In this document: positions 1 to 64,000 of the stretch, piece after piece
Numbering within the stretch: position 1 is the first letter of the stretch
Layout of the letters: every line of letters begins with the position of its first letter
NCBI GenBank assembly: GCA_951230915.1
Contig: OX579637.1
Location: forward strand, 29,202,001-29,266,000
From: Antitrichia curtipendula
Taxonomy: Eukaryota > Streptophyta > Bryopsida > Hypnales > Leucodontaceae
Length of the DNA stretch: 64,000 bases
Direction: 5' to 3'
Made by a program: the position numbers and the translations under genes
Notes under the pieces: generated by a model
The model's input: the letters and a program-made list of their open reading frames with translations, nothing else
What the model was told of the DNA's origin: nothing
The model's database searches: none

Positions 1-886
1 AAATTCTACCAAGCGTGTGCCAACAACATTCGTTCACTAGGGTCTAATATGTTGTGGAATAGAGGTTCCAACTGTTGAAACACTACAAATTGTTTCACTA
101 CCTTTGCGTAACTTCTTAGTTTACATATTGTCATAAGAATATGCTTGCATGTGTCTATTGCATCTTGATTGTCGGCTAGATCTTTGTTGTGAAGAAGTTA
201 GGGATTGAATAGAGCTTGTATTTAAGGTAGATATGTCTCCTCCATTTCTTGTCATTTGAAAAACAACCTCTTTAGTGGGATGAAAGCACATTATGGTTGT
301 CCAAAATTGTAGTCACGGCAGAATTTCTGCACAGGATGAAAGTTTAGAGTCAATTTTACTATGGTTTTGGTTGTTTTTTTGGAAAAAAAAATAAGGCGAA
401 GTCTTACATCTCGTGCACATTGAAATTGCATAGCAAAAAAGTGACTTTCATCTATTAATTCAATGTATGAAGTACAAACATAAAATGTTTGTACTGTCAC
501 AGATTCAGCTTTAGCATTGTTGTACATATTGTGTCAAGTGTGGGAGTTCATTCTTGCAATGCAAAGAACTACATTCAATGTTCTAATGTTTATATACAAT
601 GTTTTGGCATTTCACTAGGTTTGGGGAATTTTATAAGAAAATATCCTTACAAATGTGTGATTTTAGTACGAGGTCCACATTTTGACTTTAAAGTCTGTAT
701 TTTCATTTTAAATTTTAGAATCTATAAAAAGACCTTTTTATTGAGATGGGCCAATATTTCATTTTGGTATACATGATGTTTTGGTTACAATTTTCTCTAT
801 CAGAGACTTATTAGTTGAAACGTCGTGGCAGCCTCTAGGATTTGCCCATTGTTCACAGAACGTACTGTAAATACTTATTGTACAGC

Positions 887-983
887 GGGGACCAATAGTC
901 GTCTGCCACATATCATCTAAATCGGGATTCACTGCAACATCCCGGTTATACGATGTGCTTTTGCAGTGACATTCTCTCTTGCT
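887..983 (+). repeat. Left copy of a ~100-bp direct repeat around the first RING-like gene
   Basis: This stretch, starting GGGGACCAAT, is recognisably the same as 4779-4878: shared blocks include GGGGACCAAT, an AAATC-GGATTCAC block, CAGGTTAT/CCGGTTAT and GTGCTTTT. Both copies face the same way and bracket the gene at 1856-4197. Divergence is substantial, so the duplication is old. Confidence 0.55.
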
Positions 984-1388
984 CATTCGGAAAAATGCAG
1001 CGCTATCTTAATCTTGTCTAATCTTGTCTACTATCCATCATGTGTCTAGTTGTTTTGAATTTGCAGCACTTCACACGGAAGTTGAAGAAAGTGGACCAAC
1101 CTCACAACTCCGCTTACAATTTGCGCATTCGTGGGAGAGGAGCGAGGAGGACCCCTGAACGCACCGAGGTCAATTTCCGCAAGATCGATTTTCGCAAAGG
1201 TACAGAACTGCCCAGGTTCCGCAAAAGCCGATTTCCTCAGTGGTCAATTTCTGCGAGGTCTTTGTTTTGAGATTAGAACGACTGTAGACCTTGTTTACGG
1301 TACGAATCTGGATTTAGATTAGAACGACTACCTTTAGAACATGAATCGGTCTCGATATTTCTTTAGCGGTTGATTTACAACACATCTC

Positions 1389-1650
1389 CTTCACGGCGTT
1401 CAGTGGTTGCAATTACTGTACAGTATATACAATGTTGTAGTATAACATCTACGTTGTTAGATTCAATAGCATTGTTTACGGAGTTCATTGGGTACAATCA
1501 AAGTACAATATGCACAATATTTTAATATAGCCTTTATGTTGTTACTTGTTAGATACAACATGCCTCCTTCATGGAGTTCATTAGGTACAATCACTGTGCA
1601 ATATGTACAATGTTTCAGTACAACATTTCCGTGGTTAGGTATACAATGGT
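1389..1650 (+). repeat. Short tandem repeat, ~3 units of 85-93 bp, in the leader intron
   Basis: Three diverged units start near 1391, 1476 and 1569. Each has a variant of 'ACGGAGTTCATTGGGTACAA' followed by GTACAATATG/TACAATGTT and an ACAAC block. Each unit carries one to three GTAC motifs. It lies in the presumed leader intron of the gene at 1856. Confidence 0.5.
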
Positions 1651-1855
1651 TTTCGTACAGTTTCGAGAGTTTGCATTGTCCTGGGGTACATGGTTTTCCT
1701 TGGAACGAGACAAGAGAGTTCACTAGTACATGCAATGTACAATACATACATTGTTTAAGTACATTTTGTACGTTTTTGATACCATTTGTAAGAGTTCGTG
1801 GACATAATTGTTTAAAACAACTTTTTTTGACTTTTTTTTGTAGTTGTTGAAGACG

Positions 1856-3204
1856 ATGGCGTCCGATGACAAGTGGGTGGTTCGGAGCCGGCTTTTTTCA
1901 GGGGAAGATGAGCACTACAGCATTAGTGTTTTTAGCAACGAGGACTTTATCGACGATATTCTCGCTACCTCGCCAGGGGCCGACAATATTGTAGACGCAA
2001 AGGTGGAGCAGAGTCCTTTGGATAAGGAATTAGAGAAGTTGGCTTCTTTGAAGAAGCATCCTCCTCCTCGAGCTGTTACTACGGAGGAGTTTGAGACCAA
2101 GTATGGCTTATCCAAACACGGTAAAAACCCACATAAACTTAGAATTCCACACGATCTTGTTGAGAAAGATGTGAGCGATGTTTTTGGACCAGTAAAGGGG
2201 AGAAATGGAAGATATGGGTACGGTTATGCGGAATGCAAGGATGAAGAAGTTCCTCATCGTATTCTTCAAATTTTGCCACTTGTGTATTTATGAGATCTTC
2301 CAAAGTCCAAGGTAATAGCAAAGCAATTTGCTAGGGAATCATCATGGAGAAGCGCAAAAAAAAACTCGTAAGTTGGGCAGAGTTTGCAGGAACTTCCAAT
2401 AAAAATCAACGGAGCAAATGGTTCAGAAAGATTACGTTGTGTTCGGCGGCCATTGCCGACATCACCGGCTCTAACAAGAAGGAAATATACAAGGCAGAAG
2501 GCATCGACGACCTTTTCAATGACCCTACAGCAGAACTTCGAAAGACTTAGTGCAGGATGGACAATGCTGTACGAGACGATATACAGAGTGTACAAAATTG
2601 TACAGAAAGTGAAAAAGACATCACATACCTCATCGACTTGACGAAGTTGGTAGGATTACAGTTGCATGCTGTAACTAGAAACTATGTTATTGTTGGAAAA
2701 GAAAGAATTGAGTTGCAATCCAAGGCCTTACAAGAAGAAGGAGTGCTGCGGAGAACTAAAGACAAAGTTCTGAAGCTAGAGCATGAAGTGGAGGTCGTGG
2801 AGGTTGCCTCGGATAAATTGGAAGCATACTATGAGATGGTAAAGGACGCTCTGATCGATTATGATGCAGCTGTACTGGAATTGGAACAATGTAATTTGAG
2901 GTACGAAAATCTTGAAGCTAGGGAGAAGTGTTTGAAGAGGCAATTTGATGCCTTGTCATCCCAAATTGCTAAAATGAAGAGAGGTGAAGTTGGAGTGGAT
3001 TTGAGACCACGGCCTTTGTGCTCTCAATTTGAGCCCAAGACCGTTTCCGATTTTGACAGCATTTCTTTAACAGCCTGTGCACTTTGCTTCAACGGATTTC
3101 CCCGCAAAGACATTATAGTGTGCACATGCGGCCACTTATATCATCCATGGTGCGCAGGGGTCTGGTTTGGAGTTTCTAGCCACTGCGCAGATACATCCAG
3201 TTAG
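1856..3204 (+). pseudogene. Coiled-coil/RING-like protein, paralogue A, 5' part (decayed)
   Basis: The reading frame starts at ATG 1856 directly after a likely 3' splice site. Frame 2 runs to 2293, then the homologous frame moves to frame 1 (2344-2550), is broken by TAG at 2548-2550, and continues 2557-3204. Residues translated from 2650-2990 are Glu/Lys/Leu-rich and predicted coiled coil. At 3079-3162 a cysteine/histidine cluster (C-x2-C, then C-x-C-x-H-x2-H-x2-C) looks like the first part of a RING-type zinc-binding domain. The last Cys pair is missing in this frame, which stops at 3202. The pattern 'VSWAEFAGTSNKNQRS' at about 2368-2415 matches 'VNWAAYGEATNKTQRT' of the paralogue at about 8992-9040, and 'NGRYGYGY' matches 'HGRYGYS', so the two genes are homologous along their length. 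RING proteins are often E3 ubiquitin ligases; with an incomplete ring and several breaks this copy is probably non-functional. Unrecorded introns could explain part of the frame changes. Confidence 0.5.
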
Positions 3205-3523
3205 AGGAGGAGCAAGAGAAGCTCCTCACAACCTTGACATCGACAGTTTTGGACTCCCATCCACATATTGGTACGCAATCCTGTTGAATACAGCCTTATG
3301 CAATTAGTCACAACTTTTATACTATTTAGTACAAACAGTAAATAATTAGATATTGATACCTGACAATCTCATGTCAAGTACAAACCTCTGTACAATTGGT
3401 ATGCAACAGTAGAAAAACATCCACATAACGGTACGAACTACAAAGCGGGTTGTCTATTGATTTCCGGTCTCCATCTATTGATTTACAACCTCACTAAGTT
3501 ACCTGTGTTTTTTTGTGGTTCAG

Positions 3524-4197
3524 ATCTAGAGAAACTATACCAAGAGCAATTGAAAAAATACATGGTATCCACACGGACTCAAGTTTTGGACGACTCTAAA
3601 ACCTTGATTTATACAGAAAGCACAGATCCCGTGCTGAGCCTCAGTGGGACCGTCGGGACCGATGGCTCAACTGGTGGGATTAATTTGTTGCAAAGTTTGG
3701 GCAACGGCAGTGCCGCTGATAGGGGTAAGTCTGTCAAACGTTCCCACCTACCGTCTATAAATGAAGTTGTAGATCCTATTAAGAACAGTCTAGAGGTTCT
3801 AGTGGAAATTCAGCCTGATGCTATCACAGAGCCTCTTGCTGTTTTTTCTAGTATGTCTTGCAAGATAGGAGTTGAGGCAGAGCTACAAGAGCATATTAGA
3901 AAGTTGAAAGAAGAAGATGCAGAATTTGAAAGAGTAGAAAAGTTAAGACAAGAAGCTGCAGACTTAGAGCGTCGAAAAAAAATAAGAGAGCAAGCATCCA
4001 TCTTAGATGGAGTGACTAGGAGGGTGGTAAACGTGCCTCAGCCCCCACCACTGCCTCCACTTGACAATGACATTGCAATATCCAAGCGGAAAACGAGAAG
4101 TGAGATCGCTGCGGAGGAAGCAGCGAAAGAGGTAGAGGAAGTGAAGAAGAAATCAAAGAAAACCAAAAAAAGCCACAGAGTTACCCCACTTGGCTAG
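3524..4197 (+). CDS. Downstream exon(s) of paralogue A: coiled-coil, Lys-rich C-terminus
   Basis: An open frame begins after a clear pyrimidine-rich 3' splice site (AG at 3522-3523) and runs to TAG at 4195-4197. The encoded segment starts 'DLEKLYQEQLKKYM', passes a Ser/Gly-rich stretch, then a charged helical region (about 3870-4010) with EEDAEFERVEKLRQEAADLE-type heptads, a short Pro-rich piece 'PQPPPLPPLD' and a Lys-rich tail that could be a nuclear localisation signal. A GGTAAGT at 3724-3730 could act as a donor, but the frame stays open through it. Proximity and orientation suggest it is the 3' part of the gene that starts at 1856. I recognise no domain and infer no function. Confidence 0.4.
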
Positions 4198-4778
4198 AGT
4201 TAGGGATGCATTCGATATGTATTGTACATTTTAGTACGTCATCAACGTAATGTTGTATGCTGGGCCACTTGTATGAACGAGCGAGTGAAAGGCCTCATTG
4301 TATTCTGACTCTGAAATAGCAGCATTATATTTCGTATCTGAAATTGCAGCATTCTATTCTGAGTCAACAGGGTTTATTTGGAATAGTAGAATCAATTGTG
4401 CCCTCACAACGTTGGTGCATTTTTGAAGGGATTGTCTTGGCAAGGCTGGAATTGTCTCACAACAGCAACAAATTGACCAAAAATTTAAAAAAATTATGGT
4501 GTGCATTCCGATAATTTTGCCCAATGGTTTTGCATATAAACTGCATCCCAACGCTTAGGTAGACACTGAAAATTAGTTACTGAGTATATTGTTACACAGT
4601 TGCATTAGGTTTTTAGGCTTGAGTTAATGAAATATTGTACAACTGCAGCAATGCAGCTACATTGGTATATATCCATATCTTTGTAACTAAATATTTTTAC
4701 AAATGTGTCTTCTGAGTTAGAAGCTTCAGTTGACTTTAGGAATGCATAAAAGAATATAGTGTGTACATGTTGTATGTA
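4198..4778. other. Non-coding, 3' flank of paralogue A
   Basis: Nothing supportable as a gene. There is a small duplication around 4300-4360 (TCTGA-AAT-GCAGCAT blocks repeated at ~30 bp) and scattered GTAC/TTGTAC motifs. Confidence 0.4.
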
Positions 4779-4878
4779 GGGGACCAATGAACGTCCACCA
4801 CGTCCTGCCTAAATCAGGATTCACCTGCAACTACGTCCAGGTTATCGGGGGTGCTTTTTCAGATACATTTCTTTTTGC
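4779..4878 (+). repeat. Right copy of the ~100-bp direct repeat around paralogue A
   Basis: Same orientation as 887-983 and about 3.9 kb downstream of it. The two copies bracket the first RING-like gene. No matching copy was seen beside paralogue B. Confidence 0.55.
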
Positions 4879-5055
4879 AAAATTAAAAAAAAGGCAGAAC
4901 TCTTTTCTTGTCATTTATCCAAGGAAAAGATGGGAATCTGATGTGCAATGACAAGCAGAGAACATGTGTACATTAATATTAGCTCTTGTATATTTATAGT
5001 TCTATGTTCTCTTTTATAAGGAAAACAACAACCTTCTCTTAATATTGTCATCTGA

Positions 5056-5121
5056 AGGTCTTAGGTCTTAGGTCTTAGGGTTAGGGTTTAGGGTTACAAT
5101 TTAGGGTTTAAGGGTTCAGTA
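5056..5121 (+). repeat. Interstitial telomere-like (TTAGGTC / TTTAGGG) repeat
   Basis: Three TTAGGTC units are followed by TTAGGG, TTTAGGG and degenerate TTTAGGG/TTAAGGG units. TTTAGGG is the common plant telomere unit. The tract is short and imperfect. Further short TTTAGGG runs occur at 8040-8058. Confidence 0.6.
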
Positions 5122-5349
5122 TTTAGGGTATTACAAAAAAAGAATACACAGTATATTTTAATATTGTTGGATCTTTCTATTGTAAGAATAAAAACGCCCA
5201 TTATTATTTCATATTATTATTAAATTTTTTCCTTTATAAGAATAATAAACACGTTCCCTTACATTACTATGTTTTAATATTTCTCAAATAACAAAAACAA
5301 GAATATCCGTATGTATCTTATTATAGTCAAGTTTTTATTTCGTAAGAAT

Positions 5350-5553
5350 ATCTATTATTTTTATTACTACATGCTTGAATGTTTTTATCCAAGAATTAGA
5401 ATCTGTATATGCATCCTTCTTATGTTTGAGTATTTATTTTGTAAAAATATCCATTATTTTTATTACTACATGATTGAATATTTTTTTTCAAGAACTAAAA
5501 TATGCATATACATCCTTCTTACGGTTGAGTATTTAATTTGTAAAAATACCCAT
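5350..5553 (+). repeat. Tandem duplication of ~101 bp, AT-rich
   Basis: Two adjacent copies share 'TATTTTTATTACTACATG', a TTGAAT block, AGAA-TA, CATCCTTCTTA and 'TTGAGTATTTA' at ~101-bp spacing (5353 and 5454). The open frame through it is a consequence of the repeat and is not called as a gene. Confidence 0.5.
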
Positions 5554-5561
5554 TACAATGT

Positions 5562-6490
5562 TAGTTCGTGGATGCTCTAAATTCTTTTGGTAAGTCCTTG
5601 ATTGAATCCCCAAAACATAAAATTCAACACTAGGTGTATTTCAAATATTGTGGATTCCTATTTTGTTAGTCCATGGATGCTCTAAATTCTTTTAGTAAGT
5701 CCTTGATTGAATCCCCAAAAACAAAACCCATTCAACACTAGGTATATTTTGAATATTGTGGATTCCTATTTTGTTAGTCCGTGGATGCTCTAAATTCTTT
5801 TGGTAAGTCCTTGGATGAATCCAAAAAAAAAAAAACATCCAACACTAGGTGTATCTCGATTATTGTGGATTCCTATTTTGTTAGTCCATGGATGCTCTAA
5901 ATTCTTTTGGTAAGTCCTTGATTGAATTCCCCAAAAACAAAACCCATTCAACACTAGGTGTATTTCAAATATTGTGTATTCCTATTTTGTTAGTTTGTGG
6001 ATGCTGTAAATTCTTTTAGTAAGTCCTTGATTAATCCCCCCCCCCAAAAAAAATCCAGCCAACACTAGGTGTATTTCAAATATTGTGGATTCCTATTTTG
6101 ATAGTTTGTGGATGCTCTAAATTCTTTTGGTAAGTTCTTAATTGAATCTTCCAAAAAAGAAAATCCAACACTAGGTGTATTTCAAATATTGTGGATTCCT
6201 ATTTTGTTAATCTGTGGATGCTCTAAATTCTTTTAGTAAATCCTTGATTAAATCCCCCCAAAACAAAACCCATTCAACACTAGGTGTATTTCAAATATTG
6301 TGGATTCCTATTTTGTTAGTTTGTGGATGCTCTAAATTCTTTTGGTAAGTCCTTGATTGAATCCCCAAAAAACAAACCATCCAACAGTAGGTGTATTTTG
6401 AAAATTGGGGATTCCTATTTTGTTAGTTTGAACATGGATGCCCTAAATTCCTTTGGTAAGTCCTTGATTGAATCCAAAAAAAATCCAACA
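5562..6490 (+). repeat. Minisatellite, nine units of ~105-111 bp
   Basis: The landmark GATGC-CTAAATTCTTTTGG recurs at 5571, 5676, 5784, 5891, 6000, 6111, 6217, 6326 and 6437. Each unit continues with TAAGTCCTTGATTGAATCC, a variable A/C homopolymer, CAACACTAGGTGTATTTC and TGTGGATTCCTATTTTG. Length differences come mostly from the A/C runs. It lies between the two RING-like paralogues. Confidence 0.85.
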
Positions 6491-7122
6491 TTCAAGATTG
6501 GAAACGAGAAGGCAAACGATAATGGACAATATATTTTGGTGAGCGCTTCTCCATTTAATTTCCAAGGATTTTGGGAATATTTTGTTAAAATTGATTCATA
6601 TATACTTAGAGGCTGAGGACAATTTATAAATTAAATTTAAACAAACCCCACCCAACTTATTGATTTAGGGTATGTGTTTCCTATTAATATAAAATGGAAA
6701 CAAAAAAGGGAGGGGGTGGTCCAAAAGACCAGTTTGTACTTCCAATCACAATGATTTGTAATTCTAGGTTACCCATAACACCCCTTTTTTTTATTACTAT
6801 GGGTGAATATTTCTCTTAGAAAAAGAAAGAAATAACTACTTTAGTTTAGGTTGAAAAAGTCTTTGTTTTATAAGAATAAGACTATCTATTTTTTTACATT
6901 AGTATGGTTCAATTTATTTCTTTTGTTTCTTTTAGAATAAGGACACAATTGATAATTTTTTTAAAAGTGGAACCACTTGAAAACCAAGAGTTCAATATTT
7001 TTAGAACTTCAAATACATCATTTGGTGAAATTATGATAAGTTGAAATGCATATTATTTACAATAATTCGTTGCATTCATTGGTGGTCATGAATATAACCG
7101 GTTTCTTTACCCAAGCGGTCAT
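6491..7122. other. AT-rich non-coding spacer
   Basis: No gene-like frame. It contains A- and T-runs and partial copies of the 'ATTACTATGG' motif seen at 5260-5300. Nothing else is supportable. Confidence 0.4.
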
Positions 7123-7210
7123 GTCAACTCGTGCGGTGACTAGTGGTACCCGGTTTGAGTTCCGGCGTCAACTCGTGCGGTGACTGGTGGTACCCGATTT
7201 GAGTTCCGGC
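7123..7210 (+). repeat. 44-bp tandem duplication
   Basis: Two nearly identical 44-bp units (7123-7166, 7167-7210) with the core GTCAACTCGTGCGGTGACT and TGAGTTCCGGC. GC-rich compared with its surroundings, and directly before the presumed leader of paralogue B, so it may belong to the promoter. Confidence 0.7.
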
Positions 7211-7339
7211 GGCAGCCTGTGATTGACAGCAGGTTTGAAAATGGGACACCTCTTTCTTGCCCGCTAACTCCAGTTCTCAGTTCTCACCCCGCTTATTTAG
7301 CGACGTTTTGTTCGATTTAGCGTTGTCATGTTTTTGATT

Positions 7340-8385
7340 TTAGTAGAACTGTTCTCAATCTCTGATTTACGGTGGAGTTCCGTGAAAACCCCAATTCCTA
7401 AGCCTCAAAATGTGTTTGATTCCGAAGCTTTTGAGCAACTTTGGTGGTTGGCGACTTGTAGATCTCATGTTGGCGGTTTAAGGAGAAATTCAGTTCGGTG
7501 AGGAGGGCAAGGAGGGTGAGGAGGGCGCAAAGCATTGTCGTCAGATACAACGGATTGGGAAGAGAGAAGGTGAACTGCGTCAAGGCTGTCTCTCCTGGTA
7601 AAGCCATTGTTTTGAGTATGTGCTGTGCGTAAGAATTTTGGTTTGCTCGTGCTGTTTTGCAAGGTCTAATACTCAGTTTCGACGGATTACGGTGTGCCTT
7701 CACTTGTTTTCTTTTCTCCTTACCTCTGATTATATTGTTGTAGTAGGTGGTGGTCTCTTGCATTGCTTTACTCTTTTCTTCCCGAAGAGAACAATTTGCA
7801 CACTTAAGGTTCAAATGTTGATGACATTGATTTTAGTTATAGCCCTTATAGCCAAATCGGTTTAATGAATCCCGTTTCAAGGTGGCAAAGATAGGCAATG
7901 AACAAGCCCCACTTCCCAGTTGTACTGTGCGTACAACTTGAACGCGTTGTACTGGAATGTGTATTTTGTCCGGACTACTTGCATACAAATCTGTACTACA
8001 CGTACTATTTTAGGAGGTTTTTGACTTGTTTTAGTTGGCTTAGGGTTTAGGGTTTAGGAATTGTTACTACTTCTTTAGGTGGACAATGCTACGTATTGTG
8101 GAGCTCGATCTCAGTAGAATTGTTCTCAATCAAGTTGGTGGGTCTCTTGCATTGCTTTACTATTTTTCTTCTTGAATTTGTATGCTTTAATCGAATCTGT
8201 GAATTCAGTTTCAGATTGTTAAGCAGCAAACCCCACTTCCCAATTATACTGTGCGTACAGGAATGTGTGCGGTCAGTCCCACCTCTACCTTTGGCAATCC
8301 ATCTCAATTGTTTCAAAATTGTATATGTCGGCTGAGTACTAGGGGTTACATTATAATTTTGCTGTTGTTGCAGTTAAGGCAAGAA
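7340..8385 (+). promoter_or_regulatory. Duplicated leader/promoter region of paralogue B
   Basis: Segments near 7341-7362 and 7750-7940 recur at 8113-8132 and 8141-8262: 'GAACTGTTCTCAATC'/'GAATTGTTCTCAATC', 'TCTCTTGCATTGCTTTACT', and 'CCCCACTTCCCA' followed by ACTGTGCGTACA. The first copy of that last block contains TGCGTACAA (about 7929), a match to the TNCGTACAA site known for plant SBP/SPL transcription factors. Whether such factors act here is unknown. A CAG 3' splice site lies just before the coding start at 8386. Confidence 0.4.
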
Positions 8386-10038
8386 ATGGCACGGGTCAGA
8401 GGCAGAGGCATTGCCTCGGTGCTGCGGGCACAGTCACTTGGTGAACCCCAAGTCCAACAAGCAGAACAGGACGTTGAGAAGGGCAACAAGAGGTCTGGCA
8501 GCAAGGAGAGATCCGACAGCAAGGAGAGCACTGGCAGCAAGGAGAAGACTGGGAGTGAAGAGAGGACTGGCAGCAAGGAGGAGGAGGAGGGCAACGAGGA
8601 GGTGGAGGAGGAGGGCGACAAGGAAGAGGAAAGCGAGGAGTTCAATGCTGATGATGTGGATAGAAAGCTCCAGAAGCTCACCGATCCACCACCCGTACTG
8701 ACCAAAGCTGATTTTGTGGAGAAGTACGGCTTCAGAATGAAGGGTGCTTGTCGAATCGCTTGACAAAGTAGAAATGAAAGAAATTTGATAACAAGAATTG
8801 TGTCAAGATATTTGGAAAGCTGGTAGGTAAACATGGACGCTATGGATATAGCTAAAAGGACGTGAAGTCACCGGAGTTGCAAAAGAGGAGAAAAGAGCTC
8901 TTACGAGCTCTTTATCAGCGAGGATTGCCCCTTAACTTGCTTCCTCATAAGATGGCGCGGGGGATCGTTTTAGAGCAAGAAAACATCCCAGTTAATTGGG
9001 CCGCCTACGGGGAGGCTACTAATAAGACCCAACGTACGCTGCATGAGCGGAATGTTATGAAGCTACAGAAGATGAAGGGAAAGGTGAAGCAGACAAGGAC
9101 GGTGGGGGCTTGGCGAAAACTTCATGTCCACAAACGGGAGTTGCAATCTGAAATTTGCAAGGGCAGAGGGAGTTCCATGGGTGGATTGGTGTTGGAGGGG
9201 GAGGAATGTAACTCCAGGTTGGAGTACTTGGGACGATTGTTGGCTATGGAAAACTTGGAGCTGGAGGCTAGGGTGGAGGCTGAGCAGGAGGCAACTACAA
9301 CCAAGGAGAGGCGCACAACAGCTTTGAATCATCACAAGGGGGTGGTGAAGATCATGAAGATCAAACAAAAAACATACGAGAAGCAATTGCAGGCAGCGAC
9401 AACGGATGGGGTGGTGGATTTGAAGCTAAGGGAGAAGGTGGATGCGTACAACAATTTGGTACGCGGCGAACTCAAGAAAGTGATCAAGTTGGAGGGCGAA
9501 GTCGCTACTTATGAAAAGACTCTGAAGCTCCAACACCACCGAGTTTTGAAGATGCAAATGCAAGTTTGTGCTTTGCAGAAAGAGCATGCTTATTTGGGGC
9601 GTGCATCATGCGGATTTCATTTGAGTCCATTACCGATGGTGAACGTCGAGGGAGGAATAGGCAGTGGAGGAGGAACATGCAGTGGAGGAGGAGATTCTAT
9701 GTGCGCTTTGTGCGGTTTTCCATTCCCACATTTTGAGATGGTTGTCTCTGCATGTAAACACCTCTATCACCGATGGTGTGCATTGGTGAATTTCACCGAG
9801 GGCACAGAATGCTCTGCTTTGAATTGCAGGCAAGTTCAGCCCATTGAGTGGATTATGAGTTTTGGTTGGAGGGGTGTTCGTGGTTGTGGTCGCCCTGGAG
9901 GTGGGAGTGAAGAATGGACAAAATTGAAGGCAGCATGTGCCACCTCCATCACTGGTGGATTAGCTGCGTGGACCGATGCAGCAACAAAAATTTGCACAGC
10001 CATCCAGCAGTGTAGAACAACCATCGAGGATGAAGAAG
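8386..10038 (+). pseudogene. Coiled-coil/RING-H2-like protein, paralogue B (decayed)
   Basis: The start is ATG 8386, twelve bases after a likely 3' splice site, as in paralogue A. The first part encodes a Ser/Lys/Glu-rich low-complexity stretch with repeated 'GSKE' units (8490-8640), then 'TKADFVEKYGF', the counterpart of 'TTEEFETKYGL' in A. After about 8745 the homologous frame shifts, with stops in the shifted frame (TAG and TGA near 8767-8780, TAA near 8852). It is open from 8862 to 10208; the coding part probably ends near 10038 at a GTGATA donor, because downstream residues look like translated intron. Residues from about 9050 to 9600 are strongly helical and charged (coiled coil). At 9700-9830 a C-x2-C, C-x-H-x2-H-x2-C, C-x4-C arrangement ('CALCGF', 'ACKHLYHRWC', 'CSALNC') forms a complete RING-H2-like set of zinc ligands. 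An E3-ligase or scaffold role is possible from the family but unproven. Confidence 0.55.
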
Positions 10039-10265
10039 GTGATATCGAGAAACTTCATTATTATTGGTACAACTTTGTATTGATTTGTACATATAGTACA
10101 GTTTTGTTAGATTCCCCTGGTTTTCTTGGGATTGGGAGGATTGGGAGAAAGGTGGTTTCTGTAATACTGGTTGTACTGTTTGTATCATGCTATGTCAATT
10201 TCGTATAATTCTATTACGTTTCGTGTAGATTGTTACCGAAAGGGTGTTTGGAAATAGCTGATTTG

Positions 10266-10590
10266 TACCTGATGTTTACGATTGCCCTTCCAGTTGTATT
10301 GTCTGTATATTTGTATCTCAGGTTTGTACAGTTGGGTACTAACATGTCGGATACATCGTTTATCGCAACTGATCTGAGTTCCTTGATTTGTACTTCATGT
10401 TAGTTGTGGTCCTTCTTGTTGTTCCTTGTTGTACCTCATGTTTACTATTGCCCTTCTGTTTGTATTGTTTGTTTTTTTGTATCTCAGATTTGTACTGTTG
10501 GTTAAAGTTTCAAATACATCGTTCTTTATTTGTACTTCATTTGTACTTCATGTTTATTGTGGTCCTTGTCGTTGTACCTATTGTAATATA
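10266..10590 (+). repeat. Tandem duplication of ~168 bp in a GTAC-rich interval
   Basis: The block GTACCT-ATGTTTAC-ATTGCCCTTC recurs at 10266 and about 10433, followed in both by TTGTAT-CTCAG-TTTGTAC, ATACATCGTT and TTTGTACTTCATG with TGTGGTCCTT. The copies are diverged by substitutions and short indels. Confidence 0.55.
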
Positions 10591-10607
10591 TTTATAAATA
10601 TATTATA

Positions 10608-10673
10608 CCCGTGTTTTTTCTGACGTCCGAAAACTGGACGTCAAATTTTTTGGACGTCAGAAAAAACACAGGG
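10608..10673. repeat. Perfect-looking hairpin/inverted repeat, MITE-end-like
   Basis: The left arm 10608-10628 (CCCGTGTTTTTTCTGACGTCC) is matched by the right arm 10652-10673 as its reverse complement with one extra base. TGACGTCC (10621-10628) also pairs with GGACGTCA at 10636-10643, so the element contains nested palindromes built on ACGTC. It could be a tiny MITE, the fused ends of one, or a regulatory hairpin. TGACGTC resembles a bZIP core. Confidence 0.6.
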
Positions 10674-11796
10674 TTCTTCTAGTGTTAGGAGAGTTTGTAC
10701 AGGTTTCCATATTGTTAGTACTTAGGTAGTATTATTAGGTCGTTGTGTTATTCCAGTATTTTCTATTCTTATTTAGATTGTACAATTTGTACAACTTGTA
10801 CAAAGTTGTACCTTTCCTACTATGACATGTAACATGATTGTATGTTTGTACCCGATTTAGATACAGAACTTGGTTTATAGGATATTGAAGATGGTGTTTT
10901 TGTGCAGCGCTTGGTTCCTCTGATGGAGAAGGAGGGAGAGAAAATTCTACGGCAGGTGGCGATGAAGAGGGGATTACAGTGGAACACACCAACATATTTT
11001 GGGGTAGCAGCGGTGTAGACGGTCCTGCCTCTAGGCTCCAAGAACAAGCATAAGCTGCATTATCAATAATAGACGCAACAACAATAGGATATTAATTTCG
11101 TTTCTTTCAGTCCATTTGTTGGATTTTTTTTATTGTGTACCCACCAAAGCACATTAACTACCGGACTTACAACATGCTGTGTCAAAGTGTAGGACGGAGG
11201 CACTCCCATCCACTGTAGACACTGGCGGAGATGGAGGGGAGGGTTTGGTGGTGCAGGGTTGTCATGATATTTTTTGCATGGGCTGTGAGGAATTTACAAC
11301 GGCAAGGTAGAAATTCAGACTGCACACATTTGGGTACAATCCTTGAACCTTACCTTAGTTTAGTCCTTTCAATCCTTTCTTGCAGGCTCTTTGTATTTTC
11401 ACAACTTTCTGGATATATTGCAATGTGCGTTTTGTTTTCTACGACTATTTGATGTGTGTTTTGGAGATGTAGAGAGGGTCCAAGGAAGAAGCGTAGGTCA
11501 AGATCCCCAAATGAAGCTTGATAGATTTAGGCCATATTTGCTAGATATTACATTTTTTAATGAATACATGTCAAATGTACAAATGTGTACAAATTTGTGA
11601 ATTTGTTCTGTTTGGAAAGCAGAGGCATAGTAGTATATTGTATTTTGTGTACAAAATTTGTATAATTTTACTGTATACGAGGATAATTGCATTTTTGAAA
11701 TGTGTTCGTTTTGGAATGTAGAACCAAATTGGGAAAATGTATTTTGTGTACAAATTTGTACAAATTGTTGTGCTCGGATTGTGTAAGCCGATCCAG

Positions 11797-12499
11797 TTTC
11801 CGGACAGTATTTCGGAATAAGGACCAGGGTGGTGATGGTGGACGCTGCGGGAATGAAGAACACCTTGGTAGAAAGGGAATGGTTGAGGCCACCGCTGTGG
11901 AAGGGGCTTACGACGGTGAGCGGAGGGTTGAGGTCACTGCTGTGGAAGAACACCCTAGCAGAGAGGAGATGGTTGAGGTCACCGCTGTGGAAGGGGCTTC
12001 CGATAGAGAGGGGAGGGTTGATTCCACCATTGTGGAAGAACACCCTAGCAGAGAGGGCAGGGCTGAGGCCACTGCTGTGGAAGGGGCTTCAATTGATTCC
12101 TTGCCACATGTCATTGATTGTGAAGCCATCGTCCCCGTTTGTGATGAAGACAATGTCACCTCTATTGATGAAGCCCATGTGACGGTCACCGTTGCTACTG
12201 AAGCTAGTGTCGGCACCTTGGGGGAAAAGGCCATTGTTGGGGCGGTGGAGGGCATATTAGCGGTCACTGAGGGAGGTGTTGTTGAAGAAGCCACTGTCTG
12301 CACAGGGGATGTTGTGGACAAAACCAAAGGCAAAGTTGGAGGGGGAGAAGGCCCTAGTACTGAGAAAGAGGTCAATGACAAAATCACGGGTGGAGTTGGG
12401 GGGGCGAGGACACTAGTATCGGAGAGACAGTGGATGCAGAAGCCAGCGGAAGAGAAGGGGAAGATGAGGCTGCTGAATCAACATCGAAAAAAAAATCTA
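11797..12499 (+). CDS. Acidic exon with 15-residue tandem repeats
   Basis: An open frame follows a 3' splice site (AG at 11795-11796) and is open to 12626; a GTATTC donor after 12499 fits better as the exon end. The encoded segment is rich in Val, Glu, Ala, Gly and Thr. At 11882-12106 it contains five 15-residue repeats of the type V-E-x-T-A-V-E, in which the second half alternates between two versions, GAS-D-REGR and EHPSREE/G. It then becomes Thr/Val-rich and ends in a basic stretch. A following Lys/Arg-rich open piece at 12611-12738 may be another exon. No known domain is recognised. It lies between the RING-like gene and the SET exons on the same strand, so it may belong to either or connect them. 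Confidence 0.4.
11882..12106 (+). repeat. 45-bp coding tandem repeat, five units
   Basis: GTTGAGG-CAC-GCTGTGGAAG recurs at 11882, 11927, 11972, 12017 and 12062 with exact 45-bp spacing. Units 1, 3, 5 and units 2, 4 form two subtypes, so the real period is 90 bp. The reading frame is kept, which suggests the array was translated. Confidence 0.8.
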
Positions 12500-12861
12500 G
12501 GTATTCTATCCTTACAATGTTTTGTCATTTTGTCTAGTCTTCTTATGTCTACAACATTCAATGTGAATGTACAAGTGTTACAGACATGTGTTTTCTATGG
12601 AATCTACAAAAAAGAGGTGGAGATCTAAAGACACTGGGCAGAAACCAGAGGTGAAGAATTTGAAACCCAAGAGACCCAAAGTGAGCCAATCACCACTAGT
12701 CAATTGGGGCTCGAGGCCACCTTCTCGCCCCTTATAATGTTTAATTTATAGTTTCGTTACTCTCAAATATTAGATCCGCTATTACAAGCTTTCATGTTTT
12801 TGAGGGTGTATTTCTGTCCCTAGGAACAATTTTGATATGATGTACGTGACTTGTCCAACAG

Positions 12862-14103
12862 ATTAGAAAGAGTTCCAATCACGATATGTGTGCCAAGTAT
12901 GGAATTCCATGATTTAGAGGAGGTTACTTACTATCCTCGGTCCAAACTATCCACAGTTGCATCTAAGAATTTGGCTGAGGTAAAAGCCAATTTCCCCGCT
13001 TCTTGCCACTGTGGTGAGCATACTTGTCACGGCCATGCATGCTGTTGTAGGGTGAAAAAACTTTTTTCTTTGGCGTATGACAAACAAGGTCGTTTACGGA
13101 GATCCATCCTAAACCAACAAGTAAGTTTTTTTTTAATTGAAAGGGCACCACTAATTTTGTTGCACTATACATTTTTTTTTCTCTACCTTTACAGTCATAC
13201 AATGTATCTTGAATACTGACATTGTACTGATTTGTACAACTGGTACCGACTGTGTATTGATTTGTACAGGTATCGTCGGAAGAGGCGTCCTTTTGCAATG
13301 TACAATGTTGTGGTGAGCAGGGTTCTGCTTGCCGTGGTCATATCAATAGGGTTTTTATTCAAGAATACAACGACTCATGCAGCTATGATAGTTCATGTAG
13401 CAACAGAGTGGTTCAGAAGAGACTGTGCATTCCCATTGAGTTTTTGGGGGCTGGAAAAAAGGGTTGGGGACTGTGGGCACAGAAACAAATCTGGAAGGGG
13501 ACTTTTTTCTTTGAATATGCAGAAGAGATCGTTACAAATGCTGAGCTCATGCAACGTAGGGCTTTTTCAAGATTGGGGAAATCAGAGGCTTTCACTCTAG
13601 CACTTGATGCTGATTGGAAATCCGAGCAAGTGGTGTCCGATGATGTGGCATTGTGCATAGACAACACTTTTTGTGGAAATGTCAGTAGATTTCTGAACCA
13701 CAAGTATTTGCCAGAAATTGTACTTTGTGATTTTGAACTACTTTTGTTGTTGTGACGCTTATTGTACAAATTGAGGGTTCATTATACTTGTGTTGCTTTG
13801 AATCTCATTATATGTAGTTGCTTGTTTTTAAGATGTGAAGACGCCAACCTCATTGATGTGCCCGTCAAAATAAGCTGTTCGGACCCAAGACTCTATCGTG
13901 TTGCATTCTTTGCACAAGTAGACATTCCACCGTTGGAAGAATTGACTTGGGATTATGGCTGTAGCTTCAAAATGCCAGAAGTCGAGGCTGTAGAAGTTGT
14001 AGTTCCCTTCTATTGTAAGTGTGGTAGCACTCACTGCCATGACACAGTAATTGATGATCACTCAATTCATCCCATCACCAATCGCTTGCCCAACACATGT
14101 TAA
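12862..14103 (+). CDS. SUV39-type SET-domain histone methyltransferase (3' exons)
   Basis: Three exons fit well: 12862-13120 (AG before, GTAAGT after), 13270-13703, and 13833-14103 with TAA at 14101. Phases match at both junctions. Exon 1 begins 'LERVPITICV' and carries the start of a Cys-rich pre-SET ('CHCGEHTC', 'YDKQGRL'). Exon 2 completes the pre-SET ('YNDSCSYDSSCSNRVVQ') and enters the SET domain ('KKGWGLWA', 'GTFFFEYAEE', 'GNVSRFLNH' at about 13672-13702). The second intron splits the NHxC motif. Exon 3 gives 'CEDANL', 'LTWDYG' (13945-13959) and a post-SET C-x-C-x4-C (14014-14037). This is the SUVH/SUVR/SUV39 architecture, which methylates histone H3 Lys9 using S-adenosylmethionine; substrate here is by family only. 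Odd points: NHS is NHK and 'ELTYDYG' is 'ELTWDYG'. No stop interrupts the spliced frame. Upstream exons were not identified, so the N-terminus is unknown. Confidence 0.8.
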
Positions 14104-14424
14104 TATTTGTGATACTTTTTGAAGGCATCAAAGTTGAAAGACCATACTTTGAAATGAGGCAGCAAGAAGCCAATTAACAACAAGGGGTACATCCTTATTG
14201 TATACTTTGTACATTTTGTATAGAACTGTACACAGCGTATAACATATGCATGTGTTGCAACACATGTTAATACTCGTGGTACTTTTTGAAGGCATCAAAA
14301 TTGAAAGACCGCACTTTGAAATGAGGCAGTAAGAAGCCAGTTAACAACAAGGGGTACATCCTTGTTGTACAGTTTGTACATTTTGTATAGAACTGTACAT
14401 AGTGTATGACATATGCATATTGCA
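14091..14424 (+). repeat. 167-bp tandem duplication at the end of the SET gene
   Basis: CAACACATGTTAATA starts both copies (14091 and 14258). They share 'TACTTTTTGAAGGCATCAAA', 'AAATGAGGCAG-AAGAAGCCA', 'AACAACAAGGGGTACATCCT' and 'TTGTATAGAACTGTACA'. The first copy includes the last codons and the stop of the SET gene, so the duplication arose after, and copied, the gene's 3' end. Confidence 0.8.
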
Positions 14425-14600
14425 AACTAAAGTGAGAACACAGACCTGTGAACAATGTGTATTCACATACTCCGAGTATATATTTTATGAAGGGAAGCAA
14501 ATTTACTGATGAATTACAAATATACATGCACTCTCTGGACTAACTCTCCAACAACTTCTTTAAGATTGTACTTAAAAAAAAAAACACCCTACCCTATGAC

Positions 14601-14919
14601 TCACAGTGAGGGGCATTTTGACCCTTTTGCTTTTGCATCCCATACTATGGCGTCTACCAATCGTTGCTGATCAGGTGTATAAGGAGCCCAAGTGACAGGG
14701 AAATACTGTTCAAACACCCTGTCCTCATAGCTTGGTACGCCCCTTTCATTATACTGAACTTTTGTAATGAATTGGGATAAAAGTGAGCTCGTTAGTCGCA
14801 ATTGCTGTCGACTCCAGTTTCTCACTGTCTCCTCTCAATAGAAGCGCCCTCAACTCATCAGAACAAAAAAAGGGAAGTTTTCCCTTATGCCTGTCCACCT
14901 CCCTCTCCACCTCTGCAAT
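14601..14919 (-). pseudogene. Unrecognised coding exon, minus strand, one frameshift
   Basis: Read on the minus strand, a splice acceptor (TTGCAG ending at 14920) is followed by 'IAEVEREVDRHKGK', 'DELRALLLRGDSEKLE' and 'ATNELT'. At about 14775-14790 the sense moves one frame and continues 'LLSQFITKVQYNERGVPSYE', 'FEQYFPVTWAPYTPDQQRL' to a stop at 14601. Both halves have the composition of real protein and join smoothly, so I read this as a last exon with a one-base indel. No domain recognised. It is convergent with the SET gene. Confidence 0.4.
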
Positions 14920-15169
14920 CTGCAAGATAATAACGCAGCTCAGCCTTGCAGTTGGGAATGGGAGACATCATAACCCCCACTGCAATGTGTCCAACAGCAA
15001 AGAAGATGAAACAAGGTCAACTTGAAGGAAAGACAGAAGAACAAAAAGGCATTGGAGCAGTAAAAAAGGAACCAAGAACCAGGAACCAAGACATGCGGCG
15101 GCAGAAATTGGACAGGGGCATTGGAGGCAACTACAAGCTGATCGACGGAACAATGGACATTCCGCTGGC

Positions 15170-15480
15170 ACTTGGTGTACTGGTAGTTCATTTTGTACTG
15201 CTATCAGTACGAAAAGGTCATACTCAACGTACACTAAAATGTACATCTACAATTTTTGTACTCTGATTGTTCCATGAGGATTATTAGTACTAATGTAAGT
15301 ACTAGAAGTACACTATGCAAGTACGAACACTACAGACATTGCAGTTTGTAAACTCAATATAGTTCGAGAACTTTGAATTTTGAACCTCTGTTACAATTTG
15401 TACAGAACGTACTATTGGAAGCATAGAACGGTAGTGCAGCAACTACGAACATTCCATTCACTCACCGCTATTGGTACAAA
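15170..15480. other. GTAC-dense non-coding stretch
   Basis: I counted 13 GTAC tetramers in this ~310-bp stretch, where about one is expected. Many sit in GTACGAAC, TTGTAC or CAGTAC contexts, on no obvious fixed spacing. Confidence 0.55.
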
Positions 15481-15499
15481 TGCAGTTGTCCTACTACGA

Positions 15500-15905
15500 A
15501 CACTACGAACACTACAATTTCAGAATTGATTGTATTTCAGCAGTTCTGAATTCTAATACGAATACTACAATTTCATAATTGATTGTATTTCAGCAGTTCT
15601 GAATTCTAATACGAACACTACAATTTCAGAATTGATTGTATTTCAGCAGTTCTAAATTCTAATACAAACACTACGAACACTACAATTTCAGAATTGATTG
15701 TATTTCAACAGTTCTAAATTCTAATACAAACACTACAAACACTACAATTTCAGAATTAAATGTATTCCAACAATTTTGAATTCTAATACGAACACTACAA
15801 ACACTACAATTTCAGAATTGAATGTATTCCAACAATTCTGAATTCTAATATGAACACTACGAACATTACAATTTCAAAATTGAATGTATTCCAACAATTC
15901 TGAAC
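15500..15905 (+). repeat. Minisatellite of 53/62-bp units
   Basis: The landmark ACTACAATTTCA recurs near 15511, 15564, 15617, 15679, 15741, 15803 and 15865. Units are 53 bp or 62 bp; the longer ones have an extra 9-bp copy of the AACACTACG/A motif. Sequence between landmarks: GAATTGATTGTATTTCAGCA and TTCTGAATTCTAATACG. Confidence 0.8.
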
Positions 15906-16299
15906 CTTGGTTACAATTAGTACATTCCAACAATAAAAGCAGTAAGATCAGTACAAATACAGTAGTCAGAGTACAACGGGTACCCCATGTATAAAACTAG
16001 TACATGAACCAATACAGAAATTGACGATGTACAAGGAAGGAGATGAGGAAACTGACATAGTGATTTTATAGATAGTACGTCCCGAACCTCACCTCCATTC
16101 TTGCCAATGTACAGAGAGTATAAGTCTCTATGATCATCCTACACTCTTAAAACTCAATCAAGTTCAATGCAATGAACAACTGCAATGGATATAACATAGC
16201 AAGATAATAATCAGTGCAGTAGGTAAGTTGAAATTTAAGTGGAATGAAACTAATAGGAATTGCGTATACAAACCTTCACATACTCTGATTAACTGAGTT

Positions 16300-16611
16300 A
16301 CACGATATTGTAGGGGCTTCAGTTGCCACTGCTCGCTCAAACAGTGCCTTGCTGCTTCTGACGACAGTAGTGCTAGACATATGTCTAACACTACAAAGTC
16401 CTAGGTAGTACGCAAGGTTGCCTTGCTTGGACGTCGGTATTTCTGAAATATACGATCCTTCCATCCAAGTAATCAAAGAATCAAACTCTCTAGTACTACA
16501 AAATGGGAAGTAAGCCGTGATGCATTGTTGAACTAGTCTAGAGGTACGAAATGGAAAGTAATCCGTGATGCATTGTTGAACAAGTGTACAATTACGGTTA
16601 GACATCCCCAC
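16300..16611 (-). CDS. Possible unrecognised exon, minus strand, with an internal 17-residue duplication
   Basis: An open minus-strand frame contains 'LVQQCITDYFPFRTS' immediately repeated as 'LVQQCITAYFPFCST', then 'FDSLITWMEGSYISEI' and 'GNLAYYLGLCSV'. The duplicated DNA (about 16500-16590) keeps the frame. No family recognised. It could be an exon of a minus-strand gene lying between the transposase-like gene and 14.6 kb, but splice sites were not settled. Confidence 0.25.
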
Positions 16612-16670
16612 ACCGCAAATTCAACTAGTGCAAGATTAAAACAAGAAGCCAAACACGTACAAGACTAGAA

Positions 16671-16910
16671 ACAAGAAGGCAAACACCCGTAAGTCTCTCG
16701 GGCACCAAAGCGAATGAGCTTTCAAAAGCAGCGACAAAGGTCAACATGAAACAAGAAGGCAAACACCCCTAAGTCTCTCAAGGCACCAAAGCAAATGAGC
16801 TATCAAAAGTGGCGACAAAAGTCAGCATGAAACGAGAAGGCGGACACTCCTAAGTCTCTCAGGCACCAAAGCAAATGAGCTATAGAAAGCAGCAACAAAG
16901 GTGAGCAAGG
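16671..16910 (+). repeat. 80-bp tandem repeat, three units
   Basis: Units start near 16671, 16751 and 16832 with AC-AGAAGGC-ACAC, then TAAGTCTCTC, GGCACCAAAGC-AATGAGCT and a GCGACAAAGGT-like end. Substitutions are spread over the units. Confidence 0.8.
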
Positions 16911-17006
16911 AACCCGATGGCCTTGATTTCACAGGGTTGACGAGCCATTCTATTTTGGGAGCCCTTTCCAGGGAATGTGATCAGTCTAGATGTCACGACC
17001 TAGAAG

Positions 17007-17270
17007 TCAATCGAAAATACCGTTCCCAAAATACCGTTCCTGCGGCTTCCAAGATGATTCGGTTCGATACGGCGGGTCACCACACCACATGAACAAGAAC
17101 AACAACATACACATTTGTAGAAAAGGTATAAAACTGTACAACAAGTACAAAACTGGGGATGGAGAGTCAAAGAGGACCATAAGCTGAATTGAAACCGAGT
17201 ACATATTATTTTGGACAACCTTATAATGCACATGAGAAGCCATCTTAGAAGATGCAATGGTAGATTCAAC
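17007..17270 (-). repeat. Duplicated exon-like segment, copy 1
   Basis: Read on the minus strand it gives 'STIASSKMASHVHYKVVQNN' then 'MYSVSIQLMVLFDSPSP'. The same pattern recurs at 17990-18220, so the protein-level match is conserved better than the flanks. This suggests a duplicated coding exon, family unknown. Confidence 0.3.
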
Positions 17271-17989
17271 GAATGGACAAATAGGTCCAATAATTTCTTA
17301 TCATTTGTAGTTCATGGGAGAATGATGTACAGTTAATGACTATCATGCCTTTCGTGTGCGCAAAGGTACCTATTTGTACAAGTCCAAATGACTATCATGC
17401 ATTTTAAAAGTGCCGATGTAAGTTTTGAGTTTATGCATAATGCTTACAAAATAAATAAATGCACATGACAATTCAAAATGGCAAGTAAGTACTTATTATA
17501 CAAAGAAGTTGGATGGTGGTGTACAAGTAGGTGTATAAGTGTATAAGATTGTACAAAGAAGCACCGACTGAACGCTATTGCTATAAAAGTATATAAGGTA
17601 AGAGAAGTATACTACAAAGAAATTCATCTTCAATTATCCCTAGAACCCTAAACCTCTACTAAAACTTTTCAGATTATTCAATCATAGGTATATTGTTAAC
17701 GAATATGAGGTACATTGACTTCTTTGAAACCAAGAACAAGACTTAAAATGTTTCCTTTCTCTTTTGAACAACCTATTCAATTGAAAAGAATTGCAATAGA
17801 TAAAATAAAAAAAGACCTATAACTTATGCTGACACAGCAATAGTGTTAACCTGTCGGTTTTGTCCAACAAGTTCAAGCAACCCGGTTGACTGTTGATTCT
17901 CCCTTCGGCACTTTGAAACCATGTTGGTGTGCATATGAGGCATGAGCAGAGATATACGCTTAACGTGAATTAATACCTTAAGTTAAAAC

Positions 17990-18220
17990 TGCAGTTGTAA
18001 TTGACAATGAAGGATCGTGGACCTTGTATTTAGAGTAGATTTAAGAAAAGCCAGATAGAATGACAAGAACGCATCAAAGACGGCAAATGATTCCGTAATG
18101 ACTGAGTAAAAATTAATTTGAACATCCTTCGAATGCACATGAAAAGCAATCTCACGAGTTGCAATGGTAGACATAGCGGACGGACAAGAATAACCCAGTA
18201 CATAATTGTACAAAGTGTCA
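17990..18220 (-). repeat. Duplicated exon-like segment, copy 2
   Basis: Minus-strand translation gives 'MSTIATREIAFHVHSKDVQI' followed by 'NFYSVITESFAVFDAFLSFY'. It matches 17007-17270 (STIA-x-FHVHxKxVQxNxYSV). It lies just beyond the stop of the transposase-like gene on the same strand. Confidence 0.3.
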
Positions 18221-18284
18221 AAATTGTACAAAACATATGGAATTATGTACAAATTATCTCTTAGTACTTACAGAAGTAAAGTTG

Positions 18285-21200
18285 CTAGTCCTCTTCCTCC
18301 CTAAATCGATGTAAGCCGACCCTAATAGTAGCGAGGTTGTCGTCACTTATGTCATAAGTAACCTCCCCACCTTTCCGCCTACCTGGCTTTGGAATCATAG
18401 CAAATTTCCCATGCACTACAAGATGTGCATCAATATGGGCTGGTTGGGAGTTGCCCAGATGAACGTACCCATTATTCCACTTTTGATAGTAAGTTCCCCA
18501 TATGATGAAATCACCAGCTTCAAACTCCGGGCCTCAAGCACATTTGAACCCGCGATCAACCTTATACTTCCCCCTGGGGCACTGTAAAATATAGAGCTCT
18601 ACTCCCTCGCTGTTGCCTTCTACAGCAGGGACAACAAAGTTGTCACCTGGCCGAATGTGATCGCCAAATCCCTCGCCTTCCACAACCTCCTCTCAATCCT
18701 CGTCATCTGCAACATGGTGGTCCGTCATGTGATCAGCAACTAGTTGGAGATCGTATAACTTCAACTTTACCAAATCCCAGTTCTCAACATGGGACTTGTT
18801 AACGCAGTTGAAGAAATTGTCGTCAAGGCAATAAACATAGAAGTATGCTAATTTGTGCACAAAAAGTTGAGTTGGATCCGCAATAACAAAAGAGTAAATC
18901 GAATGCAAGGCCTGGGAGCCTGAGATAGTCTTGCAATGGTAACTGCGCTCCCTTGTGACGTCCTTCGGTATTTCCCAAAAGTATCTTTGAACCTCTTTGA
19001 TGCCGGACTTCTCGAAGTTCGTATCCACAAGCCCTCCCATGGTCTCATTCAAAAACGCCACTGCATCGTCGGCGTTTTGCATCCTCCTCCACGTGTTGTG
19101 TAATTGGGACTGCCTTGGAGTGCGCTTCACGACAGCACCAGCTCCGTCCCACTCTCCCTTCCCGTGACCTGTTCCGAAAAAATTCCAGTTCATAGTGCAT
19201 CCATTTGTGAGGCCGGGATATCTAGCCACAAAAAAAATGGTCGGGCACCCTTGAAGTGCTCCGCACAACCATCGGACCACACGACGTGGTGTTTTGGTCG
19301 AATCCCTGTCAATGCACGATGCACGTACAAAAGTCAATACACTTTGTAACATTTACAAGTGCTGTACAAAATCCGTACAGAGCGTACATTTTATAGTACA
19401 CAAGCATCATAGTCGGAGAGTTCCGTGCCATCCACAATTAACTCGTATATAAGAACTAGGCACGTAGCGCGAATGGGAAAGCGATATGGTAAATATAGAA
19501 CTTGGGGCAATGTGAAGCATACCTTGAGACTCTAGCCATCGCTAGTGTTGCATCAAGCAATGCTGTACAAAAAGGGAATTGTGTTTTTCATCATCAGTTA
19601 TATAGAAATGAGATTCCTTCACCATAACTCTGTCTGGTTTAAAGCGATACGTAATGTGGACAAGGATACTGATCTGTGTGGAACACCAATACATGCTCTG
19701 GATCTGATTTTGAATCTCAAAAGTGTAGTTCTCAGCAAAATCAATATGTGACAAAATCACATCTTTGTCCAAACTCTGCATAGAACGCTTGCACTGGTCG
19801 TCCTGCCACCTTGCAATGAACTTGTGCTTCACGAACTGGGGCAGTTTAGACTTGAAGTATTCAAAGAAAACTTGTGGAGAGGTCTCTTTGTATACTTCAA
19901 CAATCCTCTTCCAGGGCTTCCCATCTCGTGTCACTCCAATGATTTCATTCTCAAAACACTTCCAGGTGACATTTGAAGACGATGATAACTCAACTTTACA
20001 AATCGGAAGCTTTGAAATACCACAGTTTCCGCACGTACCCATGACACATTGCAGAGCATGCCACTCTTTGTTCTTAAGCTTAAGACAAACGATTTGTTGC
20101 CACAGCGCTGTTGTACCTGCATATGTCTTCAGATGCGCTTTACACTTTGCTTCTTCTTCCAGTTGAAAGAGGCACACATCACACTTGCACTGGCAATTCA
20201 CTAAAAAGTAGATTCCCTTTGTGCCATCCCAAATCCGATTGAACCCCTCCCTGAGCATATTAATCTCTAAGTGGTATCTACAACAGCAGACGTTCCTCTC
20301 GTTGCACGCTCTAACAAAGTAAGGCTTCAGTTTCTCAAAGGCTCTTTGTTTGATTGGCACGTTTGGGTGCGCCACCTTAAATCGCTGGTGGAATGCGGCC
20401 TACAAGAATGCAAAACTTTTTTGAGAAATCAAAAGAGGTAATACAAAAGAGGTAATCAAAAGTACAAAGCTTGTACAGAATATACCTTGGACTGTAATGC
20501 TCAGCATAAACGTCAAGTACAAGCCTCCAACAAAGCAAACCACCCGACTACAAAGACTTTCTGAATACTTGACCATGAGACCTACGGTACTCTTTGTACC
20601 TAATGTACAGTTTTTAGTACTATCTGTACCTATAACATTGTAATCAACGTATTGCAGAGTACACATTCAGACCATCAGAGAACAGTGGGAGATACAACAA
20701 CGTGCGTAGCGTACATGTCGGATGGAAACGATGTATAGGATTGTATATTTGACAATGCAATGATTGTATAGGGTGCTACGACACTGCAATCAAATCGATT
20801 TGTACCTGATTTTTGAGCAAATAGTGAGTGCAATGCTTGTCGTATGTATTTGAGCTTATCCATTTCTGTACAATTTCCTTCCTGTTGGGACTTACACGGG
20901 TCTCTTCTGTCCACCACTTGGTAACGAGGTCTTTAATCTCGCCAGGCAGTCCTGGCCTCTTCCTACGTCTTACAAGTGCAAAAGGTGAACTTTGCAATCG
21001 TACACTACTTCGACGGGTTATTGCCACCCTCGAATTGGATGGGTGAACATTCAAAACCCGTGACAAAGCTTTGGTGCTTGTAACCCGAGTAGATATAGCC
21101 GCATCGAGGAGAACAACTTTCCTAGCAAGCATATTTGCCGATTGAACACCCTTCACAACGCCTAACTCCAACTGATAATTTTTTAGGAATTCAAATTGAG

Positions 21201-21579
21201 CCTTGGCATCCTGCCCACGAGGATATTACTCAGGAAGAAATGGAGAAATACGTTCATCCTATAAAAAACGCTCCATAATTTTTAGCCTAGAAGATGCCTC
21301 CAAACAACCTTGCATTTTCATTGTGAAAAAATCCACAATTTCGGACAAAACCTCCGCAAGCTGTCGTGAAGACATCTCCCTTCCGACCTCCAATTCATCC
21401 TGCACAGCAAGTAACCTTACTGCTTCTTCTCTCTCCCTCAATAATTGTCTACATTTATGTTGCCTCTCTACTTCCCCGTCTCTTAGACTATCCTTCACCG
21501 CATTGTGATCTTCTGCCCTTCCACAAGGTCCCTTCCTCTTGAATCCGGCACGTCGCTCTCCAAGTCTGGTATTCGCCAT
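18285..21579 (-). pseudogene. Unclassified RNase H-like transposase, three exons, decayed
   Basis: Read on the minus strand: exon 1 21579-20806 (start 'MANTRLGERRAG', helical, then 'RVSPNRKEIVQKWI'), exon 2 20399-19523, exon 3 19305-18285. Donor and acceptor dinucleotides and phases (0, then 1) agree, and the exon 2-3 join reads 'GIRPKHHVVWSDGCAEHFKG'. Exon 2 has a Cys-rich part ('CCCRYHLEI', 'CQCKCDVC', 'CGNCGISKLPIC') and the acidic motif 'HIDFAENYTFEIQ'. Exon 3 adds 'VVWSDG' and 'NFFGTGHGKGEWDGAGAVVK'. These acidic motifs resemble the spaced carboxylates of RNase H-fold transposases found as unnamed families in many eukaryotes; I cannot name the superfamily. Breaks, all in frame: TAG 21259-21261, TAA 21226-21228, TAG 19542-19544, TGA 18693-18695, TGA 18534-18536, and a one-base indel in the A8 run near 19230-19237. 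The final stop is TAG 18285-18287. The coding frame upstream and downstream of every break stays protein-like. Confidence 0.7.
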
Positions 21580-24384
21580 TGTAAACCTTTATAAGAAAAC
21601 TGTAAACTCAAAAAGCATCAAAGCATTCAGACGACTACCTGGAGCGCTCGAATTCACGGGACCGTTGCCCGTGTTCATTGGTACTTTGTCAGAGTACCGG
21701 AAAACCCGTCGGAATACAAGGCGTATCAAATGCCGTACAGTCTGTACTGTGCGTAATTGTTTGTATATTGGGCCAGGGGGGCGACCGTAGTGTGCTTTCA
21801 CCCAATGGTTTAGCTAGGTTTGTGGCCAAACAAAAAGATTGTCTTTGTAAATCGAAGACATGTTTTTCTAAATTCCTCATAATATGCAACACTTTATTCT
21901 TGTATGGTGTTTTGGCATCCAAATCATGTAGACCATACACAACTAGAGCCACTAATTTCTGGAAATTGGTGCAACGGTTCAAAAAATGCTCATTTAAAAT
22001 ATACTTCTTTATATGAACGCCTGCCAGTTTAGAGCACAGACTCAAAGGTGGGGTGAACTCTGAATGTATCATTTTGAATTTCGGTTTTTGAATACATCAT
22101 CACATTCTACATGGTGTTATAAGAAATGAAAACAATTATTGTACACAAAGTGATTTATTTCCCTCAAAACATGGATGATTTCCATTGACAATGGCGTTTT
22201 CAATATATCAGTATTTTTATATATGGTAAAGGATTTTATTGTGGTTTAGAAGTGTACATAGCGTTTTCACCCAGACCCATTAGAATACTCGCCTGGACCT
22301 AGTAGCATCCAAGCCTAGACACAAAAATCTTAACCTAAGCCTTCAGTTTGAGCTCAACATTACAAAATTCCTACCTATGCTTGTAAAAGTCCATGCCCAA
22401 CGTTATAGCATCCTCGCTTGTTTTGATGAAGTCCCCACTCGTAACTTGTTGTCCCCACATTGACTCCACTTTGTTGCAATTGCATCCCTGCCCATCCTCT
22501 GGTGCACCTCGAGTGCAAGAAATAGGTACAAAATGGAACCAAATAATACTAAGGATTGAAAGAATTGAGGTTGCAACATCAAAGCTTAGGTCAAATAGGA
22601 TTAATGTAAAATTTAATCTTTTGGAGGACATACCTCTAAGTGGTTGACTTCAATGAAGTCTAGGATTCAATTTTTGATGGCATCATCTCTTTCATGGAGT
22701 ATGTCACCCCATTTGCAGAGTTGTGGCTTGGTTGTAGTAGATGATTTGCTAAGTTGTGGCTTGGCTATAGTCTAGATCCTCAAAACACATCATCATAAGC
22801 AAATATTATTCACACATTGAAATTAGAAAATGTCATTCAATAATCACATACCAAGAGGTAGATGTGAGCCCTCAAATTAGCACTTGGAGCTCTGGGATTA
22901 TTTTTTGCATTTTATTGTTATTTTTTAGTGTGTCAATTCATGCAAAATAACATGAATTAGTTAGTTGAGAGGAATTTGGTAGCAGTCCCTACCAGATTAG
23001 TGAGGAGTCTTCCTAAAATTGGGGAAAGCACAAATATTCTACTTATCCATAATTTAGGACCTAGCTAAAAGTTTGAAAGCTTAGATTAGTAGTTCTGAGA
23101 TAAATAAAGATATGAGAATTAGCCAGTTCTAGTGTCTTATCCATGTGAAACTATGCCAGCAGAGTGCAGGTGACAGCTTGGCTAAAGTTTAAGAGTTCAG
23201 TTCATAGATTTAGAAGTCTTGGATTCAATTCACAGAGAGTTTAGATCAGTTTATGAAAGTCTTGCATATATTTAAAATATGAATCCAAATGCAAAGTAGA
23301 CAAAGGTCAGGGTGATTGGAGCTTACAAAACGGTGCTTTTAGAGAAAAGCATGCCAAGAGGTCAACATTGGAGCAATCATCCACGACAATCCAAGTACCA
23401 AATGATTTTCCCCTCGAGTAGAAATGAATAAGGAGTTACTAATTTTAACATCCTTATGCATAATGCAATTGGAGATTTGGTTTTCCCCATAGCTTTAAAA
23501 AACTTCTTAAGAGCTTTCCACAAAAATTTTGGGATTTTACAAAACTCCACATGACTCCATGAGAAGTCAAACGCCTTTGAAATTGATGGTAATTTCATAG
23601 AAATTCCCAGAGTGCAGTAAAATCTCACTAAAAATTAGATTAGAGTTTTATATGCCAAATAACCGACCTGTTAAGTTTGAAGACTTTCTGTTAGTCAAAA
23701 GTACCAGAATCGGCAACAACATTGAATTTAACAAGAATTTACAACATGACGACGGGTTGACCGGCAAATCAGGAGCTTACAATGTCTAAATGTTGCAAAT
23801 AAGGAGTCTTTTCTAGCTCTCATGAACCTTCCAGGCAACCCCAACTAGCTAGTTTTTTTGAATATTTCAACGTCCAATAGTTGGGACTTTGACTTTTCTT
23901 TGGAATTATCGTTAGTGGGTTTTACAAGTATTTACAGCCTGAAGGAAGGGGGTAGGGGTCTTGTATACTAATTGGGGTCTTTTGAATGTGATGGCGCAAT
24001 CGGTTTTTAATTTCAAGCTGTTCTCAAGAAGATAGGTAGAGGTCAGCCGTAAGTTTGACTTTTTTGGAGTAATTAGTGGTAATTAGGGATTAGTTTGCAA
24101 AATATCTTGGTGGAATTTGAAGATTGGATTTAGTTAAGATTTCAAATCTTTCCTTTAAAAGCCAATTTAGATTACATTAAGAATATTTGGATATACCGTA
24201 AGGTTATTCACAAGTTAACTCAAGGTCAATTATGTTAATTTCCCAAATATTTTTGGGAAAAATCTTAGATTTTGGTTGTACAAGATTTCCTTGCTAATTA
24301 AGACTTGTTCTAGAAAATTCTTAAGATTAAACAAAGATTATTTAGCAAACATCTTAGGATAGATTAGGATTTACCTTAAGGTTA
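21580..24384. other. Non-coding, AT-rich
   Basis: GTAC motifs continue to about 21740 in front of the transposase-like start (a likely promoter region) and then become rare. Nothing gene-like follows. A small duplicated phrase occurs at 22725-22775 (TTGTGGCTTGGTTGTAGTAGATG/TTGTGGCTTGGCTATAGT). Confidence 0.4.
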
Positions 24385-24660
24385 TGTCATGTGAGTAGCG
24401 TGGTACTGGTTTTCTCGTCGGCCCGATGTTGCGGAGCTAGGCGAGATCGACGGAAGGCGGCGTGGAGCGCGATTGGGCCTAGGCTTTGGCCTTGGCGGGG
24501 ATTGGCACCTCGGTTCGGGACCTCGGTGTGTATGTACTCCACGTGGGGGAATGGAGACTCATCCTTTTTCAAGTTGGAGTCTCCCATGTGATGGAGTGAG
24601 GCTTTGCCTCATGGACTCCATCCAAGCATGTAGTCATTCTTTACGAATGGTGTAGACTTG
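24385..24660. other. GC-rich island with two hairpins
   Basis: A GC-rich stretch (about 24410-24540) is followed by two inverted repeats: ATGGAGACT (24551-24559) with AGTCTCCCAT (24578-24587), and GGAGTGAGGC with GCCTCATGGACTCC (about 24593-24628). Such a patch in AT-rich DNA could be part of an LTR or a promoter, but I found no second copy in the window. Confidence 0.3.
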
Positions 24661-26872
24661 ACTTTCTTTGTGAGGTTTTTCTAGTTTCTTTTGAAGCTTT
24701 TCCTCACACTTATTACTTGAAAAAGGATTTCACGACGTTCATAGGTGTATGCGTAGTGAAAATTGACACCTAGTTTAGTGTTAAACCGTGTTTTTGAGTG
24801 TTTTTGAGGTGGTTTGTGTGTGCTGAAATGGCAAGCAAGGTAGGAGCTTGCACACCATAGCCACGGATTAGAGGAGTTTTGGGCTTGAAAAGGGGTTCTA
24901 AACTCACTTATAGGAGTTGGGGTGCATTATTTTCCTTCTTTTGGGGTTAGAGATAGGAAATTAATGGATTAGAAGGTGCCACCACACAAAGGGCCCACAA
25001 AATTAAGGGGAAAAGTGTGTCTCTCCCCTAAAATCTCTCTAAGTAGGACTTGGAGCTTGGAGAGGGGGGGAGCGTACGGTTGACCTTGGGGGTAGGGGAG
25101 TTGGAAGGACTAGGAAGCAAATTCAGTCCCTAGGTCTGGTTGTCGGGCGGTTCCAAGCCTTGCAGGGGGTGAAGGCTCAGGCATGGACAGCGTTGAACGG
25201 AGAAGCTAGGAGCTGGGTCATGGTGTGTTGGAAGACGAACCTGGGTGTGCAAGGTGTTTGATTTGCATTCAACTGAAGCGGCGATAGTGTGGCCTGGCTT
25301 GTGGTTGCAGTTTGGATTCGGGGATGCTTGCTGCTTGCCGTGGATCCGGAAAACTCGTGGACTTAGTGCGGACAGAGAACTAGTTGTGTCTGTCTAGCTC
25401 ATGCGTGGTGGTAGTGTGTTGTGTAGGTTGTGTGATAATTTGATAGTGACGCTGTGTTGAGAGCCGGACGGACGAGGCGGTCTCGACGTGCGTAGAGGTT
25501 CGTGCATGATGTATTTTAAAAGAGAGCAAGATTTCTTGGTGTAAGAGGAGCGGTTTTCGTTTTATTTGGTGGAAAAGTGGAGTGGCTTTTCTTAAGAGTC
25601 GTGCACCGACGTCTTTCTTGTGATGTTCGGACACGGAGCCATTTTAATCTGCATGCCTGTAGAGTGCCGGATGCCTCTCAGAAACCTGCAGTAGATCTCG
25701 TCGAGAAGTTAAAGACTAGGCCATCAAGAGCTTTGATGCTCTAGGTACAAGGCGGCTTCAGATATTTATTTTGTCTGTCGCTATTGTTTTCTCATCGACA
25801 CTGCAGCTAGTCTCTCTTCTCTCTACGTTACGATAGAAATTCTCTTCTCCTAGAGTTTAAGGTAACTTCAAGTTTGTCTCTGAGTGATCTCCTCCGTCTT
25901 TTCTAGCGAATCGCATAATAGCGTTTTGTACTCACCTGTGAGTGATGACAAGTCGACTGGATTTTACTAGTTGGAACGTTAAAGGATTAAATCGAGGTTC
26001 TTCATAGGAGAGCCTGCGGGAGTGCTGTCCTTCAGAAGAGCTGATTAATAGCAAGAGATCGACTCGAAGATCAAAAGTGCCTTTTTACCTCTCTGGAGTC
26101 TGTAATCTAACCAGGCTCAAAGCTCGAAATCCAACTACATAGCGATTGCATTTGGCGAGTTTAGGAGTAATCGCTGGACGCGGAGCTCATCGTTGGAGTC
26201 TCATTGCTGCAACGTCGGAAGAACAAATCGACAGGACGAGCAAGGGAGGGACGGCGATTCTATGATCAAGAACCGGAGCACGGTGACCTGCTATCACCGG
26301 TCATTCAGGGTTGGTGACCGGTTCAGCCGGTCATCCAGGTTTGGCTGCCTGCTCCACAGGGGGTTTAAGACACAAAATTTCTAAAAAGAAAAAAAAGAAG
26401 GACAACTTTTCTTTTCTTTTCAAGTTTGTGATTGTATGTGTGTTTAGGGGACTTCAAGGTGCAATTGTTGTACATGTTCACCTAAACCCTAGAAATTCAG
26501 CACCCTAGTTGTGGTTGAAAAACCTACCTAGAGACCCCCAAACACAAATTTTACTTCGGAATTGCATTCCCTTGAGGTTATAAGAGTGTTTGGATGATCT
26601 TAGGAGTGCTTCTAGGATTTTAGGATTCCCTTGGAGGTTTTGGGGGGTGATTTTAGTCTTTCACCTTGAAAACCTAATTTAAAACCCTAAAACATTTTTA
26701 GACTCCAATTCCGGTCATTAGGTGACCAATGGGGATTGGAGGTCTATAGGGAGGATTTGTTATCACACATGTTGTGATTCCTAGACGTACCTTTGTCGTG
26801 ATTTGCCGGAATAGAGGTGCATGGTTGTTGTGCCTCCAATCACTGGTAGATGACCGAGGCATTAGCCTACTT
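24661..26872. other. Non-coding 5' flank of the retrotransposon
   Basis: Mixed composition with no sustained gene-like frame. If the element at 26873 has a 5' LTR it should lie here, but I could not match it to anything after 35441. The only protein-like scrap is at 25945. Confidence 0.35.
25945..26262 (+). pseudogene. Possible LINE endonuclease scrap
   Basis: From ATG 25945 the translation begins 'MTSRLDFTSWNVKGLNRG', like the start of the AP-type endonuclease of plant LINEs (typically x-SWNVRGLN). It stops at about 26005. A later piece near 26221-26260 reads 'EQIDRTSKGGTAIL', like the 'SRGGVAIL' motif of the same domain. Too short to be sure. Confidence 0.2.
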
Positions 26873-27283
26873 ATGGTGACTACAAGGGCACAGGCGGTTG
26901 CCCAATCAGAGCAGCGTGCACTATCTGATCGTGAACAGTGGTTGCAAAAGGCGGATTTCATTGCAGCATTGCTTAAGTTCATCCAAGAGCGTCTACCAGC
27001 ACGAGGACTACAGCATCCCGAACAGGAGTTTTGGGAGACATGGCGTGCGGATTTGGCATGGGCACAGTGCATCGATGTAGGCCAACTCGGCATGGTAGCA
27101 CATCGATTATTTGTGGAGTTGACGCCGTTTGTTACATTGGAGTGTTGGGATGACAAACGTGATGCGATATTGCGGCACTTTAGGAATGCACGATATTTGC
27201 ATGAGATAGAGAATGATATCGTTGTAGTCGGTTGTGAGCATCTCAACCGAGATCGTATGACAGACTTTGAGCGTTGCTCTTAG
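26873..27283 (+). CDS. Small ORF upstream of Gag
   Basis: ATG 26873 opens a 136-residue frame beginning 'MVTTRAQAVAQSEQRAL', ending at TAG 27281-27283. It is rich in Arg, Glu, Leu and Trp and looks helical ('DFIAALLKFIQERLPARG', 'DDKRDAILRHFRNARYL'). It has no stop although the rest of the element is damaged, but it is short. It may be the N-terminal part of Gag or a separate accessory protein; no family recognised. Confidence 0.4.
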   Translation: MVTTRAQAVAQSEQRALSDREQWLQKADFIAALLKFIQERLPARGLQHPEQEFWETWRADLAWAQCIDVGQLGMVAHRLFVELTPFVTLECWDDKRDAILRHFRNARYLHEIENDIVVVGCEHLNRDRMTDFERCS

Positions 27284-27493
27284 TTTATATTAGTAGTGTG
27301 GATTTGGACTAGTAGTTATTAGTTGGTCCTTATGTGGGGTGGACTTGGCGATGTGTGCTAGTCACCACTTATATATGTGAGATTACTATTGATTTCACAC
27401 GTGATTCAGCATTGGAATGATGAAGGTGGATTTCACTCTTTTCTGTGTTTACATATGATCTTGCAATGGTGAACTGGACCATGTGGTCTCACG

Positions 27494-29520
27494 ATGGACA
27501 AAAGCAAGGGTGTTACTAAATCCTTCAGTTTACTACAACTTGGTGAAACAGAAGACAAGGGCACTCAAATCAACTTGAATAGAGAGGACCTACAACGAAT
27601 TTTGGATTCTTTTCAAAGTTTGCAGGTGGGCTCATCTAGTAGCCCATCAAGACAAGATCAAGTCCAAGACTGTGTTTTTCCATTTGTGTTGACACCATTG
27701 GCTCGGGATCGCATTGGAGTGCAACCCTTCAAGCACCCAGGCACCAAAATACTTAGTGCCAAGGCAATACAATTTTGAACTCAACAAGGTGGTGTGCGAA
27801 TTATCTGTGAACGGCGCTTGCAAACCCCTGCAATTGAGGCACCATTGTGTAGAACTAGAGGAAGGGTGGAGGAAATAGATCTAGTCATCCCTCGTGTGGC
27901 GGTGGTTTTGCGAAACGAAGGCCAACGGAGAGAGGTTGTTAGGAATACCTTCTCAGGGCGCGTGGAGTTGCCAACGTTTTCTTTGGTTTTCACAGAGTTT
28001 CAAGCCCAAGGGTACATATTCCACACCACTTGGCAATGGGAGCAAGGTTGGTGGTTGGAAAGGGCGTCTAGCATATGGGATGCATTGACATTGAGCTTTG
28101 TGGATTGGGAGGTGCCACGTACCATTTATTCTGACGTCAGTGAGGGCAAGCACGAGGCTTGGCAATATTATTTGTGAATCCAAAGCTGGATTCACCTCAG
28201 CGGACGGGATACACTAGGAGTGGTGTACCATTTGCAAGTGACCATTTTCACGACCCGCTGGGCATTGTTGGGGTCGTGCCAGTTCGCCCTAGGAGCCAGC
28301 GGCCCTTCATTGGCACGCAAAGTTACAGTGAATTAATATCGGAGACCAGTGAGGACCAAGTGGATTGGGTGGAAGAGACTGCAAGTGATGAAGGTGGAGA
28401 TTTTTATGTCACGGCGGTAGACCACGGGGTACGAGTTTCTCATGTTGAGTCAATTTTCGCTTGGGATGACATGGCATCCCCATATGGAGGTGCCGACCGC
28501 GGGGTGCGGCGGTTTTTAGGTGCCACAGGCACCATGGAGGTGGATGATTTTCGGAGGGAGTTAACCATGTGGTGTGAACTTCAGAAATCACGTAACACAG
28601 GATTTAATCCATACATGGTATGGAGAGCATTGTTTGGGTGCCTTGAAGGGGCACCATTGTCAAACTATGGGGAGTGTGAACTTGCTTATTCCACAGAGAT
28701 TTTGGCATGGCGGGACTATTATGCCCCCAATTATGCCGATGTTTGGGGAGGAGGTCCAAATGTGCTACCCTTGACTATTAAAGGAAAGAAACAAGAAGGG
28801 AGTATAAGTACGGAGGGCGCTGAGGCCACTGTGATTACATCTACACCAGTGACAGACCCTCTACCTTTCAACCCTACTGCACGATTTTTCATGCAGTTGC
28901 AGCGGGACTACCATGGACAACGGGCTGACAAAATGAAGTCACTTTGCACGTTTGCACATGGAAGTGAAGAATTGTTGCGAGAGGCGCATTTGAGACTGAG
29001 GCGGTTAATTTCTGCCACACATGGAGTGACTGAATAGCAAGCTGTTCAGCACTGGTACAGTATTTTGGACAAGGAGCTAAAGACTCTTGTCTGTGGTGAG
29101 GCCTTAAGGTTAGGTGTACCACCAACTTTAAGGTATGTCTTTGAGACCTCCGAGAGGATTGAAATCAACCTTTTGGAGGAAAAGGCCGCCATGGGGTTTT
29201 TACGGAAGGAAGAAAAACCGCCAGAAAAGACTAAAGCTGCAAAAGCTAGCATTCCAGCTAATACGGGAGATGCCGACATTACATGCTTCAATTGTGGTGG
29301 CATTGGTCATTGTCGGCGGGATTGCAAGAAGGCAGCGAAGAAAAAAGCGGCCAAGATTGGTGGCTTTTGTTCTGGGTGTGGTATCAAGGGCCATGGAGAG
29401 ACTAGCTGCTGGAAAATACATCCAGAACTCAAGCACAAGGGAGCCAAAGATGCCAAAGGCAGTGACGCTAAGGAGACCAAGTCCACGGGAGGAGATAAGA
29501 AATCATGGAAGGCTCGATTC
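27494..29520 (+). pseudogene. Gag (capsid and two CCHC zinc knuckles), broken
   Basis: The frame starts at ATG 27494, meets TGA at 27776-27778, continues in the same frame to 28177, then moves to frame 1 near 28160-28180, and goes on through TAG at 29035-29037. The region around that TAG ('RRLISATHGVTE' before, 'VQHWYSILDKELKTLV' after) reads as one capsid-like helical segment. Two zinc knuckles follow: C-x2-C-x4-H-x4-C at 29284-29325 ('CFNCGGIGHCRRDC') and again at 29368-29409 ('CSGCGIKGHGETSC'), flanked by Lys-rich linkers. Gag packages element RNA in cytoplasmic particles and the knuckles bind nucleic acid. The first break could be CGA to TGA and the second CAG to TAG. Confidence 0.7.
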
Positions 29521-29589
29521 ACAGAGTTGGAGGCCAAGATGGCGGCAATGAGTGCCACCACCGAGGCAAAGGGGTCCCCTTCGCAAAAG

Positions 29590-30580
29590 ACCACGACGTC
29601 TTTTTATGCAGAAGAAGACGACTACATGTTATGTGGTATGGCGGATCCAAAAGGAACGCCAATAGATGCTTTTGCTATGACACGGAGCAAGACCGGAGTC
29701 CATGAGGTACCCCAAGGTGTGAGTTCGGGGTTGGATCCACAACGAGGTGAGGCCAACCGCCAAGCACGACTACCAGAATCATTCACGTTAGAGGAGGTGG
29801 CACCTACTTCATCTATGGTTCCACCAATTCGACACTCCAACAGTCGACGTACTACTCGAATTTCAAATACGAGTGATCAAAGCACGGGGATACTTTTTGA
29901 TGCAGCCACTACGGTTTGTCAAGCCCCTTTATTTTCTGCGTCCATGATTTCGCACTCGCAATTCAGTGCGGCTATAGTGTTCCAATTGGCAGCCACCATG
30001 TGTGAGGATAGCACCTCAACCTCGGTTGGAGCCATGGGAACTGCGCTTGAACCAAGACTGGCGACTGGTGGGGATTGGAGTCAGTCAGAGTGTCTCATAT
30101 CCGCAGCTGCTCGGTTGAAGACCATGCCAGCACGTCCGGCAATAGAGCGGTCATCCATCACTCCAGGGGTGGTGGTTCTTGATAATTCTCAGAGCATTTT
30201 CCAACTTATTGGGCCCAAAGGGATAATTTTTGTACCTCGACGGGTACTATTGGATTCCGGTGCACAACCCTTGATGCTAGGTGCGTCAGCAATTGAAGGC
30301 TTAGGTTTGACCGAGGACACGTTAGAAACATGTCCGTGGACGACTAGTACTTCTATGGGAGGGACGGAGCAAGCAAATGGCATCACAAGGAGCGAGTTGA
30401 CGTTACGTCTCCGTTATGATGATGTTGAGGATCCTAGCTTCATGAAGGTGAAAGCTATAGTCACAGAGGCCAAATCATATGATGTTTTGGTAGGGGCTAT
30501 GGTATTATATCCTATGGGTTTCACCTTGGACTTCTGGGAAGAGACAGCCTCTTATAGACCGGGATGGCAAGCAGGTGATG
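29590..30580 (+). CDS. Linker and retropepsin-like aspartic protease
   Basis: A Ser/Thr-rich linker is followed by 'VLLDSGAQPLMLGASAIEGL', with the catalytic DSGA at 30253-30264 and the hydrophobic motif typical of Ty3/gypsy proteases. Later 'YDVLVGAMVLYPMGFTLDF' (about 30478-30535) matches the family's second half (ILG-type motif). The protease cuts the polyprotein. No stop in this segment. It directly precedes the methyltransferase, so the captured domain sits between protease and RT. Confidence 0.75.
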
Positions 30581-30879
30581 GGCGGAAGGCTCAATTGCCA
30601 GCTCGTTTTATTCGAGTTCTCACCGGTAATTTGGCTGATCTCTATTGCTTTTCTGGGCTGGTAGCACAAGGCCAACCTTGGTTTCATGAGGATTTTGACA
30701 ATACTTCTATCGCCGCTTCAGTTGCCAACGCCACCGACGATAAGGATATCGATGGTTTGGAGGCTGGGGGCGACACATTGTATCAACCAGGGGTAGAATC
30801 GGCGTGGGAAAGTATTGCCAAGCTACAAGATGCCGCAGAGGCTGTGATCCAGGAGGCGTGGCAACAATCTTTGCTGCCA

Positions 30880-31960
30880 CGAGATAAGGAAGAAGAAGAG
30901 GTGTGGAAGATACCGGTCCACCTCTCGATACTTCCACAATCCATTGGAAGCCGCCAAACGAAGGTATTACACTTTTGGAGTTGTTTGGTGGTGTTGGCAC
31001 TGGATTGGCTGCCAACATTGCAGGCAGGTGTGAAGGTGAAGCGTTACATTTATGTCGACAGTGATGACATGGCACAACAAGTCGCCAAGCGTCATGCCCG
31101 ACGGTTGTGCCTAGCTTTTCCATCATTATTGAGCACCAATGCTATCAAGATTGCCTTTTCTGCATTATCGATCGACATTTCTCTAATTGCTCATGATGAC
31201 ATTGTACGGTTGGGGCCCGTGGATTTAATTATTGCGGGGTGGCCATGCCAAGGCATGTCTATGGCAGGAAAGCAAAATGGCTTGAAGGACAATCGTTCTT
31301 CTTGGTTCTATGATATGGTGCGACTGATCCGTTTTATTCAGACTTCTCAACCACGTCCACCGGGGGATATTATTGAAAATGTGCCTGTGGTAAGTACTTC
31401 ACGTACACGTACACTTGAGAGTATTCATCGCATTCATGGGATTCTTGGAATTCCTGTACTAGTGGATGCGGCAGCAGTGGGCTCCCGAGCTCATAGACCG
31501 TGGTTGTGGTGGACCAATATGGCACCACCAGAGTTATTGAATGCAGCGGTTGGGCGTATTCAACGACCTGATGTTTATGTGAAGGATATTTTGGATCCCC
31601 ATCGTTCACCACGGCGTGCATACCACGATGATCAAGCGCCATTAGCGATAGTCAATCGCAAGGGTGAACCACGAAGGGCTTTGTCCACTTTTGTGAGTTT
31701 TTCAAGGTCCTACGCTTTTAAGGACAATGGACCGGGTTTAGTGTGGGATGCCCGCACTGAAGAGATGGTTGAGCCCAACGCCGATAAGCGGGAACGAGCT
31801 ATGGGGTTCCAAACTAGAGTCACAAATGTTCCCGGCATCACGGAGTTTCAGAGATGATATCTAATTGGCCAAGCTATGGATTTAAATTGTCTCTCTTGGG
31901 TGGTGTCACTTGTCATGGCCGAGCAAAAGCGTGTAGCTTTGACGCTAACGGGCCACTTGG
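30880..31960 (+). pseudogene. C5 cytosine DNA methyltransferase domain inside the polyprotein
   Basis: Motif I 'LELFGGVGTGLAAN' (SAM binding) is at 30975-31016 in frame 3, not in the frame of the rest. Going back to frame 1, 'VKVKRYIYVDSD' follows (motif II). Motif IV is 'GWPCQGMSMAG', with catalytic Cys codon 31246-31248. Motif VI 'ENVP' starts at 31375. Motif VIII is represented by 'SRAHRPWLWW' (about 31486). 'RERAMGF' at 31789-31809 and 'YLIGQAMDLN' at 31858-31887 correspond to motifs IX and X. A TGA at 31855-31857 (likely CGA before) separates the last two. Frame changes lie near 30885-30905 and 31018-31030, so motif I alone is out of frame. The enzyme class transfers methyl from SAM to C5 of cytosine. 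All catalytic motifs are present, so the domain was intact when captured. Spacing and the PCQ/ENVP style are eukaryotic or phage-like; subfamily not assigned. Confidence 0.85.
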
Positions 31961-32292
31961 GTTTTCAAGAGTTGCAAGCGGCCATGAAACCATCAAGTTC
32001 TGGTGGTCCAGACTTGGTGGTTGGGGGCAAAGAGGCCTTTATAGCTCATCCGTGGGATTTATGGAAGGATACTCCATTTTTCACAACTCCACAAACAAGT
32101 TGGCCTAGTTGGGAGCAATTGGCCAAACACAAAATCAAATTGGAGGAACACGTGGAGAAGTTATTCTTTGAAGAACACATAGAAGGCCAAGCTGAAGAAC
32201 TATAGCGCTTGAGCCAAGTTGAGGAGCAGTATGGCATGGCTGGGGTGGAGCAAGAGGACTCTGCTCTAGGCGGTGTGCAATAGCAATCAAAG
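31858..32292 (+). pseudogene. Linker between methyltransferase and RT
   Basis: Open except for TAG at 32203-32205 and TAG at 32281-32283. After motif X it turns into a Glu/Lys-rich helical stretch ('KIKLEEHVEKLFFEEHIEGQ'). No domain recognised. Same frame as the methyltransferase and RT, so it was once continuous with both. Confidence 0.55.
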
Positions 32293-33790
32293 GTGGAGAA
32301 ACCTGCTTCAAAAGAAGAAAGAAAAGAGGCGGTGACTAAGGAAACTTGGCAACCGATGGTAGGCCTGGAGGATGAAGCAAAGGTGAAAGAGGAGCAAGAG
32401 TTCCTTAAAGTATACATGGATTGTTTTGCCTTTAGTCTCAAGGATTTGGGAGTATTAAAAGGGCAAGAGGTACGGATAAACTTGACGGATGATGCACCAA
32501 TTTATCGCAAGCCGTACAAGTATAGTGAGGCAGAGCGCAAGATGATTCAAGCGCGGACCAAAGAGTTATTGGAGGCGGGATTGGTGGAGTTAGCTTCACC
32601 GGATTGTGAGTATGCATCGGCAACGGTTATGCCATCCAAGAAGGACGTTTATGGAAACTGGACCGAGAAAAAGATGTGTGGAGACTACCGTAGAATTAAT
32701 AAGTTAACGAAGTCAGACCGTTATGCAATGCCCACACCGGAGGAGAATTTTGACGCCATCGGTCATGCTAAAGTATTTAGTACTTTGGATCTCCGGTCGG
32801 GCTATCATCAACTTGGTATTCGAGAAAGTGATAACTAAAGGAGAAGACGGGGTTCTGGGGGATTGATGAGGATGGAAAGGACCGGCTTTATCAATGGAGG
32901 TTCCTTCCATTTGGTTTGAAAAATGCACCGGCAAAATTTCAAAGGGTGATGGATCGCATATTTTCTGGCTTGGAGTTTGTTAAATGCTATATTAATGACA
33001 TTATTGTCTTTAGCACAAACCAACAACAACACAGAGCTCACTTGATGGAAGTGTTTGCTAGATTAAGGCTTCACGGGTTAAAACTACATCCAAGCAAATG
33101 TAAGTTTTATTATGACCGAGTGGAGTACTTGGGCCACATGATATATCCCGGGGGATTGGGAGTGGTTGCTAGCAAAGTGGAGGTGATGCTCTCTATTCCA
33201 AGGCCAAAAGATGTGAGTAGATTGCGGGCATTTTTGGGTTTGTGTAATTACTACCGGAAATTTGTAAAGACGTTTAGTGCCATTGCAAAACCATTGACCA
33301 TGCTGACAAGGAATGATCAACCTTGGATGTGGGGAGATGAACAAGAGGCTGCTTTTCAGCAATTGAAGGAACGTTTAGCATCGGCACCCATATTGAGAAG
33401 GCCAATTTTTGGTAGGTCATATCAATTACACACGGATTGGAGCTCACTCGGGATTGGCACGGTGTTGACCCAAATGGACAACGATGGTAAGGAATTTGTG
33501 GTAGCTTATGCCAGTTGTTCCAACAACAATGCGGAGGCGCAGTATAGCTCATATGAGGGAGAGTGTTTAGCAGCAATTTGGACTATTGCCCATTTTTGTT
33601 GTTATTTATATGGCAACGAATTTCTATTGGTGACAGACCACCAACCGTTGAAGTGGCTAATGGAGTCCGACAAGCTCACAGGGAAGCTTGCACGATGGGC
33701 TCTAATGCTAATGGAGTACGATTTTAAAGTTGTACACCGTGCCGGTTTGGTGAATATGGATGCTGACGGCTTGAGTCGCAATCCAAGTCT
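32293..33790 (+). pseudogene. Reverse transcriptase and RNase H (Ty3/gypsy type)
   Basis: RT begins near 32480 ('APIYRKPYKYSEAER'), with 'STLDLRSGYHQLGI' (first catalytic Asp) just before a frame change at 32836-32837, where two extra bases and a TAA interrupt the frame. It resumes as 'KTGFWGIDEDGKDRL', 'LPFGLKNAPAKFQRVMD' and 'CYINDIIVFS'. The usual YxDD is YIND: codon 32994-32996 is AAT where GAT is expected, removing one catalytic carboxylate. RNase H follows with 'LHTDWSSLGIGTVLTQ', 'YEGECLAAIWTI', 'VTDHQPLKWL' and 'HRAGLVNMDADGLSR', so its acidic residues are all there. The enzymes copy element RNA to DNA. The YIND change would inactivate polymerisation. Confidence 0.85.
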
Positions 33791-34099
33791 CAGCCAAGTA
33801 GATTCCACGGTTGCTCGATGGCACGTAGAGGAGGGAGAAGATTCGTTACCAGGGTGGCATTGTGCCACCTATTTGAGTATTTTGGCGAAGACTGGAGACG
33901 CTACTGAGGAAGCCATTGTGGCCACGATGGATGCGAATGGAGGTGAAGAGTCTGGGGGCGCCAAAGATATTTTTGATGATGTGGAGGTGATGAAATACTT
34001 GAAGCATGGTAAATTGACAACCACGGTGTTGCCCAAGGAGAGAGATCGGATCCTACAACGAGCCAAGCGGTTTGTGTGGGAGGGGGCTCATTTGCTTCG

Positions 34100-35262
34100 A
34101 GTGTGGCTGGATGGCAACAAGAAGGTGGTACCGACACCTCATGAGAGAGTAAAGTTGATTCTGCATGCGCACGAGGACTTGGGGCACTTTGGAGTGCGGA
34201 GAACTCACAGCTTGCTACAACTTCACTATTGGTGGAGAGGTATGCAAATGCAAGTCCAACAGTTGGTAGCTAGATGCACGGTTTGTGATAGAGTGCGGGC
34301 ATAATTTAATGCCCCAATGCCGCAATTACAACCGTTGCCAATCATGGGATTGGGCTATAGGTGGAGTTTGGACTTTGCAGGCCCATTGCCGGTGACATCA
34401 CGACATAACAAGTATGTGTTGGTGATGATTGAACATTTTTCTAAATGGATTGAGTTGGTGGCATTGCCTGACAAGTTCAGTGAGGGGGCCGCTTATTCTT
34501 TTTTAGATCGTGTTTTGAGTCGCTTTGGAGTTCCAGCAGAGGTATTGACCGACCAAGGACGTGAGTTTCTTGGTGAATTTCAACCCTTGTGTGAACAAGC
34601 CATGATTGATCACCGCACTACTTCACGAGATCATCCCGAAGCAGATGGATTGGCGGAGCGCATGGTGCAAACCGTCAAGAGGGGACTTCGAAAGTATAGC
34701 TTGAAGAAGGGGCATCATGGAGATTGGAATTTGCAACTGCCGTGGATAGCAATGGGCTATCGGTTTAGTAAGCAAGCCTCTCTAGCTTCTTTTTCACCCT
34801 ATTATTTACTGTTTGGTCGTCATCCGGTTTTACCAATGGCCATCAAACAAGATGCAGACAAGATATTGGATACTATGGATGATCCCGACACGTGGGCACG
34901 CGTATGCGAGCAACGTGCGGAATTATACAAACGGGTGATGCCAATGGCTTTAGAGAACCTTTCTATTGCGCAGCATAGAGACACTCTGCGTTATGCCACA
35001 GTACAAGGAGGGGGCTATAGGCCTCAAGTGCGACGTTTTCTGCCTGGGGACTATGTCTATTTGCAGCAGACAGCGCCAACCACACTCGACGTGACTGCAG
35101 GACGTATTATTCTACGAATGCGTGAGGTACTCAAGTCGAGAGTATTGCTCTTGGAGGGTCGTGACGGCAAGATTTGGAAAGACCACACGCGCAATTGCGC
35201 GCCATGTCACTTGCCTCACATTGATGGAAGGATTGATACTAGCACTTCGAGGATTTCAACTG
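34100..35262 (+). pseudogene. Integrase (HHCC zinc domain, DDE core, GPY/F-like end)
   Basis: The zinc domain reads 'HEDLGHFGVRRTHSLL' then 'CTVCDRVRA', followed at once by TAA 34302-34304 (CAA expected from the continuing frame). The catalytic core has Asp at 34371-34373 ('LDFAGPLP'), Asp at 34551-34553 ('LTDQGREF') and Glu at 34656-34658 ('DGLAERMVQTVK'), the DDE set in proper spacing. 'FLPGDYVYLQ' and 'RVLLLEGRDGKIWKDHTRNC' correspond to the small beta-barrel C-terminal part. Integrase inserts the element DNA into chromatin. There is no chromodomain after it; a PHD finger takes its place. Confidence 0.85.
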
Positions 35263-35270
35263 GGCTGAAA

Positions 35271-35405
35271 TGTGTGTTGTGTGGAAGCGCTAAGCGCGCT
35301 GCCACTATGGTATTGTGCGATATTTGTTCCACTGGGTGGCACACGAATTGTTTGAGTCCGCCGTTGCAAGAAATTCCGGCGGGCCGATGGGTTTGCCCCA
35401 ACTGT
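35271..35405 (+). CDS. PHD zinc finger at the integrase C-terminus
   Basis: C-x2-C, then C-x2-C after a nine-to-ten-residue loop, H-x2-C and C-x2-C: 'CVLCGSAKRAATMVLCDIC', 'GWHTNC', 'GRWVCPNC'. This is the C4HC3 order of a canonical PHD finger, including the Trp two residues before the last Cys pair. PHD fingers read histone H3 tails. By analogy with integrase chromodomains it may steer insertion to a chromatin state; the target mark is unknown. Same frame as the integrase; the polyprotein ends at TAG 35439-35441. Confidence 0.85.
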
Positions 35406-35518
35406 GTGTCGGGGCATGGACACGCATCTTCAACTTCGTAGGATTTTCCATGGGGTTCTCATTGTTCCTTCAGAGAAGGTCACTGAATTCGCCAGTGTGA
35501 AAGGGGCTTTGACACCGG

Positions 35519-35541
35519 CAAAGGGGGCGAGTAAAGGAGTG
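35519..35541 (+). promoter_or_regulatory. Possible polypurine tract
   Basis: A mostly purine stretch with runs AAAGGGGG and AGTAAAGGAG lies about 80 bases after the polyprotein stop, followed by TGGTTATG. Ty3/gypsy elements prime plus-strand synthesis from such a tract just before the 3' LTR. No LTR was confirmed after it. Confidence 0.25.
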
Positions 35542-37099
35542 GTTATGAAACCACTTGCTACATTTGTGTACTGTGTATTATGGGTGTTTATTTTCTTTGC
35601 TCTGCTATGGATGTCACCAATGTTTAGTGCTTGTGGTGATAGAATGTTTTTCGCATTCTATCATTGTTTGCAGGATTGTACCGTGATTGTGACATGCGTC
35701 ACAAGTCACGAGGCGTTTTCCCTATGACCACGGTGTCCACCATTGGTCAGGAGCTATTGAGTCTTGGTGTGGTTAGATTGCTAGCCAATTACAAGGCTCA
35801 TTGTTGACTGATGGAATGCTATCTCACATGTTGGCACGATGTAATCTTGGCACGATGTGTTTGTACATGATAGTTAGTTTTGATTAAAAGAAATAATATC
35901 TATTGGTAAATTGAGGTGGTGGGGCCTTCTAGCAAGTATGTAAGGCTTCCCTCCAAAGTTTTCCAAGATCCCAAACCTATTTTCTGATTATCATTACTCT
36001 GCTGGAGTGTGGAAGACCCACACTTCAATTTGCTTGACCGACTTTGTCGGAATTATCTATTGAGGCCAAGATATGGCCAACTTTTGCTTACTTTTGCTTC
36101 CTTTTAGTGGAGGATTTGGTTAGAGGATGCGGGGTTTCCTTTACAACCAACAAATCACACTAAAAACGTACCATTGGGAAGTTTAGTCCCCCAATACTTG
36201 ATACTTTTGATAAGATACTAATAATTTGTGATTGTAGCTGAATTTGAATTAGAACCTTAAGGCAGTGAAGCTTGACTTCACCAAAAGATTCTAATTTCAA
36301 ACCCCAACCAACACTTTGTTGTATAACAAAAAGTTGGTCTGATTAACTCCTAATTTTTGGTTTAAACATTTTCAATGTACCTCATTTAGGACTTAAACTT
36401 TTGGATACTTGGAAACACACTTTAATCCTTGATTTTCAATTTAAACACTGTCATGTGTACCCTCATTCAAGAATTAAGATACTTTCAGAACAAGTTGAGA
36501 CCATTATACGTAACTTTAGTCTGGGGTTGTTCTTGCACAGTGAAGCTTTGACCTTCAAAACAATTTACCTTAGAGACTTGGGAAGAATATTAGCATTTTC
36601 CAAAGCTTTGGCTGGTCAAAGGTTATTTAAGCCCAACACTAACACCAAGATTGGCCCTTTCCGTTTCATTTCAGATTACATCATCTACCTTGTTGTGCTA
36701 ATTTGCCAATATAATGGATTTTAGTCTTAATCCTTGCTTAATTTAGATTGATAGTTTAGCCTCTAATAGAATTAGTTTGTTTTAGAAGAAATTCCCCTTA
36801 AAAGAGATCCAAAACCTTAGTTAGATTTGCTTGCTAGTTATTATCCTCAAATCCCAAAACTTAGTTAGATTTGTTTCCTAATTATTATCCCAAAATCCAA
36901 AAACTTAGCTAGATTTGTTTCGCCAATTTAATCTAATTTCCTTCCAAAATTAGTTTTGCTTAGATTAGGAAACCAAAACCAGCACCTAGAGGGTCCAGAG
37001 AGCAAACTAGAGAGAATCCAGGCACTGAGAGACTGAGAGTCCGGTGAGTGACTAGGGAGTCAATAGTGAGGCTAAGGATCGGAGAGTGAGAGACTGGGG
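35542..37099. other. 3' flank of the retrotransposon, non-coding
   Basis: Open stretches are short and not protein-like. Small duplications occur (GGCACGATGT-near 35835/35852; 'AACTTAGTTAGATTTG' at about 36820-36910 three times). The 3' LTR would be expected here but was not recognised. Confidence 0.35.
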
Positions 37100-37400
37100 G
37101 TCCAGGGAGTGACTAGGGGGTCGAGCAGTGAAAGTAGTGAGGCAAACAGTTCAGAGAGGGGGCCTGGTGAGTGATTGGGGGGTCGGGAAGCGAGAGACTG
37201 GGGGTCCAGGGAGTGACTAGGGGGTCGAGCAGTGAAAGTAGTGAGGCAAACAGTTCAGAGAGGGGGCCTGGTGAGTGATTGGGGGGTCGGGGAGCGAGAG
37301 ACTGGGGGTCTAGTGAGTGACTAAGGGGTCGGATAGTGAGAGTAGTGAGGCAGACAGTTCAGAGAGGTGGGTAGTGAGGGACTAGGGTCCGGGGAGTCTT
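37100..37400 (+). repeat. 104-bp tandem repeat, three units, GA-rich
   Basis: GGTCCAGGGAGTGACTAGGGG recurs at about 37101, 37205 and 37309 (third unit diverged). Between: GAAAGTAGTGAGGCAAACAG, TTCAGAGAGGGGGCCTGGTG and ATTGGGGGGTCGG. Units one and two are nearly identical. Confidence 0.8.
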
Positions 37401-39330
37401 GGGGAATGCAAAATCAAATCATGTGCAAAGTTGGGGTGCATCAAAACAAAGGATAATATAACTAAGGTTAGGCCGTTGCTAAGCGACGCCATCCAAATTT
37501 TGTTCCTTTTTTCCTAAATTTTGCTTGTCACTTTTGAAACTCAAATTCACTAAACATCTGCAAGTTCACAACTCTCAACACTCCATAGCCATAGTTCCAA
37601 ATGACCATCAACAACCAGAAGAAGAAGGTGGCGGCTCCAGGAAGGAATTTGGATTTTTTAAAACCAATATTTCTTAGGAGTCTAACTATTGACGTGGGAA
37701 TTGTTCTTGACTTCATTCTTTTTTTCCTATTCATCTAACTATTCAAGTAGAATAATGCTTTGGTTTGTTCTTTTTACTATTGAAGAATTTGGTTTTTAGT
37801 TATTAATTAGGATTCCGGTGCAAATTAGTTGGTTGAATGTTGGTTTAAGTTTTGTTTTATTAGGCTTAATAATCCAAATAGAAAAAAACAAAAGTCAACA
37901 AAAAGATTAAATGAATCCAACAAAACTAATAAACTAATGAATACAAACAAACTTAACTATTCATTGGAATATTTATTAGAATTGGATAAGACTAACCTTT
38001 AGAAATTATTCTTAAATTGAATAAATCTCCAAGGTACTTGGAAATAGGGCCTTGAAGTTCATTTTATTTAAAATAATTAATTACAAACCAACTATAAACA
38101 TTTAAGTGTTTAACTTAAATTTCTAAATTTAAGGAATTACGTTAAATACTTTAACTAACAACATCTTGTAGGAATCAGCCAGGAAGAATGTAGAAAGGAA
38201 GATTTTCAAAACATTCTAATTTCTAAATTTGCATGAAAAGAGGACAATGCGCACATAATGGAGGATGACGGATATTACAAATCCATTATGCTGGTGATAT
38301 GTGATGACAAGACTGTGGCTACTATGGACACAGAGGTCTGTTAGTTGTATTATTATTTTATTTTATTTTCATTTTGCTTTCTGAATTGTTTTGCTTTTAA
38401 ATTAAAGTTAGAATTGTTGCTTTTAGAATTTGGTCTTAGAACAAAGTTTTAGGTTAGAATTTAGGAGTTTAGATTTAGAATAGAATTTAGGAACTAATAG
38501 GTAACTTTTAGAAGCCTCCAAAATCAACTCACACTTAAGAATTAAATTAACCAATTGTTAAGTTTAATTGTTAACTATAAGTTTTAAGTTCAATTGGTTA
38601 ACCATAAGTTGGATGATAGTTTAAGACTTTCATCCACAAAAATCATTAAAGAATCTTTTAGGTCAAAATCAACCAAAGAATCTATAAAGATTCCAAAATC
38701 TCATTTTACTCTTAAATAATACTTTATTTGTTAAAAGTCTTGGATGAGGGTTGAAATTAAATCTTGATGAAACACATCTAAATAAGCCAGAATTAAAATT
38801 AAACTTAAGACTCCACAAATTAAAAGAATTAATAAACTAATCTTAAAATTTGGATTTAATTTGAATTGACTTACTAATTTAGATCAGTAAATGAGTTCCT
38901 AGCACAAGTAAAAGGCCAAAATTTGACCCTTAGTAACTTTTATTGGGAATCTCAGAATCTAAACTTTCTTTACCATTCTGGAAAGAGAAAGTTATATTCT
39001 ACTACTTTACTTCGATACAATTAGGTTAGATTAGATTAGATTTTTTTCTCCTTCATTTGATTTAACCATAACATTTAACCCTTTAACAATTAGCATTTCT
39101 TAGAACTAGTAAAATTTTATAGGATTACCAATTACAAAAAATGTCCATTGCTTGGAAGGCGATCACTTAAGTAGGAATCACCCAACCCGGAGAAAATCTC
39201 CATCAAAACAACCGCTAGAATCCGTGTGTAACTTTCTGATTCAGGGGTGGAGTTAGAAGTGTTCACTATAGACGCTAGACGTTTTTCATGATTTTAGACA
39301 ATATCCGCTTAAACTTTGTACACCAATTGT
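37401..39330. other. AT-rich non-coding DNA
   Basis: No gene-like frame. Low-complexity TTAA/TTTAG-rich sequence throughout, with no repeat array detected by eye. Confidence 0.4.
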
Positions 39331-39339
39331 GGCTTCATG

Positions 39340-40300
39340 AGGATTTGTGAATCGTAGTCTCTTTGGAAATCCACAACTCCAAAGTTTGACAATTTAAGTG
39401 CAAAAGAGGCCCAAAGAAAAAGGGAGAAGCTGGAAATGTCAAGGACACCTGGAATTCATGAACATATACAATTGAGGACTCTTAGATTTTCACTTTAAAG
39501 CCCCATGCATTCATAATATTAACTAAGCACGGTGCACTTGAATGAATTGTGTTCTCCTTGAAAACCCATGTCTCCAATGTTTAACAATTCAAATGCCAAA
39601 GAGGACAACAAAAAGAGGGAGAAGTCAGAAATGTGAAGGACATTTGAAATTGACGAATTTATGCAATTGAAGACTCTTAAGGTTCCATTATGAAACCCCA
39701 TGCATTAAAAATACTAACTAATCACAGTGCAGTTAAATGAATCGTGGTCTCCTTGGAAACCCACAACTCCAAAGTTTGACAATTCACGTGCAAAAGAGGC
39801 CCAAAGAAAGAGGGAGAAGCTGGAAATGTCAATGACACCTAAAATTCATGAACATATGCAATTGGAGACTTTTAGATTTTCAATATAAAGCCCCATGCAT
39901 TCATAATATTAACTAGGCACGATGCACTTGAATGAATTGTGTTCTCTTTGAAAACCCACGTCTCCAATGTTTGACAATTCAAATGCCAATAAGGCCTAAC
40001 AAAAGAAGGAGAAGTTGGAAATGTGAAGGAAACTTGAAATTAATGAATTTATGCAATTGAAGACACTTAAGGTTTCATTATAAAACCCCATGCATTCACA
40101 GTACTAACTAATAACGGTGCAGTCAAATGAATCGTGGTCTCCTCGGAAACCTACAACTCCAATGTTTGACAACTCAAATGCCAAAGAGGCCCAAAGAAAG
40201 AGGGAGAAGCTGGAAATGTCAAGGACACCTGAAATTCATGAATATAAGGAGTTGAGGACTCTTAGATTTTCACTATAAAGCCCCATGCATTCACAATATT
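39340..40300 (+). repeat. 195-bp satellite, five units, alternating A/B types (390-bp dimer)
   Basis: CCCCATGCAT occurs at 39501, 39696, 39891, 40086 and 40281, exactly 195 bp apart. Units alternate: A-type has GGCCCAAAGAAA and GATTTTCA-TATAAAG; B-type has CTTAAGGTTTCATTATGAAA-like ends. So the higher-order period is 390 bp. The array stops abruptly at TGTCACAACC (40301). Confidence 0.85.
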
Positions 40301-40873
40301 TGTCACAACCAGAATTTTTGGTTTTCTTTTGCTTATCTAGAAGATTGAACGGAAACTTATAATTAGTATCCGGATTCCGTTTAGATACAGAAAAGAAAAA
40401 AAAATAAACAAGTACATTCAAGTAACGGAACAATTGGATAGAATCCGGTCTCGGTAGTAGTACTCAGGATCCGGAATAGTGTCGGAACCATATCCGGAGT
40501 GGTCAAGGATCGGCTTAGGGTTAGATCGGAATGGTGGGACCCGACTAGAGAAAGTCATCATGAGTACTTTTTGGTCAAGAGACTATAAAAGGGTAGGATC
40601 ATTTCAGTTGTGCCCCTTTTCCAAACTTCGTTTGGCGAGAGTGTTTCTTTTGCGCTCCGCGTTTTCAGCTTGGTGTGTGGGGAGTGTGTGAGTGTGTAAT
40701 TGTGTGAAGAGCGCGCGCGTATTAGAAGTGTATTGCAGGGTAGATCTTTGGACGTGTACGAGTTTGTGTGGGTTTTCTGGTTGAGATCGGAGAGAGAAAG
40801 TGAGAACAGGACGTGCGGCTAGAAGTGGGTGAGGTAGAATTGGAAAGGGATCGTCTACATCTAGTCTGTGTCC
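40301..40873 (+). promoter_or_regulatory. LTR-like segment with TATA box, inserted in the 195-bp array
   Basis: Starts TGTCACAACC right where the satellite breaks, as an LTR beginning with TG would. It contains CCGGAT-rich short repeats, a TATA box (TATAAAA, 40584-40590) and GC-rich downstream sequence ending in an ATG at 40874. A matching 3' end or a second copy was not found, so it may be a solo or truncated LTR, or simply a promoter. Confidence 0.4.
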
Positions 40874-41185
40874 ATGCCGCAATTTAGGAAGCATAGAGCA
40901 AGGGCATCCTCATCAGCCACAGTTCTAGTTAAACTCCGGAAGGTAGTTCCGGTCCTTCCCGCAATAGAGGAGGAGACGGAGATGCTGAAGACAGATCTCA
41001 CCTGGATGGGATGTCTGGTTCTGCTAGATAAACCCTGAGGGTTTAAAGATGAGCGGATGGTGAAAGAAATTTAGGGGAAGTGGACAAACTAGTTTGACAA
41101 CACGCTTAGATGTGTTCCGGCAAACTGGACAGAAGAAATATGGAGAGAGGTGTACAAGTTCCGGGTAGAACACTATATTCATTAA
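40874..41185 (+). pseudogene. Short decayed coding fragment after the LTR-like promoter
   Basis: One frame from ATG 40874 to TAA 41183-41185 is interrupted by TGA 41036-41038, TAG 41072-41074 and TAG 41090-41092. It reads 'MPQFRKHRARASSSATVLVK', then after the stops 'FDNTLRCVPANWTEEIWREV'. The downstream part has strong protein character. I do not recognise the family; position after a TATA box suggests the first ORF of a retroelement or a captured gene. Confidence 0.4.
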
Positions 41186-41415
41186 AATGAGAGGTTGGGG
41201 CCCTCTCAAAATAATATTACCTCTTTAGGTGGTATATTTCAAATTTTAGTTTTAGCCAATTTAGGTTGATAAATACGAAATTTATTAATTCAAAAGTACA
41301 GTTTCCATTAAAATGAGAGTTTTTTGAGTTCAGAAGTGTTGCATTACATTTCGTTGTTTGTAATAGTTAGCACTGTTCTTATTTATATAAATGTAGATCA
41401 TGTCATACCATGAAC

Positions 41416-41600
41416 ACCAAGTCATGACTTCCCTCGGTTGGTTGTAAGGGGTTGTTATCTCATTCAGGCGGTCTGGGTTCGATTCTCGTTGAACTTGTAT
41501 GAGCGCATGACAAACACATGACTTGGTACTGCTAAGTGAATTTCACAGGCAAGAAATTTGTAACAACCAACCGATCCTCCTATCCAAAATGTGAAAGTGC
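41416..41600 (+). mobile_element. SINE-like element with tRNA-type B box
   Basis: GGTTCGATTCT at 41476-41486 fits the Pol III B box (GGTTCGANTCC), and 'CGGTTGGTTGTAAGGGG' about 40 bases upstream is A-box-like. This layout resembles plant Au-type SINEs. Inverted matches ACCAAGTCATG (41416-41426) with CATGACTTGGT (41517-41527), and TCGGTTGGTTGT (41434-41445) with ACAACCAACCGA (41563-41574) cross each other rather than nest. No tail or target duplication was confirmed. Confidence 0.45.
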
Positions 41601-41970
41601 TTAACATGTTAACAAAATATAAATAGTGGGTATACCCACTATTCTTTAGTTTCAAATCGAAGTAGAATTTCAAAAAACATAAACAAAAAATATATAAACA
41701 AAAACAAATTGATTGAATAATAGATAAAACAAAATAATATTATTTTATTTTCATATATGTATACAATATGTAAGTACAACTTCTTAGTAAGTAAAGCACA
41801 TATTACTACAAATAGATATGCAAAAACAAACAATAAATAATATAAAATCAATCAACTAAAACGTAATTCATGTACTCTAACATTTAAATACCATTTGTTG
41901 TAGGAAACCTAACAATGTGCTACAACATTATTAAAAAACGTGCTTCACATATGCTACATGTCTTTGGATA

Positions 41971-44811
41971 TCAACTGTATGATGCAAGACTCTGGTTGAT
42001 GACTTCAATTTGAACAGATGGGATCTTGATCATGCAATGGACGGTGTCAGTTCTTATGGAAGAACTCCATGCTGTCATTATGGCGTTTGTATGCTCCCAA
42101 ATTGGTGGCTCAGTTTCTTCAACCTTCCAACGCAAACCTCTATCGCTGTCCCATCCAGTGTAGTTGTCTTGAACATCCCGATTTCTTGATGTTGGACGGA
42201 AATATTGAATGAGAATGCAATTCGGTTATTCAGGGTTACAGTTCAGATCAGACAATGCCCTCGCAATCCAAACTGGCCAACTATCACCGTCTGCGGGTCG
42301 AACTGCAACAAAGTACCCATTGTAGAGATCGCGTCCTACCCTAAAAGATGGTACTGAGCGACCAAACAATGGCCCAACGTAGGCGTCATCCTCTGCAAAC
42401 TCTTCACGGTCCTCGCCGTCATCCCCCAATTGATCCACTTGTGTCGCTCGAACACGTGTTGTTGGCCAAAAACCATCTGGCAAAACTGTAGTGCTCGACA
42501 TCGGTTCTTGCATTGCTACCCTTACACCGCGCCAATAGTGAACCAAAATTTCGTAGCGTCTTCGGTATTCTCTAGTAACATCTGCGTTGCACAAATTCTC
42601 CCAATACTTCTCAAATCCAGATATACCTTTCATTATGTCCTCCACACCTTTCATGGCCTTTAGTTCCACTGGTAATGGTACTCCACGGGGCCACAAACTT
42701 TGTCCTTCCGCATCTTCTTTCCACAACTTAATGGGTCTACCATTTTCCCCTTGCCAGTCCACATCAGTGCACAACAATTTGTACTTCATCACAGGAATTC
42801 CATTAGAATCTAGGTAAAACTTCACTTGTTGTGGCCTCGTGTGACCAACAAGAATATCACCACCGTCAATAAATGAACCTGCAATGAACCCCTTGAAATC
42901 AGGCACTTCTTCGATTAGATGAGGGATAGTGGGTATGGATTCTACATCCATGAACGACTTCATGAGTGCAGGAACTGTAGGGAAGCTCTCTTTCTTCAAG
43001 AGCATGCTCCATCTCCCAAACAACGCATCAATGTCATCATGTGTGTGACCAACGATCATGAAGTTCACATGCACTTCACGAAAGATCTTGTTTGCAACAA
43101 GTAGAGACCAAAAACAATACACATATCGGTTTTTGTTGTCCCCGGTGGCATTGTCCATTTGCACATTCAGAATGGGTGGCAACGGTGTCGCAAGAACTAA
43201 GCTTATCGGTGGCGGAGGAAGCACTGCTTCACACATCTCTTTTCCCTTCAGTATTGCTTCAAACAGAGGTGTCGATGCTGCATTGACAAACAACGCCCTT
43301 GAAGAAGACTTTGGTGGTAGTTCAAGGTCACGCAACAACTTTGCCATTGAACCAATGGTGTAATTGGAATCATGTTTAAACAGATCCAAACCATAATGTG
43401 CATAATGGACATCAGCATGCCCATGCGCAATCATGCCCGTGACGGACACAGGCAACTTCATTAGGCCATCAAGCTCTTTGCTTTTGTGTGAAAAGACAGG
43501 AGAAGCGGTTTTTGCATGATCCATCTTGTCGTGCATGATTGTGATACATTCATGTGGAGAACTTTGCGACCAATATCGGTTCGCATAATAGATTTCCCTG
43601 TGAGCACAAGCAATGGCGAGGTGTTTATCCAATCTCCTTGACCATAACATAGCGGTTTGAGATCCTGCAAGAGCACTCTTTATGAGCTCCCGCAACTTGT
43701 CACAAACAGCACATCGAGCAAAATTATCTCCGGGCTGCTTCACATCGTACTCTGGAAACCTAGTGGACCTGATCTTGCTCAAGTTTGATGTAGATACCTC
43801 TTGCAATCCGAAAGCAGCATTGATCTCGTTGATTTTTGCCATTTGACCCTTCCATTGAAACGTAGCCGGCAAAATCTTGGAGACCACCTTCTGCCTACAC
43901 TTCAGAGTCCGGATACGATGTGGCATGTGATCTGCTTCTTTCTCCAAGATGCATTTTAAAGTAACAACCGCTTGTTCCGTGTGTTGTCTTGGCTTAAGAA
44001 GTCCCAAATTGCCATGTTCTCTTGCTTCTCGACCATCCTGTAATGCATATTTTTGGTAGCGATAGAATGTAGATTCCGGAACCCCGGCAATATGCATCCA
44101 TGCTCGCACGCACACAACAATTTCATCAATAGTCACCATCCTTCTTCCTCGTGAATCACGATACATCTGTCTATGAACTTCAGTCTTCATGAAGGCTCTG
44201 TGCTTGAACGTAGAATTTTGATACATCCGTTCACGGAAAGCTTGAATTTTTTCTCTTGGAAACAGCTGAACGCAATTCTTACTACAACAGGTCTTGCTAG
44301 ACACCAAGTTGATGGAGCCTTGACTGAGAAGGTCCTTCATTTTGATGCAAGACTCACGAGGGGGATTTCGAACAATACTTGTATACGGCCGACTGGACTT
44401 CGAAGTCAGAGGGTTTTCACGACTAGTTTGTAGTCGATTGAAATTATCCCTCACGTCATGGTCGTGCAGGCTTGCCCCACGACAGTGGACCAATTTAATT
44501 GGCCATGCTACCAATGCACGCACTCGCTCTCGAGGGATGTCTACTTCAGAATGAGTTTTGGAAATGTGCACCGCCACATGAGTATCTCCAAGAGGACCAT
44601 TGGCACCAAGCACAAGATCCGAGTTCGCACTGTGGCATATACCTTCACCAACAAGAACACCAGCATCATTATAGAGGGTAACAACACTTGTATTCCAAAA
44701 CCGCCTTGGAATTCCTTCACACTCGGGAATGTCAACATCCATTTCAACATGGTCTTCAGTATCATCATCACCCCATTCTATATTCTCCAAAGGATCGTCT
44801 GAGAGGCTCAT
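41971..44811 (-). pseudogene. DUF7869-type transposase-like protein, full length except one TAA
   Basis: On the minus strand ATG 44811 opens 861 codons to TAA 42226-42228. The same frame then continues for 84 more codons ('PNCILIQYFRPTSRN', 'GLRWKVEETEPPIWEHTNAI', 'HCMIKIPSVQI') to TGA 41971-41973, so the original protein was probably 946 residues with Gln (CAA) at the break. Residues 175-180 'CCSKNC' and 367-370 'CAVC' are likely zinc ligands. Residues 425-435 'IMHDKMDHAKT', 552-561 'MDNATGDNKN' and 588-599 'GHTHDDIDALFG' are the acidic motifs of an RNase H-like core, as in plant DUF7869 proteins, which I regard as transposase-derived. No introns are needed. Apart from the TAA it is undamaged, unlike its neighbours, so it may be younger; alternatively the 861-residue form is the real product. 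Confidence 0.75.
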
Positions 44812-46400
44812 TTCACCTGCATAGGTGAGAATAAGGTAAATTGTTAGAACTGTAAGCTTTTAATGTGCAGACTGCGTACAAAGTACTACATGTCAACATT
44901 TTAGGTCGAATCGACCTAACCATCAACACCATCCAATGTGCATATTCTAAAGGATATCAGAAAATCCAAACCCAGAAATTCCACTACATTATGATATTGA
45001 TATTACGACTAAATAGAAAGGCTGCCAGATTATCTACAGCATAGGTCGTCTGATGTACGGTCCAGACAGGCATGATTGAGTACACCAAAGCAATAGAAGT
45101 AAGTACATTGACCCACTACAGGCAGGCTCGACCAAAATGTCAAGGCTACTGAACAAGTCGTATTGGTTAATTTTGTTTATATAATTGACCCCCTACGTCA
45201 TCCAGTTATACAAACCCCATTAACATGACCGAAAGAGTGTAAAAGCACTTATAGACTTTAGGTCGAATCGACCTAAATTCAGTTTCTCATATAGAAACTA
45301 TTTCCATATTACCAATCACTATTTCATTATGACATTTAGGTCAAGTCGACCTAAACTTGTAAAATTGCTTATTCTAACATAATTGATTACGATTTCCATA
45401 TTACCAATGTCACAAGTTCGCAGTATTCAAATGACACAAGGGAAATGTTGGAAGATTATCGTTGACCTGATTTAGGTCAGGTTGACCTAATGTAGGATTC
45501 AGTTAACACGACAAAACAACATACGGTGTTTGTGTCAATAGTACTCGTTAATTAAATCCTTTAGGTCGAGTCGACCTAATCGTCCAGTTACAAATTCACA
45601 TGCACCATATCCTTGTGTTAGGTCGAGTCGACCTAAATTATGTAACATACAGGTGTGTTACGTTGTCAATCGATTTGATTTTCTCCGTTAATTAAGGAAT
45701 TACATGGACGCAAGTGTTTTCTCTTGATCCCGGAAATTACGGCGATATAATCGGGTATTCAGGTCAGCACTACTGAATTCATAAGCGTCACAGGGTTCTG
45801 AACAATCTCGCGTACAATTCACATCATTGATTAACATCACAACATCTGATCAATTTTGAACAATACTGACGAAAACACAAATGGGAATGACAGCTGAAAG
45901 GACTTCTGCATCTTCTGCGTAAACCTTGCACTGAAACTGAATGTGAGTTTTCCATGGGCAACAGGATTCCTGCATATCATACCTACAGCTCGAAGCGCCT
46001 CAACGAACTACAGAGCACAAGTCGCCGACGTTCCCTACTGCGCAATTTGCAACGACCTCTAATGAATTCTTAACAAGGCCAGAAATGAACGAAACATGCT
46101 AAGTGAAGATAGAACGGAACGAGCACTGCCTACACAGAGTTCCAAACGCATTTCCGAAAGTATGAAAAGAGGAGTCGCTGAAGCGAATGTCGATAGAAGT
46201 CGAGCACTTCCTAGCGGGAATGGAGACGGTGGGAAGTACAAAGCTTGCATTCAAATTTGAAACTGTCAACCCGGAAAGCAAGATTGTTTATCGGAATTCC
46301 CTGAGATGCCTCTACTGTTCATGGAGAATAAGACAAGGGTGGTACGTGGCCTCAATTCTCCCACCGCCTTATGTAGGGCCGAAAGATAAGTAGAACTCTA
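44812..46400. other. Upstream region of the DUF7869 gene
   Basis: No other gene seen. It contains the six-copy palindrome cluster at 44901-45636 and is likely promoter and leader of the minus-strand gene. A short plus-strand open frame at 46187-46393 looks like chance. Confidence 0.45.
44901..45636. repeat. Six copies of a 19-bp palindrome, TTAGGTCGARTCGACCTAA
   Basis: Copies at 44901-44919, 45258-45276, 45336-45354, 45472-45490, 45561-45579 and 45618-45636. Each is a 9-bp inverted repeat around one central base. Copies 1, 2, 5 and 6 have perfect arms. Copy 3 has GTCAA and copy 4 GTCAG/GTTGA in place of GTCGA, changes explainable by CpG decay. Spacers differ (38-338 bp) and share no sequence, so this is neither a tandem repeat nor CRISPR. 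A dimeric DNA-binding protein, such as a transposase or repressor, is the natural reading. Confidence 0.9.
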
Positions 46401-47917
46401 CATTATATTGGATTCTGTCTTTTTTTTATTTGGAGAATGTTTCTAGAATTCCATTTTTAACACCGATATGCAATCTTCATTGCCATTGCGCTTTTTCAGA
46501 TGATGGCTTTAGCAACTGCTATCATTAATTTCGTCGTTTTTTAAATGTCAACAACATCATTAACTCCTATACATGATGGACAAGAACACTAATTCCAACC
46601 CTCATTGTTTGTCACTCAATTTGCATGTCTACTTTACTTTAGGTAGAAAATTCGATTCTTATGTGGAAATTGATTTTCTTGAGAATTTTTGAAGAAAAGG
46701 TTCAAGAAAAAAACACCAGTAGGAAGTTATTTCAAAAATATTGAAAATTTCACTATGTGTGTATATTAAAATGAGAAACATTATGGTGTAAACTCAATTT
46801 ACGTGCCATTCTATAATTAGAAAAAATACACTTTGAAAGTACAAACTAAGTTCAAACCTCGCAATAAAACATCCAATATTAGGAAATATTTCAAAGTCAA
46901 TATGGAGTTCAAACTACAATACATGCCTTTCATTTTGTTTGCTATGCCAAAAGTCATAAAATATCATGTTTTGGGAGAAATATCAGATTTTAGGCAAGGA
47001 GCAACAACTTCCTCACATACATTTAAGTAGCATATTCTATGATCCGGTCGGAAAAATATACACACAAGTCGGAAATACATCCCTCATTTAGAGTCCATGG
47101 CCATTTCGTTCCAATGCTACTTGTTTGCACTTTAAAAATCGATTAAAAAATTATACAAATAATAAACACCTCGTAGTAATTCACAAAATCCAAGAATAAT
47201 GAACACAATCAACCACTTATTAGAAAAATTCAAAAAGTGTGGGAAAAAAATGCATGTAAGTTCGAAATACTTCCAAGTGAACACTTAGTAGAGTCCATGA
47301 CCATTTAATTTCAATGCTATTCTCTTACACTCAAGTAATGAGTCCAAAAGTTTTTGAACCCCTCTGACGTACTATTTCACCTCAAAATATAAGTACTAGT
47401 CTCTACACTCATCCAAATCATGCTAAGTGGTTGGAAAAAAATATTGGAAATACATCCCTTGTTTACAATAGGGTCTATAGCCATTTTGTTCCAAATGAAT
47501 ACTACTTCTTCATATAGTCTGTAAACTTCAATTCAATTGTCAATTATAAAAATAATAGAACCCTCATACTAAATAATTCACAAACTCCAAGAACGATATC
47601 CCACAATCAATCAATCAATCATCACAAAAACACAAAACTAAAACCCAAAATGTCACGGTATACGATTTTTTTGAAGTTTTGGGTATATAAAATTGTTAAT
47701 ATAGTTAGTAGTACAAGATAAATACTTTTTGCAATTCTTTGTTACTTTTAAAACTACTTGAGTATAATACATGCAAAAAAAATATGGAAAGAAGTTGTAT
47801 AAAACTTTTAGAAGAAATTCAAACGTCTCCTTATTCTCTTATGTCGAATATGGTATTATTCTAGTCAGAGTGATTATGATTGGATCTTTGAGGCAGCTAA
47901 TATTAACATGATTAGCT
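46401..47917. other. AT-rich junction before the satellite array
   Basis: No gene. Loose repeats of phrases such as GAGTCCATG-CCATTT and CACAAAATCCAAGAA (for example near 47090, 47200, 47290, 47580) hint at an old ~190-bp tandem structure. Confidence 0.35.
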
Positions 47918-50900
47918 TCCATCAAATGTCATGGAATTTGATTTGGGGAGGCACTTGAACAAATTGTGGAAGTTACAAATACCCTCAAGTATTTAAATCC
48001 ATGGAAATATTGAACTTGCGCTTAATTTTCATCCATCTCCACGTGAATCAAAAAAAATATGGAATAAACTTGGGCCTGTACTTTAATGGCTCCCTACATC
48101 AAATGTCATGGAATTTGATTTGGGAAGGCACTTGAACAAATTTCTTGAAGTTGCAATTACCCTCAAATATTTAAATCCATGAGAAGATTTCATTTGTGCG
48201 TAATTTTCATCCATCTCCACGTGCATCAAAAAAAATATGGAATAAACTTGGGCCTGTACTTTAATGGCTCCCTACATCAAATGTCATGGAATCTGATTTG
48301 GGAAGGCACTTGAACAAATTTGTAGAAGTTGCAAATACCCTCAAATATTTAAATCCATGAGAATATTTCATTTGTGCGTAAGTTTCATCGATCTCCACGT
48401 AAATCGAAAAAAATGTGGAATAAACTTGGGCCTGTACTTTAATGGCTCCCTACATCAAATGTCATGGAATTTGATTTGGGAAGGCACTTGAACAAATTTG
48501 TAGAAGTTGCAAATACCCTCAAGCATTTAAATCCATGAGAATATTTAATTTGTGCGTAATTTTCATCCATCTCCACGTGAATCAAAAAAAATATGGAATA
48601 AACTTGGGCCTGTACTTCAATGGCTCCCTACATCAAATGTCAGGGAATTTAATTTGGGGAGGCACTTGAACAAATTTGTAGAAGTTGCAAATACCCTCAA
48701 GTATTTAAGTCCATGAGAATATTTCATTTGTGCGTAATTTTCATCCATCTCCACGTGAATCAAAAAGAATATGGAATAAATTTGGGCCTGTACCTTAATG
48801 GCTCCCTACATCAAATGTCAGGGAATTTGATTTGGGAAGGCACTTGAACAAATTTGTAGAAGTTGCAAATACCCTCAAGTATTTAAATTTGGAAGAAGAT
48901 TTCATTTGTGGGTAATTTTCATCCATCTCCACGTGAATCAAAAAAAAATATGGAATAAACTTGGGCCTGTACTTTAATGGCTCCCTACATCAAATGTCAA
49001 GGAATTTGATTTGGGGAGGCACTTGAACAAATTCGTAGAAGTTGCAAATACCCTCAAGTATTTAAATCCATGAGAAGATTTCATTTGTGCGTAATTTTCA
49101 TCCATCTCCACGTGAATCAAAAAAAATATGGAATAAACTTGGGCCTGTACTGTAATGGCTCCCTACATCAAATGTCTTGGAATTTGATTTGGGGAGGCAC
49201 TTGAACAAAATTATAGAAGTTGCAAATACCCTCAAGTATTTAAATTTATGAGAATATATCATTTGTGCGTAATTTTCATCCATCTCTACGTGAAATTTAA
49301 AAAAATATGGAATAAACTTGGGTCTGTATTTTAATGGCTCCCTACATCAAATGTCATGGAATTTGATTTGGGGAGACACTTGAACAAATTTGTAGAAGTT
49401 GCAAATACCCTCAAGTATTTAAATCCATGAGAATATTTCATTTTGTGCGTAATTTTCACGCATCTCCAAGTGAATCAAAAAAAAAATGTGGAATAAACTT
49501 GGAACTGTACTTTAATGGCTCCCTACATCAAATGTCATGGAATTTGATTTGGGGAGGCCCTTGAACAAATTTGTGGAAGTTGCAAATACCCTCAAATATT
49601 TAAATCCATGAGAGGATCTCATTTGGGCGTAATTTTCATCCATCTCCCCGTGAATCAAGAAAATTATGGAATAAACTTGGGCTTGTACTTTAATGACTCC
49701 CTACATCAAATGTCATGGAACTTGATTTGGGGAGGCACTTGAACAAATTTGTAGAAGTTGCAAATACCCTCAAGTATTTAAATCCATGAGAGGATCTCAT
49801 TTGGGCGTAATTATCATCCATCTCCCCGTGAATCAAGAAAATTATGGAATAAATTTGGGCTTGTACTTTAATGACTCCCTACATCAAATGTCATGGAAAT
49901 TGAATAGGAGAGGCACTTGAACAAATTTGTAGAAGTTACAAATACCCTCAAGTATTTAAATCCATGAGAAGATTTCATTTGTGCGTAATTTTTATCCATC
50001 TCCCAGTGAATCAAAAAAAGTATGGAATAAACTTAGGCCTGTAATTTAATGGCTCCCTACATCAAATGTCAGGGAATTTGATTTGGGGAGGTACTTGAAC
50101 AAATTCGTAGAAGTTGCAAATACCCTCAAGCATTTAAATCCATGAGAATATTTCATTTCTGCGTAATTTTCATCCATCTCCACGTGAATCAAAAAAAGTA
50201 TGGAATAAACTTGGGCCTCTACTTTAATGACTCCCTACATCAAACGTCATGGAATTTGATTTGGGGAGGCCCTTGAAAACATTTGTAGAAGTTGCAAATA
50301 CCCTGAAATATTTAAATCCATGAGAATATTTCATTTGTGCGTAATTTTCATCCATCTCCACGTGAATGAAAAAATTATGGAATAAACTTGGGCATGTACT
50401 TTAATGGCTCCCTACATCAAATGTTATGGAAACTGATTTGGGAAGGCACTTGAACGAACCTGTAGAAGTTGCAAATACCCTCAAGCATTTAAATCCATGA
50501 GAATATTTAATTTCTGCGTAATTTTCATCCATCTCCACGTGCATCAAAAAAAGTATGGAATAAACTTGGGCCACTACTTTAAGGGCTCCCTACATCAAAT
50601 GTCAGGGAATTTGATTTGGAGAGGCACTTGAACAAATTTGTAGAAGTTGCAAATACCCTCAAATATTTAAATCCATGAAAATATTTCATTTGTGCGTAAT
50701 TTTCATCCATCTCCGCGTGAATGAAAAAACTTATGGAATAAACTTGGGCCTGTACTTTAATGGCTCCCTACATCAAATGTCATGGAATTTGAATTGGGGA
50801 GGCTCTTGAACAAAATTGTTGAAGTTGCAAATACCCTCAAATATTTAAAGCCATGAGAATATTTCATTTGTGCGTAATTTTCATCCATCTCTACGTGAAT

Positions 50901-53841
50901 TAAAAAAAATATGGAATAAACTTGGGCCTGTACTTTAATGGCTCCCTACATCAAATGACATGGAATTTGATTTGGGGAGGCACTTGAACAAATTTGTAGA
51001 AGTTGCAAATACCCTCAAGTATTTAAATCCATGAGAATATTTCATTTGTGCGTAATTTTCATCCATCTCCACGTGAATAAAAAAAAATATATAATAAACT
51101 TGGGCCTGTACTTTAATGGCTCCCTACATCAAATGTCATGGAATTTGATTTGGGGAGGCTCTTGAACAAATGTGTAGAAGTGGCAAATAACCTCCAGTGT
51201 TTAAATCCATGAGAATTTTTCATTTGTGCGTAATTTTCATCCATCTCCACGTGAATCAAAAAAGTTATGGAATAAACTTGGGCCTGTACTTTAATGGCTC
51301 CCTACATCAAATGTCATGGAATTTGATTTAGGGAGGAACTTGAACAAATTTGTAGAAGTTGCAAATACCCTCAAGTATTTAAATCCATGAGAAGATTTCA
51401 TTTGTGCGTAATTTTCATCCATCTCCACGTGAATCAAAAAAAAATATGGATTAAACTTGGGCCTGTACTTTAATGGCTTCCTACATCAAATGTCATGGAA
51501 TTTGATTTGGGGAGGCACTTGAACAAATTTGTAGAAGTTGCAAATACCCTCAAGTATTTAAATCCATGAGAATGTTTCATTTGCGCGTAATTTTCATCCA
51601 TCTCCACGTGAATCAAAAAAAATATGGAATAAACTTGGGCCTGTACTTTAATGGCTCTCTACATCAAATGTCATGGAATTTGAATAGGAGAGGCACTTGA
51701 ACAAATTTGTAAAAGTTGCAAATACCCTCAAATATCTGACTCCATGAGAAGATTTCATTTGTGCGTAATTTTCATCCATCTCTACGTGAATTAAAAAAAA
51801 TATGGAATAAACTTGGGCCTGTACTTTAATGGCTCCCTACATCAAATGACATGGAATTTGATTTGGGGAGGCACTTGAACAAATTTGTAGAAGTTGCAAA
51901 TACCCTCAAGTATTTAAATCCATGAGAAAATTTCATTTGTGCGTAATTTTCATCCATCTCCACGTGAATCAAAAAAAGTATGGAATAAACTTGGGCCTGT
52001 AATTTAATGGCTCCCTACATCAAATGTCAAGGAATTTGATTTGGGGAGGCACTTGAACAAATTTGTAGAAGTTGCAAATACCCTCAAGTATTTAAATCCA
52101 TGAGAATATTTCATTTGTGCGTAATTTTCATCCATCTCCACGTGAATCAAAAAACTTATGGAATAAACTTGGGCCTGTACTTAAATGGCTCCCTACATCA
52201 AATGTTATGGAATTCGATTTGGGGAGGCACTTGAACAAACTTGTCCAAGTTGCAAATAACCTCAAGTATTTAAATTTATGAGAAGATTTCATTTTTGGGT
52301 AATTTTCACCCATCTCCAAGTGAATCAAAAAAAAATATGGAATAAACTTGGGCCTGTACTTCAAAGGCTCCCTACATCAAATGTCATGGAATTTGATTTG
52401 GGGAGGCACTTGAACAAATTTGTAGAAGTTGCAAATACCCTCAAGTATTTAAATCCATGAGAATATTTCATTTGTGCATAATTTTCATACATCTCCTCAT
52501 GAATCAAAAAAAATATGGAATAAACTTGGGCCTGTACTTTAATGGCTCCCTACATCAAATGTCATGGAATTTGATTTGGGGAGGCTCTTGAACAAATGTG
52601 TAGAAGTGGCAAATAACCTCCAGTGTTTAAATCCATGAGAAAATTTCATTTCTGCGTAATTTTCATCCATCTCCACGTGAATCAAAAAAAATGTGGAATA
52701 AACTTAGGCTTCTAGTTAGATGGCTCCCTACATCAAATGTCATGGAACTTGATTTGGGAAGGCACTTGAACGAACCTGTAGAAGTTGCAAATACCCCCAA
52801 GTATTTAAATCCATGAGGAGATGTCATTTGTGCGTAACTTCCATCCATCTCCACGTGAATAAAAAAAAAATATGGAATAAACTTGGGCCTGTACTTTAAT
52901 GGCTCCCTACATCAAATGACATGGAATTTGATTTGGGGAGGCACTTGAACAAATTCGTAGAAGTTGCAAATACCCTCAAGTATTTAAATCCATGAGAAGA
53001 TTTCATTTGTGCGTAATTTTCATCCATCTCCACGTGAATAAAAAAAATATAGAATAAACTTGGGCCTGTACTTTAATGGCTCCCTAGATCAAATGTCATA
53101 GAATTTGATTTGGGGAGGCACTTGAACAAATTTGTAGAAGTTGCAAATACCCTCAAGTATTTAGACCCATAAGAATATTTCATTTGTGCGTAATTTTCAT
53201 CCATCTCCACATGAATCAAAAAAAATATGGAATAAACTTGGGCCTGTACTTTAATGGCTCCCTACATCAAATGTCATGGAATTTGATTTGGGGAGGCACT
53301 TGAACAAATTTGTAGAAGTTGCAAATACCCTCAAGTATTTAAATCCATGAGAATATTTCATTTGTGCGTAATTTTCATCCATCTCCACGTGAATCAAAAA
53401 ACTTATGGAATAAACTTGGGCCTGTACTTAAATGGCTCCCTACATCAAATGTCATGGAATTTGATTTGGGGAGGCACTTGAACAAATTTGTAGAAGTTGC
53501 AAATACCCTCAAGCATTTAAATCCATGAGAATATTTCATTTGTGCGTAATTTTCATCCATCTCCACGTGAATCAAAAAACTTATGGAATAAACTTGGGCC
53601 TGTACTTAAATGGCTCCCTACATCAAATGTCATGGAATTCGATTTGGGGAGGCACTTGAACAAACTTGTCTAAGTTGCAAATAACCTCAAGTATTTAAAT
53701 TTATGAGAAGATTTCATTTTTGGGTAATTTTCACACATCTCCAAGTGAATCAAAAAAAAATATGGAATAAACTTGGGCCTGTACTTCAAAGGCTCCCTAC
53801 ATCAAATGTCATGGAATTTGATTTGGGGAGGCACTTGAACA

Positions 53842-55020
53842 AAATTATAGAAGTTGCAAATACCCTCAAATATTTAAATCCATGAGAATATATCATTTGT
53901 GCGTAATTTTCATCCATCTCTACGTGAAATTTAAAAAAATATGGAATAAACTTGGGTCTGTATTTTAATGGCTCCCTACATCAAATGTCATGGAATTTGA
54001 TTTGGGGAGACACTTGAACAAATTTGTAGAAGTTGCAAATACCCTCAAGTATTTAAATCCATGAGAATATTTCATTTTGTGCGTAATTTTCACGCATCTC
54101 CAAGTGAATCAAAAAAAAAATGTGGAATAAACTTGGAACTGTACTTTAATGGCTCTCTACATCAAATGTCAGGGAATTTGATTTGGGAAGGCACTTGAAC
54201 AAATTTGTAGAAGTTGCAAATACCCTCAAATATTTAAATCCATGAGAATATTTCATTTGTGCGTAATTTTCATCCATCTCCACGTGAATCAAAAAAGATA
54301 TGGAATAAACTTGAGCCTGTACTTTAATGGCTCCCTACATCAAATGTCTTGGAATTTGATTTGGGGAGGCCCTTGAACAAATTTGTAGAAGTTGCAAATA
54401 CCCTCAAATAATTAAATCCATGAGAATATTTCATTTGTGCGTAATTTTCATCCATCTTCACGTGAATCAAAAAACATATGGAATAAACTTCGGTCTGTAT
54501 TTTAATGGCTCCCTACATCAAATGTCATGGAATTTGATTTGGGGAGGCACTTGAACAAATTTGTAGAAGTTGCAAATACCCTCAAGTATTTAAATCCATG
54601 AGAATATTTCATTTTGTGCGTAATTTTCACGCATCTCCAAGTGAATCAAAAAAAAAATGTGGAATAAACTTGGAACTGTACTTTAATGGCTCTCTACATC
54701 AAATGTCAGGGAATTTGATTTGGGAAGGCACTTGAACAAATTTGTAGAAGTTGCAAATACCCTCAAATATTTAAATCCATGAGAATATTTCATTTGTGCG
54801 TAATTTTCATCCATCTCCACGTGAATCAAAAAAGATATGGAATAAACTTGAGCCTGTACTTTAATGGCTCCCTACATCAAATGTCTTGGAATTTGATTTG
54901 GGGAGGCCCTTGAACAAATTTGTAGAAGTTGCAAATACCCTCAAATAATTAAATCCATGAGAATATTTCATTTGTGCGTAATTTTCATCCATCTTCACGT
55001 GAATCAAAAAACATATGGAA
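53842..55020 (+). repeat. Higher-order block in the satellite (537-bp trimer, partly copied from 49.2 kb)
   Basis: A variant with TTCATTTTGTGCG, CACGCATCTCCAAG and TTGGAACTG occurs at 54071 and 54608, 537 bp (three units) apart, with the intervening units also matching. The same variant plus the preceding unit (TTATAG, GTGAAATTTAAAA) occurs at 49211-49500, 4634 bp (26 units) earlier. So blocks of several units were copied together. Confidence 0.75.
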
Positions 55021-58000
55021 TAAACTTGGGCCTGTACTTTAATGGCTCCCTACATCAAATGTCATGGAATTTGATTTGGGGAGGCACTTGAACAAATTTG
55101 TAGAAGTTGCAAATACCCTCAAATATTTAAATCCATGAGAATATTTCATTTGTGCGTAATTTTCATCCATCTCCACGTGAATCAAAAAGAATATGGAATA
55201 AATTTAAGCCTGTACTTTAATGGCTCCCTACATCAAATGTCATGGAATTTGATTTGGGGAGGCACTTGAACAAATTTGTAGAAGTTGCAAATACCCTCAA
55301 ATATTTAAATCCATGAGAATATTTCATTTGTGCGTAATTTTCATCCATCTCCACGTGAATCAAAAAGAATATGGAATAAATTTGGGCCTGTACTTTAATG
55401 GCTCCCTACGTCAAATGTCATGGAATTTGATTTGGGGAGGCACTTGAACAAATTTGTAGAAGTTGCAAATACTCTCAAGTATTTAAATTTGTGAGAAGAT
55501 TTCATTTGTGCGTAAGTTTCATCCATCTCCACGTGAATCGAAAATAATATGGAATATACTTGGGCCTGTACTTTAATGGCTCCCTACATCAAATGTCATG
55601 GAATTTGATTTGGGAAGGCACTTGAATTAATTTGTGCAAGTTGAAAATTCCCTCAAATATTTAAATCCCTTAGAATGTTTCATTTGTGCGTAATTTTCGT
55701 CCATCTCCACATGAATCGAAAAAAATATGGAATAAACTTGGCCCTGTACTTTAATGGCTCCCTGCATCAAATGTCATGGAATTTGATTTGGGGAGGCACT
55801 TGAACAAAATTGTTGAAGTTGCAAATACCCTCAAATATTTAAATCCATGAAAATATTTCATTGTGCGTAATTTTCATCCATCTCCACGTGAACCAAAAAA
55901 AAAATGGAATAAACTTGGGCCTGTACTTTAATGGCTCCTTACATCAAATGTCCTGGAATTTGATTTGGGGAGGCACTTGAACAAATTTGAAGAAGTTGCA
56001 AATATCCTCAAGTATTTAAATCCATGAGAATATTTCATTTGTGCGTAATTTTCATCCATCTCCACGTGAATCAAAAAAATTATGGAATAAACTTGGGCCT
56101 GTACTTTAATGGCTCCCTACATCAAATGTCATGGAATTTGATTTGGGGAGGCACTTGAACAAATTTGTAGAAGTTGCAAATACCCTCAAGTGTTTAAATC
56201 CATGAGAATATTTCATTTGTGCGTAATTTTCATCCATCTGCACGTGGATCAAAAAAAATATGGAATAAACTTGGGCCTGTACTTTAATGGCTCTCTACAT
56301 CAAATGTCATGGAATCTGATTTGGGAAGGCACTTGAATTAATTTGTGCAAGCTGAAAATACCCTCAAATAATTAAATCCATGAGAATGTTTCATTTGTGC
56401 GGAATTTTCATCCATCTCCACGTGAATTAAAAAAAATATGGAATAAACTTGGCCCTGTACTTTAATGGCTCCCTACATCAAGTGTCATGGAATTTGATTT
56501 GGGAAGGCACTTGAACAAATTTGTAGAAGTTGCAAATACACTCAAATATTTGACTCCATGAGAAGATTTCATTTCTGCGTAATTTTCATCCATCTCCACG
56601 TGAATCAGAAAAAATATGGAATAAACTTGGGCCTGTACTTTAATAGCTCCCTACATTAAATGTCATGGAATTTGATTTGGGGAGGCACTTGAACAAATTC
56701 GTAGAAGTTGCAAATACACTCAAATATTTAAATCCATGAGAAGATTTCATTTGTGCGTAATTTTCATCCATCTCCACGTGAATCAAAAAAAAATATGGAA
56801 TAAACTTGGGCCTGTACTTTAATGGCTCCCTACATCAAATGTTATGGAATCTGATTTGGGAAGGCACTTGAACGAACCTGTAGAAGTTGCAAATACCCTC
56901 AAGCATGTAAATCCATGAGAAGATTTCATTTGTGCGTAATTTCCATCCAGCTCCACGTGAATCAAAAAAAATATGGAATAAACTTGGGCTTGTACTGTAA
57001 TGGCTCCCTACATCAAATGTCATGGAATTTGATTTGGGGAGGCACTTGAACAAATTTGTAGAAGTTGCATATACCCTCAAGTATTTAAATCCATGAGGAT
57101 ATTTCATTTGTGCGTAATTTTCATCCATCTCCACGTGAATCATAAAAAATATGGAATAAACTTGGGCCTGTACTATAATGGCTCCCTACATCAAATGTCT
57201 TGGATTTGATTTGGGGAAACCCTTGAACAAATTTGAAGAAGTTGCAAATACCCTCAAATATTTGACTCCATGAGCATATTTCATATGTGCGTAATTTATA
57301 TCCATCTCCACGTGAATTAAAAAAAATATGGAATAAACTTGGGCGTGTTTTTTGATGGCCCTCTACGTCAAATGTCATGGAATTTGAATAGGAGAGGCAC
57401 TTGAACAAATTTGTAGAAGTTGCAAATACCCTCAAATATTTGACTCCATGAGAAGATTTCATTTCTGCGTAATTTTCATCCATCTCCACGTGAATCAAAA
57501 AAAATATGGAATACACTTCGGCCTGTACTTTAATGGCTCTCTACATCAAATGTCATGGAATTTGAATAGGAGAGGCACGTGAACAAATTTGTAGAAGTTG
57601 CGAATATCCTCAAATATTTGAATCCATGAGAATGCTTCATTTGCGCGTAATTTTCATCCATCTCCACGTGAATCAGAAAAAATATGGAATAAACTTGGGC
57701 CTGTACTTTAATAGCTCCCTACATCAAATGTCATGGAATTTGATTTGGGGAGGCACTTGAACAAATTTGTAGAAGTTGCAAATACCCTCAAGTATTTAAA
57801 TCCATGAGAAGATTTCATTTGTGCGTAATTTTCATCCATCTCCACGTGAATCAAAAAAAAATATGGAATAAACTTGGGCCTGTACTTTAATGGCTCCTTA
57901 CATCAAATGTTATGGAAATTGATTTGGGAAGGCACTTGAACGAACCTGTAGAAGTTGCAAATACCCTCAAGCATGTAAATCCATGAGAAGATTTCATTTG

Positions 58001-60540
58001 TGCGTAATTTCCATCCAGCTCCACGTGAATCAAAAAAAATATGGAATAAACTTGGGCTTGTACTGTAGTGGCTCCTTACATCAAATGTCATGGAATTTGA
58101 ATAGGAGAGGCACTTGAACAAATTTGTAGAAGTTGCATATACCCTCAAGTATTTAAATCCATGAGAATATTTCATTTGTGCGTAATTTTCATCCATCTCC
58201 ACGTGAATCAAAAAAGATATGGAATAAACTTGGGCCTGTACTGTAATGGCTCCCTACATCAAATGTCTTGGAATTTGATTTGGGGAGGCCCTTGAACAAA
58301 TTTGTAGAAGTTGCAAATACCCTCAAATATTTGACTCCATGAGAAGATTTCATTTCTGCGTAATTTTCATCCATCTCTACGTGAATCAAAAAAAATATGG
58401 AATAAGCTTGGGCCTGTACTTTAATGGCTCCCTACATCAAATGTTATGGAAATTGATTTGGGAAGGCACTTGAACAAAATTGTGGAAGTTGCATATACCC
58501 TCAAATATTTAAATCCATGAGAATGCTTCATTTGCGCGTAATTTTCATCCATCTCCACGTGAATCAAAAAAGATATGGAATAAGCTTGGGCCTGTACTTT
58601 AATGGCTCCCTACATCAAATGTTATGGAAATTGATTTGGGAAGGCACTTGAACAAAATTGTGGAAGTTGCATATACCCTCAAATATTTAAATCCATGAGA
58701 ATATTTCATATAAGCGTAATTTTCATCCATCTCCACGTGAATTTAGCAAAATATGGAATAAAGTTGGGCTTGTACTTTAATGGATCCCTACATCAAATGT
58801 CATGGAATTTGATTTGGGAAGGCACTTGAACAAAATTGTGGAAGTTGCATATACCCTCAAATATTTAAATCCATGAGAATATTTCATATAAGCGTAATTT
58901 TCATCCATCTCCAGGTGAATTTAGCAAAATATGGAATAAGCTTGGGCCTGTACTTTAATGGCTCCCTACATCAAATGTTATGGAAATTGATTTGGGAAGG
59001 CACTTGAACAAAATTGTGGAAGTTGCAAATACCCTCAAGTATTTAGACCCATAAGAATATTTCATTTGTGCGTAATTATCATCCATCTCCACGTGAATCA
59101 GAAAAAATATAGAGTAAACTTGGGCCTTTACTTTGATGGCTCCCTACATCAAATGTCATAGAATTTGATTTGGGGAGGCACTTGAACAAATTTGTAGAAG
59201 TTGCAAATACCCTTAAATATTTAAACCCATGAGAAGATTTCATTTGTGCGTAATTTCCATGCAGCTCCACGTGAATCAGAAAAAATATGGAATAAACTTG
59301 GGCCTGTACTTTAATAGCTCCCTACATCAAATGTCATGGAATTTGATTTGGGGAGGCACTTGAACAAATTCGTAGAAGTTGCAAATACCCTCAAGTATTT
59401 AAATCCATGAGAAGATTTCATTTGTGCGTAATTTTCATCCATCTCCACGTGAATCAAAAAAAATTATGGAATAAACTTGGGCCTGTACTTTAATGGCTCC
59501 CTACATCAAATGTTATGGAAACTGATTTGGGAAGGCACTTGAACGAACCTGTAGAAGTTGCAAATACCCTCAAGCATGTAATTCCATGAGAAGATTTCAT
59601 TTGTGTGTAATTTCCATCGAGCTCCACGTGAATCAAAAAAAATATGGAATAAACTTGGGCTTGTACTCTAATGGCTCCCTACATCAAATGTCATGGAATT
59701 TGATTTGGGAAGGCACTTGAACGAACCTATAGAATTTGCAAATACCCTCAAGCATTTAAATCCATGAGAAGATTTCATTTGTGCGTAATTTCCATCCAGG
59801 TCCACGTGAATCAAAAAAAATATGGAATAAGCTTGGGCCTACACTTTAATGGCTCCCCACATCAAATGCCATGGAATTTGATTTGGGAAGGCACTTGAAC
59901 AAAATTGTGGAAGTTGCATCCACCCTCAAATATTTAAATCCAGGAGAATATTTCATTTAAGCGTAATTTTCATCCATCTCCACGTGAATCAAGCAAAATA
60001 TGGAATAAGCTTGGGCCTGTACTTTAATGGCTCCCTACATCAAATGTCATGGAATTTGATTTGGGGAGGCACTTGAACAAATTTGTAGAAGTTGCGAATA
60101 CCCTCAAATATTTAAATCCATGAAAATATTTCATTGTGCGTAATTTTCATCCATCTCCACGTGAATCAAAAAAAATATGGAACAAACTTGGGCCTGTACT
60201 TTAATGGCTCCCTACATCAAATGTCATGGAATTTGATTTGGGGAGGCACTTGAACAAATTCGTAGAAGTTGCAAATACCCTCAAGTATTTAAATCCATGA
60301 GAATATTTCATTTGTGCGTAATTTTCATCCATCTCCACATGAATCAAGCAAAATATGGAATAAACTTGGGCCTGTACTTTAATCGCTGCCTACATCAAAT
60401 GTCATAGAATTTGATTTGGGGAGGCACTTGAACAAATTGGTAGAAGTTGCAAATACATTCGAGTGTTTAAATCCATGAGAATATTTCATTTGTGCGTAAT
60501 TTTCATCCATCTCCACGTGAATCAAAAAAAATATGGAATA

Positions 60541-61990
60541 AACTTGGGCGTGTACTTTAATGGCTCTCTACATCAAATGTCATGGAATCTGATTTGGGAA
60601 GGCACTTGAATTAATTTGTGCAAGTTGAAAATACCCTCAAATATTTAAATCCATGAGAATGTTTCATTTGTGCGTAATTTTCGTCCATATCCACGTGAAT
60701 CAAAAAAAATATGGAATAAACTTGGGCTTCTAGTTAAATGGCTCCCTACATCAAATGTCATGGAATTTGATTTGGGAAGGCACTTGAACGAACCTATAGA
60801 ACTTGCAAATACCCTGAAGCATTTAAATCCATGAGAAGATTTCATTTGTGCGTAATTTCCATCCAGGTCCACGTGAATCAAAAAAAATATGGAATAAGCT
60901 TGGGCCTACACTTTAATGGCTCCCCACATCAAATGCCATGGAATTTGATTTGGGAAGGCACTTGAACAAATTGGTAGAAGTTGCAAATACCCTCAAGCAT
61001 TTAAATCCATGAGAATATTTCATTTGTGCGTAATTTTCATCCATCTCCACGTGAATCAAAAAAAATGTGGAATAAACTTGGGCCTGTACTTTAATGGCTC
61101 CCTACATCAAATGTCATAAAATTTGATTTGGGGAGGCACTTGAACAAATTCGTAGAAGTTGCAAATACCCTCAAGTATTTAAATCCATGAGAAGATTTCA
61201 TTTGTGCGTAATTTTCATCCATCTCCACGTGAATCAGAAAAAAATATGGAATAAACTTGGGCCTGTACTTTAATGGCTCCTTACATCAAATGTTATGGAA
61301 ACTGATTTGGGAAGGCACTTGAACGAACCTGTAGAAGTTGCAAATACCCTCAAGCATGTAAATCCATGAGAAGATTTCATTTGTGCGTAATTTCCATCCA
61401 GCTCCACGTGAATCAAAAAAAAATATGGAATAAACTTGGGCCTGTACTTTAATGGCTCCTTACATCAAATGTTATGGAAACTGATTTGGGAAGGCACTTG
61501 AACGAACCTGTAGAAGTTGCAAATACCCTCAAGCATGTAAATCCATGAGAAGATTTCATTTGTGCGTAATTTCCATCCAGCTCCACGTGAATCAAAAAAA
61601 ATATGGAATAAACTTGGGCGTGTACTTTAATGGCTCTTTACATCAAATGTCATGGAATCTGATTTGGGAAGGCACTTGAATTAATTTGTGCAAGTTGAAA
61701 ATACCCTCAAATATTTAAATCCCTGGGAATGTTTCATTTGTGCGTAATTTTCGTCCATATCCACGTGAATCAAAAAAAATATGGAATAAACTTGGGCTTC
61801 TAGTTAAATGGCTCCCTACATCAAATGTCATGGAATTTGATTTGGGAAGGCACTTGAACGAACCTATAGAACTTGCAAATACCCTCAAGCATTTAAATCC
61901 ATGAGAAGATTTCATTTGTGCGTAATTTCCATCCAGGTCCACGTGAATCAAAAAAAATATGGAATAAACTAGGGCTTGTACTTTAATGGC
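60541..61990 (+). repeat. 1070-bp (six-unit) duplicated block in the satellite
   Basis: An unusual unit with GAATTAATTTGTGCAAG, TTCGTCCATATCCACG and GGGCTTCTAGTTAAATGG, followed by GAACGAACCTATAGAACTTG, occurs at 60541-60890 and again at 61611-61960 with very few differences. Spacing is 1070 bp, six units. Similar six-unit spacing is seen between 56835 and 57903. Confidence 0.75.
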
Positions 61991-64000
61991 TCCCTACATC
62001 AAATGTCATGGAATTTGATTTGGGAAGGCACTTGAACAAAATTGTGGAAGTTGCATATACCCTCAAATATTTAAATCCATGAGAATATTTCATTTAAGCG
62101 TAATTTTCATCCATCTCCACGTGAACCAAAAAAAATATGGAATAAACTTGGGCCTGTACTTTGATGGCTCCCTACATCAAATGTCAGGGAATTTGATTTG
62201 GGAAGGCACTTGAACAAATTTGTAGAAGTTGCAAATACCCTCAAGTATTTAAATCCATGAGAATATTTCATTTGTGCGTAATTTTCATCCATCTCCACGT
62301 GAATAAAAAAAAATGTGGAATAAACTTGGGCCTGTACTTTAATGGCTCCCTACATCAAATGTCATAAAATTTGATTTGGGGAGGCACTTGAACAAATTTG
62401 TAGAAGTTGCAAATACCCTCAAATATTTAAATCCATGAAAATATTTCATTGTGCGTAATTTTCATCCATCTCCACGTGAATCAAAAAAAATATGGAATAA
62501 ACTTGGGCCTGTACTTTGATGGCTCCGTACATCAAATGTCATGGAATTTGATTTGGGAAGGCACTTGAACAAATTTGTAGAAGTTGCAAATACCCTCAAG
62601 TATTTAAATCCATGAGGAGATGTCATTTGTGCGTAACTTCCATCCAGCTCCACGTGAATCAAAAAAACATATGGAATAAACTTGGGCCTGTACTTTAATG
62701 GCTCCCTACATCAATTGTCATAAAATTTGATTTGGGGAGGCACTTGAACAAGTTTGTAGAAGTTGCAAATACCCTCAAGTATTTAAATCCATGAGAATAT
62801 TTCATTTGTGCGTAATTTCCATCCATCTCCTCATGAATAATAAAAATATGGAATAAGCTTGGGCCTACACTTTAATGGCTCTCTACATCAACTGTCCTGG
62901 AATTTGAATTGGGAAGGCACTTGAACATTGTAGAAGTTGCAATAAACCTCAAATTTTTGACTCCATGAGAAGATTTCATTTGCGCATAATTTTCATACAT
63001 CTCCACGAGAATCAAAAATAATATAGAATATACTTGGGCCTGTACTTTAATGACCTCCTACATCAAATGTCATGGAATTTGATTGGGAAGGCACTTGAAC
63101 AAATTTATAGAAGTTGCAAATACCCTCAAATATTTGAATCCATGAGAATATTTCATTTGTGCGTAATTTTCATACATCTCCACGTGAATAAAAAAAAATA
63201 TGGAATAAACTTGGGCCTGTACTTTAATGGCTCCCTACATCAAATGTCATGGAATTTGAATTGGGATGGCACTTGAACAAATTTGCAGAAGTTGCAAATA
63301 CCCTCAAATATTTGACTCCATGAGAATATTTCATTTATGCGTAATTTTTATCCATCTCCACGTGAATCAAGAAAAATATGGAATAAACTCGGGCGTATAC
63401 TTTAATGGCTCCCTACATCAAATGTCATGGAATTTGATTTGGTAAGGCACGTGAATTAATTTGTGCAAGTTGCAAATACCTTCAAATAATTAAAGCCATG
63501 AGAATGTTTCATTTGTGCGTAATTTTCATATATCTCTACGTGAATAAAAAAAAAATGGAATAAATTTGAGCTTCTAGTTAAATGGCTCCTTATATCAAAT
63601 GTCATGGAATTTGATTTTGGGAGGCACTTGAACAAATTTGTAGAAGTTGCAAAGACCCTCAAATATTTGAATCCATGAGAATGTTTCATTTCTGCGTAAT
63701 TTTCATCCATCTCCACGTGAATCAAAAAAAAATATAGAATAAACTTGGGCCTGTATTTTAATGGCTCCCTACATCAAATGTCATGGAATTTGGTTTTGGA
63801 AGGCACTTGAACAAAATTGTGGAAGTTGCAAATACCCTCAAATATTTAAATCCATGAGAAGATTTCATTTGTGCGTAATTTTCATCCATCTCCACGTGAA
63901 TCAAAAAAAATATAGAATAAACTTGGGCCTGCACTTTAATGGCTCTCTACATCAAATGTCATGGAATTTGATTTTGGAAGGCACTTGAACAAAATTGTGG

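Follow-up and report, generated by a model that had tools for sequence, protein, structure and literature searches.

A dead Ty3/gypsy-lineage retrotransposon of Antitrichia curtipendula with a Dnmt3-type methyltransferase between protease and reverse transcriptase and with split, DIRS-like repeats

In 2018 de Mendoza described, for Klebsormidium, a gypsy element that has DIRS-like repeats and has captured a DNA methyltransferase (MTase) (PMC5890265), and the part of that paper available to us also reports de novo CG methylation by the Dnmt3 of a DIRS element from dinoflagellates; the initial annotation of the locus described here, which named precedents in dinoflagellates and a charophyte, was correct in doing so. 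The Klebsormidium element, KnitGypsy-Dnmt3, is intronless, and the text of the paper, figures aside, contains no occurrence of PHD and gives no domain order (PMC5890265). Marchantia has five DNA methyltransferases, of the MET, CMT and DRM classes, and 'Dnmt3' does not occur in the available text of PMC5784723. Of the other papers, again as far as their available text goes, PMC6317226 contains neither 'methyltransferase' nor 'PHD', PMC6338049 (which cites de Mendoza 2018) and PMC9289625 contain no 'PHD', and PMC8616336 concerns other DNMTs. Among the matches listed from the open-licence literature, represented by titles and the starts of abstracts, none reports a self-primer, a PHD finger or a leaky stop for any DNMT-bearing gypsy element, nor two positions of the MTase. 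DNMT capture by a gypsy element is thus known, while a leaky stop, two MTase positions, a self-primer and the end structure reported below were not found described. What a parasite gains from bringing its own methyltransferase into a host that already methylates its DNA has been a standing question since 2018.

Anatomy of the element and its methyltransferase

The window, by which we mean the whole stretch of 64,000 nucleotides that was analysed, is C5:29202001-29266000 within a 400-Mb assembly of 303 contigs. It contains a Ty3/gypsy-type element at positions 24385-35872, with the target-site duplication GTTA at either side (24381-24384 and 35873-35876, identical to each other). The MTase had been placed at 30880-31960; it does lie there, but the feature is larger and takes in the whole element. 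Pfam searches give the domain order CCHC-PR-MTase-RT-RH-IN-PHD on the plus strand, with the PF00145, protease, RT, RNase H, rve and PHD profiles all matched in the window, and both this order and the same placement in sister copies bear out the earlier claim of a cytosine MTase between the protease and reverse transcriptase of a gypsy-type element. The Gag-protease-MTase reading frame, interrupted in the window copy, runs from 28471 to 32280, with a putative start codon placed by eye according to where the Marchantia gene model P0006 begins. Within it, a single open frame (29065-31857, 930 aa) carries a CCHC zinc knuckle (29278-29331; PF00098, E 0.0011, slightly short of the cut-off set for this family), an aspartic protease with the motif LDSGA, which is found in a sister copy (30235-30495; PF13650, E 0.004, under the cut-off), and the PF00145 match. 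Frames 3' of this one match RVT_1, RNase H, H2C2, rve and PHD. They belong to a second reading frame (32284-35441), likewise interrupted in the window copy, which holds a reverse transcriptase in two pieces (32677-33143; PF00078), RNase H (33414-33719; PF17917, E 9e-33), an integrase with H2C2 zinc-binding domain and rve core (34137-34637; PF17921, PF00665) and a PHD finger with an intact C4HC3 pattern of zinc ligands (35271-35405; PF00628, E 7.9e-11). The gypsy-type RT-RNase H-integrase that marks the KnitGypsy-Dnmt3 kind is therefore present. A chromovirus was considered and rejected, as no chromodomain is found at E 0.01 in P0003 and a PHD finger stands there instead.

Gag is preceded by a leader of about 3.7 kb (24729-28470), the length of which varies among copies; 24385-25090, 26283-26954 and the sequence from 27898 onward are common to the window and a copy on C2 (hereafter the C2 copy). 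Elsewhere in the window, about 90 head-to-tail units of 178 bp with 90% matches form a satellite array at 47920-63998, reaching the window end, and there are further tandem arrays of 195/390-bp and 109-bp units (39348-40300; 5559-6483). On the minus strand, 42226-44811 is an 861-aa open frame matching DUF7869 (PF25273, E 3.9e-41), perhaps a protein of another mobile element.

The MTase domain extends over approximately 30950-31940, as judged from residues 765-1092 of the sister copy L039 (G000:C2:38005601-38015600), and PF00145 matches residues 703-787 (31171-31425) at E 8.5e-14. The initial annotation read motifs I, IV, VI, VIII-like, IX and X, in order, inside a Gag-Pol frame. L039 has all motifs in one frame; in the window, motif I is out of frame and absent from the open 930-aa frame, and motif X is interrupted by a TGA at 31855. 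In other copies, correspondingly, query residues 3-46 are matched in one frame and residues 45-325 in another. The window reverse transcriptase has YIND in place of YIDD, and there are further stops besides the TGA in motif X. The window copy is dead.

Searched as a single sequence, the MTase has DNMT3A as its best solved relative (E 3e-10), then DNMT3C and 3B, followed by 4onj 'DNA methyltransferase' (1.7e-6), which we take to be a plant DRM, and HhaI (2.8e-6). A profile of eight relatives again puts DNMT3A first (3.4e-23), ahead of 4onj (9e-13) and DRM2 (1.7e-9), with weaker matches to HaeIII and HhaI (3e-9) and DNMT2 (3e-6). Motifs I-IV-VI-VIII-IX-X stand in linear order, so the enzyme is not rearranged like DRM, and it is nearest to DNMT3. 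The catalytic Cys, the Glu-Asn and an AHRxR block are invariant in all eight aligned relatives, one of which has ECQ in place of PCQ. A genome search for ADD_DNMT3 gave no match anywhere, controls included.

A profile search of the genome with PF00145 gave 43 matches, and the window MTase piece 104 matching stretches among 112 candidates; a cytosine MTase inside the element polyprotein is thus present in multiple copies. The strongest PF00145 match in the genome, L001 (G000:C199:29510-29878), lies in a 335-aa open frame on a 48-kb contig and may represent an exon of a host gene, or else the contig may be foreign. In the best sister copy, 281 residues match at 94% without a stop. L039 has an open CCHC-PR-MTase frame of 1207 aa, then a UAG, then a same-frame stretch of 1050 aa with RT, RNase H, integrase and PHD; its Gag is frameshifted further upstream. 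The five copies that were compared over their length (the window and L039-L042) are all interrupted somewhere. The MTase is kept between protease and reverse transcriptase in sister copies, and no intact copy lacking it there was encountered. Three RT-matching places without a nearby MTase match did lack the MTase (3/3); L071 keeps the linker that follows the MTase, and L070 and L072 gave no P0002 match. We tentatively read these three as truncated or deleted rather than as MTase-free families. Since only 44 of 1329 RT candidates were scored, related families without an MTase may well exist.

Sixteen copy pairs were compared for selection. For the MTase, the pair L039/L042 gives dN 0.101 and dS 0.873 (dN/dS 0.12), alongside dN/dS of 0.10 for RT, 0.09 for IN and 0.12 for PR; over all near copies compared with L042, the MTase ratio is 0.12-0.13, close to RT. 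Judged by these substitution ratios, the MTase is under purifying selection between the families of L039 and L042. Ratios are higher in three near pairs (0.28, 0.49 and 0.52) and in pairs with L021 (0.20 and 0.31), and reach 1.12 for L033/L034, dS being saturated in pairs with the most distant families. We read the pattern as selection in transposing lineages and decay after insertion. In the L039/L042 pair, dS is higher in the MTase (0.87) than in RT (0.58) or IN (0.46), so exchange of the MTase between families is possible.

Singletons in the MTase piece comprise 65 C>T/G>A changes against 5 reverse transitions, at rates of 0.26 in CG, 0.26 in CHG and 0.10 in CHH, and the adjoining piece gives 68 against 5. 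This suggests that the copies were once methylated, without indicating the agent; host silencing alone explains the decay.

A conserved stop between methyltransferase and reverse transcriptase

The two reading frames are separated by the stop CAA TAG CAA TCA (32278-32289, plus strand), which as CAA UAG CAA UCA has the readthrough context of tobacco mosaic virus (TMV). In TMV, CAR YYA is essential for UAG readthrough, which is about 10% in vivo, and candidates for readthrough among rice gypsy elements are mentioned in the same text (PMC2754532, in the part available to us). Thirty loci around MTase matches were collected, of which 28 aligned to window 32121-32560 (L028 and L038 gave no alignment) and 26 cover the stop, L033 and L034 having aligned without covering it and been read apart. 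In these 26 copies the site is TAG in 23, TAA in 3 and a sense codon in none, while the remaining codons of the piece contain 45 stops in 3662 codon cells. CARYYA follows the stop in 22 of 26 copies; the four that have lost it can be read as having C>T or C>A substitutions, and the most variable bases of the core are R (CAA/CAG) and the first Y (TCA/CCA). In L033 and L034, whose identity is about 41-47% over PR-MTase and 57-62% over RT, the sequence directly 5' of RT, in the same frame, is AAC TAG CAA CCA. Many relatives in public protein sets are about 1250-1450 residues long and extend no more than about 130 residues past the MTase, and by eye, from the protein sequences, P0015, P0020, P0023, P0028, P0029 and P0030 end in a tail like that preceding the TAG in L033/L034.

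Because MTase, linker, stop and RT are consecutive in all 26 aligned copies, we reject a chance insertion of a neighbouring gene or transcript, in agreement with the earlier view of the MTase as part of the polyprotein. One unbroken Gag-Pol frame is ruled out by the conserved stop: the MTase belongs to a Gag-Pol frame only across that stop, and MTase and RT do not share one uninterrupted frame. Our conclusion from the conservation and context of the site is that the stop is probably leaky, of the TMV type, and we hold readthrough at the UAG with moderate confidence. The likely products would be Gag-PR-MTase as the main one, with RT-IN-PHD as a minor extension.

Repeats, self-primer and insertion junctions

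The window copy begins with a repeat A (24385-24715, starting TGTC, 96-98% identical to the A repeats of near copies) and ends with a different repeat B (35530-35872, ending GATA, which is GACA in most sister copies), with no repeat shared by A and B. No long direct repeat flanks it, so that it is not an ordinary Ty3/gypsy LTR element. Directly before B lies a purine-rich tract (35520-35529), the putative plus-strand primer from its sequence, whose position fits the A2/B2 junction of the C2 copy. Among eight near copies, seven are A-internal-B and one, the C2 copy, is A1-internal-B1-A2-B2, that is, has split direct repeats; the seven were judged from the best 40 of 76 and best 40 of 82 candidates, in which no A2B2 was found. 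In the C2 copy A is 331 bp and B 347/348 bp, with identities of 97.9% (A1/A2) and 98.0% (B1/B2), and B1 and A2 meet in the palindrome GACA-GC-TGTC, a junction found once in the genome by pattern search. DIRS-like split repeats are therefore present in this family, complete in one copy. Target duplications of 4 bp lie directly at the insertion ends in all eight near copies (seven by script; C1:43331212 by eye from its flanks, ATGG/ATGG). Elements of the DIRS order are defined by a tyrosine recombinase and the lack of a target duplication; the rve integrase together with these duplications rules that order out.

If B-A corresponds to an LTR in the usual sense, then A2/B2 would be a clean end-to-end LTR joint, the form of the C2 copy would be a two-LTR circle opened at its B/A junction, and A-internal-B would be explained by a circle with one LTR or by recombination. 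Remnants in which A adjoins B occur in at least three further places, and L058 and L059 share the same A/B joint; there is no target duplication at L058, one at L059 only if its start is shifted, and an unclear case at L060. With the full form in one of eight near copies and the B/A junction found once, the circle model draws on one copy and on these A/B-adjacent remnants. For the ends, and compatibly with any of the readings weighed below, the chances are about even that the A-internal-B copies are remnants of A-internal-B-A-B after recombination between B1 and B2, rather than integrated one-repeat circles. B1 and B2 are 98% identical and 331 bp apart in the C2 copy, and their recombination would keep the outer target duplications, as seen in the seven A-internal-B copies; against this, the event would be needed in seven of eight near copies and has left no direct trace.

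Within A, the 14 nucleotides ATCCTTTTTCAAGT (24561-24574, A177-190) are the exact complement of the primer-binding site ACTTGAAAAAGGAT (24715-24728) which adjoins A, and none of 5000 shuffles of the site reaches 12. This position would put the RNA start near A177. Ten loci were compared, and in nine the A repeat is 69-80% identical to that of the window; 11-14 exact complementary bases are present in eight of the ten, while L065 keeps 10 and L067 keeps 8. The self-primer covaries with its site: in most other loci each arm is shorter than in the window by one base, and L069 carries a substitution matched in both arms, as self-priming predicts. Self-priming is the habit of the Tf1-type LTR elements. 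Self-priming binding sites are mentioned in the available text of PMC6317226.

Relatives, mechanism and known systems

Among the public homologues (60 listed and three further), the MTase takes two main positions. In 21 (P0039-P0041, P0043-P0045, P0047-P0051, P0053, P0054, P0056-P0061, P0065 and P0066) it is placed after RNase H and before integrase, or the piece is compatible with this arrangement. A further 38 rows are labelled PR-MTase-RT: in 35 PR precedes the MTase, and few of these extend as far as RT; P0036, P0037 and P0042 have only an MTase before RT. P0062-P0064 show a third topology, with the MTase before RT, on long branches of unsure placement. The RNase H-MTase-IN group falls on one side of a branch in both the MTase tree (20 of 61 rows, support 100/96; P0052, P0055 and P0061 were dropped for short matches) and the RT tree (18 of 24 rows, 100/99). 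PR-MTase-RT forms one group in the RT tree (85/67, 3 rows); in the MTase tree three changes are required to account for its label, since P0036, P0037 and P0042 fall, with weak support, outside it with the other group. By pattern, the window and L039 have a PHD finger with all eight zinc ligands, and so do 16 of the 18 other proteins tested, P0063 and P0064 having no match. No cage tryptophan stands two residues ahead of the zinc-binding histidine, from which the finger would be predicted to bind H3K4me0. The combination with a PHD finger, earlier thought possibly new, is not peculiar to this element, given the 16 public homologues that carry it. Within the PR-MTase-RT group we observe the PHD only in the window genome, since other members are cut before its position. 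The PHD finger thus probably belongs to the whole lineage, within which, to judge from the trees, the MTase probably changed place or was exchanged. No relative was found in viral_contigs, and no homologue listed is named as Klebsormidium, most entries being without an organism name. Environmental JGI metagenome proteins (P0146, P0158 and similar) are 70-81% identical to parts of the MTase, and metagenome MTase clusters have up to 320 members, so the family is abundant in some environmental samples.

We have high confidence in the anatomy: the window element is an ancient retrotransposon of the Ty3/gypsy lineage, dead in this copy, that has captured an MTase of Dnmt3 type and belongs to a family with split direct repeats like those of DIRS elements. 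The joint explanation that we favour, and consider fairly probable, has the following course. Ribosomes would mostly stop at the UAG and release Gag-PR-MTase, a minority reading through to add RT, integrase and PHD, so that the MTase would be packaged at the level of Gag. Inside the particle, and before integration, it would methylate cytosines of the element's own double-stranded cDNA. The RNA would begin near A177, fold back onto the site adjoining A and prime its own reverse transcription; the resulting cDNA with B-A repeats would circularise and be opened by integrase at the palindromic B/A junction, while the PHD finger behind the integrase would read the histone H3 tail and steer insertion. 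Dose is a clue here, as a packaged, Gag-level enzyme points to the particle's own cDNA rather than the host genome, and split repeats, self-priming and a palindromic junction would together explain DIRS-like ends on a gypsy element. Our confidence in the purpose of methylation is low, and hiding in silent chromatin or protecting cDNA, which the initial annotation suggested, are candidate purposes only. A fuller version, which we put forward only tentatively and think rather doubtful as a whole, holds that a leaky stop of TMV type makes the MTase a component of the particle at the level of Gag, that an ordinary DDE integrase inserts circular cDNA opened at the palindromic repeat junction, and that within one PHD-bearing gypsy lineage the MTase has switched between a low-dose position on the RT/IN side (RNase H-MTase-IN) and a high-dose one on the Gag side (PR-MTase-stop-RT).

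The target of the enzyme could instead be RNA or host chromatin, for example in silencing the neighbourhood of the insertion or tempering the element for the host's tolerance, a reading we regard as unlikely. A dinoflagellate LINE-borne DNMT produced no DNA methylation in yeast, for which its authors suggest RNA as a target, and the PHD finger might tether integrase and co-packaged MTase to chromatin; yet DNMT3A is the closest match of the present MTase, with the RNA-methylating DNMT2 a long way behind, and the de novo CG methylation by the dinoflagellate DIRS Dnmt3 likewise speaks for DNA (both dinoflagellate results as given in PMC5890265). We would be about equally surprised if the stop were an ordinary terminator, with Gag-PR-MTase and RT-IN made separately and the latter obtained through reinitiation, internal entry or a spliced RNA. 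The Marchantia gene models P0019, P0021 and P0031, which span the MTase into RT, presumably across predicted introns, would fit splicing, but the frame of L039 is kept across the stop, CARYYA is retained in most copies, and between the stop and position 32500 no codon is ATG in at least 60% of near-family copies, which makes reinitiation less likely. That the MTase is a passenger, decaying without function, seems to us very improbable. It is true that the five copies examined at length are all broken and that its dN/dS is 0.28-0.52 in near pairs and above one in one distant-family pair; the low ratios against L042, close to those of RT, and the keeping of catalytic motifs in relatives at 34-55% identity (eight aligned, and 31 in another comparison) argue the other way.

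Several known systems come close to the element. The MTase-bearing gypsy families in the gene sets of Marchantia, Calypogeia and Sphagnum, which the databases do not name as such and of which no published description was found among the matches listed, have the order PR-MTase where both are present, as here, with 41-55% identity in the MTase, and several of their gene models end soon after it. KnitGypsy-Dnmt3 of Klebsormidium nitens likewise has a Dnmt3-type MTase inside a Gypsy Pol polyprotein, purifying selection, and DIRS-like repeats with gypsy domains; unlike here, the available text describes no leaky stop, self-primer or circle junction (PMC5890265). SymbioDIRS-Dnmt3 of dinoflagellates resembles the window element in carrying a Dnmt3-type MTase within Pol, with de novo CG activity shown, but is a DIRS retrotransposon, described as distantly related to gypsy, and an independent capture (PMC5890265), whereas the present element has an rve integrase and 4-bp duplications. 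TMV places the same leaky UAG with its CAR YYA signal between a methyltransferase-bearing product and a polymerase (PMC2754532, as far as available); there the domain belongs to a viral replicase, and here to a retrotransposon with a DNA methyltransferase. Tf1-type elements share a stretch near the inferred RNA start that is complementary to the primer-binding site, and the window element differs from them in its split repeats, in a PHD finger instead of a chromodomain, and in its MTase.
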